64,000 bases of DNA from Limnohabitans sp. Rim8 (lineage in GTDB: Bacteria; Pseudomonadota; Gammaproteobacteria; Burkholderiales; Burkholderiaceae_C): positions 30,735 to 94,734 of the forward strand of contig CAMDKK010000008.1 of the NCBI GenBank assembly GCA_945901045.1, in the 5' to 3' direction. The stretch's first letter is position 1. The number at the start of each line of letters is the position of its first letter. The translations under genes were made by a program, and so were the position numbers. Below, piece after piece: positions 1 to 64,000 of the stretch. Below the pieces are notes generated by a model. The model saw nothing but the letters and a program-made list of their open reading frames with translations, was not told where the DNA came from and made no database searches.

Positions 1-755
1 ACTACCATAAAGTGCTGCGCCATCGGCTTGCGCAATTGCAAACTAAGTTGGCACAGGCCATTGGGCCCTTTGGTCACCGCGTGTTCACCGATTCGGCACC
101 CGTTTTAGAGGCCGAACTGGCCTGCCGCAGCGGGCTCGGATGGCGAGGAAAAAACACCTTGGTGCTTCAGCGCGAAGCGGGGTCGATGTTTTTTTTGGGT
201 GAGCTGTTCGTCGATTTTGCTTTGCCTGCATCGTATCCCGTGACAACCCATTGCGGCCAGTGCACCGCCTGCATTGACCTGTGCCCGACAAAGGCCATCG
301 TTGGCCCTCAGCGGCTGGATGCCAAGCGCTGTATTTCATATTTAACGATTGAACATGCCGGCCCCATACCGCACGAATTCAGGCCGCTGATAGGGAACCG
401 AATTTACGGTTGTGACGAATGCCAACTTGTGTGCCCCTGGAACAAGTATGCCCAACGCAGCCCCCTGGCTGATTTTGATTCACGACAGGCTTTGGTCGGT
501 GCTGATTTGGTCGAGTTGTTGGGCTGGAGCGAAGACGAATTTTTGCAGCGCACCGAAGGCAGTGCGATTCGCCGCATTGGCCATGCCCGTTGGTTGCGCA
601 ATGTGGCCTTGGCCGCGGGCAACGCCTTGCGCCGCCTTTCGCCCCAAGAAACCACGGCACTCCAAATTGTTTTGCAAAGCCTGCTGACGCACGGCGATGA
701 AGTGGTCCGCGAACAGGTCGCCTGGTCTTTGCAACAAGGCCAAGCGGCCGGTTGA
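1..755 (+). CDS. queG: Epoxyqueuosine reductase QueG (5' end outside window)
   Basis: Cytosolic Fe-S/cobalamin enzyme that reduces epoxyqueuosine to queuosine in tRNA, the last step of queuosine synthesis (known for the family). Two ferredoxin-type cysteine groups are visible, CGQCTACIDLCP and CDECQLVCP, preceded by the LGWRGKNTL segment and followed by a helical C-terminal region. The frame stays open to the window edge: codons for Tyr-His-Lys precede the first GTG at 12, so the GTG is not the true start and roughly the first third of the protein lies upstream. The convergent gene on the other strand ends 12 bases away. Confidence 0.93.
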   Translation, partial: YHKVLRHRLAQLQTKLAQAIGPFGHRVFTDSAPVLEAELACRSGLGWRGKNTLVLQREAGSMFFLGELFVDFALPASYPVTTHCGQCTACIDLCPTKAIVGPQRLDAKRCISYLTIEHAGPIPHEFRPLIGNRIYGCDECQLVCPWNKYAQRSPLADFDSRQALVGADLVELLGWSEDEFLQRTEGSAIRRIGHARWLRNVALAAGNALRRLSPQETTALQIVLQSLLTHGDEVVREQVAWSLQQGQAAG

Positions 756-767
756 GGTGGTTTGGGC

Positions 768-1685
768 TCAGCGCAAAACGGCCAAAGCAAAAGGCAAGCT
801 CAGCATGCCAAGTGCGGTGGACAAGGTCACCAAACCGGCTACATAGGAGCCGTTGTAGCCCATCCGGGCGGCCAACACATAACATGACGATGCGGTAGGC
901 AATGCCGAAAATATAAGCAATATGGTGGCATGTTGTGGCGACAGATGAAATGCCTGGACCAAGACAAACGCCACCAAAGGCACGGCACAGTGGCGAATAC
1001 TCAACAAGGCTGTCGTCAACACTTTGCCCTGCCTTAAGCTGCTCAATTGCATGCCCGCGCCGGCTGTCATGAGGCCTAAAGCCAGCGAGGCGGCGCCAAT
1101 GCGACTCACGCTGGGCTCTAGCAAGATGGGGATGTGAAGGCCCAAGCCATTGAAAAGAAGGCCACAAGCCGTGGCCAGAATCAAAGGATTGCGCACCACC
1201 TCGCGCCAGAAATTGCTTTTCGCATGGCGTGCCATGGGCCACACCGCAGCAATATTGAATATGGGTACGCACATACCAATCAACACTGACATCAAAAGCA
1301 AGCCTTCAGGGCCTGCCAACCGCTCTGACAAGGTCAGAGCCATGTAGGATTGGAAGCGAAAACCCACTTGCACGGCACCCGCATGGTCTTTGCGGTCGAT
1401 ATACCGGCCTATAACCGGCAAATAAGGCAAGCTGTAACACAAGGCGATGGCGATCAAACCCATGCTCACCCCGGCGCCAATCAAGTTGCTCGCCGCGTTC
1501 AGGTCCAAAGGGCTTTTGACGATGGAGTGAAACAGCAGCACAGGAAAGAGGAAGAAGTACACCAGTGAATCTACCTTTTGCCACACCTCGCGGTTCAAGG
1601 CGGTGTAACGGCAGACCAGGTAACCGCAAAGAATAAGGGAAAAATCTGGAAAGAGAAGTTGGGCGTAATTCACTGCTTCCAGCAT
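768..1685 (-). CDS. AEC-family (auxin efflux carrier-like) transporter
   Basis: 305-residue polytopic membrane protein with about ten hydrophobic segments and the two-halves layout of the AEC/BASS-like carriers; the middle has the usual hydrophilic linker (PSVSRIGAASLALGLMTAG is typical of the second half). AEC proteins in bacteria are thought to export or exchange organic anions such as malate or malonate; the substrate here cannot be read from sequence. It starts with ATG at 1685 and is divergent from the Bug gene at 1777, so the two share a short intergenic region. Confidence 0.85.
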   Translation of the reverse strand: MLEAVNYAQLLFPDFSLILCGYLVCRYTALNREVWQKVDSLVYFFLFPVLLFHSIVKSPLDLNAASNLIGAGVSMGLIAIALCYSLPYLPVIGRYIDRKDHAGAVQVGFRFQSYMALTLSERLAGPEGLLLMSVLIGMCVPIFNIAAVWPMARHAKSNFWREVVRNPLILATACGLLFNGLGLHIPILLEPSVSRIGAASLALGLMTAGAGMQLSSLRQGKVLTTALLSIRHCAVPLVAFVLVQAFHLSPQHATILLIFSALPTASSCYVLAARMGYNGSYVAGLVTLSTALGMLSLPFALAVLR

Positions 1686-1713
1686 AACGTGTTTGGCATG
1701 TGATGCCGTTCTT

Positions 1714-1741
1714 TTGAAGTGGGATTTTTTGTGCTTATGAT
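1714..1741 (+). promoter_or_regulatory. Candidate sigma70 promoter for the Bug-xerD pair
   Basis: TTGAAG (1714-1719), a 16-base spacer and TATGAT (1736-1741) lie upstream of the Bug gene start at 1777, which also has a GGAG ribosome site about eight bases before its ATG. The -35 box is imperfect and the spacer one base short, so this is a candidate by eye only. Confidence 0.4.
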
Positions 1742-1776
1742 GCCGTGCTTAAAGTCTTTTTCTGGAGAATTTTCTT

Positions 1777-2742
1777 ATGCATCGTCAACATTTGATTGCC
1801 GCTCTTTTGGCCACCTCTGTTGTAGGGGGCGCCTTTGCCCAAAACTATCCGAGCAAAGCGATCCGCTTGCAAGTGCCTTTTGCGCCAGGCGGCACGACCG
1901 ATATCGTGGCCCGTGTGATTTCTGAGCCCTTGGCCAAAGCAATTGGTCAGCCGGTGGTCGTAGAAAACAAAGCCGGCGGTGGGGGCGTGGTAGGGGCCAA
2001 TGAAACAGCCAAAGCCGTACCCGATGGCTATAACTTGGGCATGGCGACGGTCTCGACCACAGCCGCCAATCCGGCCATCAATCCGAAGATTCCCTACAAC
2101 CCCATGACCGATTTCACGCCCATCGTCAATATCGCCGCAACACCCAACGTGATTGCGGTGCACCCCAGCTTTCCGGCCAGAGACTACAAAGCGTTTGTCG
2201 CAGAACTGAAAAAGAACCCCGGAAAGTATTCTTATGCTTCTTCCGGCACGGGCGGTATCGGGCACTTGCAAACCGAATTGTGGAAAAGCCTGGCGGGTGT
2301 GTTCATCACCCACATTCCTTACCGTGGTGCCGGCCCGGCTCTGAACGACACGGTGGCGGGTCAGGTGCCGATCATATTTGACAACATGCCCTCGGCCTTG
2401 CCCTTCATTCAAACCGGCAAGTTGATCCCGATCGTGGTGGCTGCGCCGCAGCGTTTGCCGCAGTTGCCCAATGTGCCGACTTTCAAAGAAGTGGGCCTGG
2501 AATCGGTCAACCGGATGGCTTATTACGGTATCTACGGCCCCAAAGGCCTGTCCAAAGAGGTGGTTGAAAAAATCAATAGCGGCGTGAAGAAGGCCTTGCA
2601 AGACCCCGCGGTGGTCAAGCGGATTCAGGACACAGGCTCCTTGGTGGTGGCCAACACGCCCGAAGAGTTTACTGCCCAGATCAAGGCTGAATACGAAGTC
2701 TACAAAAAAGTCGTAGAGCAGCAAAACCTCAAGCTCGATTGA
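1777..2742 (+). CDS. Bug/TctC-family periplasmic substrate-binding protein
   Basis: 321 residues with a Sec signal peptide ending near AFAQ, then the family hallmarks: [21 protein letters not shown], the [14 protein letters not shown] loop and the C-terminal KLD end. Bug proteins bind small carboxylates or amides in the periplasm; some work with TctAB membrane subunits, many are orphans. No tctA or tctB is nearby. The TGA stop overlaps the ATG of xerD by one base, which suggests translational coupling to a functionally unrelated gene. The ligand is unknown. Confidence 0.92.
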
Positions 2743-3647
2743 TGTTACCTACCAGCCAGAGCGCGATCGATCGCTTTATAGACGCCCTCTGGCTGGAAGA
2801 TGGTTTGTCGACCAACACATTGGCCGCCTACCGAAGGGATTTGACGCTTTTTGCTAGGTGGTTGCAAGAACAAGGTGTGACACTTGACGATACCACCGAG
2901 CCGCATCTTCAGCACTATTTTGCCGTCAAACACGGTGCGACTAAAGCCACAACCGCCAACCGCAGGTTGACAGTTTTCAAGCGCTACTTTCGTTGGGCAC
3001 TGCGTGATCGGCACGTGCAAGCTGACCCTACTTTGCGCATGCTGGCCGCCAAGCAAGCCCTGCGCGTACCCAAAACTCTGACCGAACAACAGGTTGATTC
3101 ACTGCTTAATGCCCCTGATGTCAATGACAGCTTGGGTCTGCGCGACCGAACCATGTTGGAGCTCATGTACGCCAGTGGGCTGCGGGTGAGCGAGTTGGTG
3201 CAACTCAAAACACTGCATGTTTCGCTGAACGACAATGTGCTGCGCATCATGGGCAAGGGCAGCAAAGAGCGTTTGGTACCGTTTGGTCAGGAGGCGCGTG
3301 TCTGGCTGGAGCGCTACATGCAATCGGCAAGGCCTGGATTGTTGGGGGGAAGGCAAACAGCAGACCTGTTTGTCAGCAGCAGCGGGCCCAAGCCCGGAAC
3401 GGCAATATCGCGTGTGATGTTCTGGAGCATCGTCAAGCGCTATGCGGAACAAGGGGGCATTACAACGCCTTTGTCGCCACACACATTGCGCCATGCTTTT
3501 GCAACGCACTTGCTGAACCACGGCGCCGATTTGCGCTCGGTGCAAATGCTGTTGGGCCATGCCGACATATCGACCACCACGATTTACACCCACATTGCCC
3601 GTGAACGGCTCAAATCTTTGCACGCAGAGCACCACCCCAGGGGTTAG
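2742..3647 (+). CDS. xerD: Tyrosine recombinase XerD
   Basis: Site-specific recombinase that, with XerC, resolves chromosome dimers at dif. The ~301-residue length fits XerD. An N-terminal SAM-like core-binding domain (about 8-90) is followed by the catalytic domain with all six active-site residues visible: Arg148, Lys172, His247, Arg250, His273 and the nucleophile Tyr282 (motifs ASGLRVSEL, GKGSKERLVPF, SPHTLRHAFATHLL, LGHADISTTTIYTH). The ATG at 2742 overlaps the stop of the upstream Bug gene; a TTG three bases earlier is possible. XerD rather than XerC is inferred from overall resemblance. Confidence 0.85.
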   Translation: MLPTSQSAIDRFIDALWLEDGLSTNTLAAYRRDLTLFARWLQEQGVTLDDTTEPHLQHYFAVKHGATKATTANRRLTVFKRYFRWALRDRHVQADPTLRMLAAKQALRVPKTLTEQQVDSLLNAPDVNDSLGLRDRTMLELMYASGLRVSELVQLKTLHVSLNDNVLRIMGKGSKERLVPFGQEARVWLERYMQSARPGLLGGRQTADLFVSSSGPKPGTAISRVMFWSIVKRYAEQGGITTPLSPHTLRHAFATHLLNHGADLRSVQMLLGHADISTTTIYTHIARERLKSLHAEHHPRG

Positions 3648-3801
3648 AACCTCCAAAGGGATTGGGCGTCACAGACTTGCAATGCCCTGAGGGTCATGCA
3701 GCTGCTAAAGCCGAATAAAGTCATCAGAACTTCATGCCATAGCCTTATTGCTTACACACAGCGATGCCAAGATGAAGTTTTAGTTTGATGAGTTGAAGTA
3801 C

Positions 3802-5460
3802 ATGAAACATCATTTTTTGAAGTCCGCGCTGGTGGCTTGCGCCATCGCCTTTTTGCAAAATAGCGGCGCTCAAACGGACAGTCGGCCTGTTGTTCGGGTG
3901 GCCGTCCAACAAGTAGCCAATTCAGGCACCTTAACGCCCTTGCGTGAACAATCGAATGTCGGGTCGCGGTCATTCCCCATGATTTATGCGGGCTTGATCG
4001 ACCTTGATCGTCAAGGCGATTTGTCACTCAAACCCGGTTTGGCAACTTCCTGGAAGCGCATAGATGACTTCACCCTCGAACTCAAACTGCGCAAAGGTGT
4101 GAAGTTTCACAATGGTGATGAAATGACCGCGGATGATGTGGCCTTTACTTTCGGGCCAGAGTACATGTTTGGCAGCACCAAGCCTTTGGTCGTGGGGCAA
4201 GTCGCTTCAACCATTGCAACCAGCACCAATCAAACTCCGGCAACTGCAGTCAAACTGCCTGCTGCCACTTTGCCGCCTGAAGTGCCTGCCGTGGCCCGAC
4301 GCATGTGGCCTTCTTTGGCACAGGTCAAAGTGATTGACAAATACACCGTACGTTTCATCAACTCGGCACCCGATTTGACACTCGAAGGTCGCCTGGCGAG
4401 GTCATCTGAAATCATCTCCAAGCGGGCATTTTTAGAAGCCAAAGACTGGGCCAGTTGGGCGCGGTCTCCGGTGGCTGCAGGTCCTTTCAAAATCAAAGAA
4501 TTCAAACCGGACAACAGCTTGGTGTTGTCTGCTCATGATGCTTATTTTGGCGGTAAACCCAGTGTGAAAGAAATTCGGTACCAAGTTGTGCCCGAAGTTT
4601 CAGGACGCGTCAATGGCTTGCTCAGTGGCGAGTTCGATTTCGTCACCGACATTCCGCCCGACCAGATCAAGACGATCGAAGCCAACCCCAAATTTGAAGT
4701 GGTCGGTGGCCCTGTGCTGAATCACCGCATCATCGTGTTTGACAAGAACCACCCACAACTTGCCAATCCCAAAATTCGTCTGGCCATGGCGCATGCGATT
4801 GACCGTGACGCCATTGTCAAATCTTTGTGGGGTAATCGCACCACCGTGCCCGCGGGCTTGCAGTGGGAATATTACGGTCCCATGTTCCAGAAAAACTGGA
4901 GTGTTCCCAAGTACGACCCCACACTCGCGGCCCGTCTGGTCAAAGAGTCTGGCTACAAGGGAGAGCCTATTCCATTTCGAGTTTTGAACAATTACTACAC
5001 CAACCAAGTGCAAACTGCTCAGGTGTTGGCCGAAATGTGGCGTGCAGTCGGCTTGAATGTGGACATGCAGATGAAAGAAAATTGGGGTCAAATTTTCGAA
5101 ACCGCCAACTCGGCGCGTGGTGTGCGTGACTGGTCCAATTCGGCCCCTTTCAATGACCCGGTCAGCTCCATAGTGAATCAGCACGGCCCTAACGGACAAC
5201 AACAACAAATGGGTGAATGGAAGAATAACGAGTTCAATACTTTGTCTACATTGCTGGAAACTTCCACCAGCATGGAAAACCGGAACCGTGCTTTCGGCCG
5301 CATGCTGGAAATTGCGGAGCGTGAAGACCCTGCCTACACCGTTCTGCACCGCAATGTGGTTTTTTATGGCAAGCGAAAAGACATTCAATGGAAATGGTCC
5401 CCCACATTCACCATGGACTTCAGGGCTGCCAACCTGAGCATGCCCGTCAGTGGCAAATGA
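3802..5460 (+). CDS. Dipeptide-type ABC transporter substrate-binding protein
   Basis: About 552 residues, family 5 (SBP_bac_5) extracellular binding protein with a signal peptide (short basic start, hydrophobic stretch, cleavage near SGAQ). The typical features are LKPGLATSWKRIDDFTLELK, KFHNGDEMTADDVAFTF, and a C-terminal lobe. I chose the ATG at 3802 over a TTG at 3793 because it gives a normal signal peptide. First gene of a six-gene operon encoding the importer and an alkaline-phosphatase-superfamily hydrolase; the stop overlaps the next start (ATGA). The ligand is unknown, but the terminal hydrolase suggests an esterified anionic compound rather than a peptide. Confidence 0.88.
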   Translation: MKHHFLKSALVACAIAFLQNSGAQTDSRPVVRVAVQQVANSGTLTPLREQSNVGSRSFPMIYAGLIDLDRQGDLSLKPGLATSWKRIDDFTLELKLRKGVKFHNGDEMTADDVAFTFGPEYMFGSTKPLVVGQVASTIATSTNQTPATAVKLPAATLPPEVPAVARRMWPSLAQVKVIDKYTVRFINSAPDLTLEGRLARSSEIISKRAFLEAKDWASWARSPVAAGPFKIKEFKPDNSLVLSAHDAYFGGKPSVKEIRYQVVPEVSGRVNGLLSGEFDFVTDIPPDQIKTIEANPKFEVVGGPVLNHRIIVFDKNHPQLANPKIRLAMAHAIDRDAIVKSLWGNRTTVPAGLQWEYYGPMFQKNWSVPKYDPTLAARLVKESGYKGEPIPFRVLNNYYTNQVQTAQVLAEMWRAVGLNVDMQMKENWGQIFETANSARGVRDWSNSAPFNDPVSSIVNQHGPNGQQQQMGEWKNNEFNTLSTLLETSTSMENRNRAFGRMLEIAEREDPAYTVLHRNVVFYGKRKDIQWKWSPTFTMDFRAANLSMPVSGK

Positions 5461-6458
5461 CTGAACTGGCGACACCACAGCCTCACTCCACCGCCCCTCA
5501 AATTCTTGTCAGTCTGCGTGGATTGACGGTGAGCTTCGGCTCTGGCCCATCCCAGGTTCAGGTGCTCCACGGCCTTGACTTGGATGTGCATGTGGGTGAA
5601 TCCTTGGGCATGGTTGGCGAGTCCGGTTGCGGTAAAAGCGTGACCTGGCTGGCTGCTTTGGGACTGCTCGGAGCGCAAGCCCGGGTGCAAGGCGAGTTCC
5701 GTTTGGCCGGGGAACGTTTTGATGGACTGAGTGACAAGGCCTTGTCATTGATTCGCGGGCGACGCATTGCGATGATTTTTCAGGACCCCGCCTCGGCTTT
5801 GAATCCTGTGCATCGGATAGGGCAGCAGTTGGTGGAAGCCGTCAGCTTGCACAAAGGACTCAGGGGTCAGGCGGCCCGGGCACAAGCAGTGCGTTTGTTG
5901 GATCAGGTTCACATCCCGCATGCTGCGCAGCGGTTTGATGCCTACCCACATGAACTTTCTGGCGGCATGAATCAACGCATCATGATTGCGATGGCGCTTG
6001 CAGGTGAGCCGGATTTATTGATTGCAGACGAACCGACGACAGCGCTTGATGCAACGATTCAAGCCCAAATTTTGGACCTGTTGTCAGAAGTTCGCCGTGA
6101 TCAGGGCATGGCCATGGTCTTGATTTCGCATGACCTGAGTGTGATTGCGCAAGAGTGCTCGCGGGTCATGGTGATGTACGCGGGCAGAGCTGCGGAAATT
6201 GCGGCCACGGACAACCTGTTTCGCACCGCAGGTCATCCCTATACGCAGGGCTTGTTGTCCTGTGTACCCGATGTGGCTTCTCCCCAAAAACGCCTTCCAG
6301 CCATTCCGGGTCAAGTGCCTGAGGCGGGCCGATTGCCTCAAGGCTGCAGCTTTGGGCCCCGATGCGCGCATTCCTTTTTGCAGTGCAAGGAGCGTGTGCC
6401 GCCGCTATTACCTGTTGCGCCTGACCATCAGGTCGCCTGTTTTTTGACTGCACCATGA
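5457..6458 (+). CDS. ABC transporter ATP-binding protein (DppD-like)
   Basis: About 333 residues. Walker [10 protein letters not shown]-loop FQDPASALNP, signature ELSGGMNQR and Walker [13 protein letters not shown] are all present, followed by the oligopeptide-family C-terminal extension with a cysteine-containing segment (GCSFGPRC...C...C) typical of DppD/OppD proteins. ATG at 5457 overlaps the binding-protein stop (ATGA) and is preferred to an earlier in-frame ATG at 5388 inside the upstream gene. One of two ATPases energising the importer at the inner membrane. Confidence 0.92.
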   Translation: MTELATPQPHSTAPQILVSLRGLTVSFGSGPSQVQVLHGLDLDVHVGESLGMVGESGCGKSVTWLAALGLLGAQARVQGEFRLAGERFDGLSDKALSLIRGRRIAMIFQDPASALNPVHRIGQQLVEAVSLHKGLRGQAARAQAVRLLDQVHIPHAAQRFDAYPHELSGGMNQRIMIAMALAGEPDLLIADEPTTALDATIQAQILDLLSEVRRDQGMAMVLISHDLSVIAQECSRVMVMYAGRAAEIAATDNLFRTAGHPYTQGLLSCVPDVASPQKRLPAIPGQVPEAGRLPQGCSFGPRCAHSFLQCKERVPPLLPVAPDHQVACFLTAP

Positions 6459-7465
6459 CTACATTGCTTCAAGTTCAGAATCTGAGCAAGCACTTTGAGG
6501 TTCGCGTGCCTGAAGGCTGGCGTCAGCGAAAAGCCACTTTGCGTGCAGTCGATGACATTGCATTCGATTTGCAGGCGGGTCAAACCCTCGGCTTGGTCGG
6601 TGAGTCTGGTTGCGGTAAAACAACCACGGCCCGTCTGGTGTTGGGTTTAACTGCGGCCACCCAAGGCCAAGTTCTGTTTAATGGCCAGTCTGTCGAGTCA
6701 AAACGCGATGCCACTTGGCGAGCCCAGCGACAAAGCATGCAAATGGTCTACCAAAATCCCTTGGGCGCATTGGACAGGCGACTGAACGTGATCTCGCAAG
6801 TGCTTGAGCCCTTGCTGATTCATGGCCTGGGTGATTCTCTTTCGCAGACGGAACAGGTCCAGGACTTGATGTCCTCATTGGGACTTCCGAGGCCTTTGTG
6901 GTACCGCTTTCCGCACGAACTTTCAGGCGGGCAACGCCAGCGGGTCGTGCTCTCGCGTGCACTCATTCTCAAGCCCAGCTTGTTGGTTTGTGATGAGCCT
7001 GTTTCCGCATTGGACGTATCCATTCAGGCCCAAGTAATCAATTTATTGCAGGACGTGCAAGAGCGCCTGGGTGTCGCTTATTTGTTCATCAGCCACGACC
7101 TCAAGGTGGTTCGCCAAGTCAGTGACCAAGTGGCGGTGATGTACTTGGGGCATATTGTGGAGCAGGCACCGCCCAATCAATTATTCAGTGAACCCTGGCA
7201 CCCCTATTCCCAAGCCTTGGTGTCGTCGGTCCCATCACTTTGGCAAGGGCAAAACCAAAAGCGTCACATTTTGCAGGGTGATCCTCCGAGCCCTCTTTCA
7301 CTCCAAAGCGGTTGTGTTTTTCAAAATCGCTGCCCGCACGCTCAAAGCATTTGCCGTCAGGTGAAGCCGAGTTTGACGCCCATGAACCCTGAGCGTCAAA
7401 TTGCTTGCCATCTGTTTGCAGAGCATCCAAGACGCTCCGATGCACCCATGGAGGCCCGATCATGA
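6455..7465 (+). CDS. ABC transporter ATP-binding protein (DppF-like)
   Basis: 336-residue second ATPase: Walker A GESGCGKTT, Q-loop VYQNPLGALDRR, signature ELSGGQRQR, Walker B LLVCDEPVSALD, and the C-terminal CVFQNRCPHAQSIC cysteine region of the oligopeptide subfamily. Its ATG overlaps the TGA of the preceding ATPase gene (ATGA). Expected to form a heterodimer with the DppD-like subunit beneath the two permeases encoded next. Confidence 0.92.
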   Translation: MTTLLQVQNLSKHFEVRVPEGWRQRKATLRAVDDIAFDLQAGQTLGLVGESGCGKTTTARLVLGLTAATQGQVLFNGQSVESKRDATWRAQRQSMQMVYQNPLGALDRRLNVISQVLEPLLIHGLGDSLSQTEQVQDLMSSLGLPRPLWYRFPHELSGGQRQRVVLSRALILKPSLLVCDEPVSALDVSIQAQVINLLQDVQERLGVAYLFISHDLKVVRQVSDQVAVMYLGHIVEQAPPNQLFSEPWHPYSQALVSSVPSLWQGQNQKRHILQGDPPSPLSLQSGCVFQNRCPHAQSICRQVKPSLTPMNPERQIACHLFAEHPRRSDAPMEARS

Positions 7466-8403
7466 TGCGGTTTTTGGTGATACGTTTTTTTCGTGGGTTG
7501 TTGACCTTGTTCCTGGTGCTCAGCTTTGCATTTCTGATCCTTCGATCCACAGGCGATCCGGCCATGTTGATCATGTCAGCCGAAGCGCCGCCAGAAGCTC
7601 TTGAGGCTTTTCGTAAAGGGTGGGGCCTGGATGCGCCCTTATGGCAACAGTATCTAGGCTATTTCAAAAATCTTGCGCATGGCCATTTTGGCTATTCGAT
7701 GCGTGACAAAAGTCCTGCCATGGAGTTGGTCTTGGCACGCATTCCAGCCACACTCACCTTGGCCCTGCCAGCTTTTGCACTGAAGCTGCTGATCGGTATC
7801 GCAGCGGGCGTCTATGCCGCGCTGCATCGAAACACTTGGATCGACCGTTTTCTGATCAGCATGTCAATCGCGGGTTACACCATGCCCAGTTTTGTTTTGG
7901 GTCTGGTGCTCGTGTTGATCTTCGCTGTGGGATTGGGATGGCTGCCCAGTGGTGGGGACGCAACTTGGCAGCACGCGATATTACCCGTGATCACGCTCAG
8001 TTTGGGGGGGGCGGCCGTTCTGGCCCGGTTCACTCGATCAGCCATGCTCGAAGTCATGGGACAACCCTATATTCGCACGGCCAGTGCCAAGGGTCTTGTC
8101 TGGCACCGTGTCGTGCTCCACCATGCGATGCCCAACGCGGCTATCCCTACGCTCACTGTGATTGGCTTCATGATCGGCAGCTTGATCGCTGGCGCGGTGG
8201 TGGTAGAGAGCGTTTTCTCTTGGCCCGGGGTGGGCCGCTTGTTGGTGACCTCGGTGGCCAACAGGGATCTGGCAGTTGTACAAAGTCTGTTGTTGTTGGT
8301 GGCCACAACCATGGTCACGGCCAACTTGGTGGTGGATATTCTTTACGGATGGATTGACCCACGGGTTCGCACAGGTCAAGCAGCGCAAGGTAAAACGGTA
8401 TGA
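7462..8403 (+). CDS. Dipeptide-type ABC transporter permease (DppB-like)
   Basis: Inner-membrane permease of about 313 residues: N-terminal membrane segment (MMRFLVIRFFRGLLTLFLVL), a periplasmic loop with the conserved 'W G LD P ... Q Y' type region, then the five-segment core with the EAA-like loop around IRTASAKGLVWHRVVLHHA. The start at 7462 (ATGATG) overlaps the upstream TGA; an in-frame upstream start at 7405 would lie inside the ATPase gene and was rejected. Pairs with the DppC-like permease that follows with another ATGA overlap. Confidence 0.92.
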   Translation: MMRFLVIRFFRGLLTLFLVLSFAFLILRSTGDPAMLIMSAEAPPEALEAFRKGWGLDAPLWQQYLGYFKNLAHGHFGYSMRDKSPAMELVLARIPATLTLALPAFALKLLIGIAAGVYAALHRNTWIDRFLISMSIAGYTMPSFVLGLVLVLIFAVGLGWLPSGGDATWQHAILPVITLSLGGAAVLARFTRSAMLEVMGQPYIRTASAKGLVWHRVVLHHAMPNAAIPTLTVIGFMIGSLIAGAVVVESVFSWPGVGRLLVTSVANRDLAVVQSLLLLVATTMVTANLVVDILYGWIDPRVRTGQAAQGKTV

Positions 8404-9299
8404 ACTCACCTTCCCTGACTGAAAAAAGCCAGCCAGAAGATACAGTGTCATCTGGTCAATCTGCTGCAATGCTGATACGTTCAATGCCGTTTTTGGTTCG
8501 CCTGTGTGCGTTTTGGATTGTGGTCGTACTGCTCATAGCCCTTTCCGCTGATTTCATTTCACCTTACAGCTACAGCCAACTTGATTTACTGGCCCGCCTG
8601 AACCCGCCCGTGTTCTGGGGGGGCAGCTCAGACCACTGGCTGGGGACGGATGAGTTAGGACGCGATGTCATGTCGCGTTTATTCCATTCCGTGCGCATCA
8701 GTTTGTTGGTGGCTTTCATCAGTACCTTATTGTCGGCCACAGTGGGCGTGCTGATGGGGTTTGCCGCAGCACATTTTCGAGGGTGGGTGGAGCAGTTGGT
8801 GTTGACCTTGGTGGACTTTCAGGCTTCGATGCCTTTCATGATCATTGCACTGGCTGTTTTGGCATTTTTTGGCAACACCTTGGTCCTGTTCATCGCTTTG
8901 ATGGGATTTTATGGATGGGAGCGCTCAGCGCGCATTGCGCGCGGCTTGACCATCGCCGCCAATGAACAAGGCTATGCAGCAGCTGTCTATGACTTGGGCG
9001 CTTCACCTTGGCGTGTCTATCTGCTTCATATTCTGCCCAACATTGCCAGCACTTTGATCGTGAGCATCACACTGACTTTTCCAGAAGTGATTTTATTGGA
9101 GTCCGGGTTGTCCTTTTTGGGGCTGGGCGTCCAACCCCCCATGACCAGCTTGGGCAATATGGTCGGCTATGGCCGTGAATACCTTCAGACAGCGCCTTGG
9201 ATTTTGCTGGCCCCCAGCATGTTCATCGTGGTCACCACTTTCTCGGTCAGCATGCTGGGAGACTGGCTGCGTGACCGACTGGATCCCACTTTGAATTGA
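8400..9299 (+). CDS. Dipeptide-type ABC transporter permease (DppC-like)
   Basis: 299 residues. Soluble N-terminal tail, a first membrane segment (FWIVVVLLIALSADFI), the DppC-typical WLGTDELGRDVMSRL motif, and the core with the coupling loop GYAAAVYDLGASPWRVYLLH. ATG overlaps the dppB-like stop. It completes a full importer (one binding protein, two permeases, two ATPases). The sulfatase-family gene follows after 26 bases and is very likely co-transcribed. Confidence 0.92.
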   Translation: MNSPSLTEKSQPEDTVSSGQSAAMLIRSMPFLVRLCAFWIVVVLLIALSADFISPYSYSQLDLLARLNPPVFWGGSSDHWLGTDELGRDVMSRLFHSVRISLLVAFISTLLSATVGVLMGFAAAHFRGWVEQLVLTLVDFQASMPFMIIALAVLAFFGNTLVLFIALMGFYGWERSARIARGLTIAANEQGYAAAVYDLGASPWRVYLLHILPNIASTLIVSITLTFPEVILLESGLSFLGLGVQPPMTSLGNMVGYGREYLQTAPWILLAPSMFIVVTTFSVSMLGDWLRDRLDPTLN

Positions 9300-9325
9300 A
9301 ATTTTTCAATAGATGAAAGACCCTT

Positions 9326-10867
9326 ATGCAAAATCACAAAAACGTCTTGCTTATTGTTGTTGACCAGTGGCGCGGTGACACGCTGCCTATGCTGGGTCAT
9401 CCGGTTGTGAAAACGCCGAACATTGAGTCCTTGGCGAGCGAAGGCGTGACCTTTGCACGTCACTACACGCAAGCCGTGCCTTGTGGACCTGGTCGTGCGA
9501 GTTTGTTGACGGGTTTGTACATGATGAACCATCGTGCGGTGCAAAACACCATCCCGCTCGATGCCCGTCATACCAACATCGCCTTAGAAGTTCGCAAGGC
9601 CGGCTATGAGCCTGCATTGGTTGGGTACACCACCACCACGCCTGACCCGCGCGTCACGGCCGCCCAAGATCCACGCTTTACCGTTTTGGGGGCGGACATG
9701 GAGGGCTGGAAATCGGTCGGTTCATGGGGACTGAAAATGGAGGCCTATTTTGGATGGCTTGCTGCCCAAGGTGTTAAGTTGCCCGAAAACCCCTGGGATA
9801 TTTGGTTACCTGAAGGTTTGGAGGCCCACGATGTAGGGGCCACAGCCCGGCCCAGCCGGATCCCTGCGCATTTGTCGGACACCACTTGGTTCACCGACAA
9901 GGGCTTGGATTATTTGCGCAGTGTTCAGCACAAACCCTGGTTTTTACATTTAGGTTACTACCGGCCGCACCCCCCCTTTGCCGCACCGGCTCCTTACCAC
10001 GATATGTACGATCCGGCGCAATGCCCTGCACCAATAAGAGCCGCTTCACCGCAAGCGGAAGCTGAGCAGCATCCTTTGCTCAAGTTCTATCTGGACCATA
10101 TTGCGCGCAAGAGTTTTTTCCAGAATGGTCAAGGTTTGGCAAGTCAAATGAGCGAATCCGAAGTGCGGCAGTTGCGAGCCACTTATTACGGGCTCATGAG
10201 TGAGGTGGACGATCAGATTGGGCGCGTCTTCAAATTTTTGAAAGAAAGTGGCCAGTGGGACAATACCCTGGTGGTATTGACCAGCGACCATGGCGAGCAA
10301 TTAGGCGATCACCACCTGCTGGGCAAGATTGGCTATTTTGATGAGAGCTTTCACATTCCTATGATCGTTCGCGATCCCAGTGTTCAATCCGATGCCACAC
10401 GGGGTCAGCTTGTTCGGCAGTTCACAGAAACCATAGACACCATGCCGACCTTGCTCGATTGGTTAGGACAGCCCATTCCCCGAACCTGTGATGGCGCTTC
10501 GCTGCTGCCGTTCTTGCACACCGGCCAAGCGCCCAAAGGCTGGCGCACGGAGGTGCACTATGAGTTTGATTTCAGAAATATTTTTTACTCACAGCCCGAA
10601 GACGTTCTGGGCACTGCCATGGATGAAAGCGCTTTGGCCGTGGTGCAAGACGAAGATTACAAGTACGTTCACTTTGCTGCACAAAAACCATTGTTCTTTG
10701 ATTTGCATAAAGACCCTGCCCAGTTGCACAACCTTGCACAAGATCCGGCCTACGCACAGCAGGTGCTGACCTATTCACAAAAAATGTTGAACTGGCGACT
10801 CAAGCACGCGGACAAGACACTCACAGGGTATGCGGCGTCGCCCGAGGGTTTGAAGCAACGTGAGTGA
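9326..10867 (+). CDS. Phosphonate monoester hydrolase / sulfatase-family enzyme
   Basis: 513-residue alkaline-phosphatase-superfamily hydrolase. It closely resembles, from memory, the rhizobial phosphonate monoester hydrolase (about 514 residues), including YTTTTPDPR, LHLGYYRPHPPF and the HYEFDFR segment. The formylglycine motif CGPGR places the nucleophile at Cys53, metal ligands include Asp13 (VVDQWRGD) and the TSDHGEQLGDHH motif. The family is promiscuous for phosphonate monoesters, phosphodiesters and sulfate esters. No signal peptide is seen, so it should act in the cytosol on material brought in by the ABC importer encoded directly upstream. It needs a formylglycine-generating enzyme, not found in this window. 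Confidence 0.88.
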   Translation: MQNHKNVLLIVVDQWRGDTLPMLGHPVVKTPNIESLASEGVTFARHYTQAVPCGPGRASLLTGLYMMNHRAVQNTIPLDARHTNIALEVRKAGYEPALVGYTTTTPDPRVTAAQDPRFTVLGADMEGWKSVGSWGLKMEAYFGWLAAQGVKLPENPWDIWLPEGLEAHDVGATARPSRIPAHLSDTTWFTDKGLDYLRSVQHKPWFLHLGYYRPHPPFAAPAPYHDMYDPAQCPAPIRAASPQAEAEQHPLLKFYLDHIARKSFFQNGQGLASQMSESEVRQLRATYYGLMSEVDDQIGRVFKFLKESGQWDNTLVVLTSDHGEQLGDHHLLGKIGYFDESFHIPMIVRDPSVQSDATRGQLVRQFTETIDTMPTLLDWLGQPIPRTCDGASLLPFLHTGQAPKGWRTEVHYEFDFRNIFYSQPEDVLGTAMDESALAVVQDEDYKYVHFAAQKPLFFDLHKDPAQLHNLAQDPAYAQQVLTYSQKMLNWRLKHADKTLTGYAASPEGLKQRE

Positions 10868-10911
10868 CGCTTTGATTCGCGTGGGCCGCGCCCCCTGTGG
10901 TTGATGTGTTG

Positions 10912-11047
10912 GCTCTCTGAGTTTGTAGCAGCTTCTTTGCAAGCGATAGATCTGTCGATGCGGCCAGCTCTCTGAATTTGTAGCAGCTTGCCTGCAAGCG
11001 ATAGATCTGTCGATGTGGCTTGCCATCGCCAGCAGGCTGGCTCCTGC
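10912..11047. repeat. REP-like repeat cluster (two direct, one inverted copy)
   Basis: Two 49-base units (10912-10960 and 10967-11015) repeat with a 55-base period and four mismatches. Each holds a 25-base REP-like hairpin core (10925-10949 and 10980-11004) of the form GTAGCAGC...GC-loop-GC...GCGATAG. A third core lies inverted at 11023-11047. The same core occurs between parE and parC (28613-28671). Located between convergent genes, as REP elements usually are. Confidence 0.75.
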
Positions 11048-11070
11048 AGCAAGCCATTTCCCCGAACGCG

Positions 11071-11847
11071 TTAACCCAGCGCGGCCAGCTCCGCTTCGTC
11101 AAAGCCCGCCAGTCGGCGCGCCCCCATGTTGAATGGCGGGCGCAGTTTAGGCGGGTCGTATTGCGCAATCAGATCGGCGTAAGTGCTCAGCGGATCCAGT
11201 CCGCGTTGCGCGCACACAAAACGGTACCAGCGGTTGCCTGCGGCCACATGGCCGATTTCTTCTTCCAAAATGATGTCCAGAATCTGGCCTGCCCGATGGT
11301 CGCCCGCACCGATGAGCTTATTTTTCACACCGGGTGAAGCGTCCAATCCCCGTGCCTCCAATGTGCGGGGCACGATGCCAATACGGGCCAGAACATCGTC
11401 CTTCGTCCTTTCGGCCATCTCCCACAGGGCGTTGTGTGCCGGAAAATCGCCATAGTCAAAACCCATGCTCACCAGGTGCTCACGAAGCAGCATGAAGTGT
11501 TTGGCTTCTTCTTGGGCAATTCGCACCCAATCGGTATAGAAATCATCGGGCATGGCCGCAAAACGCCACACAGCGTCGAGCGCCAAATCAATCGCGTTCA
11601 GTTCGATGTGAGCAATCGAGTGCACCAATAAAGCCCGGCCCTCGGCGGTCGATAAGGGCTTGGGTTTCAGCAAGGTATGTGCAATCAACTCGGGCCTGGC
11701 GGGTCGACCCGGAATGGGCCGGGTCGGAACAAGGTGTTCTGATGCGTCCACAGGGCTTGTCACATCGAGCGCCAAAGTGGCTTGGGCTTTGCGCACCGCA
11801 TGGGTTTCACATAAAGGGCCCAAAGCGGCCATGCGCAAAGAGGTCAT
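11071..11847 (-). CDS. DUF455 family ferritin-like protein
   Basis: 258 residues. The ferritin-like four-helix core carries two di-iron type motifs, [10 protein letters not shown] and [12 protein letters not shown], plus an earlier helix with [21 protein letters not shown] supplying glutamate and histidine ligands. The DUF455 family (related to MiaE-like diiron proteins) has no firmly established function; a non-heme diiron oxidase or hydroxylase role is an inference from the ligands. Divergent from the gamma carbonic anhydrase gene. Confidence 0.85.
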
Positions 11848-11961
11848 GGTGAAAATGTGAATGCAGCAAGCACAATGGATGGGGACTTCTTACAAGTCAG
11901 GCAAGACAATCATGGCCTGTCTACAATTGTATGTTCTTACCCACTCCAACAGGAACAAGAC

Positions 11962-12486
11962 ATGGCAATTTATGAACTCGAAGGCAAACAACCCCAAGTG
12001 GCAACATCGGCTTGGGTCGCCGACAGCGCGCAAGTGATGGGGGCCGTCACCATTGCCGCCGACGCCAGCGTCTGGTTCGGCAGTGTATTGAGGGGTGACA
12101 CTGAGACCATTGAAATCGGCGAAGGCAGCAACATCCAGGATGGCAGCGTTTTGCATGCCGACCACGGCAAACCTTTGGTGATTGGGAAAAACGTCACTGT
12201 CGGTCACATGGTCATGCTGCACGGCTGCACGATTGGGGATGAGTCACTCATCGGCATTGGTGCGGTGGTGCTCAATGGTGCGAAAATAGGAAAAAATTGC
12301 TTGGTAGGTGCGGGCTCCTTGGTCACCGAAGGCAAAGAGTTTCCCGAGGGTTCCATGATCATGGGCAGCCCTGCCAAAGTGGTGCGTGAATTGAGCCCAG
12401 AACAGATTGAAGGCTTGCGCCAAAGCGCTAAGCATTACGTGGCCAACGCCCATCGTTTTCAATCCACACTGAAGAAAATCGCCTGA
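11962..12486 (+). CDS. Gamma-class carbonic anhydrase family protein
   Basis: 174 residues of left-handed beta-helix hexapeptide repeats (for example [20 protein letters not shown]). The metal-ligand histidines of the gamma-CA fold are present in LHADHG and [10 protein letters not shown]. Close relatives in proteobacteria (YrdA/PaaY type) are often inactive or thioesterase-linked, so carbonic anhydrase activity is not certain. I chose the ATG at 11962 (after GGAACAAGAC) over an in-frame upstream start at 11857, because the family begins with MAIYELEG-like sequence. Confidence 0.88.
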
Positions 12487-12514
12487 ATAACGGAATGCGG
12501 CACTGATCGCATGG

Positions 12515-13507
12515 ATGAACTTGTCTGAACTGCATAAATTTTTATTTGACGGCCTGCCCGTGCGCGGCATGGTGGTCCGTCTGACCGACGCTTGGCAAGA
12601 CATTTTGGCCCGTCGTGCGGCCAACACCGAGTCGGGTGCTTACCCGGCTGCAGTCACGCACTTGCTTGGCGAGATGGCTGCCGCCAGCGTGTTGATGCAA
12701 GGCAATATCAAGTTCAATGGTGCTTTGGTGCTGCAAATCATGGGTGATGGTCCCCTCAAATTGGCTGTGGTCGAAGTGCAGCCCGATTTCAGTCTGCGGG
12801 CCACGGCCACTTTGATCGGTGAGATTGCGCCTGATGCGCCTCTCAGCCACATGGTGAACGTGAACAACCAGGGGCGCTGTGCCATCACCTTGGACCCCCT
12901 AGACCGATTGCCCGGCCAACAGCCTTACCAGGGGGTGGTGCCCTTGTTTGACGACCACAACCAAAAAATCGAACACATTGCCGAGGTGTTAGAGCACTAC
13001 ATGCTGCAGTCCGAACAACTTGACACGGTCATGGTGCTGGCTGCCAACGACCAGGTGGCGGCCGGCTTGCTGATTCAACGCTTGCCCGTGGAGGGTGATG
13101 GCAACTTGGCCGGGCAGGTGGATTCGGTGACGCGTGAAGCCATGCTGGGCCGAAGTGAAGACTACAAGCGCATTTCAATTTTGACCCAGAGTTTAAAGCG
13201 TGATGAATTGCTGACCCTCGATGTAGAAACGATTTTGCGCCGCCTGTTTTGGGAAGAACCCATCTTGATGTTTGAACCGCATGCGGGAGAGACTGCCCCC
13301 AAGTTTGCATGCCGTTGCAGTCGAGAACGTGTCAGCCAGATGATCCGCAGTCTGGGCGTGGAAGAGACCGAAAGCATCATCGCCGAGCAAGGTCAAATTG
13401 AAGTGGCTTGTGAGTTTTGTGGCCAACAATACCGTTACGACCCGATCGATGCCGCAGGCATATTCACAGGTTTAAGCACCGATGTGTCCGGCGGTTCGGT
13501 TCACTGA
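12515..13507 (+). CDS. hslO: Redox-regulated chaperone Hsp33
   Basis: 330-residue cytosolic holdase activated by oxidation. The C-terminal zinc site is intact: CRCSRER and CEFCGQQY give the CxC...CxxC cysteines whose disulfide formation switches the chaperone on. The N-terminal domain shows the family sequences VRLTDAWQDIL and the GDGPLKLAVVEV region. The stop overlaps by seven bases the stop of the convergent kinase-like gene on the minus strand. Confidence 0.95.
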   Translation: MNLSELHKFLFDGLPVRGMVVRLTDAWQDILARRAANTESGAYPAAVTHLLGEMAAASVLMQGNIKFNGALVLQIMGDGPLKLAVVEVQPDFSLRATATLIGEIAPDAPLSHMVNVNNQGRCAITLDPLDRLPGQQPYQGVVPLFDDHNQKIEHIAEVLEHYMLQSEQLDTVMVLAANDQVAAGLLIQRLPVEGDGNLAGQVDSVTREAMLGRSEDYKRISILTQSLKRDELLTLDVETILRRLFWEEPILMFEPHAGETAPKFACRCSRERVSQMIRSLGVEETESIIAEQGQIEVACEFCGQQYRYDPIDAAGIFTGLSTDVSGGSVH

Positions 13508-14175
13508 CGGCCAGTCAGCAGGCCGGTAAACAGCCTGTGTTCACAATCAGCGTCTGAGCATTTGTCGCAGGCCCATGCAGTGCGGCCTTGGTTAAGAGCG
13601 TACTGTCCTTGCTCGCGAGAGATTTGCGCCGCAAGCAAAACGGGATGGAGTGAATGGGTGTCCAGCCCCAGTGCCAGCAAAGCGTTATGGAGTCGTTCTT
13701 CTTCTTGGCCATAAATCACTTTGTAGGCTATGCCGGCACCTTGCAAGGCGGCTCGCACCATGGCATCGATCGGCTCGCGCACATGCGGGCCATCGCGTTG
13801 GAGTCCGTCAGGCACCCACGGCAAATCTAGCCCCGTGAGCAGTGTCATGTCAAACAGCCCTTGGTGTGCAAAAGCAAATTCGTAGAGCGACTCGTCATTG
13901 AATAACTTGTGGCTGTAGACGGCCGTCATCAGTGGAGAGGTGTCTGAGATGACGATGCCACTCGGATGGGCCAATACGGCCAAGGCTTGTTGTTGCGCAA
14001 TGCCGGCCTGCTCATGCTGAAGTGGCGTGCGGCCTTGCTGGTCACACCAGGTGCGCAGAAATTCTGGTACGACATGCACCGCGTGTCCACGCTCACGCAA
14101 GGCTTGCGCGAGCCCAAGGCTCAGCTGCGTTTTGCCTGTGCTTTCAGCACCCAGTAAAGCAATGCGGGTGATCAC
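13501..14175 (-). CDS. NadR-type nicotinamide riboside kinase-like ATPase
   Basis: About 224 residues resembling the kinase domain of NadR: P-loop GAESTGKTQL at the N-terminus, VVPEFLRTWCDQQGRTP, then ISDTSPLMTAVYSHKLF and LTGLDLPWVPDGLQRDGP. It carries a cysteine-rich C-terminal tail (CDKCSDADCEH) not typical of the enterobacterial protein. I prefer the GTG at 14175, whose GTGA overlaps the pnuC stop; an ATG at 14202 is an alternative. The tight coupling to pnuC supports phosphorylation of imported nicotinamide riboside to NMN. It lacks the adenylyltransferase and regulator domains of full NadR. Confidence 0.82.
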   Translation of the reverse strand: MITRIALLGAESTGKTQLSLGLAQALRERGHAVHVVPEFLRTWCDQQGRTPLQHEQAGIAQQQALAVLAHPSGIVISDTSPLMTAVYSHKLFNDESLYEFAFAHQGLFDMTLLTGLDLPWVPDGLQRDGPHVREPIDAMVRAALQGAGIAYKVIYGQEEERLHNALLALGLDTHSLHPVLLAAQISREQGQYALNQGRTAWACDKCSDADCEHRLFTGLLTGRQ

Positions 14176-14741
14176 ACAGGCCCTTTCATTTTGCGATGCC
14201 ATGTGCGCCAGCCCACCCCACTCATCGCCAGGAAGATCGCGTACAACAAGACAGTCAGCCACAAGCTCTTGTAGGCAAACAGGCCGATACTCACGCCGTT
14301 GACAAGGATCCAGACCAGCCAGGTTTCAAGGTATTTACGGCCCAATAAGTACTGGCCTACCAAACTCAGTGCTGTGACAAATCCGTCCCACCACGGCACA
14401 TCAGAGTCTGTGAGGTGTTGCAAAAGCAAAGCCACAAGTGGCCACAGCGTCAGGGCGGTTATTGCAGTTAACAAGCCCGCGCGAGACGACATGCGTTGAA
14501 TGTCAGGGCCTGGTGTCTTGAACACAGAAGGCCGAAGCCATTGCCACCAGCCCCACAAGCCGAGTAAAGCAAACACAATTTGTAAGGCAGCTTCGCCGTA
14601 GAGTTGGCTGTCCTGAAAAACAAAAAAATAAAGAACCGAACTGGCGATGGCTAAGGGCCAGCTCCAATGCAGCTCTTTGATGCTGCACACCACCATCACC
14701 ACCGCCAGTGCGAAACCAGCGGCTTCGGTCATGGACATCAT
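14172..14741 (-). CDS. pnuC: Nicotinamide riboside transporter PnuC
   Basis: 189-residue inner-membrane protein with about seven hydrophobic segments and the PnuC family features LYFFVFQDSQLYGEAALQ (as two adjoining parts) and LLGLWGWWQWL. Family members facilitate uptake of nicotinamide riboside, trapped inside by phosphorylation; the downstream gene supplies the kinase. Its ATG overlaps the ftsB stop, so it is the fifth gene of a run beginning with pyrG. Confidence 0.92.
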   Translation of the reverse strand: MMSMTEAAGFALAVVMVVCSIKELHWSWPLAIASSVLYFFVFQDSQLYGEAALQIVFALLGLWGWWQWLRPSVFKTPGPDIQRMSSRAGLLTAITALTLWPLVALLLQHLTDSDVPWWDGFVTALSLVGQYLLGRKYLETWLVWILVNGVSIGLFAYKSLWLTVLLYAIFLAMSGVGWRTWHRKMKGPV

Positions 14742-15013
14742 TTGGCAATCTGAACGTAAATTTCGTTGGGCTTGACCATGCCCAATTCATTGCGCGCACG
14801 TTCTTCCACCATGTTCAGACCCTCTTTAAGGTCATTGATTTCAGCGCTCAATTGCTCATTGACCAAGCGCGCTTTGTCATTGGCAGTATGTTGCTCTTGA
14901 AGTTTTCGTTCCAATTCAGAAACTGTGGGAATGCCGCCTTTACCCAGCCAAAGTTGCCCTTGAAAGACCACCAACAGGGTCAATAAAATGGCAGGCAATA
15001 GACGGTTACCCAT
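14738..15013 (-). CDS. ftsB: Cell division protein FtsB
   Basis: 91-residue bitopic membrane protein: short cytoplasmic start, one transmembrane helix (LLPAILLTLLVVFQGQLWLG), then a coiled coil (ELERKLQEQHTANDKARLVN region) and the FtsB-type ending ERARNELGMVKPNEIYVQ. Part of the FtsQBL divisome complex. Its place directly after eno is typical of proteobacteria. Confidence 0.94.
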   Translation of the reverse strand: MGNRLLPAILLTLLVVFQGQLWLGKGGIPTVSELERKLQEQHTANDKARLVNEQLSAEINDLKEGLNMVEERARNELGMVKPNEIYVQIAK

Positions 15014-15036
15014 GACTTAAGAAGCCTTGGTGCGTT

Positions 15037-16332
<1,296 letters not shown>

Positions 16333-16378
16333 TCAATGAAAAATAAAACGGATGGGTCCTGGTCGAAGATGTTTGGAG

Positions 16379-17233
16379 TCATGCGAAGTTGTCTTCAAGA
16401 AAGGGATTCTTTTTGGTGACGGCATCGAGCTGTACCAAGATCTCCAGCAAGGCCTTCATGTGGCCAAGAGGGACCGCATTGGGCCCGTCGGACCAGGCTT
16501 CTGAGGGCTTTGGGTGTGTTTCCATGAACAAGCCTGCTACACCTGCGGCCACGCCAGCACGCGCCAGCACAGGCACCATCTCGCGGGCGCCGCCGCTGCT
16601 GTTGCCTTGGCCGCCTGGTTTTTGCACCGAGTGGGTCACGTCGAACACCACCGGGGAACCGGTTTTGCGCATCTCGGCCAGGCTCGTCATGTCGGCCACG
16701 AGGTTGTTGTATCCAAAGCTGACACCCCGTTCACAGGCCAAAAAATTGTCTTCAGCCAGTCCGGCTTCGCGGGCTGCGCTGCGGGCTTTTTCAATGACGT
16801 TCTTCATGTCCCAAGGGGCCAGAAACTGACCCTTCTTGATGTTGACCGGTTTGCCCGATTGGGCCACGGCGCGGATGAAATCGGTCTGTCGGCATAAAAA
16901 AGCGGGGGTCTGCAGAACATCGACCACGCTGGCCACGGTTTTGACCTGTGACTCGTCGTGCACATCGGTGAGGATGGGCACGCCAATCTGACGGCGAACT
17001 TCATCCAAAATTTTCAGGCCCACATCGATGCCCACACCGCGTTGGGTGCTGCCCGACGAACGGTTGGCCTTGTCGAATGATCCTTTGTAGATCAAGGGGA
17101 TGCCTAAAGCAGCGCAAGCTTCTTTCAGGCGGCCCGCTACCTCAATGGACATCTCCAAGCCTTCGATGGAACAGGTTCCCGCAATTAAGAAGAAGGGGTG
17201 GTTCAGCCCGACGTCAAATCCGCAAAGTTTCAT
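16379..17233 (-). CDS. kdsA: 2-dehydro-3-deoxyphosphooctonate aldolase (KDO-8-phosphate synthase)
   Basis: 284 residues. Condenses PEP with arabinose 5-phosphate for lipopolysaccharide KDO. Motifs: [56 protein letters not shown]. The ATG at 17233 fits the family N-terminus ([19 protein letters not shown]); longer reading upstream runs into pyrG and was rejected. Sits between pyrG (25 bases upstream) and eno. Confidence 0.97.
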
Positions 17234-17258
17234 GAGTGATGTCCTGGGCGGCTGAGTC

Positions 17259-20233
<2,975 letters not shown>

Positions 20234-20284
20234 TGCTGGCTGGACAGCACGGTATGGCTGACCCCTGTAAAAACGGAATTTTTC

Positions 20285-20734
20285 ATGAAAATCGACGTCA
20301 AAATCATCGACGCCCGCATGGCAGATCAGCTGCCAGCTTATGCCACTGAAGGCAGCGCCGGCCTGGACCTGCGTGCATGTCTGGATGCGCCTTTGACCTT
20401 GGCCCCCAACGCATGGCAATTGGTGCCCACCGGCATTGCGGTGTATTTGAAAGACCCGGGCTATGCAGCCATGTTGTTGCCTCGTTCGGGCTTGGGCCAC
20501 AAACACGGCATTGTGTTGGGCAATCTGGTCGGTTTGATTGACAGCGACTACCAAGGCCAATTGATGGTCAGTTGCTGGAACCGCAGCGACGTGGCATTCA
20601 CCATCGAGCCCATGGAGCGCATTGCCCAAATGGTGATCGTTCCCGTGGTGCAGGCCCAGTTCAATCTGGTGACCGAATTCGAAGCCCCCAGTACCAGGGG
20701 TGAGGGCGGTTACGGTTCTACAGGCAATAAATAA
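20285..20734 (+). CDS. dut: Deoxyuridine 5'-triphosphate nucleotidohydrolase
   Basis: 149-residue trimeric dUTPase. Motif 1 GSAGLDLRA, motif 2 [12 protein letters not shown], motif 3 [11 protein letters not shown], motif 4 ERIAQMVI and the glycine-rich C-terminal motif 5 [10 protein letters not shown] are all present. Removes dUTP and supplies dUMP. Likely co-transcribed with coaBC, a common arrangement in proteobacteria. Confidence 0.97.
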
Positions 20735-20760
20735 ACAAATTTTTTGCCTGTGTCAGCAGC

Positions 20761-21300
20761 TCAGTGCAAGGTACGGTCGGGGTCAGCGAGTTCGTGGTTG
20801 TGCCCCACTTCAATTTTGAAAAAGCCGGCCCCGCAGCTGCCTTGGCCCACTTCATCTTCGGTGGCTTCACGCACGGATTCCACTGTCAAATGCAAGCGAA
20901 GCGCAATGCCTGACAAAGGGTGATTGCCGTCCAGCACCACATGCTCGGGGTAGATTTCTGTGATCGTGTAGAGAACATTGCGCGGTGCATCAGGGTGCGT
21001 GCCCTCTGGCAGGGCCGTGCCTTCGATGGTCAAGCCTTCTTCTAAATCTACAGGAAATAAGGCGCGCGGCTCCAGGAACAGTAGATTTTCGTCAAAGTCG
21101 CCAAAAGCATCTTCGGGTTCGATTTGCAAATGAAGCTTCGCACCGCGGGCGTGTCCCTGTAAAGCGACTTCTATTTTGGGCAGCAAGTCGTGCCCACCAA
21201 GCAAGAACTCCACAGGCTCGTCGAGCACGTCCAAAGTCTCGCCAAGGGTGTCTTTCAGGGTCCACGTGAGTGCGACCACGCATTGTTGAGTGATTTCCAT
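20761..21300 (-). CDS. FKBP-type peptidyl-prolyl isomerase (SlyD-like)
   Basis: About 179 residues in the SlyD layout: FKBP halves (VVALTWTLKDTLGETLD and EFLLGGHDLLPKIEVAL) with an inserted flap domain (EPEDAFGDFDENLLFLEPR) and a return (HPLSGIALRLHLTV). The long histidine-rich metal-binding tail of E. coli SlyD is missing; only KIEVGHNHEL remains. Start at ATG 21300. It is divergent from roxA with only 14 bases between starts, so the two promoters must overlap or lie within the genes. Confidence 0.86.
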   Translation of the reverse strand: MEITQQCVVALTWTLKDTLGETLDVLDEPVEFLLGGHDLLPKIEVALQGHARGAKLHLQIEPEDAFGDFDENLLFLEPRALFPVDLEEGLTIEGTALPEGTHPDAPRNVLYTITEIYPEHVVLDGNHPLSGIALRLHLTVESVREATEDEVGQGSCGAGFFKIEVGHNHELADPDRTLH

Positions 21301-21314
21301 AGGAGAATTGTCGC

Positions 21315-22445
21315 ATGGACACATCACAACACCTTGCTTTGCTGGGAGGGCTCTCGCCCGACCAGTTCATGAAACGCCATTGGCACAAAAAACCTTTGCT
21401 GATTCGCAATGCCATTCCTGGATTTACATCCTTGATCGATCGCGCCGCCCTCACAGCGCTGGCCGCGCAAGAGGATGTGGCGTCACGACTTGTGGTGCGC
21501 AAGCCCAAAAGCTGGACACTTAAACACGGACCTTTTGCTAAAAAATCATTACCGCCCTTCAAACAAGCTGGCTGGACCCTTCTGGTGCAGGGTGTGAATT
21601 TGCATAACGAAGACGTTGACCAATTGATGCAGCAGTTCCGATTCGTGCCCGACGCACGGCTGGACGATCTGATGATCAGCTACGCCAGCGACGGTGGTGG
21701 TGTCGGCCCCCACTTTGACAGTTACGACGTGTTCCTGTTGCAAGCCCACGGACAGCGTCGCTGGCGGATTGGTCGTCAAAAAGACCTGACACTGGAAGAC
21801 GGTGTGCCTCTGAAAATCCTCGCAAACTTTGAGTACGAAGAAGAATATCTGCTCAACCCCGGTGACATGCTTTACTTGCCGCCCCTGTATGCCCACGATG
21901 GCGATGCGATTGGCGAGTGCATGACTTACTCGGTGGGGTTTCGTGCACCCCAAACAGGCGAATTGGCCAGAGAGCTTCTCATGGGCCTGGCTGAGGAAGC
22001 CGTTGAGGCGCTTGGCGAGACAATTTACCGTGACCCCAAACAAATGGCAGTGCAAGAGGCCGGAGCGATACCTCCTGCATTGCAGGACTTTGCCCGTGCA
22101 GCCATGCAAAAAGCCATGCAAGACCCCCGGTTGCTTGATTGTTTGCTTGGCGAGTACCTTACAGAGCCCAAAGCCAATGTCTGGTTTGATAACACTGCTG
22201 AGTTTTCGCCTCAATGGCCGCAATCAGTGGTGCTGGACCGGCGTACCCGGATGATGCACGATGCGCACCATGTTTTCATCAATGGCGAGAGCTTCAAGGC
22301 CAGCGGTCGCGATGCCCGATGGATGAAACAGTTGTCCAATGACCGTCGTCTGGACGGCCGCTCTGTAGCCCTTTTTTCAGCTGACGCCCTGACATTGCTG
22401 TCCGACTGGTGCGATGTGGGTTGGGTTCACGCCCAAGCAGGCTGA
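21315..22445 (+). CDS. roxA: JmjC-type ribosomal oxygenase RoxA-like (L16 arginine hydroxylase)
   Basis: 376 residues, 2-oxoglutarate/Fe(II) oxygenase of the YcfD/RoxA type, which hydroxylates ribosomal protein L16 in E. coli. The facial triad is visible as His133-x-Asp135 (GPHFDSYDVF) and a later His194 in LPPLYAHDGD. The length matches the family (about 373) and the C-terminal winged-helix-like region is present. The start ATG follows GGAGAATTGTCGC. Confidence 0.9.
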   Translation: MDTSQHLALLGGLSPDQFMKRHWHKKPLLIRNAIPGFTSLIDRAALTALAAQEDVASRLVVRKPKSWTLKHGPFAKKSLPPFKQAGWTLLVQGVNLHNEDVDQLMQQFRFVPDARLDDLMISYASDGGGVGPHFDSYDVFLLQAHGQRRWRIGRQKDLTLEDGVPLKILANFEYEEEYLLNPGDMLYLPPLYAHDGDAIGECMTYSVGFRAPQTGELARELLMGLAEEAVEALGETIYRDPKQMAVQEAGAIPPALQDFARAAMQKAMQDPRLLDCLLGEYLTEPKANVWFDNTAEFSPQWPQSVVLDRRTRMMHDAHHVFINGESFKASGRDARWMKQLSNDRRLDGRSVALFSADALTLLSDWCDVGWVHAQAG

Positions 22446-22481
22446 TAGAACCTAAATGTCTTACAAACAAAGGCTGTGCCC

Positions 22482-22509
22482 TGTAACAGGGCATGGTTAA
22501 CGCTATAAT
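22482..22509 (+). promoter_or_regulatory. Candidate promoter for the small lipoprotein gene
   Basis: A perfect TATAAT (22504-22509) with a weak -35 match TGTAAC (22482-22487), 16 bases apart, overlaps a small inverted repeat GCCCTGTAACAGGGC (22478-22492). That leaves a leader of over 100 bases before the start at 22631. Identified by eye only. Confidence 0.4.
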
Positions 22510-22630
22510 TCGAGGCTGAGATGAAAGAGCTCGAGTGCTTTCGCTCTGTCACTGCAGTGAGTAAGACTCTTCCAAGCTGCGTTGACAATTTCCGGAAATT
22601 GTTTTCACACCCCTGTTAAGGAACATCATC

Positions 22631-22867
22631 ATGAATAAAACCCTCATTTTGGCCGCCGTGATCGCTGCAGCTGCTTTGGCCGCTTGTGGTAAAAAAGAAG
22701 AAGCTCCAGCACCTGCTGCTCCAGCACCTGCTGCTGCACCTGCACCTGCACCTGCTGCTGACGCTGCACCTGCTGCTCCAGCCGCTGCTGATGCCAAGCC
22801 AGCTGACGCTGCTGCGCCAGCCGCAGCCGCTCCAGCCGCTCCAGCTGCTGAACCTGCCAAGAAGTAA
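22631..22867 (+). CDS. Small alanine/proline-rich lipoprotein
   Basis: 78 residues. A lipoprotein signal with lipobox LAAC (lipidated Cys19) is followed by GKKEE and then about 50 residues consisting almost only of Ala, Pro and a few Asp/Lys/Glu, probably an extended periplasmic tether. A good ribosome site (AAGGA) lies before the ATG, and a strong terminator follows. Similar low-complexity lipoproteins are common in Burkholderiales but have no assigned role. Repetitive codons mean the length may vary between strains. Confidence 0.75.
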   Translation: MNKTLILAAVIAAAALAACGKKEEAPAPAAPAPAAAPAPAPAADAAPAAPAAADAKPADAAAPAAAAPAAPAAEPAKK

Positions 22868-22909
22868 TTCTTGACTTTGATGGTCGCCTGACTTGTTCAG
22901 GCAACCATG

Positions 22910-22947
22910 AAAAAACCCCCGCAGTTCACACTGGCGGGGGTTTTTTT
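22910..22947. terminator. Bidirectional intrinsic terminator
   Basis: A 13-base perfect stem (22910-22922 with 22934-22946) of the form A-run, CCCCCGC, 11-base loop, GCGGGGG, T-run. The A-run on one side and T-run on the other make it work on both strands, ending both the lipoprotein gene and the convergent bamC. Confidence 0.9.
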
Positions 22948-22974
22948 GGGCTGCAGTTTTCCTGCAGTCTGTTT

Positions 22975-24078
22975 TTATTTCAATTCACCCGCAATCAGCT
23001 TGAGGATTTTTTCGGGGTTGTCGCTGGTGTCGGCTACGCCTTCTGAGTTCAGAACCGAAATACTCGACAGACCCGCATTGTGGGTCAAGGTGATGCGGTA
23101 TTTGCTCAATGCGGGCGATGCGCTGTCGCTGCTGCTGAACAACTTGGCAAAGAAACCGGGTTCCTTGCCCGAGCCGCTTGCGGAAACATAGCGCACAAAA
23201 TAAACCCCCTTGCTGCGGTCTCGGTCTTCCACAGTGAAACTGGTACGGTCCAAAGCCACACCCAAACGACGCCAAGTGCGATCAAAATCGTCTTTGACCT
23301 CGATCACCGGCAGGTTATTGACTTTGGTCACTTGGGTGCCGATTGAAGCTGGTATCAAGGCATCTGCCGTTGCAGACGCAACGGGCGAGGCTGCACCACC
23401 GAATTTGAGCATCAAGCGTCGCATGAACTCTATTTCGAGCTCAGGATCTGCAGGGCGCACTTGCCATATGGTTTGTTCTTTGCGTGCGTCTGAGTAGTTT
23501 TCAATCATGCCGCGATGGCTGATGTAAATTTCGACGCCGCCTTGTGCGTTGCGTTCTACACGTGTGCGAAAGCGATCGCGCTCACCGGTTGAGTACAAAG
23601 CATCGAGTACACGGCCCAATGTTCTACGAATGAAATCTTGTGGCAACTTGGCGCGGTTCTCAGCCCAATCGGTCTCCATGATGCCCAGCTCGGCTTGCTC
23701 GGTGGTCAACACAAAACCATTGTCTTTCCAAAAGTCCTGCAGTACCCCCCACACCTTGTCAGCGGGACGGTTCACCACCAACCATCGTTGAGTGCCTGAC
23801 CGCTCCATGCGTGCATCACCTGCGCTGTTGCTGGCCGTTACGCTGTCTGTTGCTTTGACGGGGGTGCCTTGAAAGCCCGAAGCAGCGGCCGAGTTGCTGT
23901 CCAAAATGTAGCGAGAATCTTTGCGCAGTTGGGTCAAGTCAGGGGGGACTTCGAGCGTCGAAGCTTTGCTGGCGCTTTTGTAATTGATCTTGTCTTCGTC
24001 CAAAAAAGAACAAGCGGTCAAAGCCATGGCCATGGCCAAAACGGACAATGAGCGACCAGAATATGCAAAACGATTCAC
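22975..24078 (-). CDS. bamC: Outer membrane protein assembly factor BamC
   Basis: 367-residue lipoprotein: signal peptide with lipobox LTAC (Cys23), then the BamC-typical unstructured start (INYKSASKASTLEVPPDLT) that contacts BamD, and two helix-grip domains (for example RWLVVNRPADKVWGVLQDFW and a C-terminal LNSEGVADTS region). The gene lies just downstream of dapA, the same pairing as dapA-bamC in E. coli. Confidence 0.9.
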   Translation of the reverse strand: MNRFAYSGRSLSVLAMAMALTACSFLDEDKINYKSASKASTLEVPPDLTQLRKDSRYILDSNSAAASGFQGTPVKATDSVTASNSAGDARMERSGTQRWLVVNRPADKVWGVLQDFWKDNGFVLTTEQAELGIMETDWAENRAKLPQDFIRRTLGRVLDALYSTGERDRFRTRVERNAQGGVEIYISHRGMIENYSDARKEQTIWQVRPADPELEIEFMRRLMLKFGGAASPVASATADALIPASIGTQVTKVNNLPVIEVKDDFDRTWRRLGVALDRTSFTVEDRDRSKGVYFVRYVSASGSGKEPGFFAKLFSSSDSASPALSKYRITLTHNAGLSSISVLNSEGVADTSDNPEKILKLIAGELK

Positions 24079-24116
24079 GGGGTATTTCCTGAAAAAATTA
24101 TTGGGTAGTAGTCAAA

Positions 24117-25013
24117 TTAAATCAAGCCGCTGTCGCGCAAAGCGGCCTCGACCACAGACTCATAAACTGCGGACAAAGGGGTCAAAGGCAGGCGCATCGT
24201 GCCATGGCATAAGCCCATGCGTTGCATGGCCCATTTGACGGGAATGGGGTTGGCTTCAATAAACAAATTTTTATGGACGGGCATCAGTTTGAACTGAATG
24301 GCCATGGCCTTCTTCACATCACCTGTCAAAGCAGCCATGCACAGTTCATGCATCAGGCGTGGGGCAATATTGGCTGTCACGCTGATGTTGCCAGCGCCGC
24401 CGCAGAGCATGGTCGCCACAGCAGTGGGATCGTCACCCGAGTAAACAGCAAAGCCCTGGGGCACATCGCGAATCAGCCACTGCGCACGTTCCAGGTTGCC
24501 AGTGGCTTCTTTGATGCCCACAATGCCGGGCACTTGGGCCAGGCGAATCACGGTGTCATGCTGCATGTCGGCCACGGTCCGGCCGGGCACGTTGTACATG
24601 ACGATCGGCAAACCCGGTACCGCATCGGCAATCGCCTTGAAGTGCTGATACAGCCCTTCTTGGGTGGGGCGGTTGTAGTAGGGCACGACCTGCAATTGGC
24701 AATCTGCCCCGACGCTTTGGGCAAAATGAGCCAGCTCAATGGCTTCTGCGGTGGCGTTGGCGCCGCAACCGGCCATGATGGGGATGCGTTTATTGGACTG
24801 CTCGACCGCAACACGAATGATCTCGCGGTGCTCTTGCACGCTGACGGTAGGTGACTCACCCGTGGTGCCGACCACGCAAACGCAGTCGGTGCCCTGGGCA
24901 ATATGCCAATCAATCAGTTTGCGCAAAGTAGGGTAATCCACGCTGCCATCTTGGAGCATGGGGGTTGCCAAAGCGGGAATGCTGCCTTTGATGGGCGTAA
25001 ATGAGGTCGTCAT
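24117..25013 (-). CDS. dapA: 4-hydroxy-tetrahydrodipicolinate synthase
   Basis: 298-residue TIM-barrel enzyme of lysine/diaminopimelate synthesis, joining pyruvate and aspartate semialdehyde. Visible: [25 protein letters not shown], the YNVPGRT tyrosine, and the Schiff-base lysine in GIKEATGN. The ATG at 25013 is preferred to a TTG at 25019. bamC follows 38 bases downstream. Confidence 0.97.
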
Positions 25014-25089
25014 GGCCAAGCTTTTTTACAGGTAAAAGCGCATTCTAACGACTGACGGACTGACCATGTGAACGGCAGACCCACAGGCG

Positions 25090-25638
25090 TCACAAGGGGT
25101 ATCTTTTTACTTGGAGATCGGTTGATTCTCTGACCGCCACAATCCGCTGCACAAACCGCTCGGGTGCTTCCAGAAAGCCGTCTTCGAAAGCCACTACCCG
25201 CAGGCCAGCGCACACTTGGAGCAGCTCGCCTGCTTTCAGCAAAAAGTCGGGCCTTGACGGTTTGCCCACCGTCTCGTTGCCTGCGGCAAAGGTTTCCCAG
25301 ACCAACACGCCACCGGGCGCCAAACTGGCCACCAGAGTGGGCATCAGGGCACGCCACAAATAGTGGGTCACTATGACCGCGTCAAAACTCAGGTCTTCAA
25401 AGGGCCAGGGACCGTTTTCAATGTCTGCCAACACCGCGTGGCCCCAAGGCTTGGCCGCTTCAATGGCCTCAGGGGAGCGGTCCACGCCGGTCACGCCATG
25501 GCCGCGCTCGGCTAAAAACTGCATATGCCGCCCCGCCCCGCAGGCCACATCCAGAACGCTGCCCTGCGGGGTGATCAGGTGTGCCCATTTTTGCAGCCAG
25601 GCCGAAGGGGCTTGTGTGCCGTGCAGTGTTTTGGTCAT
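25090..25638 (-). CDS. Class I SAM-dependent methyltransferase
   Basis: About 182 residues with SAM-binding motif I VLDVACGAGRHMQFLAERG, an acidic residue ending motif II (VTGVDRSPEA), and motif IV DAVIVTHYLW. It resembles TehB/UbiE-like small methyltransferases; the substrate is not evident. Start ATG at 25638; a TTG at 25671 overlapping the SDR stop would add 11 residues. It probably shares a transcript with the SDR gene upstream. Confidence 0.8.
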   Translation of the reverse strand: MTKTLHGTQAPSAWLQKWAHLITPQGSVLDVACGAGRHMQFLAERGHGVTGVDRSPEAIEAAKPWGHAVLADIENGPWPFEDLSFDAVIVTHYLWRALMPTLVASLAPGGVLVWETFAAGNETVGKPSRPDFLLKAGELLQVCAGLRVVAFEDGFLEAPERFVQRIVAVRESTDLQVKRYPL

Positions 25639-25667
25639 ATCGTTTAAGCGTCCATGTGAAAGGGTGA

Positions 25668-26480
25668 TCAACGCGGTTTTACGTCGTCTTTGAGTGCCGC
25701 CAAGGCCATTTTTTCAACCAAACCAGGCGCCAGCAGTTTTAAAAAACGCCCGATTTTGCCTTTGCTGGACATCACTACTTCACGTTCGCGGGCCTGCATG
25801 CCCCGCAAAATCAGACGGGCGCATTCTTCCACGCTCATGGCGTCGTCCTCTTTCAGCCCGCTTGAACCGGCCGGCAAGCCTTGGGCGTTGAGGCCACGGT
25901 AGCGTATTTGGGTGGCCACCACGCCAGGATAAGCAGTTGTCACGCTCACCCCGTTGCCACGGAGTTCAGCCCGCAGTGCTTCAAAAAATCCAGTCATGGC
26001 GAATTTGGTGGCACTGTAGGCGGTTCGGCCCGGCACGCCCACCAGTCCTGCCAAGGAAGACACCGCCACCAAATGCCCACGAGATTTCTTGAGGTGCGGA
26101 AGTGCGGCATGCGTGCACCACATGCTGCCCCACAGGTTGATGCGCATCAGGTCCTCGTACCAACCCAGGTCTTCTGCTTTGACGTCGGCAAACAAGGCTT
26201 GTGCCGAGACACCCGCGTTGTTGATCAAAGCATCGAGTCGACCAAAGTGAGACACGGTCGCTGCCACCAAGTTCTGGCACTGCGCCTGCACCGTCACATC
26301 AGTGGGCATGACCAAAGTGGGACTGCCCCATGTGCTGCATTGGCTTGCAATGGCCTGCAAGTTGGAAACCTTGCGTGCTGCCAGCACCAAACTGACCTGT
26401 GGGCCACGTTGTGCGGCCAGTTGCCGCGCCATTTCGGCGCCAATACCGTCAGAAGCGCCGGTGATGATGATGACTTGCAT
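25668..26480 (-). CDS. SDR family oxidoreductase
   Basis: 270-residue short-chain dehydrogenase: cofactor motif TGASDGIGAEMARQLA, INNAGV, catalytic serine in AVSSLAG and the YSATK (YxxxK) active site. The C-terminal part (SSKGKIGRFLKLLAPGLVEKMA) is typical of membrane-associated SDR members. Substrate unknown. Divergent from parE; the 139 bases between them carry both promoters. Confidence 0.88.
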   Translation of the reverse strand: MQVIIITGASDGIGAEMARQLAAQRGPQVSLVLAARKVSNLQAIASQCSTWGSPTLVMPTDVTVQAQCQNLVAATVSHFGRLDALINNAGVSAQALFADVKAEDLGWYEDLMRINLWGSMWCTHAALPHLKKSRGHLVAVSSLAGLVGVPGRTAYSATKFAMTGFFEALRAELRGNGVSVTTAYPGVVATQIRYRGLNAQGLPAGSSGLKEDDAMSVEECARLILRGMQAREREVVMSSKGKIGRFLKLLAPGLVEKMALAALKDDVKPR

Positions 26481-26619
26481 GAAAAACTCCGAATACCGTC
26501 AACACGACTTAAAAAGTCGCAAGCAAAAGCGCAGTTTAAGCTTGAACACACCCTCAAAAGATGCCTTAACTGTAATTGCATCCAGTACTTGACGTCGGTT
26601 CCCACTACAATCTGCGTCC

Positions 26620-28602
26620 ATGGCCACCCAAACAACTGTCAAAACCTCAAACGAGTACTCTGAAGGCTCGATCCGCGTCTTGAAGGGCTTAGAGCCCGTC
26701 AAGCAGCGCCCGGGCATGTACACCCGCACCGACAACCCACTGCACATCATCCAAGAAGTGCTGGACAACGCCGCTGACGAAGCCCTCGCCGGTCACGGCA
26801 AAAAGATCAAAGTCGTGTTGTATGCCGATGGCTCGGTCAGCATCGAAGACGATGGACGGGGTATTCCGTTTGGCTTGCATCCCGAAGAAAATGCCCCCGT
26901 GATTGAGCTGGTCTTCACTCGTCTGCATGCAGGCGGCAAGTTCGACAAGGGCAAGGGCGGGGCCTACAGCTTTTCCGGTGGCTTGCATGGCGTGGGCGTG
27001 AGTGTGACCAACGCGCTGTCCAAACGACTGGAAGCCACCAGCTACCGTGATGGGCAAGTGGCCCGCTTGGTGTTTTCGGGCGGTGATGTGACCGAGCAGC
27101 TCGTGACCCGCAAGGCGGCAGAAGGCGACCGCAAGCAGGGCACCACCGTGCGGGCCTGGCCGGATGCCAAATACTTTGAATCCAGTGCCCTGCCCATGAA
27201 CGACCTGACTCATTTGCTGCGCAGCAAAGCGGTCTTGATGCCTGGCGTGACGGTGACCCTGGTCAACGAAAAAACCAAAGAAACCCAGCAGTGGCAATAC
27301 AAAGCCGGTTTGCGCGACTATTTGATGCAAACCCTCAACGGCGAACCTGTCATTCCCTTGTTTGAAGGCGAAGGCTTTGCCGACGCCAACCACGACAGTT
27401 TTGCAGAAGGCGAGGGCGCGTCTTGGGCTGTGGCCTTTACCGAAGACGGCGCCCCGGTGCGTGAGAGCTATGTCAATTTGATTCCCACCAGCGCGGGCGG
27501 CACGCACGACAGCGGCTTGCGCGATGGCTTGTTCACCGCTGTCAAGAGCTTCATTGAGCTGCACGGCTTGCTGCCCAAGGGCGTCAAGCTTATGCCTGAA
27601 GACGTATTTGCCCGCGCCAACTTTGTACTGAGTGCCAAAGTACTGGACCCGCAGTTTCAAGGCCAGATCAAAGAGCGTCTCAATTCTCGCGATGCAGTGC
27701 GTTTGGTGTCCAGTTTTGTTCGCCCGGCCTTGGAGTTGTGGCTCAACGAGCATGTGGACTACGGCAAAAAACTGGCCGATCTGGCCATCAAAGCTGCGCA
27801 AACTCGCCAAAAAGCAGGCCAAAAAGTCGAAAAGCGCAAGAGCTCCGGCGTGGCCGTGTTGCCCGGCAAGTTGACCGATTGCGAAAGCAAAGACATTGCC
27901 GACAATGAAGTGTTTCTGGTCGAGGGCGACTCGGCTGGCGGCAGCGCCAAAATGGGTCGCAACAAACAATGCCAAGCCATCTTGCCCCTGCGCGGCAAGG
28001 TGCTCAACACCTGGGAAGTAGATCGCGATCGTTTGTTTGCCAACAACGAAATTCACGACATCTCGGTGGCCATTGGTGTCGACCCGCACGGCCCGAATGA
28101 CAACCCCGACATGAGCAATCTGCGCTACGGCAAGGTCTGCATTTTGAGTGACGCGGACGTGGACGGCTCGCACATTCAGGTGTTGTTGCTGACCTTGTTC
28201 TTCCGTCACTTTCCCAAGCTGATTGAAACGGGGCATTTGTTTGTGGCGCGCCCTCCGCTGTACCGCGTAGACGCACCCGCACGCGGCAAAAAGCCCGCAT
28301 CCAAAGCCTATGCCTTGGACGAAGGCGAGCTGACGGCCATCCTCGACAAATTGCGCAAAGACGGCGTCAAAGAAAACGGCTGGAGCATCAGCCGCTTCAA
28401 GGGCCTGGGCGAGATGAGTGCCGAACAACTGTGGGACACCACGCTAAACCCTGACACCCGCCGCCTGTTGCCCATTGAGTTGGGCCCGTTGGACAACGCC
28501 GCCACAGAGAGTCTGATGATGCAACTGATGGGCAAAGGCGAAGCCGCTGCCCGCCGCGAGCTGATGGAATTGCACGGCGACAGCATTGAAATCGACGTGT
28601 GA
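26620..28602 (+). CDS. parE: DNA topoisomerase IV subunit B
   Basis: 660 residues. GHKL ATPase domain (EVLDNAADEALAG, DDGRGIPFG, GGLHGVGVSVTNALS), transducer domain, and TOPRIM domain with EGDSAGGSAKMGR and DADVDGSHI supplying the metal ligands. Called ParE rather than GyrB because it is followed by a ParC-type subunit and has the shorter ParE length. Decatenates chromosomes with ParC. Confidence 0.95.
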   Translation: MATQTTVKTSNEYSEGSIRVLKGLEPVKQRPGMYTRTDNPLHIIQEVLDNAADEALAGHGKKIKVVLYADGSVSIEDDGRGIPFGLHPEENAPVIELVFTRLHAGGKFDKGKGGAYSFSGGLHGVGVSVTNALSKRLEATSYRDGQVARLVFSGGDVTEQLVTRKAAEGDRKQGTTVRAWPDAKYFESSALPMNDLTHLLRSKAVLMPGVTVTLVNEKTKETQQWQYKAGLRDYLMQTLNGEPVIPLFEGEGFADANHDSFAEGEGASWAVAFTEDGAPVRESYVNLIPTSAGGTHDSGLRDGLFTAVKSFIELHGLLPKGVKLMPEDVFARANFVLSAKVLDPQFQGQIKERLNSRDAVRLVSSFVRPALELWLNEHVDYGKKLADLAIKAAQTRQKAGQKVEKRKSSGVAVLPGKLTDCESKDIADNEVFLVEGDSAGGSAKMGRNKQCQAILPLRGKVLNTWEVDRDRLFANNEIHDISVAIGVDPHGPNDNPDMSNLRYGKVCILSDADVDGSHIQVLLLTLFFRHFPKLIETGHLFVARPPLYRVDAPARGKKPASKAYALDEGELTAILDKLRKDGVKENGWSISRFKGLGEMSAEQLWDTTLNPDTRRLLPIELGPLDNAATESLMMQLMGKGEAAARRELMELHGDSIEIDV

Positions 28603-28612
28603 TGAACACCCT

Positions 28613-28671
28613 GTAGGAGCCCGCCTGCGGGCGATGGGCCCGACACCCATCGCCCGCAGGCAGGCGCCTGC
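28613..28671. repeat. REP-like inverted pair between parE and parC
   Basis: Two 25-base REP-like cores face each other: 28613-28637 forward and 28647-28671 inverted. Together they form a perfect 16-base stem (28623-28638 with 28646-28661) around a 7-base loop. The core matches that at 10925-11047 with paired changes. It could act as an attenuator or transcript-stability element between the two subunit genes. Confidence 0.78.
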
Positions 28672-28685
28672 ATAGAAAGCCATTG

Positions 28686-31049
28686 ATGACCATTGATCTT
28701 TTAACACCCGTCACCGAAGCCGCCCCCGAAGGCGACCACTTGGCCGCTTACGCCCAGCGTGCTTACCTTGAATACGCGCTGTCCGTGGTCAAAGGCCGCG
28801 CTTTGCCCGATGTGTGCGACGGGCAAAAGCCGGTGCAGCGCCGCATTTTGTATTCGATGGACCGCATGGGCTTGTCCTACAGCGGTCCCAACAACAACAC
28901 TGCCGCCAAGCCCGTCAAGAGCGCCCGCGTGGTCGGCGATGTACTAGGTCGTTACCACCCGCATGGCGACACTGCCGCTTACGACGCCCTGGTGCGCATG
29001 GCGCAAGACTTCTCGCAGCGCTACCCGTTGATCGACGGGCAGGGCAACTTTGGCTCACGCGACGGCGACGGCGCCGCCGCCATGCGCTACACCGAAGCCC
29101 GCTTGTCCCGCATCACCAGCTTGCTGCTCGACGAGATCGACATGGGCACGGTGGACTTCATACCCAACTACGACGGCTCAACAGAAGAGCCGCGCCAGTT
29201 GCCCGCGCGCTTGCCGTTCAGCTTGCTCAACGGTGCCAGCGGCATTGCCGTCGGCCTGGCCACCGAGATCCCCAGCCACAACCTGCGTGAAGTGGCCGAC
29301 GCCTGCGTGGCGCTGATTAAAAACGACAAGCTGACCGACAGTGATCTGTTGGCCATCATCCCCGGCCCCGACTACCCCGGTGGGGGCCAAATCATAAGTC
29401 CGGCTTCTGACATTGCCGACGCTTACCGCACCGGTCGTGGCTCACTCAAAGTGCGTGCCCGCTGGAAGATCGAAGACCTGGCGCGTGGCCAATGGCAACT
29501 TGTGGTGACCGAATTGCCGCAAGGCGTCAGCTCGCAGCGCGTCCTCGAAGAAATCGAAGAACTCACCAACCCCAAAGTCAAAGCCGGGAAAAAAGCGCTC
29601 AGCACAGATCAGGTTCAGCTCAAGGGCAGCCTCTTGAATGTGCTGGACGTGGTGCGCGACGAGTCCAGCAAAGACGCCGCTGTGCGCCTGGTGTTCGAGC
29701 CCAAGACCAGCCGCATTGAACAGCAAGAACTGATCACCGCCTTGCTGGCGCACACCAGCTTGGAGACGTCGGCGCCGATCAACATGACCTCGGTCGGCAT
29801 CGACGGCAAGCCGATTCAAAAATCGCTGCGCCAGATGCTGGTCGAGTGGATCAGTTTCCGTCAGACCACCATCTTGCGCCGCAGCCAGCACCGCTTGAAC
29901 AAAGTGCTCGACCGCATCCATATTCTGGAAGGCCGTCAGCTGGTGCTGCTGAATATTGATGAGGTGATCCGCATCATTCGCCACAGCGACGAGCCCAAGC
30001 CTGCGTTGACAGAAGCCTTCAAGCTCACCGATCGCCAGGCCGAAGATATCTTGGATATCCGACTGCGCCAACTGGCCCGCTTGGAGGCCATCAAGATCGA
30101 GCAAGAGCTGAGTGAACTGCGCGGTGAGCAGGGCAAACTCGAAGAGATTCTAGGCAACCCCGCTGCACTGCGCCGCCTGATGGTCAAAGAGATTGAGGCG
30201 GATGCCAAAACCTTTGCCGACCCTCGCCGCACGCTGATCCTGGAAGAGAAAAAAGCCGTGGCCGAAGTCAAGGTGGTGGACGAACCGGTGACGGTTGTCG
30301 TGTCAGAAAAGGGTTGGGTGCGCGCCCGCACCGGCCATGGCCACGACGCTGCCAGCTTCGCCTTCAAGGCGGGCGATGGCCTGTATGGCACCTTTGAATG
30401 CCGCACGGTGGACACCTTGCTCGCCTTTGGCAGCAATGGCCGCATTTACTCCATGCCCGTGGCGGTGCTGCCCGGCGCGCGCGGCGACGGGCAACCGGTG
30501 ACCACGTTGATAGAACTGGAATCCACCACGCAGATTGCCCATTACTTTGCCGGTCCGGTCAACGCCACGCTGCTGCTCAGCGGCTCCGGCGGCTACGGTT
30601 TCATGGCTTCGGTCGAGAACATGATCTCGCGCAACAAATCCGGCAAAGCTTTCATCAGCCTGAGCGATGGCGAAACCGTGTGCTTACCCTCGCATGTGAG
30701 CGGCACCAGTGCCACCTTGCCCGCCGACAAACCCCCTGTGCCCGCTGCCACCAGCGTCTGCTGCGCCAGCACGGGCGGCCGTGTGCTGACCTTTGAAATC
30801 AGCGAACTCAAAACCATGGAAAAAGGCGGCCGGGGCCTGATGCTCATCGACCTGGAAGCCAAAGACAGCTTGGCCGGTGCCGCAGCCTACACCCGCAGCG
30901 TGAAGATCGAAGGCATTGGCCGAGGCGGCAAGGAGCGCGAAGAAACGCTCGAGATCCGCAGCCTGAACAACGCCAAAACCGCACGCGCCAAAAAAGGCAA
31001 AATGGCCGATCTGGGCTTCAAGCCCAATCGGGTGAGGCGGGTGGAGTGA
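28686..31049 (+). CDS. parC: DNA topoisomerase IV subunit A
   Basis: About 787 residues. Winged-helix breakage-rejoining domain with [19 protein letters not shown], the quinolone-pocket helix [13 protein letters not shown], and catalytic Tyr135 in [10 protein letters not shown]. The tower and coiled-coil parts follow, and a C-terminal region with degenerate beta-pinwheel blades, which distinguishes ParC from GyrA. Start ATG at 28686; TTG at 28683 also possible. It is the last core gene before the accessory region. Confidence 0.95.
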
Positions 31050-31353
31050 TCCAACTCAAACGTCTTCTTGGTAACAGGGCAGGGTAGATGATGAGTCGTT
31101 TAGGCCATTTTTTACGGCCACCACGACGCCACTGGCCTATGACATGAGTGATATAAAAAAATGTAAAAAATTTAAATACATCCGATACAAGCTAATATTT
31201 TCATCAACTCGGATTTGAACCGGAAATGTATTCGATAGATAATATTAAATATTTAATATTTAATAAGAATAATTAAACCAAAGTCATTAAAAATTCAAGA
31301 ATCAAAGCAGATTGAATATAATGACTGAAATTTTTCTTGAGTAAATTTCATTT
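31050..31353. other. AT-rich gene-free junction
   Basis: No gene seen. From about 31140 the base composition drops sharply to AT-rich, with a palindromic AT tract around 31240-31265. This marks the border between the core genome and the accessory region. A short stretch at 31204-31228 resembles a tRNA T-arm on the minus strand, but no full tRNA can be folded. Confidence 0.6.
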
Positions 31354-32319
31354 TTATTCTAAAGTTATCTTTCCCGCTTTAATGACTTCTGACCATCTTT
31401 TTTGTTCAGATTGGATATAGTTTTTGAAGTCTTGTGGCGATTGATAAGCGGGTTCCGTTCCCTGTGAGGACAATCTAGACTTTAATTCTGGATTGGCAAG
31501 TGCTTTTTGTATTTCTAAACTGATTCGATCAATGATGGCAGATGGGGTTCCAGTTGGCGCCAAAATACCTTGCCATCCGTAGATGACAAACTCTGGCATA
31601 CCAGATTCTTTGGATGTAACAAGATCAGGGAATGCGGGAGAACGCGATTCACCTGTTAAAACAATAGCTTTGGCACGTCCATCTTTAATAAATGGTTGAA
31701 CAACATTGCCACCATCAATCATGAGTTGAATTCGTGATGTTGCCAAGTCAGTTAAAGCGGGCGCACTCCCTTTGTAGGGAATATGTTGAATTTGTATTTG
31801 TGTTTGTAACTTTAAAAGCTCAACTGCCAAATGATTGCTGTTGCCATTTCCGCCCGAACCAAAATTGAGTGAACCCGGTTTGGATCTTGCTAGTTCCACA
31901 AATTCTTTGAGATTGTTGGCGGGGAGTGAGGTTGGCACTACGGCCACAAACGGAGTTACTACAACGCGTGCTATTGGTAAAAAATCTTTTGATGCATCAA
32001 AAGTAAGTTTGGGATAAAGATACGGATTGACACTTAACATACCCAAATTGCCCATAAGCAATGTATGTCCGTCTGGCTTGGCACGAGCAACATATTCCAT
32101 TGCTAAATTGCCAGATGCACCTGCTTTATTTTCCACAACTACCTTTTGACCAAGTCCAATAGACAACTTTTCGGCTAATTGCCGAGCAACAATATCAACA
32201 CCGCCTCCAGGTGGGAAACCAACTAACAATTGAATGGGTCGATCAAAAGTCGTTTGTGCATAAATGGTCGTTGTAAATAAAAGAGTGATTGCAAGAGAAT
32301 TGAATTTTTTGAACTTCAT
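31354..32319 (-). CDS. Bug/TctC-family periplasmic substrate-binding protein
   Basis: 321 residues: Sec signal peptide (cleavage near IYAQ), then [32 protein letters not shown] and the usual two-lobe length. Last gene of the minus-strand sulfatase run, 34 bases after the preceding sulfatase. Its DNA is clearly AT-richer than the flanking core genes, like the two sulfatases beside it. No TctA/TctB partner is encoded nearby; the ligand is unknown, perhaps a sulfate ester or its product by context. Confidence 0.9.
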   Translation of the reverse strand: MKFKKFNSLAITLLFTTTIYAQTTFDRPIQLLVGFPPGGGVDIVARQLAEKLSIGLGQKVVVENKAGASGNLAMEYVARAKPDGHTLLMGNLGMLSVNPYLYPKLTFDASKDFLPIARVVVTPFVAVVPTSLPANNLKEFVELARSKPGSLNFGSGGNGNSNHLAVELLKLQTQIQIQHIPYKGSAPALTDLATSRIQLMIDGGNVVQPFIKDGRAKAIVLTGESRSPAFPDLVTSKESGMPEFVIYGWQGILAPTGTPSAIIDRISLEIQKALANPELKSRLSSQGTEPAYQSPQDFKNYIQSEQKRWSEVIKAGKITLE

Positions 32320-32353
32320 GTGTAATCCTGATTAATTTTAGGTTGATGAAACT

Positions 32354-33883
32354 TTAATTTTTATCGAGTTCAAGTCCGTAGAGTGAAAATAACTCTTCTG
32401 GAGCGTCATTTTCCATCATTAGTCGGATTAATTTTTTCCGAATTGAAATTTCCAAATCTAAATCATTCAAAGGTTTTCGTTGATCCGGATCTTCATCAAG
32501 ATCAAATAATACTGTTTTAGCATCAAGCAACGGATAGCGTTTAACCATGTTTGCTTTTGTGTCTGGGTTAACCGGTAATCGCCACACAGGAAATCCTTGA
32601 GAAAAAGGCAAGGATTTAATAATTTGAGCATCCTTAAAATCAGCCACTTCAAAAAAAGTTCGCATGTTTGAAGGCATCAATGTGTATTGATAGAGATCAC
32701 CCACTTGCGGGTCCAGTGGATACATAAAATATGAATAGCGACCATCTGTAAAATTGATGGCGGAACCAAATTGGCCGAATATACAACCATCCCGTGATTT
32801 TTTTTCTGAATATTTTTCCATCAAAGGCAACAAGCTGTAACCCGTTACTTGCTCTGGAATATTTTGTTTAAAAATATCTAATATGGTTGGCATGATATCG
32901 ATGGTTTGCGTAAGCACCTTCGATTTTTGAGGAGAACAATTAAAGGAGTTAGGAGGTGCAATAAATAATGGGATGTGTGCTACTTCGTTGTAAAATGGGG
33001 GGCGATTTTTTCCTAAAAATTCTTTTTCGCCTAATAACAACCCGTGATCGGTTGTGAGAATAACCCATGTATCTTCCCATAGATTTTGCTGATCCATTTC
33101 ATCCAAAAACAGACCTAAATAATGATCGCAAGCATCAATCAATGCAGAATAATTAGCTCTGAGTTTATTGAGCAACGAAGGTGAGATATCTGTTCTGCCA
33201 TAGCTTGGCCAATCAAAAATTTTACCACTCAATGCTTCAGGGTAATTTTTTAAAAATCGCTCAGGTGCAAAGAATGGCTCATGCGGATCAAAAAGTTCCA
33301 AATGAAGTAGCCATTGGTCTTTATTTCCATTTTTCTTTAGAAAATCTATCCCTTGATCAAAACATTGCGCAAGTGGAAATTGTTGATTTTTTTCAAGATA
33401 TTCACGATTTATAAAATAAGGTAATTTTGAATTAATATCAGTAGAGAAGTCATGTTGATTTTTTTCATATTTATTTTTATACAAAGCTTCATTCTCTAAA
33501 AATTGCGGCTGCCATTTGTCTTTTTCTTGTCCGCGGATGAACTCCCACGATGAGTATCTACCATGAAAACCTGCTCCACCATCTTCAAAATAATGGTAAT
33601 GGTCCGTAATCAGGTGTGTTATTACGCCTGCACTCCTCAAAATATCGGCAACTGAATGATCAAAAGGTTCAAGTGGCCCCCATCCTCTGTGTAAAAAATT
33701 AAGTCGTCCTGTTTGTATATCACGTCGAGCAGGCATGCAAGGCAAACTACCGACAAAATGTCTCTCGAATTGAACCGATCGTTCAGCTAATCTATCGAAA
33801 TTAGGGGTTAGATGCTGTTTGTTTCCATAGCACGATAGTGCATGCCTATTAAGCGAATCGAAAAGTAAAAAAACAACTTTCAT
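32354..33883 (-). CDS. Type I sulfatase
   Basis: 509 residues. Formylglycine motif CMPAR at 49-53 (SLPCMPARRDIQTGR), first metal ligand Asp9 in LLFDSLNRHALSCYG, second in TTDHGLLLGEKEFLGK. The DSLNRH variant of the N-terminal metal motif marks a distinct sulfatase subgroup. No signal peptide: the protein starts directly with the first beta strand, so it should be cytosolic. The start is five bases from the stop of the next sulfatase gene, and the DNA is AT-rich. Substrate not predictable from sequence. Confidence 0.9.
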   Translation of the reverse strand: MKVVFLLFDSLNRHALSCYGNKQHLTPNFDRLAERSVQFERHFVGSLPCMPARRDIQTGRLNFLHRGWGPLEPFDHSVADILRSAGVITHLITDHYHYFEDGGAGFHGRYSSWEFIRGQEKDKWQPQFLENEALYKNKYEKNQHDFSTDINSKLPYFINREYLEKNQQFPLAQCFDQGIDFLKKNGNKDQWLLHLELFDPHEPFFAPERFLKNYPEALSGKIFDWPSYGRTDISPSLLNKLRANYSALIDACDHYLGLFLDEMDQQNLWEDTWVILTTDHGLLLGEKEFLGKNRPPFYNEVAHIPLFIAPPNSFNCSPQKSKVLTQTIDIMPTILDIFKQNIPEQVTGYSLLPLMEKYSEKKSRDGCIFGQFGSAINFTDGRYSYFMYPLDPQVGDLYQYTLMPSNMRTFFEVADFKDAQIIKSLPFSQGFPVWRLPVNPDTKANMVKRYPLLDAKTVLFDLDEDPDQRKPLNDLDLEISIRKKLIRLMMENDAPEELFSLYGLELDKN

Positions 33884-33888
33884 GGCAA

Positions 33889-35319
33889 TTATCTATAATC
33901 TCGGAAAACATTTTGTGTTTTTAATTGACTCTGCATTCTCCAATTAAACATTTTATTTAACATGTCTTGTTTAATCGATTGGTGGTCATTTGAGTTCCAT
34001 AGATTATGGTTTTCGAGTGGATCTTGTTTTAAATCAAAAAGCTGACCATAAGGAGCGTTTAAAAAATGAACCAATTTCCAGTCTTTGGTTCGTATCATGG
34101 TCATAAACTCCACATCAGTCAATATGTTGTCTCTACCTTGTTCGCAATAAACAGCCTCACGCCCCGCCCAATTTTGTGTTGAAAAAGCATCTTCTAAGCT
34201 TTCAGATTCAATACCTTCGGGTAAGTTTGCATTAGCCTCCTTTAATAACCAAGGAACAACATCCATAGGTTGAATTAATGCATCAATGTGTTTTCCTGCA
34301 GGAACTTTCCCTGGTGCCCAAACAATCATGGGTACTTTTGTGACCTGATCGTACATTGTCCATTTTTGACTGTGACCATGGTCTCCCATACAGTCACCAT
34401 GATCCGAAGTAAAAATTACAATCGTATTTTCTAAATAACCTTTGGTTTTAAGTTGATTTAATATTTTTCCAATGCCATCATCAATCATGGTCACATTAGC
34501 AAGGTAGTGCGCGCGTTGCCGATGTCGATCGGCATCGGTTGGATTGAGTTGATGCACAAGAGAGTCATGATCAATCTCAACGTTGTGTTCTCGCAGAGCA
34601 TGAAACGGAGGTGGTTGACCCTTCAAATCGTCTTCATTTACTTTTTCAATGGGAAGCTTTTTATCGATATAACGCTGTAAATAATCAGGAGTTGGATCAT
34701 AGGGGGGGTGGGGGCCAGGAAATCCAATTTGTAAAAACAAAGGTTCTGTTGGTGGTGCAGTTTCTATCCACCAGCAAGCACGATCAGCAATGAAGTTGTC
34801 TGATTGCGCATCAGCAGGTAGCAACCATTCAAATGCGCCCAATTTTTTTCTGTAATCTGGCATTTGCCGATATTGGACACGTTGTTGTTTGACCAAGCCT
34901 CTGGCGGCAAGTGATCGGTCCCAATCATCAAAGAAGAATCGACCTTCTAAGAATCGATCTTTATTCTCAACAACATAGCGTTGATGAAATCCCGCAGGTG
35001 TATCTAATGGCCATGTGTGCATTTTTCCAACATTGATGCAGGTGTATCCCGCATCAGCTAAGTTTTCAACCCATGTATGACGCCATTTGTCTGCATTTTT
35101 TAAAATACCTGTTGTATGAGCGTAGTAGCCAGTAAATAAACTTGAGCGAGCAGGAACACATGAGGCGCCTGCTACGTGACATTGAGAAAAGTGTGTACCC
35201 TCACGAATTAATCGATCCAGATGGGGCGTCTCCATAAAATCAAATCCTAGACCCGCAATAGTGTCATACCGTTGTTGATCGGTAATGATAAAAATGATGT
35301 GTGGTTGCTGTATTGTCAT
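33889..35319 (-). CDS. Type I sulfatase
   Basis: 476 residues. Formylglycine motif CVPAR at 54-58 (GASCVPARSSLFTGYYAH), metal ligand Asp14 in IITDQQRYDT, and TSDHGDCMGDHGHSQKW. The TDQQRYD start recalls choline-sulfatase/arylsulfatase-like groups, but the specificity is open. No signal peptide. Its AT-rich DNA matches the adjoining sulfatase and Bug gene rather than the upstream arylsulfatase, from which it is separated by a 235-base gap. Confidence 0.9.
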   Translation of the reverse strand: MTIQQPHIIFIITDQQRYDTIAGLGFDFMETPHLDRLIREGTHFSQCHVAGASCVPARSSLFTGYYAHTTGILKNADKWRHTWVENLADAGYTCINVGKMHTWPLDTPAGFHQRYVVENKDRFLEGRFFFDDWDRSLAARGLVKQQRVQYRQMPDYRKKLGAFEWLLPADAQSDNFIADRACWWIETAPPTEPLFLQIGFPGPHPPYDPTPDYLQRYIDKKLPIEKVNEDDLKGQPPPFHALREHNVEIDHDSLVHQLNPTDADRHRQRAHYLANVTMIDDGIGKILNQLKTKGYLENTIVIFTSDHGDCMGDHGHSQKWTMYDQVTKVPMIVWAPGKVPAGKHIDALIQPMDVVPWLLKEANANLPEGIESESLEDAFSTQNWAGREAVYCEQGRDNILTDVEFMTMIRTKDWKLVHFLNAPYGQLFDLKQDPLENHNLWNSNDHQSIKQDMLNKMFNWRMQSQLKTQNVFRDYR

Positions 35320-35358
35320 AAAAATTTTCTTATGGATGACTGGGTTAAGAAAAACAAT

Positions 35359-35532
35359 CTAAGTTGTGAGTCTGAGGTTCATACTAAAACGCGGTGCTTC
35401 TAGCTTATCAAAATCCATTGCATCAGATCTATGGCCCTGAGTTAGTTTCGCTTTCCTTCGTCCAGCTCTAGCCAGACCCTTGGCGTATCCGCCAATTTTA
35501 AATACGCCTTCTAAGATAACGAAATAGAACAT
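35359..35532 (-). CDS. Small ORF of unknown function or gene remnant (57 aa)
   Basis: An uninterrupted 57-codon frame begins with ATG at 35532, preceded by TGAGGTAA, and ends in TAG at 35359. The product is basic in its middle (ARAGRRKAK) and has no signal or recognised domain. It fills the gap between the arylsulfatase and the AT-rich sulfatase, on the same strand. It may be a real small gene or the 3' end of one lost when the two halves of the locus joined. No homologue comes to mind. Confidence 0.3.
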   Translation of the reverse strand: MFYFVILEGVFKIGGYAKGLARAGRRKAKLTQGHRSDAMDFDKLEAPRFSMNLRLTT

Positions 35533-35554
35533 TTACCTCAATAAAAGCAGTGTT

Positions 35555-37792
35555 TCATTGCTCTTGCAGGATTGCACTGAAAGAATTTGTTTCGAGCTGC
35601 GAATCAGCATCCACCTCGATAATGACATGCTCCATGCGCAATCCGCTGACCGCATTCAGAGGTAGGCATTCGTCAGTCACTGGGATGTTGCCATGCCCAC
35701 AGGTCAAGCCACCAGTCATGCCAAAAATTAACCAAGTTCGTTTGACTTGGGCCGACCCTGCATGTTTCCCATTAGCCCACAGATCAAATCGGCCGGCACG
35801 TTCGCCGGTGCGTGCAAATGACACTTCCAATAGGGTATCGCCTAGGGCCAGGGATACTTCGAGGCGATGCACCAGACTCTCATGCACGGCGTAAGTGAAA
35901 ACTGCCATGCTATTTTGGCAATGAAGCTGGTAGCCACCAAAACGACTGCCGCAAGCTACCAGTATTCCGTGCGCACCCGGCTGCACTTCACGCAGCTGAG
36001 CATGCATACGCCAACTGCGATCGTTGATGGGTGGAACCAGTTGACGGTCCAGACGAGCCATCCCAGGCTGCAGCTCGAAGCGCCTGGGCACCTGCCGGCG
36101 GGACCACTCCAAGGATCGCTCGATATCGCGGTCGTCAAGCGGCAACACGCCGAAGCGATGGGCTTCTTCCCACCACAGATCGATCAGTTCACGCAACTTT
36201 CCCGGGTGCTGGTCAGCCAGATCCTTGATTTCTGCAAAGTCCTGATCAAGGTGGTAAAGCTCCCAACGGTCGGCGTCAAAATCGTCACCCTTCGTGTGTC
36301 GGGCCACCGCTTTCCAGCCTGAGTGCCAGACAGCCCGGTCCCCTGCCATCTCGAAGTGCTGGGTTTGCTTGCGGGTCGGTGCATCGGCCTGGTCGAAAGA
36401 GTAAGCCATGCTTACGCCATGAAGAGGTATCTGCTCATGGCCATGGTGCACTTTAGGCGGTTGCAAACCCAGAGTTTCAAGAAGCGTGGGCACTATATCG
36501 CTAACGTGATGATACTGGTGACGGATGCCACCCTGGTCACGTATCTTGGCAGGCCAGTGCACCAAAAGAGGTGCACGGATGCCACCGCCATGGGTATTTC
36601 GCTTGAACCATTTGAGCGGGGTATTGGAAGCCTGCGCCCAACCCATGGGATAGTGCGGAAATGAATACTCGCTGCCAATCTTGTCAATATGCGCAAGGCC
36701 ATACTCGAGCGTTTCTCGCTCCATGCTCATGTGCCGGCGAATATTGACTGCACCTGTCGGGCCGCCCTCTCCCGAGGCACCATTGTCCGAAAGAAGCACG
36801 ATTGCAGTGTTCTCCATCTGGCCGGTGGAGGCCAGGTAGTCGATCAGCCGTCCAATCTGATCGTCGGCGTGAGAGAGAAAGCCCGCGTATGTCTCCTGCA
36901 ATTTGGCACACAGTGCCTGCTCCTGCGGCGACAGTGATGACCAGGCCCGAACGTTCGGGTTGGGTGGCGCAAGGGATGTTTCGGCGGTCAACAGACCCAT
37001 CGTCTTTTGGCGTACCAGTCGTTTCTCGCGCACGGCGTCCCAGCCATCGTCAAAACAGCCTTTGTATTTGTCTATCCATTCCTGGGGAACATGCAGGGGC
37101 CAGTGCCCAGCACCGAGCGCTAGGTAGGTCAGCCAAGGTCTGCCGGGCGCAGAGGTGACGTGATCGCGCACGTACCCAATTGCATGATCGACTAGGTCCT
37201 CGGTAAGGTGGTAGCCCTTGCGTGGCTCGCGCTGAACGGGGTGGTTGTCCTCATGCAGATCTGGATTCCAATGATCGATGAAGCCGCCTAGAAATCCATA
37301 CCAGCGGTTGAAGCCCTTGCCCAGTGGCCAATACTCGCGCGAACCGCCTGTAGGGTAGTCGCCCATATTGGCCAGATGCCATTTGCCAACCGCATAGGTT
37401 CCGTAGTCATAGGGCAACAACATTTGGGCGATGGTGGCAGCTTCCGGCGTGATTCGCCCCTGGTAACCAGGAAAGCCGGTTGACCATTCGGCGATTGCAC
37501 CCATGCCGACGGCATGCGCGTTACGTCCTGTGAGCAAAGCGGCCCGTGTGGGAGAACACATGGCGGTGACATGGAAATTGCTGTAACGCAAACCGGCCCC
37601 GGCCAAGGCGTCCATGCGAGGTGTCTGGATTTCAGAGCCGTAGCAACCTAGATCGGAGTAGCCAACATCATCAAGCACGATGAACAAGATGTTCGGCGCG
37701 CCAGGGGTTTGGGCTGGCGGCGCGGGATACCAAGGTTCGGAGTCATGCCATGTGCGACCAATTCGACCTTCAAAGGAATTTTTATTCATCAT
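35555..37792 (-). CDS. Large arylsulfatase
   Basis: 745 residues, the long arylsulfatase type with a C-terminal extension after the catalytic domain. Motifs: LDDVGYSDLGCYG (Asp41/Asp42), formylglycine motif CSPTR at 79-83 with AALLTGRNAH, YAVGKWHL, and LLSDNGASGEGG. The first ~33 residues are hydrophilic (EGRIGRTWHDSEPWYP), so there is no signal peptide and a cytosolic location is likely. Its DNA composition resembles the ABC genes upstream. Lies five bases from the Bug gene at 37798 and is likely co-transcribed with it. Confidence 0.93.
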   Translation of the reverse strand: MMNKNSFEGRIGRTWHDSEPWYPAPPAQTPGAPNILFIVLDDVGYSDLGCYGSEIQTPRMDALAGAGLRYSNFHVTAMCSPTRAALLTGRNAHAVGMGAIAEWSTGFPGYQGRITPEAATIAQMLLPYDYGTYAVGKWHLANMGDYPTGGSREYWPLGKGFNRWYGFLGGFIDHWNPDLHEDNHPVQREPRKGYHLTEDLVDHAIGYVRDHVTSAPGRPWLTYLALGAGHWPLHVPQEWIDKYKGCFDDGWDAVREKRLVRQKTMGLLTAETSLAPPNPNVRAWSSLSPQEQALCAKLQETYAGFLSHADDQIGRLIDYLASTGQMENTAIVLLSDNGASGEGGPTGAVNIRRHMSMERETLEYGLAHIDKIGSEYSFPHYPMGWAQASNTPLKWFKRNTHGGGIRAPLLVHWPAKIRDQGGIRHQYHHVSDIVPTLLETLGLQPPKVHHGHEQIPLHGVSMAYSFDQADAPTRKQTQHFEMAGDRAVWHSGWKAVARHTKGDDFDADRWELYHLDQDFAEIKDLADQHPGKLRELIDLWWEEAHRFGVLPLDDRDIERSLEWSRRQVPRRFELQPGMARLDRQLVPPINDRSWRMHAQLREVQPGAHGILVACGSRFGGYQLHCQNSMAVFTYAVHESLVHRLEVSLALGDTLLEVSFARTGERAGRFDLWANGKHAGSAQVKRTWLIFGMTGGLTCGHGNIPVTDECLPLNAVSGLRMEHVIIEVDADSQLETNSFSAILQEQ

Positions 37793-37797
37793 CTGAA

Positions 37798-38769
37798 TTA
37801 ATCTAGCTTGAGGTTGGCCTTGCGCAGAGTCTGACCCAGTGTGTCGAACTCAGCAGCCAAAACCTTGCTGAACGCATCACTATCCCGGTAGAAGATCTGC
37901 TGTTGCGATGCCTTGGACGTACTGACATAGCGCTCGCTTTTAACCGCATCCTCGCAGGCCTCATTGAGTACCTTTATTGCTTGGGCGGGCATGCTCTTGG
38001 GTACATAGAGTCCACCAAACACTCTCGCCACTACGGGAATGCCTTGCTCAGTCATGGTCGGCGCTTCGGGTGCCTCGGGCAAGCGGCTAGGGGTAAATAC
38101 GCCAAGGATGCGAAAGCCCTGCGTCTGTGCTGCGCCCACTGACAGTGAGGCCAGTTGCAGTTCGCCTGACTTGAGAGCCAAAACGAGAGGTGGATCACCG
38201 CGATACTGCACTGCACGCATGGCGGTACCACTTTGCAAAGAGAACATCACGGCACCGATGTGCGGCATGGTTCCCGTGCCACCAGAACCGTAGGTTACGC
38301 CCTCACCCTTGGCGTCGGGATCATTCAGTACGTCGCGCAGGTTCCGGTACTTACTGCTGTTCGAGGTTACCAACGCATAGTTGTTAACAAAGGTCTGGCA
38401 GATTCCAACCATATCGCTAAATTTATAGGGTAGATTGGTCTTAATGTGGGGCTGCAGAACCAGCGGACCCGCAGGCCCGAAAACAATGGTGTGACCGTCC
38501 TCGGCCTTGGCGCCCGCAGCCATTCCGATTGTTCCACTCGCTCCGTCGCGGTTCATCACCACCACGTTCTGTCCTAGCCTAGCCGTAAGGGCTTCGCCAA
38601 AGGCTCGTGCCAACACATCGACCGAACCACCGGCCGGAAACCCTACCAGCATCTGCACTGTCCTGGTCGGCCAAGCCAAGACCGCCTGAGCTTGCGTGAG
38701 CAAAAGCGCAGCAATCAATAAGCCATGACGATTGAATTGTTTTTTCAGTTTAGCCATCTTTTTACCCAT
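37798..38769 (-). CDS. Bug/TctC-family periplasmic substrate-binding protein
   Basis: 323 residues with a signal peptide (LLIAALLLTQAQAVLA) and the hallmarks LVGFPAGGSVDVLARAFGE, VVVMNRDGASGTIG and a KLD end. The usual ENKAG is here MNRDG, a small deviation in the ligand loop. Flanked by the AroE-like gene (31 bases) and the arylsulfatase (5 bases), all on the minus strand. No TctAB genes are present. Confidence 0.9.
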   Translation of the reverse strand: MGKKMAKLKKQFNRHGLLIAALLLTQAQAVLAWPTRTVQMLVGFPAGGSVDVLARAFGEALTARLGQNVVVMNRDGASGTIGMAAGAKAEDGHTIVFGPAGPLVLQPHIKTNLPYKFSDMVGICQTFVNNYALVTSNSSKYRNLRDVLNDPDAKGEGVTYGSGGTGTMPHIGAVMFSLQSGTAMRAVQYRGDPPLVLALKSGELQLASLSVGAAQTQGFRILGVFTPSRLPEAPEAPTMTEQGIPVVARVFGGLYVPKSMPAQAIKVLNEACEDAVKSERYVSTSKASQQQIFYRDSDAFSKVLAAEFDTLGQTLRKANLKLD

Positions 38770-38800
38770 TTAACAGTGAAGAAAAAAATACGATTGGGCA

Positions 38801-39619
38801 TCAATACTGTGATTTCAAATCAAAGTAATCGCCGCGCCAGAACTCAATCTGAACAGCCAATTGGTGGTCCATCATGGCGCGACCTCCCAGCACCTGCAGA
38901 TTACGCGCTTGTGCAGCAGACATCAGTTCAGTGTCACGGGCTGCAATGATGTCGAAAAATACAGCATCGTCTCGAAGGATGGCGGCGTCGAACGGTGAAC
39001 GGTCACCTTTGTGAAGCCCCATGGGTGTGGCATTCACTGCCAATCCGGCTCTGGCCAAAGCTTCCAGCCTGTTTCCCAATAGGATTTTGGGAAAGTTATT
39101 TTGTAAAGAATTCAGCAGGGCAGTGGAGCGTTTAGGGTCCATGTCGACAACATCGATAGTTGTGACACCAGCTTTGGCGAGAGCGAAAGCAATAGCGGTC
39201 CCAGCACCTCCGGCCCCTGCAATGAAGACTGAACGAGTCAGGTCTAGCATGCCATGGGCACGCAACGCATTCGTGAAACCGATGCCGTCGGTGTTCGTAC
39301 CTGACCAGTTGCCACCCTCTTCAAGCCGAAGTGTATTGACCATGCGAGTAACGCGTGCCTCCTCAGTCACCCATTGGCAGAGGGTGAAGGCCTGCGCTTT
39401 GTGTGGGATGGTCAAATTTACTCCTTGCAGGTTAGTTACCTTGGCCAGTTGCCCGAGCGTGGCAACAAGGTCCTGAGGGTCGACACCCATGGGCACCATA
39501 AACCAATCTAGTTCTCGCGCAGCGAACGCAGGGTTATAAGCACCAGGCGCAATCACGTGATCAACTGGGCACGCAAGTATCGGAACTAACTTTGTCTTTC
39601 CGCTCACATCAGTCAGCAT
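38801..39619 (-). CDS. AroE-like shikimate/quinate dehydrogenase homologue
   Basis: 272 residues with the AroE fold: substrate domain with catalytic lysine in NLTIPHK and aspartate in GTNTDGIGF, NAD(P) domain with AGAGGAGTAIAFALAKAG, and NATPMGL. The two serines that grip the substrate carboxylate in AroE (HSxSP) are missing; the segment reads CPVDHVIAPGAYN. A role other than aromatic-amino-acid synthesis is therefore likely, for instance oxidising another cyclic polyol. Start ATG 39619 follows a strong GGGGTGAG site; a GTG at 39640 would overlap the permease gene. Confidence 0.82.
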   Translation of the reverse strand: MLTDVSGKTKLVPILACPVDHVIAPGAYNPAFAARELDWFMVPMGVDPQDLVATLGQLAKVTNLQGVNLTIPHKAQAFTLCQWVTEEARVTRMVNTLRLEEGGNWSGTNTDGIGFTNALRAHGMLDLTRSVFIAGAGGAGTAIAFALAKAGVTTIDVVDMDPKRSTALLNSLQNNFPKILLGNRLEALARAGLAVNATPMGLHKGDRSPFDAAILRDDAVFFDIIAARDTELMSAAQARNLQVLGGRAMMDHQLAVQIEFWRGDYFDLKSQY

Positions 39620-39623
39620 TTGC

Positions 39624-40430
39624 TCACCCCTTGACTGCACCAGCAGTCAATCCGCTGACCAGATAACGACGCACTAAAAGTGAGAAAACCAAAACAGGCG
39701 CCATCACCAACGAACCGCCAGCAGCAATTTTTCCCCACTCCCATCCTTCGTAATTCATGAAGTTCACCACCGCAACCGGTGCTGTCCGCGCTTCAGTGCG
39801 TGTGAGAATTAGGGCAAAGAAAAAGTCGTTCCACGCATATAAAAAACACAAAATTGCAGTTGCCGCGATACCCGCTGAAGCCACCGGCATGACGATCTCA
39901 GCGAATACCGTTGGAAACCCGGCTCCGTCCATGAGCGCGGCCTCTTCGAGAGAGGCAGGCACAGCATCAAAAAATGGTTGCATCATCCAAATGACCAACG
40001 GTAAATTGAATGTCATGTAGATCAAAATCAATCCGGTGCGGGTATCTAGCAGACCCAGCCAGCGATAGGCCAGGAAAAACGGGATGGTGAACGCAATGGG
40101 AGGTGCCATGCGCGTCAGAAGAATACCCAAGCCCAAACCGAATTTTCCGCGCCCACTCCAGCGTGACAATGCGTAGGCTGCGGGTACGCCCATCAAAAGT
40201 GCCAGGGCCGTGGACAGTGTGCTGGTAATTAAACTGTTCACAAAAGACTCTGGGAATCCATCCTTCCACAACCCCACGTAATGTTCGAGCGTAGGTGTAA
40301 AAAAAAGTTGCGGGGGAAACTCCAAAATCAATGGGGTCGGTTTGAATGACATCTGAAGCAGCCATAAAAACGGCATCAACATCAGAATCAGCAGCAAAGG
40401 AACTGCCCAGAGAATAATATGTTTTTTCAT
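39624..40430 (-). CDS. Carbohydrate-type ABC permease (MalG-like)
   Basis: About 268 residues, six membrane segments, EAA loop EEAALMDGAGFPTVFAEIVMPV, C-terminal end with FSLLVRRYLVSGLTAGAVKG as in the MalG/UgpE family. The ATG at 40430 overlaps the stop of the other permease (ATGA). Forms the inner-membrane channel with its partner, driven by the ATPase encoded at 43647. Typical substrates of the family are sugars, polyols and glycerophosphodiesters. Confidence 0.92.
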   Translation of the reverse strand: MKKHIILWAVPLLLILMLMPFLWLLQMSFKPTPLILEFPPQLFFTPTLEHYVGLWKDGFPESFVNSLITSTLSTALALLMGVPAAYALSRWSGRGKFGLGLGILLTRMAPPIAFTIPFFLAYRWLGLLDTRTGLILIYMTFNLPLVIWMMQPFFDAVPASLEEAALMDGAGFPTVFAEIVMPVASAGIAATAILCFLYAWNDFFFALILTRTEARTAPVAVVNFMNYEGWEWGKIAAGGSLVMAPVLVFSLLVRRYLVSGLTAGAVKG

Positions 40431-41323
40431 TCTATTGGCTGGCTCGTGCGACTTGCGCGCATTGCCGCCCAACTGATCAATACGGTTAGAGAAAGAAGCA
40501 CCACAGTGATTGCGCTGGAGTACCCCAGCTCGCCGAAATTAAATGCGACCAGGTAGGCGTAATAATTCGTGACCTCTGTCACAGATCCCGGTCCGCCACC
40601 TGTCAAAAGAAAGATTAACGGAAAAGCTTTGATGCTGTCTATCACCCGAAATAAGGTGCAAACCAATAGAACTGGGGCAATATAGGGAAGAACTATGTGC
40701 CAAAAAACAGCAATCGTGTCAGCACCATCCATGCGTGCCGCTTCAACATACTCACTGGGCAAAGTCTGAAGAGCAGCTAGAACCATCAAAAAAGTGAAAG
40801 GTGCCCATTCCCATGTATCTGCAATGACGATAGCCCAAAGGGCAAAGTCCACATGTGTTGTAAGCGAAGGCAACACAATACCAATTGCTTTAGCTGCACG
40901 ATAAATGGGGCTGATGTCTGGGGTGTAAATCAGCTTCCAAATAACGGCGACGACAATGGGTGGTAACACCATGGGTATGACAAACAGATGTCTTAAAGAC
41001 TGCCATCTTCCCTGACCTGCATGCACCAGTAAAGCCATTGAAGTTCCAATTAAAACCTGCATCGTCACGGTGTACAAACTTAACTTGGCTTGAACCCACA
41101 AGGAACCTACGAATCGCTCGTCGCTGAGCAACAACGTGTAGTTTCGAAATGGATTGGAAAAGTCTGTTAAGGAGCCTGGATTGACCAAGGCTGCCGGAGT
41201 CAAACTGGTGATGATGAGGAACAAGGTAGGAAGGCCTGCCACCAGAATCAGAAAGAGTAGGCTGGGGGCAAAGGCCTGACGCGCAAAACGGCGCCGCTGG
41301 CTTTCGTAGGATACTGAGGCCAC
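40427..41323 (-). CDS. Carbohydrate-type ABC permease (MalF/UgpA-like)
   Basis: 298 residues; membrane segments begin after a basic N-terminal tail (SQRRRFARQAF). EAA loop YVEAARMDGADTIAVFWHIVLPYI is present, followed by LTGGGPGSVTEV, a MalF-family signature. The start appears to be GTG at 41323, 12 bases after the binding-protein gene. Partner of the MalG-like permease. Confidence 0.92.
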   Translation of the reverse strand: MASVSYESQRRRFARQAFAPSLLFLILVAGLPTLFLIITSLTPAALVNPGSLTDFSNPFRNYTLLLSDERFVGSLWVQAKLSLYTVTMQVLIGTSMALLVHAGQGRWQSLRHLFVIPMVLPPIVVAVIWKLIYTPDISPIYRAAKAIGIVLPSLTTHVDFALWAIVIADTWEWAPFTFLMVLAALQTLPSEYVEAARMDGADTIAVFWHIVLPYIAPVLLVCTLFRVIDSIKAFPLIFLLTGGGPGSVTEVTNYYAYLVAFNFGELGYSSAITVVLLSLTVLISWAAMRASRTSQPIE

Positions 41324-41335
41324 GGTGGAGCAGAA

Positions 41336-42691
41336 TTAAACCTTGGCACCACTGCGACGCAAGCTGCTTAGTGCAGCTTCTTGCGCAACGCGCATGGATT
41401 CAGCAGCCGGCATTTGCCCTGAAACAACACGCTCGACTGCTTTGTTCACCACATCGCCCATCAATGGAAATTCTTTGACCGTTCGATAAGCCATGTAATT
41501 GCGACCTGCAGCAGGTTGTTGCAAAACATCCAGATAGAGCTTGCCAATATCTTGCCCATTGATGGTGTTTAGGCGTTTGTATTCGGCACTCTCAATGACA
41601 GAGCGGCGGCAGATGGACGCATGGCCGGTGTCTTTGACAATCCGCGCTGTGAGCTCCGGGCTTAATGCCCATTGAATAAATGCCCACGCGGCTTCCTTAT
41701 TTTTTGCGTTCTTGGGAATGCCCAATCCCTGGCTATTGGCGGCAGGGAAGTCGCCCTTTGGCCCAGTCGGCATGCGCGTAACGAGTGCGGTTTCCTTGAC
41801 TTTACTGTCCTGCGAAGTGAGCATAGCCGTGACCCACGAACTGGAATGAATAAATATATTCGATCGTCCGCCAAGCAAAGCTGCACGCGCCTGATCTTCG
41901 GTATAACCAAGAACGCCCTGAGGACTGTACTTCGATAAAAGACGACCGTAATAATCTACTGCCTGCACGGCTGCTGCGCTGTCCAAAGTTGGCCGAATGT
42001 CGCCCGGTGGGTTGGCAAAAATATCACCACCAAATCCATGCATGTAAGGCGGCAGAAACCAGTGGTGCAGATTGGAACTCACAAAGCCCGTCACATCTTG
42101 TTGCCCGTGTATCCCATCGGCAACCTTCATCAAGTCGTCAAACGTCCTGGGTACGGACAAGCCACGCTTTTTCATCAGATCCATCCGGCTGATCCCCATC
42201 AACATCGCGCCCCCTTCCCATGAGTAGCCATAGGTTTTGCCATCTTTATCGACGTAAGGAACCTGCGCTCCTTTGACAAAGTCGTCAGGATTCCAATTGG
42301 CGGGTGTGAGCTTGCGGTCGCCACTAAAGTCATCAAGATTGCTCAGCAGCCCAGCTGAAATCCAGCGGGCGGCCAGAATGAAGGTGACATTGCAGAAGTC
42401 CCAAGCACTGCCACCACTGGAGAGTTCGAGATCGGCTTGCTGGTTGTATACGGGAAATGCTGAAAGTTGCAGGTCAACCGTCATGCCTGTTGCGGCTTCG
42501 AACTCAGGAATGTATTTACGCAGATGATTGAAGAATCCGTGCTGATAGGCAGCGCCGCGCAGCTTAAGCCCAGCAAAAGGCTTACTTTGCGCAATTGCTG
42601 GCATGCCCAGTGTTGCACCGGCAGTCACGCCAGCGGCTTGCTGTAACAGCGTGCGGCGGGAGAGCGGTTTGGCGGCTAAGTTAAAGGTCAT
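41336..42691 (-). CDS. Carbohydrate-type ABC binding protein with Tat signal
   Basis: 451 residues, family 1 extracellular binding protein. A twin-arginine signal LSRRTLLQQAAG at 10-21 precedes a hydrophobic stretch and AIAQ cleavage, so export in folded form is expected. Typical features: YIPEFEAATGMTVDL and the KEAAWAFIQWALSPE helix. First gene of the long minus-strand run, with an AGGAG ribosome site, facing a divergent regulator across a region with operator-like repeats. Confidence 0.92.
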   Translation of the reverse strand: MTFNLAAKPLSRRTLLQQAAGVTAGATLGMPAIAQSKPFAGLKLRGAAYQHGFFNHLRKYIPEFEAATGMTVDLQLSAFPVYNQQADLELSSGGSAWDFCNVTFILAARWISAGLLSNLDDFSGDRKLTPANWNPDDFVKGAQVPYVDKDGKTYGYSWEGGAMLMGISRMDLMKKRGLSVPRTFDDLMKVADGIHGQQDVTGFVSSNLHHWFLPPYMHGFGGDIFANPPGDIRPTLDSAAAVQAVDYYGRLLSKYSPQGVLGYTEDQARAALLGGRSNIFIHSSSWVTAMLTSQDSKVKETALVTRMPTGPKGDFPAANSQGLGIPKNAKNKEAAWAFIQWALSPELTARIVKDTGHASICRRSVIESAEYKRLNTINGQDIGKLYLDVLQQPAAGRNYMAYRTVKEFPLMGDVVNKAVERVVSGQMPAAESMRVAQEAALSSLRRSGAKV

Positions 42692-42735
42692 TTTGGGTCT
42701 CCTGTGTTTGTCATGTAATCAGTTTAAAAATTAAT

Positions 42736-42748
42736 TTTGACTGACAAA
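42736..42748. promoter_or_regulatory. Operator-like palindrome, site B
   Basis: TTTGACTGACAAA, one mismatch from the FadR-family consensus TNGTNNNACNA, lies 45 bases upstream of the binding-protein gene and could overlap its -35 region. A weaker third match, TTTGTCATGTAAT, lies at 42707-42719. Confidence 0.5.
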
Positions 42749-42823
42749 TAAAAATTTAAAATGAGTGGAAACCCTGAAATTAAATTTGTAATTTCCAATA
42801 TACTGCTAATTAAACACAATATA

Positions 42824-42836
42824 TTTGTATGACAAA
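42824..42836. promoter_or_regulatory. Operator-like palindrome, site C
   Basis: TTTGTATGACAAA is a perfect 5-base inverted repeat around three bases and fits TNGTNNNACNA exactly, the known operator form of FCD-type GntR regulators. It lies 51 bases upstream of the regulator start and just downstream of a possible -10 TATACT (42799-42804), a position suited to autorepression. Confidence 0.6.
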
Positions 42837-42887
42837 TAAAGGCAATTGCAGATCTTATCGGCGCACTGCAAGTCAGATCGGGACGCT

Positions 42888-43607
42888 ATGAGTAGTACAG
42901 CCATATTCGAGCGCAAAACCACTCAGTCAGTCACGGAAATGCTTGCTCGTCGAGTGGTGGAAGGCGAGTGGGATGAGGGTCAACCATTGCCATCTGAGCC
43001 CGAATTAGCGCAAGAGTTGGGTGTAGCGCGCACGTCCGTTCGCGAGGCACTGATGCGAATCAAAGCCAAGGGCTTGCTGGTTTCTCGGACCAAAACTGGA
43101 ACGCGCGTTCTGCCACGACTCCAATGGAACATGCTGGACGAGGACGTGCTGCGGTGGGTATGGAGCGGACAGGACAAGATGGCCGCAGCGCAGCATCTGA
43201 TGCAACTTCGCCGAATTGTTGAACCCGCTGCAGCAGAGATCGCAGCAAGCACAGCAGAAGATTCTTCCATTGCAGCCATCGAGCGTGCATACCACAACAT
43301 GGATGCCGCAGGACTTGATCGGGCGGCTTATGCAGGGCCAGACCTTGAATTTCATCGCGCTATTCTGGTTGCTACTGGAAACCCCTTTCTGGTCGCGTTT
43401 GGCAACGGAATTCAAGCTGCTCTGCGTATGTCATTCGAGCTCTCTACCCTACAGCCCGGCGCTCCACGCAATAGCCTTCCATTGCATCGCGCAGTCCTCG
43501 ACGCAATCTGGTCACGCAAACCGGAGCAAGCAAAAGAGGCTATGAACGTACTTTTGAGCCTCACAGAAGCTAACATCCAGCGTGGGTTAGCTAATCGCGT
43601 TGGATGA
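42888..43607 (+). CDS. FadR/GntR-family transcriptional regulator (FCD domain)
   Basis: 239 residues. Winged helix-turn-helix at the N-terminus (PLPSEPELAQELGVARTSVREALMR, read as two parts) and an all-helical FCD ligand domain with EPAAAEIAA, DLEFHRAILVATGNPFL and the LHRAVLDAI helix providing Asp/His metal ligands. Start ATG 42888. It probably senses an organic acid or sugar-acid intermediate and controls both the divergent ABC-sulfatase genes and the ATPase gene that follows 39 bases later. Confidence 0.92.
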   Translation: MSSTAIFERKTTQSVTEMLARRVVEGEWDEGQPLPSEPELAQELGVARTSVREALMRIKAKGLLVSRTKTGTRVLPRLQWNMLDEDVLRWVWSGQDKMAAAQHLMQLRRIVEPAAAEIAASTAEDSSIAAIERAYHNMDAAGLDRAAYAGPDLEFHRAILVATGNPFLVAFGNGIQAALRMSFELSTLQPGAPRNSLPLHRAVLDAIWSRKPEQAKEAMNVLLSLTEANIQRGLANRVG

Positions 43608-43646
43608 CCGTGTGGTTTTTACCTCCATTCCTAACTTCAGAGTCTT

Positions 43647-44747
43647 ATGAGCGATATTCATCTCAAGTCCATCACGAAGTTCTTTGGTGATGTTGAAGTC
43701 ATTCCAATTCTCGATCTGCACATTCCCGACGGCAAGTTCACTGTGCTCCTTGGTCCCTCTGGGTGTGGCAAAAGCACTTTGTTGCGGATGATCGCAGGTT
43801 TGGAGACACCCAGCAGCGGCCAGATACTTCTCGGAGATCGAGTGGTTAACGACGTGCCCCCTTCCGAGCGCGGATGCGCTCTGGTTTTCCAGAATTACGC
43901 GCTTTACCCCCACAAAACAGTACGACAGAACCTGGCCTTCCCGCTGCGCATGGCCAAAGTCAGTCAACTCGAACAGGATCGCCTTGTTGGAGAAACCGCC
44001 CACATGTTGGAACTCACATCGTTGCTTGAGCGATATCCGCGCCAGCTTTCGGGCGGCCAGCGCCAGCGCGTAGCGATGGGGCGAGCCATGATCCGCAAGC
44101 CTCAGGTCTTTCTATATGACGAACCTCTTTCCAATCTGGACTTGGAGTTGCGTGTGCGCTTACGGCTTGAAATTGCCCGCATGCAACGGCAACTGAAATC
44201 CACGGCGGTGTATGTGACCCATGATCAGACCGAAGCCATGACACTGGCAGACCAGATCGTTGTGCTTCGAAACGGACATATTGAACAGATTGGCGCTCCC
44301 TTGGAGTTGTACCGCAAGCCGGCCAACCTGTTTGTAGCCGGATTTATCGGAACGCCGCGGATTAACTTGTTCACAGTAGACCGAAGTGAGGTTTCGGGCG
44401 CGGATACAGTTTTGCATATCGGCACCTCCCAAATCAATGTGCCTCTTCATGTGTCGTCTGATATCCGGACAATTGGGTTTCGTCCTGAGCAGGCTAAGCT
44501 GATACCTGCGGGCAGCACTTTACCGGGACACGTGCTGTTAGAGCTTTATGAATGTGAAACTCAGGCCATGGAGCACTTGGGTGACCGAGCATACTGCTAC
44601 CTTCGGACAAACATGGGGGAACTTGTTGTACTTTCACCTGATGTCGATTCCTCTTTACAGGGTAAGCTTAGCATCGCCATAGAAGCAAGAGAGTTGCACT
44701 TTTTTGATGCGCAAGAAGCAGCACTTCACATGACGACTCCTGATTAA
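43647..44747 (+). CDS. Carbohydrate ABC ATPase (UgpC/MalK-like)
   Basis: 366 residues: Walker A GPSGCGKST, Q-loop FQNYALYPHKTV, signature QLSGGQRQRVAMGRA, Walker B FLYDEPLSNLD, and a C-terminal OB-type regulatory domain (LFTVDRSEV to IGFRPEQAKLI). It supplies the only ATPase for the importer whose other subunits are divergent at 39624-42691. A decayed IS fragment begins about 50 bases after its stop. Confidence 0.93.
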   Translation: MSDIHLKSITKFFGDVEVIPILDLHIPDGKFTVLLGPSGCGKSTLLRMIAGLETPSSGQILLGDRVVNDVPPSERGCALVFQNYALYPHKTVRQNLAFPLRMAKVSQLEQDRLVGETAHMLELTSLLERYPRQLSGGQRQRVAMGRAMIRKPQVFLYDEPLSNLDLELRVRLRLEIARMQRQLKSTAVYVTHDQTEAMTLADQIVVLRNGHIEQIGAPLELYRKPANLFVAGFIGTPRINLFTVDRSEVSGADTVLHIGTSQINVPLHVSSDIRTIGFRPEQAKLIPAGSTLPGHVLLELYECETQAMEHLGDRAYCYLRTNMGELVVLSPDVDSSLQGKLSIAIEARELHFFDAQEAALHMTTPD

Positions 44748-44799
44748 GGTTTAACTTGGAATTGCCACTGTTGGGAGAATTGCATGGTGCCAACTTCTC

Positions 44800-45002
44800 C
44801 AAGCGCAGCGATATCTATCAATTTTCAGCAAACTGGGCCATTTTTTTTGACTTTTCACGTGATTCAGTCTCAGCGGCTAAACATCGTGAACTGCTGAATC
44901 GAAGTACGGGGGCTGGGTTGGATATTATTCAAGTTGATTGAGTTGAGTGACAGGATCTGGCCACTGCATATTTACGTCAACTGAGCTTAACTTGACGATG
45001 CC
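44800..45002 (+). mobile_element. 3' remnant of an IS6-like element (copy 1)
   Basis: The last ~200 bases of the same element as at 52025-52828. ATTCAGTCTCAGCGGCTAA occurs identically at 44862 and 52689, and the distance from it to the right end is 141 bases here and 140 there. Weaker similarity extends upstream to about 44800. The right inverted repeat (AACTTGACGA core) ends near 45002. It encodes only the transposase C-terminus (SVSAAKHRELLNRS). Left end lost; same orientation as copy 2. Confidence 0.75.
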
Positions 45003-45188
45003 TTCGGTACATCGTGCTACGACAGCCCGCAACTCAACACAGAATATCGGCTTAACGTGGGCTTGAAGCAGGAGATGGGCAAGCGGGTTCCGGAGCGGGG
45101 AAAAGCCAAATTACGAGAAGCTGCCAACAAACATACGACCATGTTGGAGAAAACACCTGAGCAGGTTGGCTACTTTCAGGAACGCTGA
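45003..45188 (+). pseudogene. Gene remnant truncated at the IS boundary
   Basis: An open frame with no start codon begins where copy 1 of the IS ends and runs to TGA at 45188. The peptide is hydrophilic and lysine/glutamate-rich (KQEMGKRVPERGKAKLREA). It looks like the 3' part of a gene cut by the IS. I do not recognise the family. Confidence 0.35.
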
Positions 45189-45206
45189 GTTCGTTATGCT
45201 GCTTAA

Positions 45207-45401
45207 ACTTCACAGGGACGGAGCAATAAGAGAAACACAATCTCCCCGGTCACAATAGCTTTAATTTTTGTAGGTTTGGGTATTGTTTCCTTGCCCATCG
45301 ACTCCGTATTCTATTCAGCCGGCGCTGCGCTGATTCTTTATTTTTCACTTGTAGAAATTGCAGCACTGGGGCTTCTTTTAAAATGCTATTCAAGCCAATG
45401 A
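45207..45401 (+). pseudogene. Hydrophobic two-helix membrane peptide lacking a start
   Basis: The frame from 45207 to TGA at 45401 encodes two clear membrane segments (TIALIFVGLGIVSLPI and AALILYFSLVEIAALGLLL) but has no ATG, GTG or TTG ahead of the first. Probably the remnant of a small membrane protein. Nothing else is clear in 45402-45456. Confidence 0.3.
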
Positions 45402-45456
45402 TTAGGAAAAATTAACTGTTGAAGGCAACAGCGTAAAAATCGAAAGCAAAGTTGGT

Positions 45457-45579
45457 TTAAAAATTTCTCAGTTGCAACTTGTTTGCTCGTTGACCCAAGT
45501 TGATAACTTGAGTCATTTGAGTTAAATTATTCAACTTCAAAAGGGCAGTATCCATAATTTCTTTGGCAAGTTTGTCCAT
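45457..45579 (-). CDS. Hypothetical 40-residue ORF
   Basis: ATG at 45579 to TAA at 45457, amphipathic and rich in Leu, Asn and Gln (ALLKLNNLTQMTQVINLGQ), divergent from the BLUF gene. The ribosome site is weak. Its regular heptad-like pattern suggests a helix, but it could be chance or a decayed end of a longer gene. Confidence 0.25.
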   Translation of the reverse strand: MDKLAKEIMDTALLKLNNLTQMTQVINLGQRANKLQLRNF

Positions 45580-45681
45580 GTCAATTTAAGACCGTTGGGA
45601 GAAAAAAATAGCTGATCGACTTTAAACCCTTGGAACTATAATGACCCTACCTATATTTTTTCTTTGAGGCATACTCGCTAG

Positions 45682-46119
45682 ATGCAAAACGACGAAGGAC
45701 AATCAGGTCAATCCATTCATAATATTGTGTACTGTAGCCAAGCTGCTCAGCACATGGACAAAGACTCGATTGATCACATAATTGCCACCGCCAAACACAA
45801 CAACCCCAGATTCGGTATCACTGGGTTATTGGTTTTTGGTAGTGGTTTTTTCTTCCAATGGTTGGAAGGCCCCAAAGACAACTTAACCAATTTGTTCGAA
45901 ATTATTTCCGCAGATCCTCGTCACACTAATATAGTGTTACTCACTAAAGAAGATGAGTTTCGTGAAAGGCTATTTCCAAATTGGGACATGGAGCTAGTGA
46001 AATCTGAAGACATCAGCACCGTTTTGGAGGACGCTATGCGTGAGGCTTTTGATCCAAAGAAAAAAAATGCTTTGTTTCAAATGTTGCAGGAACTTAACAA
46101 GAGCCCGCTTGGGAAATGA
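45682..46119 (+). CDS. BLUF-domain blue-light sensor (FAD)
   Basis: 145 residues, essentially one BLUF domain with a short helical tail and no output domain. The photoactive residues align with AppA: Tyr17 (IVYCS), Asn41, Gln59 (FFQWLEG), Trp101 and Met103 (NWDM). FAD-bound BLUF domains change hydrogen bonding under blue light; short forms such as PixD/YcgF-like proteins act through protein partners. No partner is recognisable beside it, and the neighbouring genes are decayed. It has an AT-rich composition compared with the core genes. Confidence 0.92.
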   Translation: MQNDEGQSGQSIHNIVYCSQAAQHMDKDSIDHIIATAKHNNPRFGITGLLVFGSGFFFQWLEGPKDNLTNLFEIISADPRHTNIVLLTKEDEFRERLFPNWDMELVKSEDISTVLEDAMREAFDPKKKNALFQMLQELNKSPLGK

Positions 46120-46182
46120 AAACTGGATTGACATCAATTTCATGTGTCAAATCTATCAGGTGACTTTGCTCAAGACCTGTTA

Positions 46183-46464
46183 TCAGCCTCTTTTTGCCCT
46201 TGCACTGCGCCACCCTTTACCTGACACTTGCTTACCGGCATACAAGTGACAGGCACCCCATAAATCACTGGCTTTTAATTCATAAACCGCACAGTTTCTA
46301 CAAACCTGACCAGCAGCATATTTGGGCAACTTCTCGGTGTCAGTCTTGGTTGAATCTGCAAATTAGCCGAGGGCCACCGCTTGTGGATCTTTCTCGTCTA
46401 ATTTAGCCTGGATTCTTGCTGCTGTTGATATCACCGTCACTCAAGCAGCAAGGGCGAGGAAAAA
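46183..46464 (-). pseudogene. High-potential iron-sulfur protein (HiPIP) pseudogene
   Basis: Minus-strand translation gives the HiPIP pattern KLDEKDPQAVALG, then KYAAGQVCRNCAVYE, LWGACHLYAGKQV and GWRSARAKRG. TAA at 46365-46363 stands where HiPIPs have Tyr (ALGYVAD). A second in-frame stop (46443-46441) breaks the signal peptide. The fourth cluster cysteine (GWCS) is now Arg (codon 46209-46207). HiPIPs are periplasmic 4Fe-4S electron carriers; this copy cannot make a working one. Confidence 0.82.
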
Positions 46465-46514
46465 TGTGGGTCATGTATTGTTCATTAAGAACACGAACAA
46501 TCAGCGTCTGTGGC

Positions 46515-46751
46515 TCACACACCCAGCAGCTTCTTCGCTTCCACCAGCGCTTTCATTGAATCGGTGTGTTTGCCTTCCTTGTGCAATTTTTCGCCCTCTT
46601 CGCGTAAGGCTTTGACTTTGGACATTTCTGCTGCAGGCAAATTCGCAGTGGGCATTTTTGCGTCGATGGCACGCATCTCACCAGGGCAACCATGCGCTGA
46701 TGCTGCTGCTGCAAAAAATACAATAAGTGAACCAATGAGAAGTTGTTTCAT
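46515..46751 (-). CDS. Small secreted protein, function unknown
   Basis: 78 residues: Sec signal peptide (MKQLLIGSLIVFFAAAASA), then HGCPGEMRAIDAKM and a charged helical C-terminal part (KVKALREEGEKLHKEGKHTD). Start ATG 46751 follows GGAG; longer in-frame reading upstream has no support. Similar short periplasmic proteins occur in Burkholderiales, as far as I recall. It is divergent from the HMA-domain membrane protein, so a shared metal- or redox-related role is possible but unproven. Confidence 0.7.
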   Translation of the reverse strand: MKQLLIGSLIVFFAAAASAHGCPGEMRAIDAKMPTANLPAAEMSKVKALREEGEKLHKEGKHTDSMKALVEAKKLLGV

Positions 46752-46911
46752 GGAGGTCTCCAAAAGTTGAAATTCGATCATATTCAAGAATCCACAAAGC
46801 AGGCATTTGCGGCTGAATTTGTCCCCAGCCAGGGGTGGGGAATTGGCTTCCGGGGGGCATCGGCTACAAATTGACGTTGTTTGTAATGACCGCAAGGTTT
46901 AAGCTAATGGA

Positions 46912-47715
46912 ATGACCAATCTCAAACACACCACCACCTACGCACTGACTGGCCTGCATTGCGGCGCCTGTGTTAACAAAGTAACTCAGGCGTTAGCGCA
47001 TCTGGCGGCTGGGGTTGAGGTGAGCCTGCGGCCCATGCAAGTAGCCCTGATAGAGGCAACAGCGGATTTTGAAACTTTGAAAGCAGCGGTAGAGAACGCT
47101 GGAACGTATGTCCTGATGCCTCATTCAGAGCCGATTCAGTTGTCGAATATGGCGCCAGACCAATCAGTACGGGCGCAAAAGGCTTCTCCTCACACAGCAG
47201 ATGAAAACTCTGCATCGAGCTGGCTGACCACCTACAGCCCGCTGCTATTGATAGTAGCCTACATACTCGGGGCGAGCTTGCTGGTGCAAATTGGAATAGA
47301 CGGTATGGCTGGCGTTACAACTGCGGACACCATGCGCTACTTTATGGCGGGCTTTTTTTTGGTGTTCTCATTTTTCAAACTTCTGGATATCGGTGCTTTT
47401 GCCGACGCCTACTCAGCCTACGACCTGCTGGCGCGCCGCTGGCATGGCTGGGGTTTGTTGTATCCGTTTGTAGAGCTGGCGTTGGGGATGGCGTATTTGG
47501 CGCACTTCAACCCGCTACTGACGCATTGGGTCACCATCATCGTTATGGGGTTCTCGGCGATTGGTGTGATTCGCGCTGTGGCTAGCAAAACGCAAATTCA
47601 GTGTGCCTGCCTGGGCACCGTGTTCAAACTCCCCATGAGCACGGTGACGATTGTCGAAGATGTGGGTATGGTGGCGATGGCGGCGATGATGCTGTTTTTT
47701 TCAAGCTGGACTTGA
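46912..47715 (+). CDS. HMA-domain plus MauE/DoxX-like membrane protein
   Basis: 267 residues. N-terminal heavy-metal-associated domain with the metal motif GLHCGACVNKV (Cys17, Cys20), a ~30-residue linker, then four membrane helices of the MauE/DoxX redox-associated type, with a further cysteine pair in QCACLGTVFKLP. MauE-type proteins assist disulfide or cofactor maturation in the periplasm. The joined metal-binding domain suggests copper or another soft metal is handed to the membrane part. Intact despite decayed neighbours. Function not established. Confidence 0.82.
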   Translation: MTNLKHTTTYALTGLHCGACVNKVTQALAHLAAGVEVSLRPMQVALIEATADFETLKAAVENAGTYVLMPHSEPIQLSNMAPDQSVRAQKASPHTADENSASSWLTTYSPLLLIVAYILGASLLVQIGIDGMAGVTTADTMRYFMAGFFLVFSFFKLLDIGAFADAYSAYDLLARRWHGWGLLYPFVELALGMAYLAHFNPLLTHWVTIIVMGFSAIGVIRAVASKTQIQCACLGTVFKLPMSTVTIVEDVGMVAMAAMMLFFSSWT

Positions 47716-48082
47716 ACTTTTTCAGCAGGCCGATGTAGTTAATCTTTGCACTTGGCAGGATCGCTAACTTGCAAACGACAGCTGATATTGGATGTTGCGC
47801 GAGGCTTGATGCACCTTTGTCAAGCATCAGCTTGCAGGAACCTTGGGTGCCAAGCCCCTCGCCGTCGTTAGAAATTCCAATCGCGTTCCCGCATGGCGGT
47901 GCGCAAAAAACGATTCCGAACAGATGGCAGTTTGATTGAATGTACCAGCGCTTTGTATGTCCTTGGCAAAACGGATCAAGGCTGAAAGATCCGTGCGTTT
48001 TCTGAGATGGATTTTCCTGCAAATGCAGCTTGATTTGAAACAGGTGTAACCAGGTTTTGAAACTTCTCCTTGCCCCCAAAAG
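47716..48082. other. No recognisable gene
   Basis: Both strands have open stretches, but none has a convincing start, ribosome site or family. It lies between the HMA gene and an isomerase pseudogene and probably holds further degraded sequence. Confidence 0.5.
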
Positions 48083-48614
48083 CCGCACCGGCCGCACTGT
48101 AAGGCGCTCAGATCCAAATTACCCCTGTGTTTCTCGGCGGGATGCACAAGTTGACAGGCAAGGCGCCACCCTTCATCCGCAATGCCGACGTGGAAGGTAA
48201 GAACGCATAAACCGACTTGGAGATGCGACGTTTCATTGGAAAGCAGGGCTTCACCGATTCAAGATGAACCCCAAATTACCTTTCAATTCGATAAATCTGT
48301 TGCGGATGCCGATATCGCTGGGAAGCGATGACCAGACCAAACTGATCGAGGCGATGACGCCTGCGATCTGGGAAGAGGGGCTCGACGTCAGGGATGCCAC
48401 CAAGGTTCTAATGTTACTGACAAAGGCCGGTTTCGATGCTGAATCTCTGGCTGCAAAAGCGCAAGAACCAGCGATCAAACAGGCCGTGATCGACAGCACC
48501 AAAAAGGCCTTTGAACGCGGTGTCTTAGGCATTCCGACGTTCTTCATCGGCGAGCAGATGTTCTTTGTTAAAGAACTCCTTGGGCAGATAGAAGAGATGC
48601 TTGAAAACAGTTGA
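48083..48614 (+). pseudogene. 2-hydroxychromene-2-carboxylate isomerase (DsbA-like) pseudogene
   Basis: The DsbA-fold isomerase of aromatic catabolism can be followed across a broken frame: ITPVFLGGMHKLTGKAPPF, then TDLEMRRFIGKQGFTD, then MNPKLPFNSINLLRM and GVLGIPTFFIGEQMFF. In-frame TAA codons occur at 48100-48102 and 48208-48210 (the latter at an expected Tyr), and a one-base deletion near 48259 shifts frame. The first ~30 residues are unrecognisable. The intact 3' frame from the ATG at 48264 (116 codons) lacks the N-terminal half of the domain, so it is unlikely to work. Confidence 0.8.
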
Positions 48615-48715
48615 TTTCGCACCAATTCAAGCATCTAATGTAATTTTAAATGACTTATAAAAGTTTTTACATTTAATTTTTTAATCTTCTATGATGTGAC
48701 CAACCCGGAAAAATT

Positions 48716-49798
48716 ATGACAACCGAAAGTGCGATTAACTTGTCCCAAGGCTTCGCGAATTCGCCCAACACCAGCACATCGGTCGATTCCTTAACGAAAA
48801 GCCGACTTGACACTGTTCGCTTGCAGAACATCGCGCTTGCTTATTGGCATTCGGCCGCGCTCATGACTGCCGTCGAATTGGGGTTATTTACCGCTGTTTC
48901 GAAAGGTGCCTGCAACAACGTGGAAGTTGCCTCGGCCATTGGAATTTCGGTCACCAATGCAGAACGACTCACCACCGTGTGCGTTGCGCTCGACTTGCTT
49001 AAGTCGAACGAACATGGATTTTTCAATGCGCCAGATGTAGAGCGTTTTCTGGTTGAAGGTGCCCCAGGCTACGCTGGTCAGTGGATGTTGTTCACCAAGC
49101 CGCAATGGAACGATTGGGGCCGACTCACCGAATTGATAAAGAACGGCAAGGAGACGGTCCTAGGCTCTTACGAGAATTTCACAGTCGAAGATGCGCGTCG
49201 CTATCATGACTCCACTTACAGCATCGGATTAGGCGCTGGTCGCCGCTTCGTGCGCCATGTGGATATGTCCTCGCGACTGAAACTGCTTGATATTGGTGGC
49301 GGTTCTGGTTGCTACAGCATCGTAGCGGCGCAGGCTCATCCACTGTTACATGCAACAGTTTTCGACTTGCCACCGGTTGCGCAAGTGGCACGCGGGTTCA
49401 TCGCCCGCCACGGCGTCTCCGAGCGTGTCACCACCGTAGGTGGCGACTTCACACGTGACCCATTCCCGCAGGGCAACGACATCGCCATCATGGCCAGCAA
49501 CTTGCCACAATACAGCCGTGAAATTATTGCGCAAGTTATTCGAAAGGCCTTTGAATCGTTGACGCCCGGCGGAGAGTTTCATCTGCTGGGTGAGATGCTG
49601 ACCGATGACCGCAAGGGGCCCTCAAGTCCAGCCTTGTGGGGGTTGAACGAGGCCATAGCTGGCAGCACAGGCGTAGCGCACACAGAGCAGGAATGCATCG
49701 ATTACCTTTGCGCGGCAGGATTCACAGACGTCGCAGTGCACTCTTTCATCGAAGGAACATTGTCGCGTGTGTGTGGAATTCGTTCGAAAAAGGATTGA
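48716..49798 (+). CDS. SAM-dependent O-methyltransferase (family 2 type)
   Basis: 360 residues. N-terminal helical dimerisation/winged-helix domain (AYWHSAALMTAVELGLFTAV), then the Rossmann methyltransferase domain with motif I LLDIGGGSGCYSI, DLPPV, and GDFTRDPFP. It resembles acetylserotonin/hydroxyneurosporene-type O-methyltransferases acting on phenolic or enolic hydroxyls. Followed three bases later by an SDR gene and then a Bug gene, forming a three-gene unit. Substrate unknown. Confidence 0.85.
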   Translation: MTTESAINLSQGFANSPNTSTSVDSLTKSRLDTVRLQNIALAYWHSAALMTAVELGLFTAVSKGACNNVEVASAIGISVTNAERLTTVCVALDLLKSNEHGFFNAPDVERFLVEGAPGYAGQWMLFTKPQWNDWGRLTELIKNGKETVLGSYENFTVEDARRYHDSTYSIGLGAGRRFVRHVDMSSRLKLLDIGGGSGCYSIVAAQAHPLLHATVFDLPPVAQVARGFIARHGVSERVTTVGGDFTRDPFPQGNDIAIMASNLPQYSREIIAQVIRKAFESLTPGGEFHLLGEMLTDDRKGPSSPALWGLNEAIAGSTGVAHTEQECIDYLCAAGFTDVAVHSFIEGTLSRVCGIRSKKD

Positions 49799-49801
49799 AC
49801 C

Positions 49802-50671
49802 GTGGTGAACTACAGAACGGTATTTCGCCCTGACCTCTTTGCAGGCAAGGTTGTCATTGTGACGGGTGGCGGGAGCGGCATCGGAAGATGCATGGCACAT
49901 GAATTGGTTTCCCTTGGCGCTCGGGTCGCGCTCGTTGGTCGCACCATAGCCAAGCTTGAATCCGTGCGAGCCGAACTGGGCGGTGACGCTATTGCAAAAA
50001 TCTATTCCTGCGACATTCGCGATGCGACGCAGGTTCGCGCAACGGTGGGCGCAATACTCGCCGATTTTGGCCATGCAGAGGGATTGATTAACTGCGCCGG
50101 AGGCCAGTTTCCAGCGCCTCTTCGCGACATCAGCGAGAACGGCTGGAACGCAGTGGTGCGCAACAATCTCACCGGTTGCTTCCTGTTCATGCGTGAAGTC
50201 TATGTGGCCTGGATGGAAGCCCACGGCGGCGCCATAGTGAATATTGGCGCAGATTTTCAGGGTGGCATGCCGGGCATGGGCCACAGCGGCGCAGCACGAA
50301 GCGGGCAAGCAAGCTTAACCTTCGCAGCTTCTGTCGAGTGGGCGCATGCAGGCGTTCGCGTGAACATGGTCCAACCCGGCTTCATCGCCTCTTCAGGTCT
50401 TGACCACTACCCCTCAAGCGCAGCCGGAACACTACGCAACGTCGCCAATCATGTACCGATGAAGCGCCACGGTACCGAATCTGAAATTTCGGCGGCAGCC
50501 GTGTTTCTGTTATCGGAAGCTGCATCCTATACCAATGGTGCCGTTTTACGGATTGATGGCGGTTTACATCACAACACAAACACCAGTTTCTATCCGCTGC
50601 CAGAAAAGGCTCAGTCGGCGCCTTATATAGGTTTTCCTCTTTACAAGCGGCCTGCAGTTCTAGATGAATAG
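49802..50671 (+). CDS. Atypical SDR-family oxidoreductase
   Basis: 289 residues with GTG start at 49802 (AAGGA seven bases upstream). The cofactor motif VTGGGSGIGRCMA and NCAGGQFPAPL are normal, but the YxxxK active site is replaced by HSGAARSG. This matches the 2,4-dienoyl-CoA reductase-like SDR branch, in which the Tyr is displaced, although Lys is here Arg. Enoyl/dienoyl-CoA reduction is therefore a possibility; the substrate is unproven. Lies between the methyltransferase and Bug genes. Confidence 0.82.
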   Translation: MVNYRTVFRPDLFAGKVVIVTGGGSGIGRCMAHELVSLGARVALVGRTIAKLESVRAELGGDAIAKIYSCDIRDATQVRATVGAILADFGHAEGLINCAGGQFPAPLRDISENGWNAVVRNNLTGCFLFMREVYVAWMEAHGGAIVNIGADFQGGMPGMGHSGAARSGQASLTFAASVEWAHAGVRVNMVQPGFIASSGLDHYPSSAAGTLRNVANHVPMKRHGTESEISAAAVFLLSEAASYTNGAVLRIDGGLHHNTNTSFYPLPEKAQSAPYIGFPLYKRPAVLDE

Positions 50672-50693
50672 AAATGATATTTAAGGAAATACC

Positions 50694-51677
50694 ATGAATA
50701 GATTTTGCTCCTTCATTGCATTGGCAATCGCTTTTTTGACCGTCTTCTCGGTTCAGGTAAAGGCGCAAAGTGTGGCCGACTTTCCAAGCAAGCCCATACG
50801 TATTGTTGTACCTTTTACTGCGGGTGGGCCTGCCGATTCGGTCACCCGCTTTGTAGGCCAGTGGCTTGCCGATGCGTGGAAACAAAGCGTGGTGGTAGAA
50901 AATCGACCTGGAGCCGGCGGCATGATCGGCGCCGACATTGTGGCCAAGGCGCCACCTGACGGCTATACCCTGGTATTACTTGTGACAGGGCACACCATCC
51001 TACCTGCCATGCGCACCAAGCCGCCTTACGATGTGATGCGCGATTTTTCGCCAATCACCATCATCAATCGCGCCCCCAAGGTGGTGGTGGTTAATCCAGC
51101 GGTGCCTGCAAGGTCGTTGAAGGAACTGATCGACCTTCAAAAACGTGAGCCGGCAAAATACAGTGCCTATGGAACTTCCGGTGTGGCCTCGATGGCAAAC
51201 CTGTCGATGGAACTTGTTAACCAATTGGCCGGCACTCAATTTCAGCATGTGGCATATAAAGGGGGCGCAGCAACAATTACTGATCTTTTAGGTGGCCAAT
51301 TGCCCTTTGGCGTACTTGATCTTGGCTCGGTGCTTGCGCAGGTCAATGCTGGCAAACTGCGCGTGCTTGCGATCACCTCTAAGAACCGAGCCCCTGTTCT
51401 GCCAGATGTGGCAACCATTTCAGAGACCTTGGGTACATTCGAAGCAGCAGAATGGTTTGGTTTAGTGGCTCCGCGTGGTGTGCCACGCGAGATCATTACT
51501 AAGTACGAACAGGAAATTCGACGCGCTCTGCAATCCCCTGCAGCCAAGGCGAAGTATGCCGATCCTTTAGGTTGGGAAATGGTGGCAAGCACTCCTGAGG
51601 AAATGGAGGCGGTGATCGATTCCCAAACTCGCAAGTGGGGTGACTTGGTGCGCACCCTTGGCTTAAAGCTTGACTAA
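50694..51677 (+). CDS. Bug/TctC-family periplasmic substrate-binding protein
   Basis: 327 residues: signal peptide (ALAIAFLTVFSVQVKAQ), FPSKPIRIVVPFTAGGPADSV, VVVENRPGAGGMIGADIV and the C-terminal LKLD. AAGGA precedes the ATG. Last gene of the methyltransferase-SDR-Bug unit and the last intact gene before the second IS copy. Orphan, without TctAB. Confidence 0.92.
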   Translation: MNRFCSFIALAIAFLTVFSVQVKAQSVADFPSKPIRIVVPFTAGGPADSVTRFVGQWLADAWKQSVVVENRPGAGGMIGADIVAKAPPDGYTLVLLVTGHTILPAMRTKPPYDVMRDFSPITIINRAPKVVVVNPAVPARSLKELIDLQKREPAKYSAYGTSGVASMANLSMELVNQLAGTQFQHVAYKGGAATITDLLGGQLPFGVLDLGSVLAQVNAGKLRVLAITSKNRAPVLPDVATISETLGTFEAAEWFGLVAPRGVPREIITKYEQEIRRALQSPAAKAKYADPLGWEMVASTPEEMEAVIDSQTRKWGDLVRTLGLKLD

Positions 51678-51788
51678 GCAAAGCTCAGCTAATGGACTTT
51701 AGCTTAGGGGTCAATAGTGAATCGGCGCCAACAAAATTTTTGACTCCTAGCCCCGACATCGAACAGCGCCCATAGCAAGTGAGGGAAT

Positions 51789-51989
51789 TCATCTGCGTCC
51801 GCGGCGAGGTGCCTTGTTCATCGAAGTGCCGCGAACAGGCTGTGGCGCCTTGATTGTGGTGCCAAAGGCATGCAGCCCATTTTCCAAGATCGAAAAGATT
51901 TGAGCCGGCAGGTCTTCAGGAGACAAGCCCTCCTCCAGATACCAGGAAGTCATCCAGTGCAGGGTTCCGAACAGCGCAAAACTGGCGAT
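51789..51989 (-). pseudogene. TetR-family regulator, C-terminal remnant
   Basis: Minus-strand frame ASFALFGTLHWMTSWYLEEG...IFSILENGLHAFG is typical of a TetR ligand-domain C-terminus. Upstream the frame meets TAG, and the IS6-like element starts 36 bases further on, so the DNA-binding half is gone. Probably the former regulator of a catabolic gene set. Confidence 0.65.
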
Positions 51990-52024
51990 CTATGGCTCGC
52001 AAGGGCAGATGAAGCCGTTGGCAA

Positions 52025-52828
52025 GGTGTAGTCAAGTTAACCCCCATTGATCGTCTAGAGCCTGGCTGATGAACACACCGCCACCATCTCCTATAAGCGC
52101 CATCGCTAACCAGCGGCAATCAGCCAATGCGTGTGGCTTTACTTTCGTTTTGCCTGGAGATTTAGGCATGTGTCACTCACAATGGCTGAGCGAGGCGTCG
52201 TTGTTACCTATGAAAGTGTTCGAGCCTGGTGTAAAAACTTTGGTCGCCCGTACGCCCAAAAGATCCGACGCCAACGTGGACGCATGGGTGACGTCTGGCA
52301 TTTGGATCAAGTCTATTTGAAGATCAACAGATCTGTGCCAGTAACTGTGGCGTGTAGTTGACCAAGAGGGGCAGGTGCTGGACATCTTGGTTCAGCCCAA
52401 ACGGGACAAATTTGCTGCTGAGCGGTTCGTCAAGTTGTTGCATGGCACACACCAAGCACCAAGACAAGTGCTCACAGACAGGCTGGCTTCCTACGCGCAG
52501 ACCTGTGCTGAGATCTTGCCCGATGCAGCCCATATCAGGGACAAAGGAGCAAACAATCGAGCAGAGATCTCACATCAGTCAAACCGACTCAGACAGTGCC
52601 GGATGGAACGCTTCAAGTCAGCACACCAAGCACAGCGGGTTGTGCCTACCTTCAGCAAAAATCGGAAACTTGTTTGCATTGTCATGTCATTCAGTCTCAG
52701 CGGCTAATTATCGAGAATTGCTGAACCGAAGTTTGGGGATTTGGGCATCAGTAACTCAAGCAGCAGCGGTTCGATGAATGGTATGTACTCTTCAAATATT
52801 CGACTTTGGTGGTGAACTTGACGACACC
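52025..52828 (+). mobile_element. IS6-like insertion sequence, copy 2 (complete ends, dead transposase)
   Basis: 804 bases bounded by 22-base inverted repeats (52025-52046 and 52807-52828) matching at 19 positions around the core GTCAAGTT. Length and single DDE transposase fit the IS6 family. No 8-base target duplication is visible: flanks are GTTGGCAA on the left and CCGCCTAG on the right. This suggests an old or recombined copy. Confidence 0.82.
52083..52777 (+). pseudogene. IS6-family transposase pseudogene
   Basis: Frames 52083-52340, then about 52360-52690, then about 52690-52777 together encode an IS6 transposase: AERGVVVTYESVRAWCKNFG, WHLDQVYLKI (first Asp), VLTDRLASY (second Asp), NNRAEISHQSNR (Glu) and a C-terminal SAANYRELLNRS. 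TAA at 52107-52109 and two frameshifts inactivate it. Confidence 0.85.
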
Positions 52829-52836
52829 CCGCCTAG

Positions 52837-52986
52837 GGCCTGGATACAGCAAAAAACCACGCTTTGCAACATGCATTCTTGGAAGTGAACGCAGGTCAGT
52901 GCGGCTATTGCCTGAGTGGCATCTTGATCAGCGCAAACGCTTTGTTACAACACACCCCAGATCCAACGTGGGCGCAGATTTGTCAC
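52837..52986 (+). pseudogene. 2Fe-2S subunit fragment of a molybdenum hydroxylase
   Basis: The peptide ALQHAFLEVNAGQCGYC followed by LSGILISANALL is the second-cluster region of the small 2Fe-2S subunits of xanthine dehydrogenase-type enzymes (normally QAAQCGYCxxGMIM). It begins nine bases after the IS right end and loses similarity after TWAQI, so both ends are missing. Nothing recognisable follows up to 53128. Confidence 0.7.
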
Positions 52987-53128
52987 CCGAGTTCACAGGA
53001 ATTTAAGGACACAGGGTTAAACTTAATTGAAATTTATTGCCATTTGAGGTTCACTACATGGAATAAAGAATGCAGTTTGTGTATCTCTTTAGAATTAAGC
53101 TTGCCGACAATTTTAAAATGGAGTAGAT

Positions 53129-54103
53129 GTGATCAAAATCAGTCACAAAAGGATTTTTCTTTTTTTCATATTTGTTTTGTTTGCCCCATTATCTTGGGGG
53201 CAGACTCAAGCATGGCCTACTAAACCAGTTAAGTTGGTGGTTGCATTTGCGCCTGGTGGTCCTGCAGACATCATTGCCAGACTCCTAGCGCAAGCTATGC
53301 AAGAAAAATTAGGCCAATCAGTCATTGTTGAAAATCGCGCGGGTGCTGGTGGAAATATCGCAGCTCGATTTGTTTCAAAAGAATCGCCCGATGGGTATGT
53401 ATTGCTTGTTACAACCAGTTCATTGGCTGTTAATCAAACTCTTTACAAAGAGCCAGGATATGACGCACTCAAGGATTTTTCGCATATTGGGTTGATTGCT
53501 ATCAGTCCAAATATCATTGTTAGCCATCCGAGTGAACCCTCTGCTGATTTGAAAGAATTTATTCGAAATTACAAAGGAAAAAATGTTTCTTATGGCTCTG
53601 CAGGCATTGGCAGTACACCTCATTTGACAGGTGACCATGTATTGCGTGTTCTAGGTAAACTTGATGCAATTCACATACCATTTCAAGGTGCAGCACCCGC
53701 TTTAAATGCAACCATGGCAAACCAAGTGCAGTTAGCAAGTGTTGCATTGCCACCGGCTGTGCCACTGATTAAAAGCGGTAAATTAAAAGCCTTAGCAGTG
53801 ACAAGTCTGAAGAGACTAGATACCTTACCAAACGTTCCTACTGTCTCCGAATCTGGCTTCTCTGACTTTGAAGACTATACGTGGGTCGGCTTGTTTGCGC
53901 CTGCGAAATTACCGAATGAACTTATTAATCGATTGAATGGTCTCATCAATGAAACAGTACGTCAACCCGATTTTCGCGATAAATTGAATGCTGCAGGATT
54001 CGAGGCTCAGACGGGAAGTCCACAGTATTTCAATGACTATTTAAAAATTGAACTCACAAAGTGGGGAAAGATTGTGAAGGAAACTGGAGTGTCACCGCAA
54101 TGA
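53129..54103 (+). CDS. Bug/TctC-family periplasmic substrate-binding protein
   Basis: 324 residues. GTG start at 53129 with GGAG five bases ahead. Signal peptide (FLFFIFVLFAPLSWGQ), then VVAFAPGGPADIIARLLAQ, VIVENRAGAGGNIA. AT-richer than the core genes. Its TGA overlaps the ATG of a cupin gene, so the pair is translationally coupled; the cupin may act on the imported compound. Confidence 0.92.
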   Translation: MIKISHKRIFLFFIFVLFAPLSWGQTQAWPTKPVKLVVAFAPGGPADIIARLLAQAMQEKLGQSVIVENRAGAGGNIAARFVSKESPDGYVLLVTTSSLAVNQTLYKEPGYDALKDFSHIGLIAISPNIIVSHPSEPSADLKEFIRNYKGKNVSYGSAGIGSTPHLTGDHVLRVLGKLDAIHIPFQGAAPALNATMANQVQLASVALPPAVPLIKSGKLKALAVTSLKRLDTLPNVPTVSESGFSDFEDYTWVGLFAPAKLPNELINRLNGLINETVRQPDFRDKLNAAGFEAQTGSPQYFNDYLKIELTKWGKIVKETGVSPQ

Positions 54104-54687
54104 GCGACAAAAGCCCAAGAACATACATTCGCAGGATCGTGACTGGTCACGATCAACAGGGACGTTCTATTGTGACCGAGGACCAACTTGCGCCTTCAGT
54201 CCATACAAATCCTAAGAGAGTAGGGTACCACCTCACTCAATTGTGGATGACAGACCAAACACCTGCTTTCGTGGGCAATGAGCCCGATCCCACTTCCCGG
54301 CCTTTAAAGCTTGAGCCGCCTAAAAATGGATCAGTTGTGCGAATTATTGAATTTGGCCCCGAAGGTGATTGGCTTGACAAAATAGATGCACAAGATACCA
54401 AACTTGCATGGAGTGCCTTAGGTACACAAACAGCCTCTACAAATCAAACAGGAAAAGCCAAGCACCCATTTATGCATCGAACGCAATCGGTGGACTATGC
54501 ATTAATTTTAGAAGGCGAAATTACATTACTACTGGACAATGAGGAAGTCCTCATGAAGACGGGTGACTTTTTGGTAGAGCGTGGGACGAATCACGCTTGG
54601 GCAAACCGATCTGAAGCAATATGCAGAATTTTATTCGTGCTGATAGATGGCCAATTTGATCCTGAAATTTCAAATCAATTTGTCTGA
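54100..54687 (+). CDS. Cupin-domain protein
   Basis: 195 residues with one conserved cupin barrel in the second half: HPFMHRTQSVDYALILEGEI, then VLMKTGDFLVERGTNHAWAN, giving the histidine/glutamate metal-site pattern of small cupin_2 proteins. The first half (RTYIRRIVTGHDQQGRSIV) is shared with proteins annotated only as cupins. Start ATG 54100 overlaps the Bug stop. An enzyme role (dioxygenase or isomerase) or a binding role are both possible. Confidence 0.85.
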   Translation: MSDKSPRTYIRRIVTGHDQQGRSIVTEDQLAPSVHTNPKRVGYHLTQLWMTDQTPAFVGNEPDPTSRPLKLEPPKNGSVVRIIEFGPEGDWLDKIDAQDTKLAWSALGTQTASTNQTGKAKHPFMHRTQSVDYALILEGEITLLLDNEEVLMKTGDFLVERGTNHAWANRSEAICRILFVLIDGQFDPEISNQFV

Positions 54688-54791
54688 TTGTATTAATTAA
54701 TAAGTTAAAAATCTGAATGCTTTTTCATTTGAAAAATAAATATCTGTTGAAAGTTAATTTCATTAAACAACGTATCTAATTTGGACAACTC

Positions 54792-55877
54792 ATGTTTAAA
54801 TTTTTAAAAATAAATATTTCGTCAATTTTTCAATTACAGCAAACAATCAGAGCTCTGCTGAGACTCCTGTTTAAGTTGAAAGACCATAAGCTCAAATCGT
54901 TGCTAAGTTCAATAATATTGAATTCTACTTTGGTAATTTCAGCGCAAGCACAAGTCGCAACAGCGCTTCACCCACCACTTCAAAACCAAGAATTTCGTGT
55001 CACATTGTTGGGAACTGGATCGCCGCCGCCAACGATGAGGCGATTCGGCCCAGCTGTTTTAGTGCAGGCTGGCGGTCAAAATTTGTTAATCGACAGTGGG
55101 CGCGGCGTTACACAACGCTTATTTCAACTGGGGATCAAACTAGGCGCCATTGATGCAGTATTCATCACGCATTTACATTCCGATCACATCGTTGGCATTC
55201 CTGATCTTTGGCTAACCGGATGGTTGGAGGCTGCTTATGCGCAGCGCAAGGGTCCCTTTCGTATTTGGGGACCTGCGGGTACGCGCTCTATGATGGGGTA
55301 CTTGGAGAAAGCCTACGTGTGGGACATCACGCAACGAATTGCCGATCAAGGCCTCAAAGCCGAGAATGTTGCCGTTCAGGCTAACGAAGTTGCCGACGCA
55401 GCCGTGGTCTATCAAAGCAATGGGCTGAAGGTGACAGCCATAGAAGTTGATCACGGTGATTTGCTGAAACCGGCCTTTGGTTATCGCATCGACTACGACG
55501 GACGATCTGTTGTGGTGTCTGGTGACACTAAGCCCAGCGAAAATCTGATTAAACGTTCTGCCGGAGTCGATCTGCTGATTCATCAAGTAGCCGCAGTGCA
55601 GCCAGAATTACTGAAGGACCCTGTTTATCAAGTGATCCTAGACCATCACACCAAACCTGAAGAGGCAGGTCAAGTATTCACCAGGGTGCAACCTAAATTG
55701 GCAGTGTTTTACCACTTCGTCTTGCTTGGGACAGCCAAGATACCGCCTGTGAGCGAAAAGGATGTCTTGGAAATGACGCGTCGCACCTACGCAGGCCCGC
55801 TGGTCTTGGGTGAGGACTTAATGGCTTTTCGAATAGGGCGCGATGCTGTTGAGCAAATTCAGCCCATTGCTAAATAA
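54792..55877 (+). CDS. Metallo-beta-lactamase-fold hydrolase, probably exported
   Basis: 361 residues. The zinc motif THLHSDH (His127, His129, Asp131, His132) with VTLLGTGSPPPTMRRFG and VVSGDTKPSENL places it in the RNase Z/arylsulfatase-like branch of the MBL superfamily. A hydrophobic segment (SSIILNSTLVISAQAQ) suggests a signal peptide, but from the ATG at 54792 it would begin about 38 residues in, so the true start may be a later TTG. 104 AT-rich bases separate it from the cupin gene. Substrate unknown. Confidence 0.82.
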   Translation: MFKFLKINISSIFQLQQTIRALLRLLFKLKDHKLKSLLSSIILNSTLVISAQAQVATALHPPLQNQEFRVTLLGTGSPPPTMRRFGPAVLVQAGGQNLLIDSGRGVTQRLFQLGIKLGAIDAVFITHLHSDHIVGIPDLWLTGWLEAAYAQRKGPFRIWGPAGTRSMMGYLEKAYVWDITQRIADQGLKAENVAVQANEVADAAVVYQSNGLKVTAIEVDHGDLLKPAFGYRIDYDGRSVVVSGDTKPSENLIKRSAGVDLLIHQVAAVQPELLKDPVYQVILDHHTKPEEAGQVFTRVQPKLAVFYHFVLLGTAKIPPVSEKDVLEMTRRTYAGPLVLGEDLMAFRIGRDAVEQIQPIAK

Positions 55878-55907
55878 GGGATGAACAAACTATCGCCCTT
55901 TAGTAAC

Positions 55908-55949
55908 CGGCTGGGCACGGCACAACGGTCAATGTGCCGTGCCCAGCCG
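55908..55949. terminator. Perfect hairpin between convergent genes
   Basis: A 16-base perfect stem (55908-55923 with 55934-55949) with a 10-base loop, GC-rich (CGGCTGGGCACGGCAC arm). It lies 30 bases after the MBL gene and 89 bases from the end of the convergent ATPase gene. No long T-run follows, so termination strength is uncertain. Confidence 0.6.
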
Positions 55950-56038
55950 ATTACCTAGATTTTGCTTAATCTCAGCTCAAGCAATAAGCTTGAAACAAAT
56001 TCCGAACCAACTTAGCGCTGCCATCTGCTTCGATACAT

Positions 56039-57034
56039 TTATAGGCAGGCACCATTTGTTGCTAGCTCATCCAGATGACAGGCAGCCCAATGTCCATCGG
56101 TGCGTTGACGTAAAAGAGGTTCCTCGTGCTTGCAGCGATCGAAAGCAAACTGACATCGGGTATGAAAGCGACAGCCACTGGGTGGGTTGATGGGACTTGG
56201 CACATCCCCCCTTAAGATGATACGGTTTCGGGCTAATCCAGGTTGCACTGACGGCACTGCCGACAGAAGTGCGCGTGTGTAGGGGTGAGTGGGGGCACCA
56301 AATATGACAGCCTTAGGCCCAATCTCGACGATCTGGCCTAGATACATCACTGCTACACGGTGGGTCATGTGTTCAACGATGGCAAGATCATGGCTGATAA
56401 AAAGAAGCGCCAGTCCAAAGTCGCGCTGAAGATCCTGAAGGAGGTTGACTATCTGAGCTTTTACAGAAACGTCGAGTGCTGAAACTGCTTCGTCGCAAAC
56501 CAACAATTCAGGCTCGGCAGCTAGAGCACGTGCAATGGCAATTCGCTGTCGTTGACCGCCAGAGAACTCGTGTGGGTAGCGACCGCCAGCATCTTTGGGG
56601 AGTCGGACAACATCAATTAGACGCTCGATGCGAGCGTTTACCTCGCTGCTCATGCTGGCAAGGCCAAAATTGCGCATGGGTTCGGCCAGCAAATCGTTCA
56701 CCTTCATCCTGGGATTAAGGCTGGAGTAGGGGTCCTGGAATACGACCTGGATTTGACGACGTATAAGATGTAAATCCACGCTCGGCAAATTATCAATGCG
56801 GTTCCCATTGAGCATCACCTTACCTTCAGTGAGACTGATAAGGCGTAATATTGCTCGACCGACTGTCGACTTGCCACACCCTGACTCGCCAACGAGAGCA
56901 AGTGTTTCTGCACGATCGACATGGAACGACACGCCATCGACGGCATGGATCCAGTCAGTTGGCTTGCCCATTAGCCCTCTAGCGACGGCAAAGTGCTTCT
57001 TTATATCTATAACCTGAAGCAATGGGGTGTTCAT
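56039..57034 (-). CDS. ABC transporter ATP-binding protein (OppF/DppF-like)
   Basis: 331 residues: Walker [26 protein letters not shown], signature EFSGGQRQRIAIARA, Walker B LLVCDEAVSALD (Ala where Pro is usual), and the C-terminal GCRFHTRCQFAFDRC region. ATG at 57034 overlaps the TGA of the OppD-like gene by one base; a GTG at 57037 is an alternative. Last gene of the importer operon. Confidence 0.92.
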   Translation of the reverse strand: MNTPLLQVIDIKKHFAVARGLMGKPTDWIHAVDGVSFHVDRAETLALVGESGCGKSTVGRAILRLISLTEGKVMLNGNRIDNLPSVDLHLIRRQIQVVFQDPYSSLNPRMKVNDLLAEPMRNFGLASMSSEVNARIERLIDVVRLPKDAGGRYPHEFSGGQRQRIAIARALAAEPELLVCDEAVSALDVSVKAQIVNLLQDLQRDFGLALLFISHDLAIVEHMTHRVAVMYLGQIVEIGPKAVIFGAPTHPYTRALLSAVPSVQPGLARNRIILRGDVPSPINPPSGCRFHTRCQFAFDRCKHEEPLLRQRTDGHWAACHLDELATNGACL

Positions 57035-58020
57035 CACTTACCCGTTTCCCGTGGTGCATGGTGGCAAGCTGCTAAATGACCCTGTGCCTTGAGTTCAAGT
57101 CCCGGCGAAACCTGCCGACAGATATCAGTTGCTGCATAGCATCGATCAGCAAAGATACAACCTTCGATCCGCTCAGTTAACTGAGGTACCAACCCAGGAA
57201 TCTCAACCAGTCGGCCACCTACACCACCATTTCCCCGACCGAGGCGTGGAACTGCATCAATTAAGCCCCGAGTGTACGGATGGCGAGGTAGGCGGAACAA
57301 ATTTGCAACTGAGGCCTCCTCAACCTTGCGACCTGCATACATTACTACCACTCGCTCCGCGACCTCTGCCACAACACCGAGATCATGGGAGATGAGAATA
57401 ATTGCAGCTCCCGTTCGGCGTTTTAATTCGAGCATCAGATCTAATATCTGCGCTTGAATAGTCACATCGAGCGCCGTTGTCGGCTCGTCAGCGATCAGAA
57501 GCTTCGGATTGCTAGCGAGTGCCATGGCGATCATTACGCGCTGACGCATACCGCCGGACATTTGATGAGGATAGTCCCGTAGACGCCGACGAGATTCTGG
57601 AATTCCGACCAGAGAGAGCATTTCCTCCGCTCTCTTTTCAGCAGCTTTACGGTCTAGGCCCTGATGTAACCTCAGTGTCTCTCGAACTTGCCAGCCAATG
57701 GTCAGTACTGGGTTAAGGCTTGACATGGGCTCTTGGAAGATCATCGAGATTTCGTTGCCTCGAATTGCACGCATTTCTCGATCGCGTAGACTCAGTAATT
57801 CTCGACCCTGAAAGCGAATCGAGCCAGCAATTCTGCCTGGTGGATCGGGAATAAGCCGCAGTATTGATAGTGAGGTCACTGACTTGCCGCAACCGGATTC
57901 CCCAACTATCGCAAGTGTCTCACCCTCATCAACATGGAACGACACGCCGTCTACAGCGCGATTAATTCCGCGTGGTGTTCGGAAGTGAATTTGAAGACGA
58001 TCTACCTCAAGCAGAGCCAT
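57034..58020 (-). CDS. ABC transporter ATP-binding protein (OppD/DppD-like)
   Basis: 328 residues: Walker [26 protein letters not shown], signature [15 protein letters not shown], Walker [13 protein letters not shown], and the C-terminal [15 protein letters not shown] iron-sulfur-like cysteine region of this subfamily. Sits between the DppC-like permease (2-base gap) and the OppF-like gene. Confidence 0.93.
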
Positions 58021-58022
58021 AT

Positions 58023-58946
58023 TTATATCCTCTTCGCCATGCGGGGATCAAGGGCATCGCGAAGACCGTCGCCAAGCATGTTGACTGCAAGAACCGTAAC
58101 TGACAGGAATACTGCTGGAAAAAAAACGATGTATGGTTTTACCTGCCACAAGGCCCTTCCATCTGACATGATGTTTCCCCATGATGGAATGTGTGAGGGC
58201 GTGCCGGCGCCTATGAAAGACAGGATCGACTCCACAATCATGGCACTGGCACAAATGAAGGTTGCTTGAACGGTCAGAGGCGCCAAAGTGTTGGGCAGAA
58301 TGTGCCGCAGGATGATCATTGGCGTTCGTGTGCCGGAGACGATGGCGCCGTCAATGAAAGGCTGCTCACGCAACGTGAGTACGATACCGCGCACAAGTCG
58401 AGAAACACGTGGAATTTCGGCGATCGTGATTGCAATGACAACGTTGCTGACACTGCCGCGTGTAACAGCCATCAAGGCAATCGCAACTAAGATTGGCGGG
58501 ATAGACATCATGCCGTCCATGATGCGCATGATGGTATTGTCGATCCATTGTACAAATCCAGCAATGAGACCAATTGCAAGGCCTATAAAAGAAGCGAGAG
58601 TTGCGACACAGAAGCCGACTGTTAGGGAAACGCGAGCACCATAAAGGACTCGGGAGTAGAGGTCTCGGCCCAGTGGGTCCGTACCGAACCAATTTTGTAC
58701 AGATGGCGCTCGGGTGCGTTTCGCTGGTGCTACAGCCGTTGGATCAAGTGTGCCAAGGTACGGAGCAAAAGCTGCCATCAGTACGAGTACCAGTAGCAAT
58801 CCGCCACCAATCACAATCGTTGGATTATTCAGAATGAAGGTGATAAAGCGACCATGCGCCTTATGTTGTTTTAGCACGTCCGTTAGCATCGGTGCGGCAA
58901 CAATGCCTGTCGATCCGATACCTGAATTTCTATGTTGGTTGTTCAA
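58023..58946 (-). CDS. Dipeptide-type ABC permease (DppC-like)
   Basis: 307 residues from a TTG start at 58946 that overlaps the dppB-like stop (TTGA); an ATG at 58889 would shorten the tail by 19 residues. Features: [24 protein letters not shown] and the EAA-type loop with [20 protein letters not shown], then [19 protein letters not shown]. Pairs with the DppB-like permease. Confidence 0.9.
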
Positions 58947-59920
58947 TAGCGAATCCTCGGGTCAATCAATATATACAAAATATCGATTCCAAGGTTGACC
59001 AGCACATATGCAAAGCTGAACATCAACACAACGCCCTGAATGACAGGGAAATCGCGCCGAAGTATCGCTTCGACTGTTAGCCTGCCGAGGCCGGGGACTG
59101 CAAAAACACTCTCTGTAACCACAGCGCCGCCTATGAGCAGCGCAAACCCAATTCCGATGACTGTGACGATTGGAACTGCGGCATTCTTGAGTGCGTGAAT
59201 GAAAAGGATGCTGCCGAGACCAAGTCCTTTGGCTTTAGCCGTCCTCACATAGTCTTGCTGCAGTACTTCGAGCATTGAAGCACGAGTGATTCGTGTGATG
59301 AGGGCAATATAGACGAATCCAAGAGACACAGTTGGCAGTATGAGGTTTTTGAACCAAGGCCAAATACCAGTTGAAAGAGACGAATAGCCCTGAACAGGCA
59401 GCCAGTCGAGCTCTAAAGCAAAAATATATGCTAAGGCATAACCAACAACGAAACCTGGCACGGAAAAACCGAAAACAGCGATCACCATTATCAGCCTGTC
59501 GATCCAAGTTCCAACTTGCCAAGCTGCAATCACACCGAGTGGTACAGCAGTTAAAACAGCAAGAGTTAGGGTGAGCGTCATAAGCGACAAAGTCGGTTCT
59601 ATGCGCTGCGCAATCATTTCTCTTACCGGTAGACTTGTGAATAATGAATTACCGAGATCGCCATGAGCTAAACGCCATAGCCAATCTCCGAATTGCGTAA
59701 AAAATGATCTGTCGAGACCAAGACGGGTGCGGACCCGCTCGATATCGTCCGGTGTGGCCTGGTCACCAGCGATAAGAGCGGCTGGATCGCCGGGCGCAAA
59801 AAATAACAGGCTGAATACGAACAGAGAAACTACCGCCATCACTGGGATTGCAGCAAGGACTCGGCGCAAAATGTATTTCAGCAATCCGATGGCCCTGAAG
59901 GGCGTACCATTTTTGGCCAT
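58943..59920 (-). CDS. Dipeptide-type ABC permease (DppB-like)
   Basis: About 325 residues: YILRRVLAAIPVMAVVSLFV, the FAPGDPAALIAGDQAT loop, and the core YVRTAKAKGLGLGSILFIHALKNA. The ATG at 59920 lies 43 bases inside the amidase gene. A TTG at 59884, which overlaps the amidase stop and gives the commoner MLKYILRR start, is a serious alternative. Confidence 0.9.
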   Translation of the reverse strand: MAKNGTPFRAIGLLKYILRRVLAAIPVMAVVSLFVFSLLFFAPGDPAALIAGDQATPDDIERVRTRLGLDRSFFTQFGDWLWRLAHGDLGNSLFTSLPVREMIAQRIEPTLSLMTLTLTLAVLTAVPLGVIAAWQVGTWIDRLIMVIAVFGFSVPGFVVGYALAYIFALELDWLPVQGYSSLSTGIWPWFKNLILPTVSLGFVYIALITRITRASMLEVLQQDYVRTAKAKGLGLGSILFIHALKNAAVPIVTVIGIGFALLIGGAVVTESVFAVPGLGRLTVEAILRRDFPVIQGVVLMFSFAYVLVNLGIDILYILIDPRIRY

Positions 59921-61296
59921 CGCTCGTTCCAGCAATGAATGGATTCAAGTTCAGCCGCAACTTTCAAAATACGATTTTCGGCAAACCAAGGTCCTATAAT
60001 CTGTAGTCCCACGGGCAACCCGCTCTGAGTAAAGCCGGCTGGCACGGATGCCGCTGGATGACCAGTTAAATTAAAAGGGTACAGAGGTGCCGCTTGCTCT
60101 GCGTACATTTCAGACTCAACTGAGCCGTCTGCATCTATCTTGGCGGGTGGGGCAGTCATTGTTGGCGTAAGCAATAAATCATAACGATCGAATAGCCGCT
60201 GTACCGACCGGAAAAGCACCGTGCGACTGTCCTGTGCTCTTTGTAAGTCAACAGCAGAATAGCGCGCTCCTCGTTCGATACTCTTTCTCATCGAAGTGGT
60301 CATCTTGTCACCCCACTTCTCTGCAAGTAATGACAATCGCGTGGCGTGTGCGGTTGTAGCGATAACAACGTATGTTTCAAAGATATCATTGAAACAAGGA
60401 GGAGAAATGGGTTCGATATGATGCCCTTCGCGCTGCAGTGAAGCTACCATTTCCCCAGTCAATTGAGCCACTTCTGGGTCAGTACGATAGCGCCCGAAAT
60501 GTTCGACCCATCCAATACGATACTTAGACTTGGGTGCGCTTGCGGACAGGTCAAGGGGCACACCCAGAGTGTAGGGGTCATCTGAATGTGGCCCTGCCAA
60601 AACAGAAAGTAACAGTGCGACATCTGCAGTAGTGCGGGCCATTGGACCGACGAAAGCATAGTTTCCAAATCCGTCTGGAAATGTTTCGAAAGGAATCCTA
60701 CCGAGTGTCGCCTTGATACCAGTGACACCCGTATTGGATGCAGGGGCGCGGATTGAGCCACCGCCGTCGGTGCCAATAGCAAGGGGTGCAACTCCGGCTG
60801 CTAGTGCCGCACTTGCACCACCACTGGAACCACCAGGTGTATGCGCAAGATTCCATGGATTTCGAGTAATACCATAAGTTGGACTGTCGGTTAAAACTCG
60901 GTGTGCAAATTCAGGAAGCGTAGTTTTTCCAATGATGACAGCCCCAGCGGCCTTGACTCGTTGAACCACTACGGCATCCGTGTTTGCCACAAAATCCTTC
61001 ATGACAAAAGACCCGTTTCCAAGGGGTATTCCAGCGATAGAGACATTATCTTTGACTGTAATTGGGACTCCGTGCAATGGACCGAGTTCTGCTCCAGACA
61101 TTACTGCAGCTTCAGCAGATCGTGCAGCATCACGCGCCAAAGATGCCATTGAACAGGCAACAAAGTTGAGAGTCAGATTGAGCTTTTCGGCATGAGCTAG
61201 AACAGCTTCTGTGACATCAACAGGAGAGATCTTGCGGTTTCTAATCAGATTAGCCAATTCCGTGGCTGACAGGAAACAGATTTCATTGATTGTCAT
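59878..61296 (-). CDS. Amidase signature family hydrolase
   Basis: 472 residues with the Ser-cisSer-Lys triad regions: VPITVKDNVSIAG (Lys), HTPGGSSGGASAALAAG (cis-Ser) and IGTDGGGSIRAPASNTGVTG (nucleophile Ser). Cleaves amide or ester bonds, cytosolic (no signal peptide). Set between a cupin gene and a full peptide-type importer, so it probably hydrolyses the imported compound. GatA of tRNA amidation is unlikely: no gatB/gatC is present. Confidence 0.92.
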   Translation of the reverse strand: MTINEICFLSATELANLIRNRKISPVDVTEAVLAHAEKLNLTLNFVACSMASLARDAARSAEAAVMSGAELGPLHGVPITVKDNVSIAGIPLGNGSFVMKDFVANTDAVVVQRVKAAGAVIIGKTTLPEFAHRVLTDSPTYGITRNPWNLAHTPGGSSGGASAALAAGVAPLAIGTDGGGSIRAPASNTGVTGIKATLGRIPFETFPDGFGNYAFVGPMARTTADVALLLSVLAGPHSDDPYTLGVPLDLSASAPKSKYRIGWVEHFGRYRTDPEVAQLTGEMVASLQREGHHIEPISPPCFNDIFETYVVIATTAHATRLSLLAEKWGDKMTTSMRKSIERGARYSAVDLQRAQDSRTVLFRSVQRLFDRYDLLLTPTMTAPPAKIDADGSVESEMYAEQAAPLYPFNLTGHPAASVPAGFTQSGLPVGLQIIGPWFAENRILKVAAELESIHCWNERWPKMVRPSGPSDC

Positions 61297-61834
61297 GAAG
61301 GGTGGGCCGTAAGTTTGTTATCTTGCCATCCTCGTTAAATCCAAACCCCTTTTTTTGTACGGCACTTAAGACATCACCAGTCCATTCGACTTGCCCTGGA
61401 TCTGTACCTCCCACCACCACGAGGAGTAGGCCTTCCTCGTCGCTTATATTTCGGAACCCGCGCATCACAGAAATAGGCACAGAGGCGACATCATAAGGTC
61501 CAAGTATGACCTCATTTTCCGCATTGGAACCCCAATGAATCGACCAGCGTCCAGTGAGTGGAATGAAGACTTCTACTGTTCGATGATTGTGCAAACCAGT
61601 TCCCTTGCCGGCACCACACTTCACAATCGAAAGATGGAATCCTTCAACAGCAGTAATCGGCGGGACGACCTGGGCATCTTCCATCACACCGCCACCAATA
61701 ATGCTGAAAATTTCGCGCTGGAACTCTGGAAGAACCGCATCAATGAGTGGTATCTTGCTTGGCACTAAGTCTTTGAAGATGGCTACGCGCTTTAACATCT
61801 CCTCTTTGGTGACTTCACGGATCGGTAGTGCCAT
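61283..61834 (-). CDS. Cupin-domain protein
   Basis: 183 residues; one cupin barrel with GKGTGLHNHRTVEVFIPLTG (metal-ligand His, His and Glu) and a second motif around VASVPISVMRGFRNISDEEG, whose last histidine is not obvious. A strong ribosome site AAAGGAG precedes the ATG. It overlaps the amidase gene by 14 bases and follows the binding-protein gene by 110. Another cupin gene is at 54100, also linked to a solute-binding protein. Confidence 0.87.
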   Translation of the reverse strand: MALPIREVTKEEMLKRVAIFKDLVPSKIPLIDAVLPEFQREIFSIIGGGVMEDAQVVPPITAVEGFHLSIVKCGAGKGTGLHNHRTVEVFIPLTGRWSIHWGSNAENEVILGPYDVASVPISVMRGFRNISDEEGLLLVVVGGTDPGQVEWTGDVLSAVQKKGFGFNEDGKITNLRPTLHDNQ

Positions 61835-61944
61835 TGCGATATCTCCTTTGGTTAATTGGCCAATTCACAATTAGAATTTTTATGCGAATAAGCCACTGAT
61901 GAAAAACTATCTGAATTGAAAACCAAGTTAGTTAATTGAAAAAT

Positions 61945-63519
61945 CTAACGCTTCTCTATATTCCAATAGTTCAAAAATAGATCATCTGTCACACCTTGTA
62001 CGTTGCTGCGATATGCATTGGATACATCGAACTGTCCTGCAGGAACATAGGGCAGGAATGCCCACAGTCGTTTATGGAACTCATCAAAAGCGGTCTTTCT
62101 TGCAAGATCGGTTGGTGCTGCCAGAAATTTTTGACGCAAGCTCTCACCAGCAGGGTCGCAGGGAAAACCTGGCCAACTGCGACCTTCGCAATTAAGGTCC
62201 ACAGAGACGTTTGTCAGCGGATGGAACCAAGAAGCACCAATCGCGTAGTAGGCAAATAGATGGTAGCCGCCGTCACCAACAGCTTTGTTGCGCTGGTTAA
62301 TGCGCTGAAGCATCCCAGGAAAGTCAGTCATCTGAATTTCCACTTTAACGCCTGCGTCCTCTAAACGGCGTGCAAGGATCTGCGTCATTGTATTGATCGG
62401 TGCTAACTGCGGCGTACCGAGAATAATCAGTGTTTCTCCCTTGTAGCCTGCTTGGGCAAGAAGCGCCTTAGCTTTTGCCACGTCGACCTTGCGATAAGGC
62501 TCAGAACCGACCTCGGTACCATAGACAGTCCCGCAGACACTGTATGAAAAACAGACGGACCATTTTCCATCATCACCTGCGACAGCAGGCATCATGTCTT
62601 TCTGGTCAATCAGAAGGGCCAGAGCCTGGCGGGCGCGTACGTCATTGAACGGGGGTAATTGAAAGTTGAATCGCACGAATGCAGTGGTCGGTAGAGCTCT
62701 TGCTTGTACAGTAATACCTCGCTTTTTAAGGAATGGGATGAGGTCTGCGCCAACAGTATCCAAGAAATCAATTTCACCAGTAGCCAATGCATTGGCGGCA
62801 GTCGTTGCATCCGGCATGATCGTCCATTCGACACGGTCAAACTTAACAACACGTGCACCAGCAAGCCCGTTAGCAGGCTCAGTGCGTGATGGATAGTCTG
62901 GATTACGTTCAAACACAACCTTTGACCCTGCACGGCGTTCTGCCGCCACATAACGGAAGGGACCGGATCCTATTGGATTGGTTAGTGGCACGTTGTCTGG
63001 TCGCGTTGCATCTTCCTCGCGCATAATCGCTGCAATTGGCGCACCAGGTCCGGCAAGCATGAACTCGACCAGACCAAATTTTTCTTTCAATACCAATTTG
63101 AATGTCAGGTTGTCCACGGCCGCTAATGAGGAGGTCCTCTGGTTAAGCGCCCCCCCAATTGAAGTACCCTTCATCCAGCGGTTGATTGACGCTACAACGT
63201 CTTTAGACGAGACCGGAGAGCCGTCGTGAAACTTTAGCCCAGAACGCAAAGTAAATGTGTAGGTTAAACCGTCACTGCTCAGTGTTCTCTTTTCCAACAT
63301 CATGGGCTGCGGTGCCAGGTTCTTGTCAAGCGCATAAAGAGTGTCAAAGACCATATGCGAATAAATACGGGAAATTAGATTGGCGCCACGGGTCGGGTCT
63401 AGCTCCGATATATCCGCACTCGGAACAACACGAAGTATCTTTTTGGAGTCTTGGGCTGCGACTGTCAGTGCAAGTAGCAAGAAAAATAGTGCGGAAACCA
63501 AGTCACGAAATGATTTCAT
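61945..63519 (-). CDS. Dipeptide-type ABC transporter substrate-binding protein
   Basis: 524 residues, SBP_bac_5 family. Signal peptide (LVSALFFLLLALTVAAQ), then DTLYALDKNLAPQPMML, LRSGLKFHDGSPVSSKDVV and the usual long second lobe. ATG at 63519. First gene of the minus-strand operon binding protein-cupin-amidase-permease-permease-ATPase-ATPase. The ligand may be an amide, judging by the amidase. Confidence 0.92.
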   Translation of the reverse strand: MKSFRDLVSALFFLLLALTVAAQDSKKILRVVPSADISELDPTRGANLISRIYSHMVFDTLYALDKNLAPQPMMLEKRTLSSDGLTYTFTLRSGLKFHDGSPVSSKDVVASINRWMKGTSIGGALNQRTSSLAAVDNLTFKLVLKEKFGLVEFMLAGPGAPIAAIMREEDATRPDNVPLTNPIGSGPFRYVAAERRAGSKVVFERNPDYPSRTEPANGLAGARVVKFDRVEWTIMPDATTAANALATGEIDFLDTVGADLIPFLKKRGITVQARALPTTAFVRFNFQLPPFNDVRARQALALLIDQKDMMPAVAGDDGKWSVCFSYSVCGTVYGTEVGSEPYRKVDVAKAKALLAQAGYKGETLIILGTPQLAPINTMTQILARRLEDAGVKVEIQMTDFPGMLQRINQRNKAVGDGGYHLFAYYAIGASWFHPLTNVSVDLNCEGRSWPGFPCDPAGESLRQKFLAAPTDLARKTAFDEFHKRLWAFLPYVPAGQFDVSNAYRSNVQGVTDDLFLNYWNIEKR

Positions 63520-63547
63520 CTTGACCACCAAAATTGTTAAAAATTAT

Positions 63548-63576
63548 AATTTACATGATTTAAAACTTTGTGTCAA
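63548..63576 (-). promoter_or_regulatory. Candidate promoter of the importer-amidase operon
   Basis: On the minus strand a perfect TTGACA (63576-63571) is followed after 17 bases by TAAATT (63553-63548); a perfect TATAAT (63548-63543) lies slightly further on, at 22 bases. It sits about 30 bases ahead of the binding-protein ATG, in AT-rich DNA beside the end of an IS element. Confidence 0.45.
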
Positions 63577-63617
63577 TTTTTAAAAATTTATTGCACATTT
63601 TATTGACGAGTGTCCGG

Positions 63618-64000
63618 TTAAAAAGTGAATAAATTCAACTGGTTACCGTCGGATGCACTTTCGATCGTGTCGCCATCGAGCTGCAAGGCGCTAGAAACCT
63701 GGGTTTTCTCGAATACCGAGACCGACAAAATCTGTAGCAAAGTTTAGAGCGAGGCGTTCAATTGAAGTTCCTTCTTAACAATGGCAATAAGTACATAGGT
63801 GGATATGGCGCACCAGATTTGCGTCTTTACTGCGTTCTCGCTGTGGCCCAGAAACTTCTTGATGCGCAGGTGCTGTTTGATCCATTTGAAGAACAATTCC
63901 ACCTGCCAGCGACTCTTGTACAAAGCTGCAATGGTTGAGGGCGGCAAGGCCGTGTTGTTGGTCAAGAAGATCAAGGTCTTTTGGGTTTGGGGGTCTTTGA
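63618..64000 (-). pseudogene. IS4-family transposase, broken and cut by window end
   Basis: Minus-strand frame entering from beyond the window: YKSRWQVELFFKWIKQHLR, FLGHSENAVKTQIWCAIS, the Y(2)R(3)E(6)K-like region of IS4 transposases. TAA at 63746-63744 interrupts it where an aromatic residue is expected. Coding similarity then continues to NQLNLFTF and the stop at 63620-63618. The IS end should lie just beyond, near the GTGTCCGGTT sequence at 63610-63619. The rest of the element is outside the window. Confidence 0.8.

Follow-up and report, generated by a model that had tools for sequence, protein, structure and literature searches.

A putatively FadR-controlled importer locus of Limnohabitans with an AroE-like dehydrogenase and sulfatases, possibly serving sulfated sugar catabolism

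The window analysed here is a 64,000-nucleotide stretch of the Limnohabitans sp. Rim8 genome (contig CAMDKK010000008.1); every gene named has an open frame at its place in it. Nine genes of the locus run leftward, one fewer than the ten same-direction genes counted in an earlier note; they face genes of a FadR-type regulator and an ABC ATPase, and this divergent arrangement, also proposed there, was confirmed by open frames, by Pfam and, for the ATPase, by tblastn. The gene families named earlier were recovered by Pfam, with a scan covering 10 of the 11 locus proteins (the importer ATPase, 43647–44747, plus strand, stood outside the HMM scan). The junctions, said to be tight with one 235-base gap, do range from −46 bases (overlap of PermG and PermF) to 34 bases, apart from that single gap. 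A break in base composition coincides with the gap: Bug1, Sulf1 and Sulf2 have GC of 0.37–0.41 and GC3 of 0.29–0.32, the remaining eight genes GC of 0.49–0.57 and GC3 of 0.51–0.61; the gene set is compositionally not uniform. Promoter and terminator scans gave site numbers not above those of shuffled sequences (13 versus 16.9 and 14 versus 15.5, respectively).

The importer includes a family-1 solute-binding protein, SBP (41336–42691, minus strand; PF01547/PF13416), and two ABC permeases in conserved order, PermF (40427–41323, minus strand) and PermG (39624–40472, minus strand), both with the BPD_transp_1 domain (PF00528). Together with the MalK-type ATPase, identified by tblastn only, these components characterize it as a sugar-type (CUT1) importer; tblastn matches to the ATPase, 67–85% identical, adjoin the FadR gene in related Burkholderiales loci. 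SBP appears, on reading by eye, to carry a twin-arginine-like signal, and its closest solved relatives are binders of sorbitol and neutral sugars. With SBP as the query of a genome-collection scan, 80 of 94 relatives were kept; 5 of 81 loci were dropped from the SBP tree (L064 and L065 with partial SBP; L116–L118 lying outside the SBP cluster).

The regulator gene (42888–43607, plus strand) codes for a GntR DNA-binding domain (PF00392) and an FCD domain (PF07729), the combination that defines the FadR subfamily; its start is more likely ATG 42888 than the earlier-called 42846. In 17 related loci, too, this gene and SBP are transcribed away from each other. Regulators of this type usually answer to carbon substrates, and the operator type of the subfamily is TNGT-N3-ACNA. 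Two operator-like sites with the pattern TNGTCNKWCA, common among the relatives, lie on the minus strand 88 bases apart, one by the SBP start (42738–42747) and one by the FadR start (42826–42835); of 18 divergent loci, 13 have such a pair, spaced 87–89 bases, in the stretch that separates regulator from importer. One of the window sites is an exact TNGT-N3-ACNA, while the relatives' common pattern only resembles it. The sites would fit control by the facing regulator.

AroEL (38801–39619, minus strand; PF08501 over cut-off) is an AroE-family dehydrogenase of a non-shikimate clade; its start is more likely ATG 39619 (272 aa), matching the nearest relative in locus L065, than the earlier-called 39640. 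A biosynthetic AroE role was rejected: AroEL scores 137.7 bits against the AroE model TIGR00507, below the curated cut-off of 200.2, and the genome has a canonical AroE on contig C6 with 243.6 bits. In AroE, two serines bind the shikimate carboxylate, and a lysine and an aspartate are catalytic. AroEL lacks both serines (all 17 aligned sequences have Val22 and Ala24 at these positions), which the canonical copy keeps (Ser-Lys-Ser); the catalytic pair, Lys74 and Asp111, and the HVxAP motif are present in 17 of 17. AroEL is not alone in this loss, which 25 of 31 other AroE-like proteins share. Residue roles of AroE are not given in PMC7144000. A precedent for AroEL, as described in the accessible part of PMC7954740, is 5-ketofructose reductase (7cok), an AroE-family enzyme working on a sugar, with weak similarity to AroEL (66 bits) and in a different context. 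AroEL is likely to act on a sugar or polyol and not on a shikimate-type acid.

Three proteins combine the PF00884 fold with the C-x-P-x-R motif of type I (formylglycine) sulfatases, all encoded on the minus strand: Sulf1 (32354–33883; C-M-P-A-R; AT-rich, GC3 0.29), Sulf2 (33889–35319; C-V-P-A-R) and the 745-aa arylsulfatase-like Sulf3 (35555–37792; C-S-P-T-R). Sulf2 is the sulfatase of the conserved locus, its motif Cys, Pro and Arg being invariant in 11 aligned sequences; the solved structures closest to Sulf3 are those of the 1hdh arylsulfatase group (291–298 bits). All three proteins fall under the NCBIfam cut-offs for choline sulfatase, PRK13759 arylsulfatase and PehA. The whole genome has 18 sulfatases, as well as 7 PF03781 (FGE-family) matches over cut-off, two of them adjacent pieces and not necessarily formylglycine-generating enzymes. 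No obvious signal peptide was seen by eye in Sulf1–3; intracellular desulfation, as suggested in the earlier note, therefore fits, and we consider a cytoplasmic site probable. Two TctC/Bug receptors (PF03401), 27% identical to each other, are encoded on the same strand: Bug2 (37798–38769) and the AT-rich Bug1 (31354–32319; GC3 0.30). Bug2 orthologs precede Sulf3 in three relatives (L045, L052 and L065); the Bug1–Sulf1 pair was present in none of the related loci fetched, nor was a Sulf1 ortholog.

Regulator, importer and AroEL form a conserved core, which recurs in some Burkholderiales and in Bradyrhizobium, more than expected by chance. Of 27 related genomes, 25 allow a judgement on AroEL, and in 20 of these it follows the permeases. 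Sulf2 goes with the core in 18 of the 27, never more than about 4 kb from SBP, and is kept in two distant lineages at differing positions. Five Bradyrhizobium genomes have Sulf2 and lack AroEL, thus AroEL is not always needed; seven of the 27 show the importer but no Sulf2 in the stretch examined, therefore the sulfatase is a variable module. No sulfatase was seen in five group C loci. Conserved co-occurrence, the check proposed earlier, held for regulator, importer, AroEL and Sulf2, but not for the full set, as the complete nine-gene order occurred in 0 of 80 loci fetched. The idea of all genes acting as one system was not upheld, given the genomes without Sulf2 and the absence of Bug1–Sulf1 from the relatives' loci fetched; nine genes as one conserved operon were rejected likewise, with only the core conserved across relatives. 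The counts cover SBP-anchored loci, so that AroEL or Sulf2 away from the importer would escape, and do not represent independent events, many genomes being near-duplicates; open frames of neighbours were called by a home-made codon-usage caller with approximate starts, and a minority of the genes in the 80 loci were HMM-scanned.

In a sister clade of importers, the gene directly upstream of SBP codes for an AtsK-type sulfate-ester dioxygenase in 43 of 44 loci; one such protein was checked and scored 382 bits with AtsK versus 169 bits with E. coli TauD. AtsK alkylsulfatase (1oih), its closest solved relative, has no counterpart in the clade of the window, where hydrolytic sulfatases occur instead. 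Two unrelated desulfating enzymes beside related importers suggest sulfate-ester cargo. The organosulfate import proposed in the earlier note thus found independent support, while the aryl glycoside also named there gained none; a sulfate ester is the probable cargo.

Some relatives have sugar-acid genes beside the importer, and in 6 of the 7 Sulf2-less genomes a sugar-acid dehydratase and an aldolase take the place of Sulf2. Four loci have a galactonate dehydratase (above the NCBIfam cut-off in the 3 tested), three a KDPGal-type aldolase (2 tested), and six an arabinonate-type dehydratase with an HpaI-family aldolase; this dehydratase was just over cut-off in the 4 loci tested, and the one aldolase tested had a Pfam match only, under every NCBIfam cut-off. 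The Limnohabitans genome itself has no close galactonate dehydratase (best 36%); its relatives of the arabinonate type are 50% and 47% identical. A single MR/MLE dehydratase common to Variovorax and Bradyrhizobium was considered and rejected, with 29–33% identity despite a joint cluster. Oxidation of a ring hydroxyl by AroEL, as first suggested, is possible; however, the galactonate- and arabinonate-type dehydratases by the importers of relatives favour oxidation of a sugar at C1.

In our estimate there is an even chance that the locus serves the use of a sulfated sugar or small sulfated glycoside as a carbon source, with AroEL as its dehydrogenase. The FadR-type regulator would control a divergent uptake and degradation unit, in which the exported SBP and the ABC importer would carry a sulfate ester into the cytoplasm; there Sulf2, once a formylglycine-generating enzyme has activated it, would take off the sulfate, while the Bug2–Sulf3 and Bug1–Sulf1 pairs could widen the substrate range. 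The sugar set free would then be oxidised by AroEL, C1 being the likeliest position, and the resulting lactone or sugar acid would be broken down by a galactonate- or arabinonate-type dehydratase and an aldolase; in this genome these two would come from elsewhere, and in some relatives from beside the importer. A galacto-type sugar oxidised at C1 is a tentative choice of cargo, rather unlikely in itself. The usual galactose dehydrogenase is not AroE-like. In the De Ley–Doudoroff D-galactose pathway, as given in the accessible part of PMC12421959, a dehydrogenase oxidises galactose, with dehydration and cleavage following; unlike the locus here, that pathway has no sulfatase. One could speculate, with considerable doubt, that AroEL founds an AroE-fold class of sugar dehydrogenases opening a similar route for hexose sulfates, and that the importer family pairs with each lineage's own desulfating chemistry, a hydrolytic sulfatase here and a dioxygenase of the AtsK type in the sister clade. 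Searches of the open-access PMC literature (subscription papers being outside the scope) brought up no account of this gene set, in agreement with the earlier note, which knew of no such pathway. Water and soil hold large stocks of sulfated sugars and other sulfate esters that are poorly tracked; if this regulated, conserved locus handles one of them, it would serve as a genetic marker and make the pathway testable, and a clade of catabolic enzymes that are automatically named 'shikimate dehydrogenase' would need renaming. The importer family also offers a route to its cargo, through comparison of two sister clades that desulfate by different enzymes.

An unsulfated sugar, polyol or cyclitol, with AroEL oxidising a ring hydroxyl and sulfatases nearby by chance, would agree with the neutral-sugar binders closest to SBP and with group C and six group A loci, where sugar-acid genes occur without a sulfatase; moreover, sulfatase proximity is less telling because the genome has so many sulfatases. 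We find this improbable, as Sulf2 stays close to SBP in two distant lineages and nearly all sister-clade loci bring a sulfate-ester enzyme of their own. Sulfatases do not act on sulfonates, and the presence of Sulf2 in most of the related genomes counts against a cargo of the sulfoquinovose or sulfofucose type, for which the core would be a sulfo-ED or sulfofucolytic variant, AroEL a sulfosugar dehydrogenase and the sulfatases accessory. What speaks for such a cargo is the HpaI-family aldolase and sugar-acid dehydratase beside AroEL in the six loci, three of which also hold a TauE-family gene: the sulfofucose route (SfcH/D/F/E), in the accessible text of PMC12421959, likewise combines an ABC importer and TauE with an enzyme of the galactonate dehydratase family and an aldolase of the HpaI family, and a lactonase is missing from some published sulfofucose clusters too. 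Among the 28 matches of the SBP profile is the sulfoquinovosyl-binding protein SmoF (34 bits), though in 23rd place. However, the published dehydrogenase belongs to PF13561 (SDR) and acts on a sulfonate, a lactonase is present there, and the main text of PMC12421959 has 0 occurrences of sulfatase; here the enzyme is AroE-like with a proposed sulfate ester, and the neighbours scanned included no recognisable lactonase. The window locus has 0 of the 4 genes of the sulfofucose/sulfo-ED set (SDR dehydrogenase, lactonase, dehydratase, aldolase), and six relatives have the dehydratase and aldolase only, among genes scanned. Sulfoquinovose sulfo-ED (PMC12890257, accessible part) oxidises, dehydrates and cleaves its sugar in the manner proposed here, and sulfo-ASDO of the same source desulfurises by a dioxygenase, comparable to the sister clade; both start from a sulfonate, and an AroE-like enzyme and sulfatase have 0 occurrences in that part. 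Altogether we regard a sulfonated sugar as quite improbable.

Scavenging of sulfur from sulfate esters, in place of carbon use, seems to be what the AtsK-bearing sister loci do, several of which also hold SsuABC-like importer genes (one SsuA-like protein was tested and fell under its NCBIfam cut-off). For the window's clade this is very unlikely: its regulator is of FadR type, and dehydrogenase, dehydratase and aldolase genes lie alongside.

The nine leftward genes, running from 42691 to 31354 on the minus strand, encode in order a family-1 solute-binding protein (SBP), the ABC permeases PermF and PermG, an AroE-family dehydrogenase (AroEL), the TctC/Bug receptor Bug2, the sulfatases Sulf3, Sulf2 and Sulf1, and a further Bug receptor, Bug1; the genes of the FadR regulator and of the importer's ATPase are oriented towards them. 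Open frames and a Pfam scan of 10 of the 11 proteins verified the genes as given in the earlier note; however, it had claimed ten leftward genes and we counted nine. We characterized the locus as a predicted organosulfate or sugar catabolic system, uncommon yet conserved.

Searching a collection of genomes from 84,980 species once with SBP gave 94 relatives, and 80 loci were kept; a tree of 76 SBP sequences, computed with a program warning that long branches meet, had three well supported groups. Group A contained, in addition to the window and with partial loci counted, 28 loci from 27 genomes. The co-occurrence that the earlier note had proposed to look for was seen for AroEL, located after the permeases in 20 of 25 judgeable genomes (contigs of L044 and L049 end too early), and for Sulf2, present in 18 of the 27 genomes (two cut by contig end), absent in 7 and undecidable in 2. 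The Bug2–Sulf3 pair comes next in L045, L052 and L065, in the last cut by contig end. AroEL was missing in five Bradyrhizobium loci (L057, with a remnant present, L059, L060, L061 and L063), and the stretches fetched for Bradyrhizobium contained no ATPase. When AroEL was searched against the window's family (299 genomes, counting its own), the top match in any other genome was 37% identical, indicating that the locus is rare and patchy. A record titled Frankia sp. RB7 (L062) sits within Bradyrhizobium in the SBP tree, which may reflect a mislabelled or contaminated assembly.

The gap between the SBP and FadR genes holds two candidate operator sites matching TNGTCNKWCA. Among 18 divergent FadR/SBP loci, the window counted, 13 had two sites, 3 had one and 2 had none; in all 13 two-site loci the sites were 87–89 bases apart, a spacing that played no part in choosing the pattern. 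Site density was 5.39 per kb inside the gap versus 0.126 per kb outside, a ratio inflated by derivation of the pattern from the tested loci themselves.

What does the importer carry? A sulfate ester is probable, the strongest sign being that two sister importer clades are tied to two unrelated sulfate-ester enzymes. In 43 of 44 loci of group B, the sister clade, an AtsK-like gene lies on the same strand immediately upstream of SBP, its proteins being 53–94% identical to the one in L072. AtsK cleaves sulfate esters oxidatively. The L072 protein scored 382 bits to alkylsulfatase AtsK and 169 to E. coli TauD, and fell below the NCBIfam taurine dioxygenase cut-off; one PDB title among its structure matches calls a relative sulfate ester dioxygenase. 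Counting against a sulfate-ester cargo, no sulfatase was found in the five loci of group C or in seven group A genomes. Group C has a DapA-family gene upstream of SBP (5/5) and dihydroxyacetone-kinase genes (3/5).

In six of the seven Sulf2-free genomes (L040–L043, L046, L051) an HpaI-family aldolase and an arabinonate-type dehydratase are encoded just past AroEL; this pair occurred in none of the 18 Sulf2-bearing genomes, and L039 has a biosynthetic-type IlvD. A galactonate dehydratase gene adjoins the ATPase, or lies one gene beyond, in L039, L048, L049 and L052, three of these four loci having a KDPGal-type aldolase. The sulfofucose route comprises an ABC importer, an SDR dehydrogenase, a lactonase (missing from some clusters), a galactonate-dehydratase-family enzyme and an HpaI-family aldolase (PMC12421959); sulfoquinovose routes include one with the dioxygenase SqoD (PMC12890257). 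Three Sulf2-free Variovorax loci have a TauE-family gene, and the Sulf2-free Variovorax loci could represent a sulfonate pathway of this kind. Since the window carries sulfatases, a sulfate ester is the more likely cargo there. The window locus has neither dehydratase nor aldolase; in its genome the top match to galactonate dehydratase is 36% identical, and matches to the arabinonate-type dehydratase are 50% and 47% identical.

The sole group B locus lacking the AtsK-like gene, L094, carries a phosphodiesterase-like gene of the AlkP superfamily. Genes of this cluster, one of which was tested (PF01663), come after the ATPase in some sister loci, at 14177–15973 of L077 and likewise in L073 and L094.

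AroEL scored 137.7 bits with the AroE model, versus a cut-off of 200.2 and 243.6 for the genome's canonical AroE. At the carboxylate site the latter has Ser-Lys-Ser and all 17 aligned AroEL proteins read H-V-x-A-P; Asn68, Thr70, Lys74, Asn95, Asp111 and Gln253 were kept in 17/17, the roles of site and residues being taken from AroE structures. AroEL formed a single clade against 31 other AroE-like proteins (short tree search, long branches flagged). Serine loss is not limited to this clade, as these 31 have Ser at the first site position in no case and Ala at the second in 25. In this large Burkholderiaceae family (L010–L038, L136, L137) both serines are gone in 25 of 31; many genes annotated as shikimate dehydrogenase may thus act on other substrates. 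Structure matches of AroEL included a sugar-acting relative, 5-ketofructose reductase (PDB 7cok); one report links a reductase of this type to the shikimate dehydrogenases and describes a similar Clostridium protein as inactive on that sugar (PMC7954740). Given the galactonate- and arabinonate-type dehydratases neighbouring the importer in relatives, the simplest role, proposed tentatively, would be to oxidise C1 of a sugar of the galactose or arabinose type; action at another ring position is possible.

In base composition the locus falls into two parts. GC3 is 0.29–0.32 in Bug1, Sulf1 and Sulf2 and 0.51–0.61 in the remaining eight genes, the break coinciding with the sole long gap (235 bases). 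This AT-rich three-gene block, 31354–35319, has GC3 of about 0.3 in surroundings of 0.5–0.6 or more, which suggests foreign origin. The nearest relative, a Comamonadaceae MAG on two contigs (L064 and L065; SBP pieces 94 and 95% identical), has Sulf2 behind the ATPase with GC3 of 0.44; Sulf2 is thus part of the system but has moved, and Bug1–Sulf1, given this arrangement and the composition split, looks like an addition.

Bug–sulfatase pairing is recurrent in the window's genome, which weakens the case for Bug1–Sulf1 as part of this pathway. Its 12 contigs contain 18 PF00884 and, fragments included, 146 PF03401 matches. For ten of the 18 sulfatases a Bug domain lay no more than 700 bases away, roughly five times the expectation (11% each, for about 138 Bug domains; P about 6e-6) under an even-spread null that disregards gene clustering and with the window's own pairs counted in; widening the distance to 1500 bases left the count at 10 of 18 (P about 2e-4). 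A further sulfatase-like gene with a C-G-P-G-R motif, at 9326–10867, follows genes at 3793–9299 that by eye resemble a peptide-type ABC importer. The region 48716–63531, past the locus, is possibly a further catabolic island: genes recognized there by eye encode a methyltransferase, an SDR, two Bug proteins, several cupins, a metallo-hydrolase and an amidase, along with a peptide-type ABC importer.
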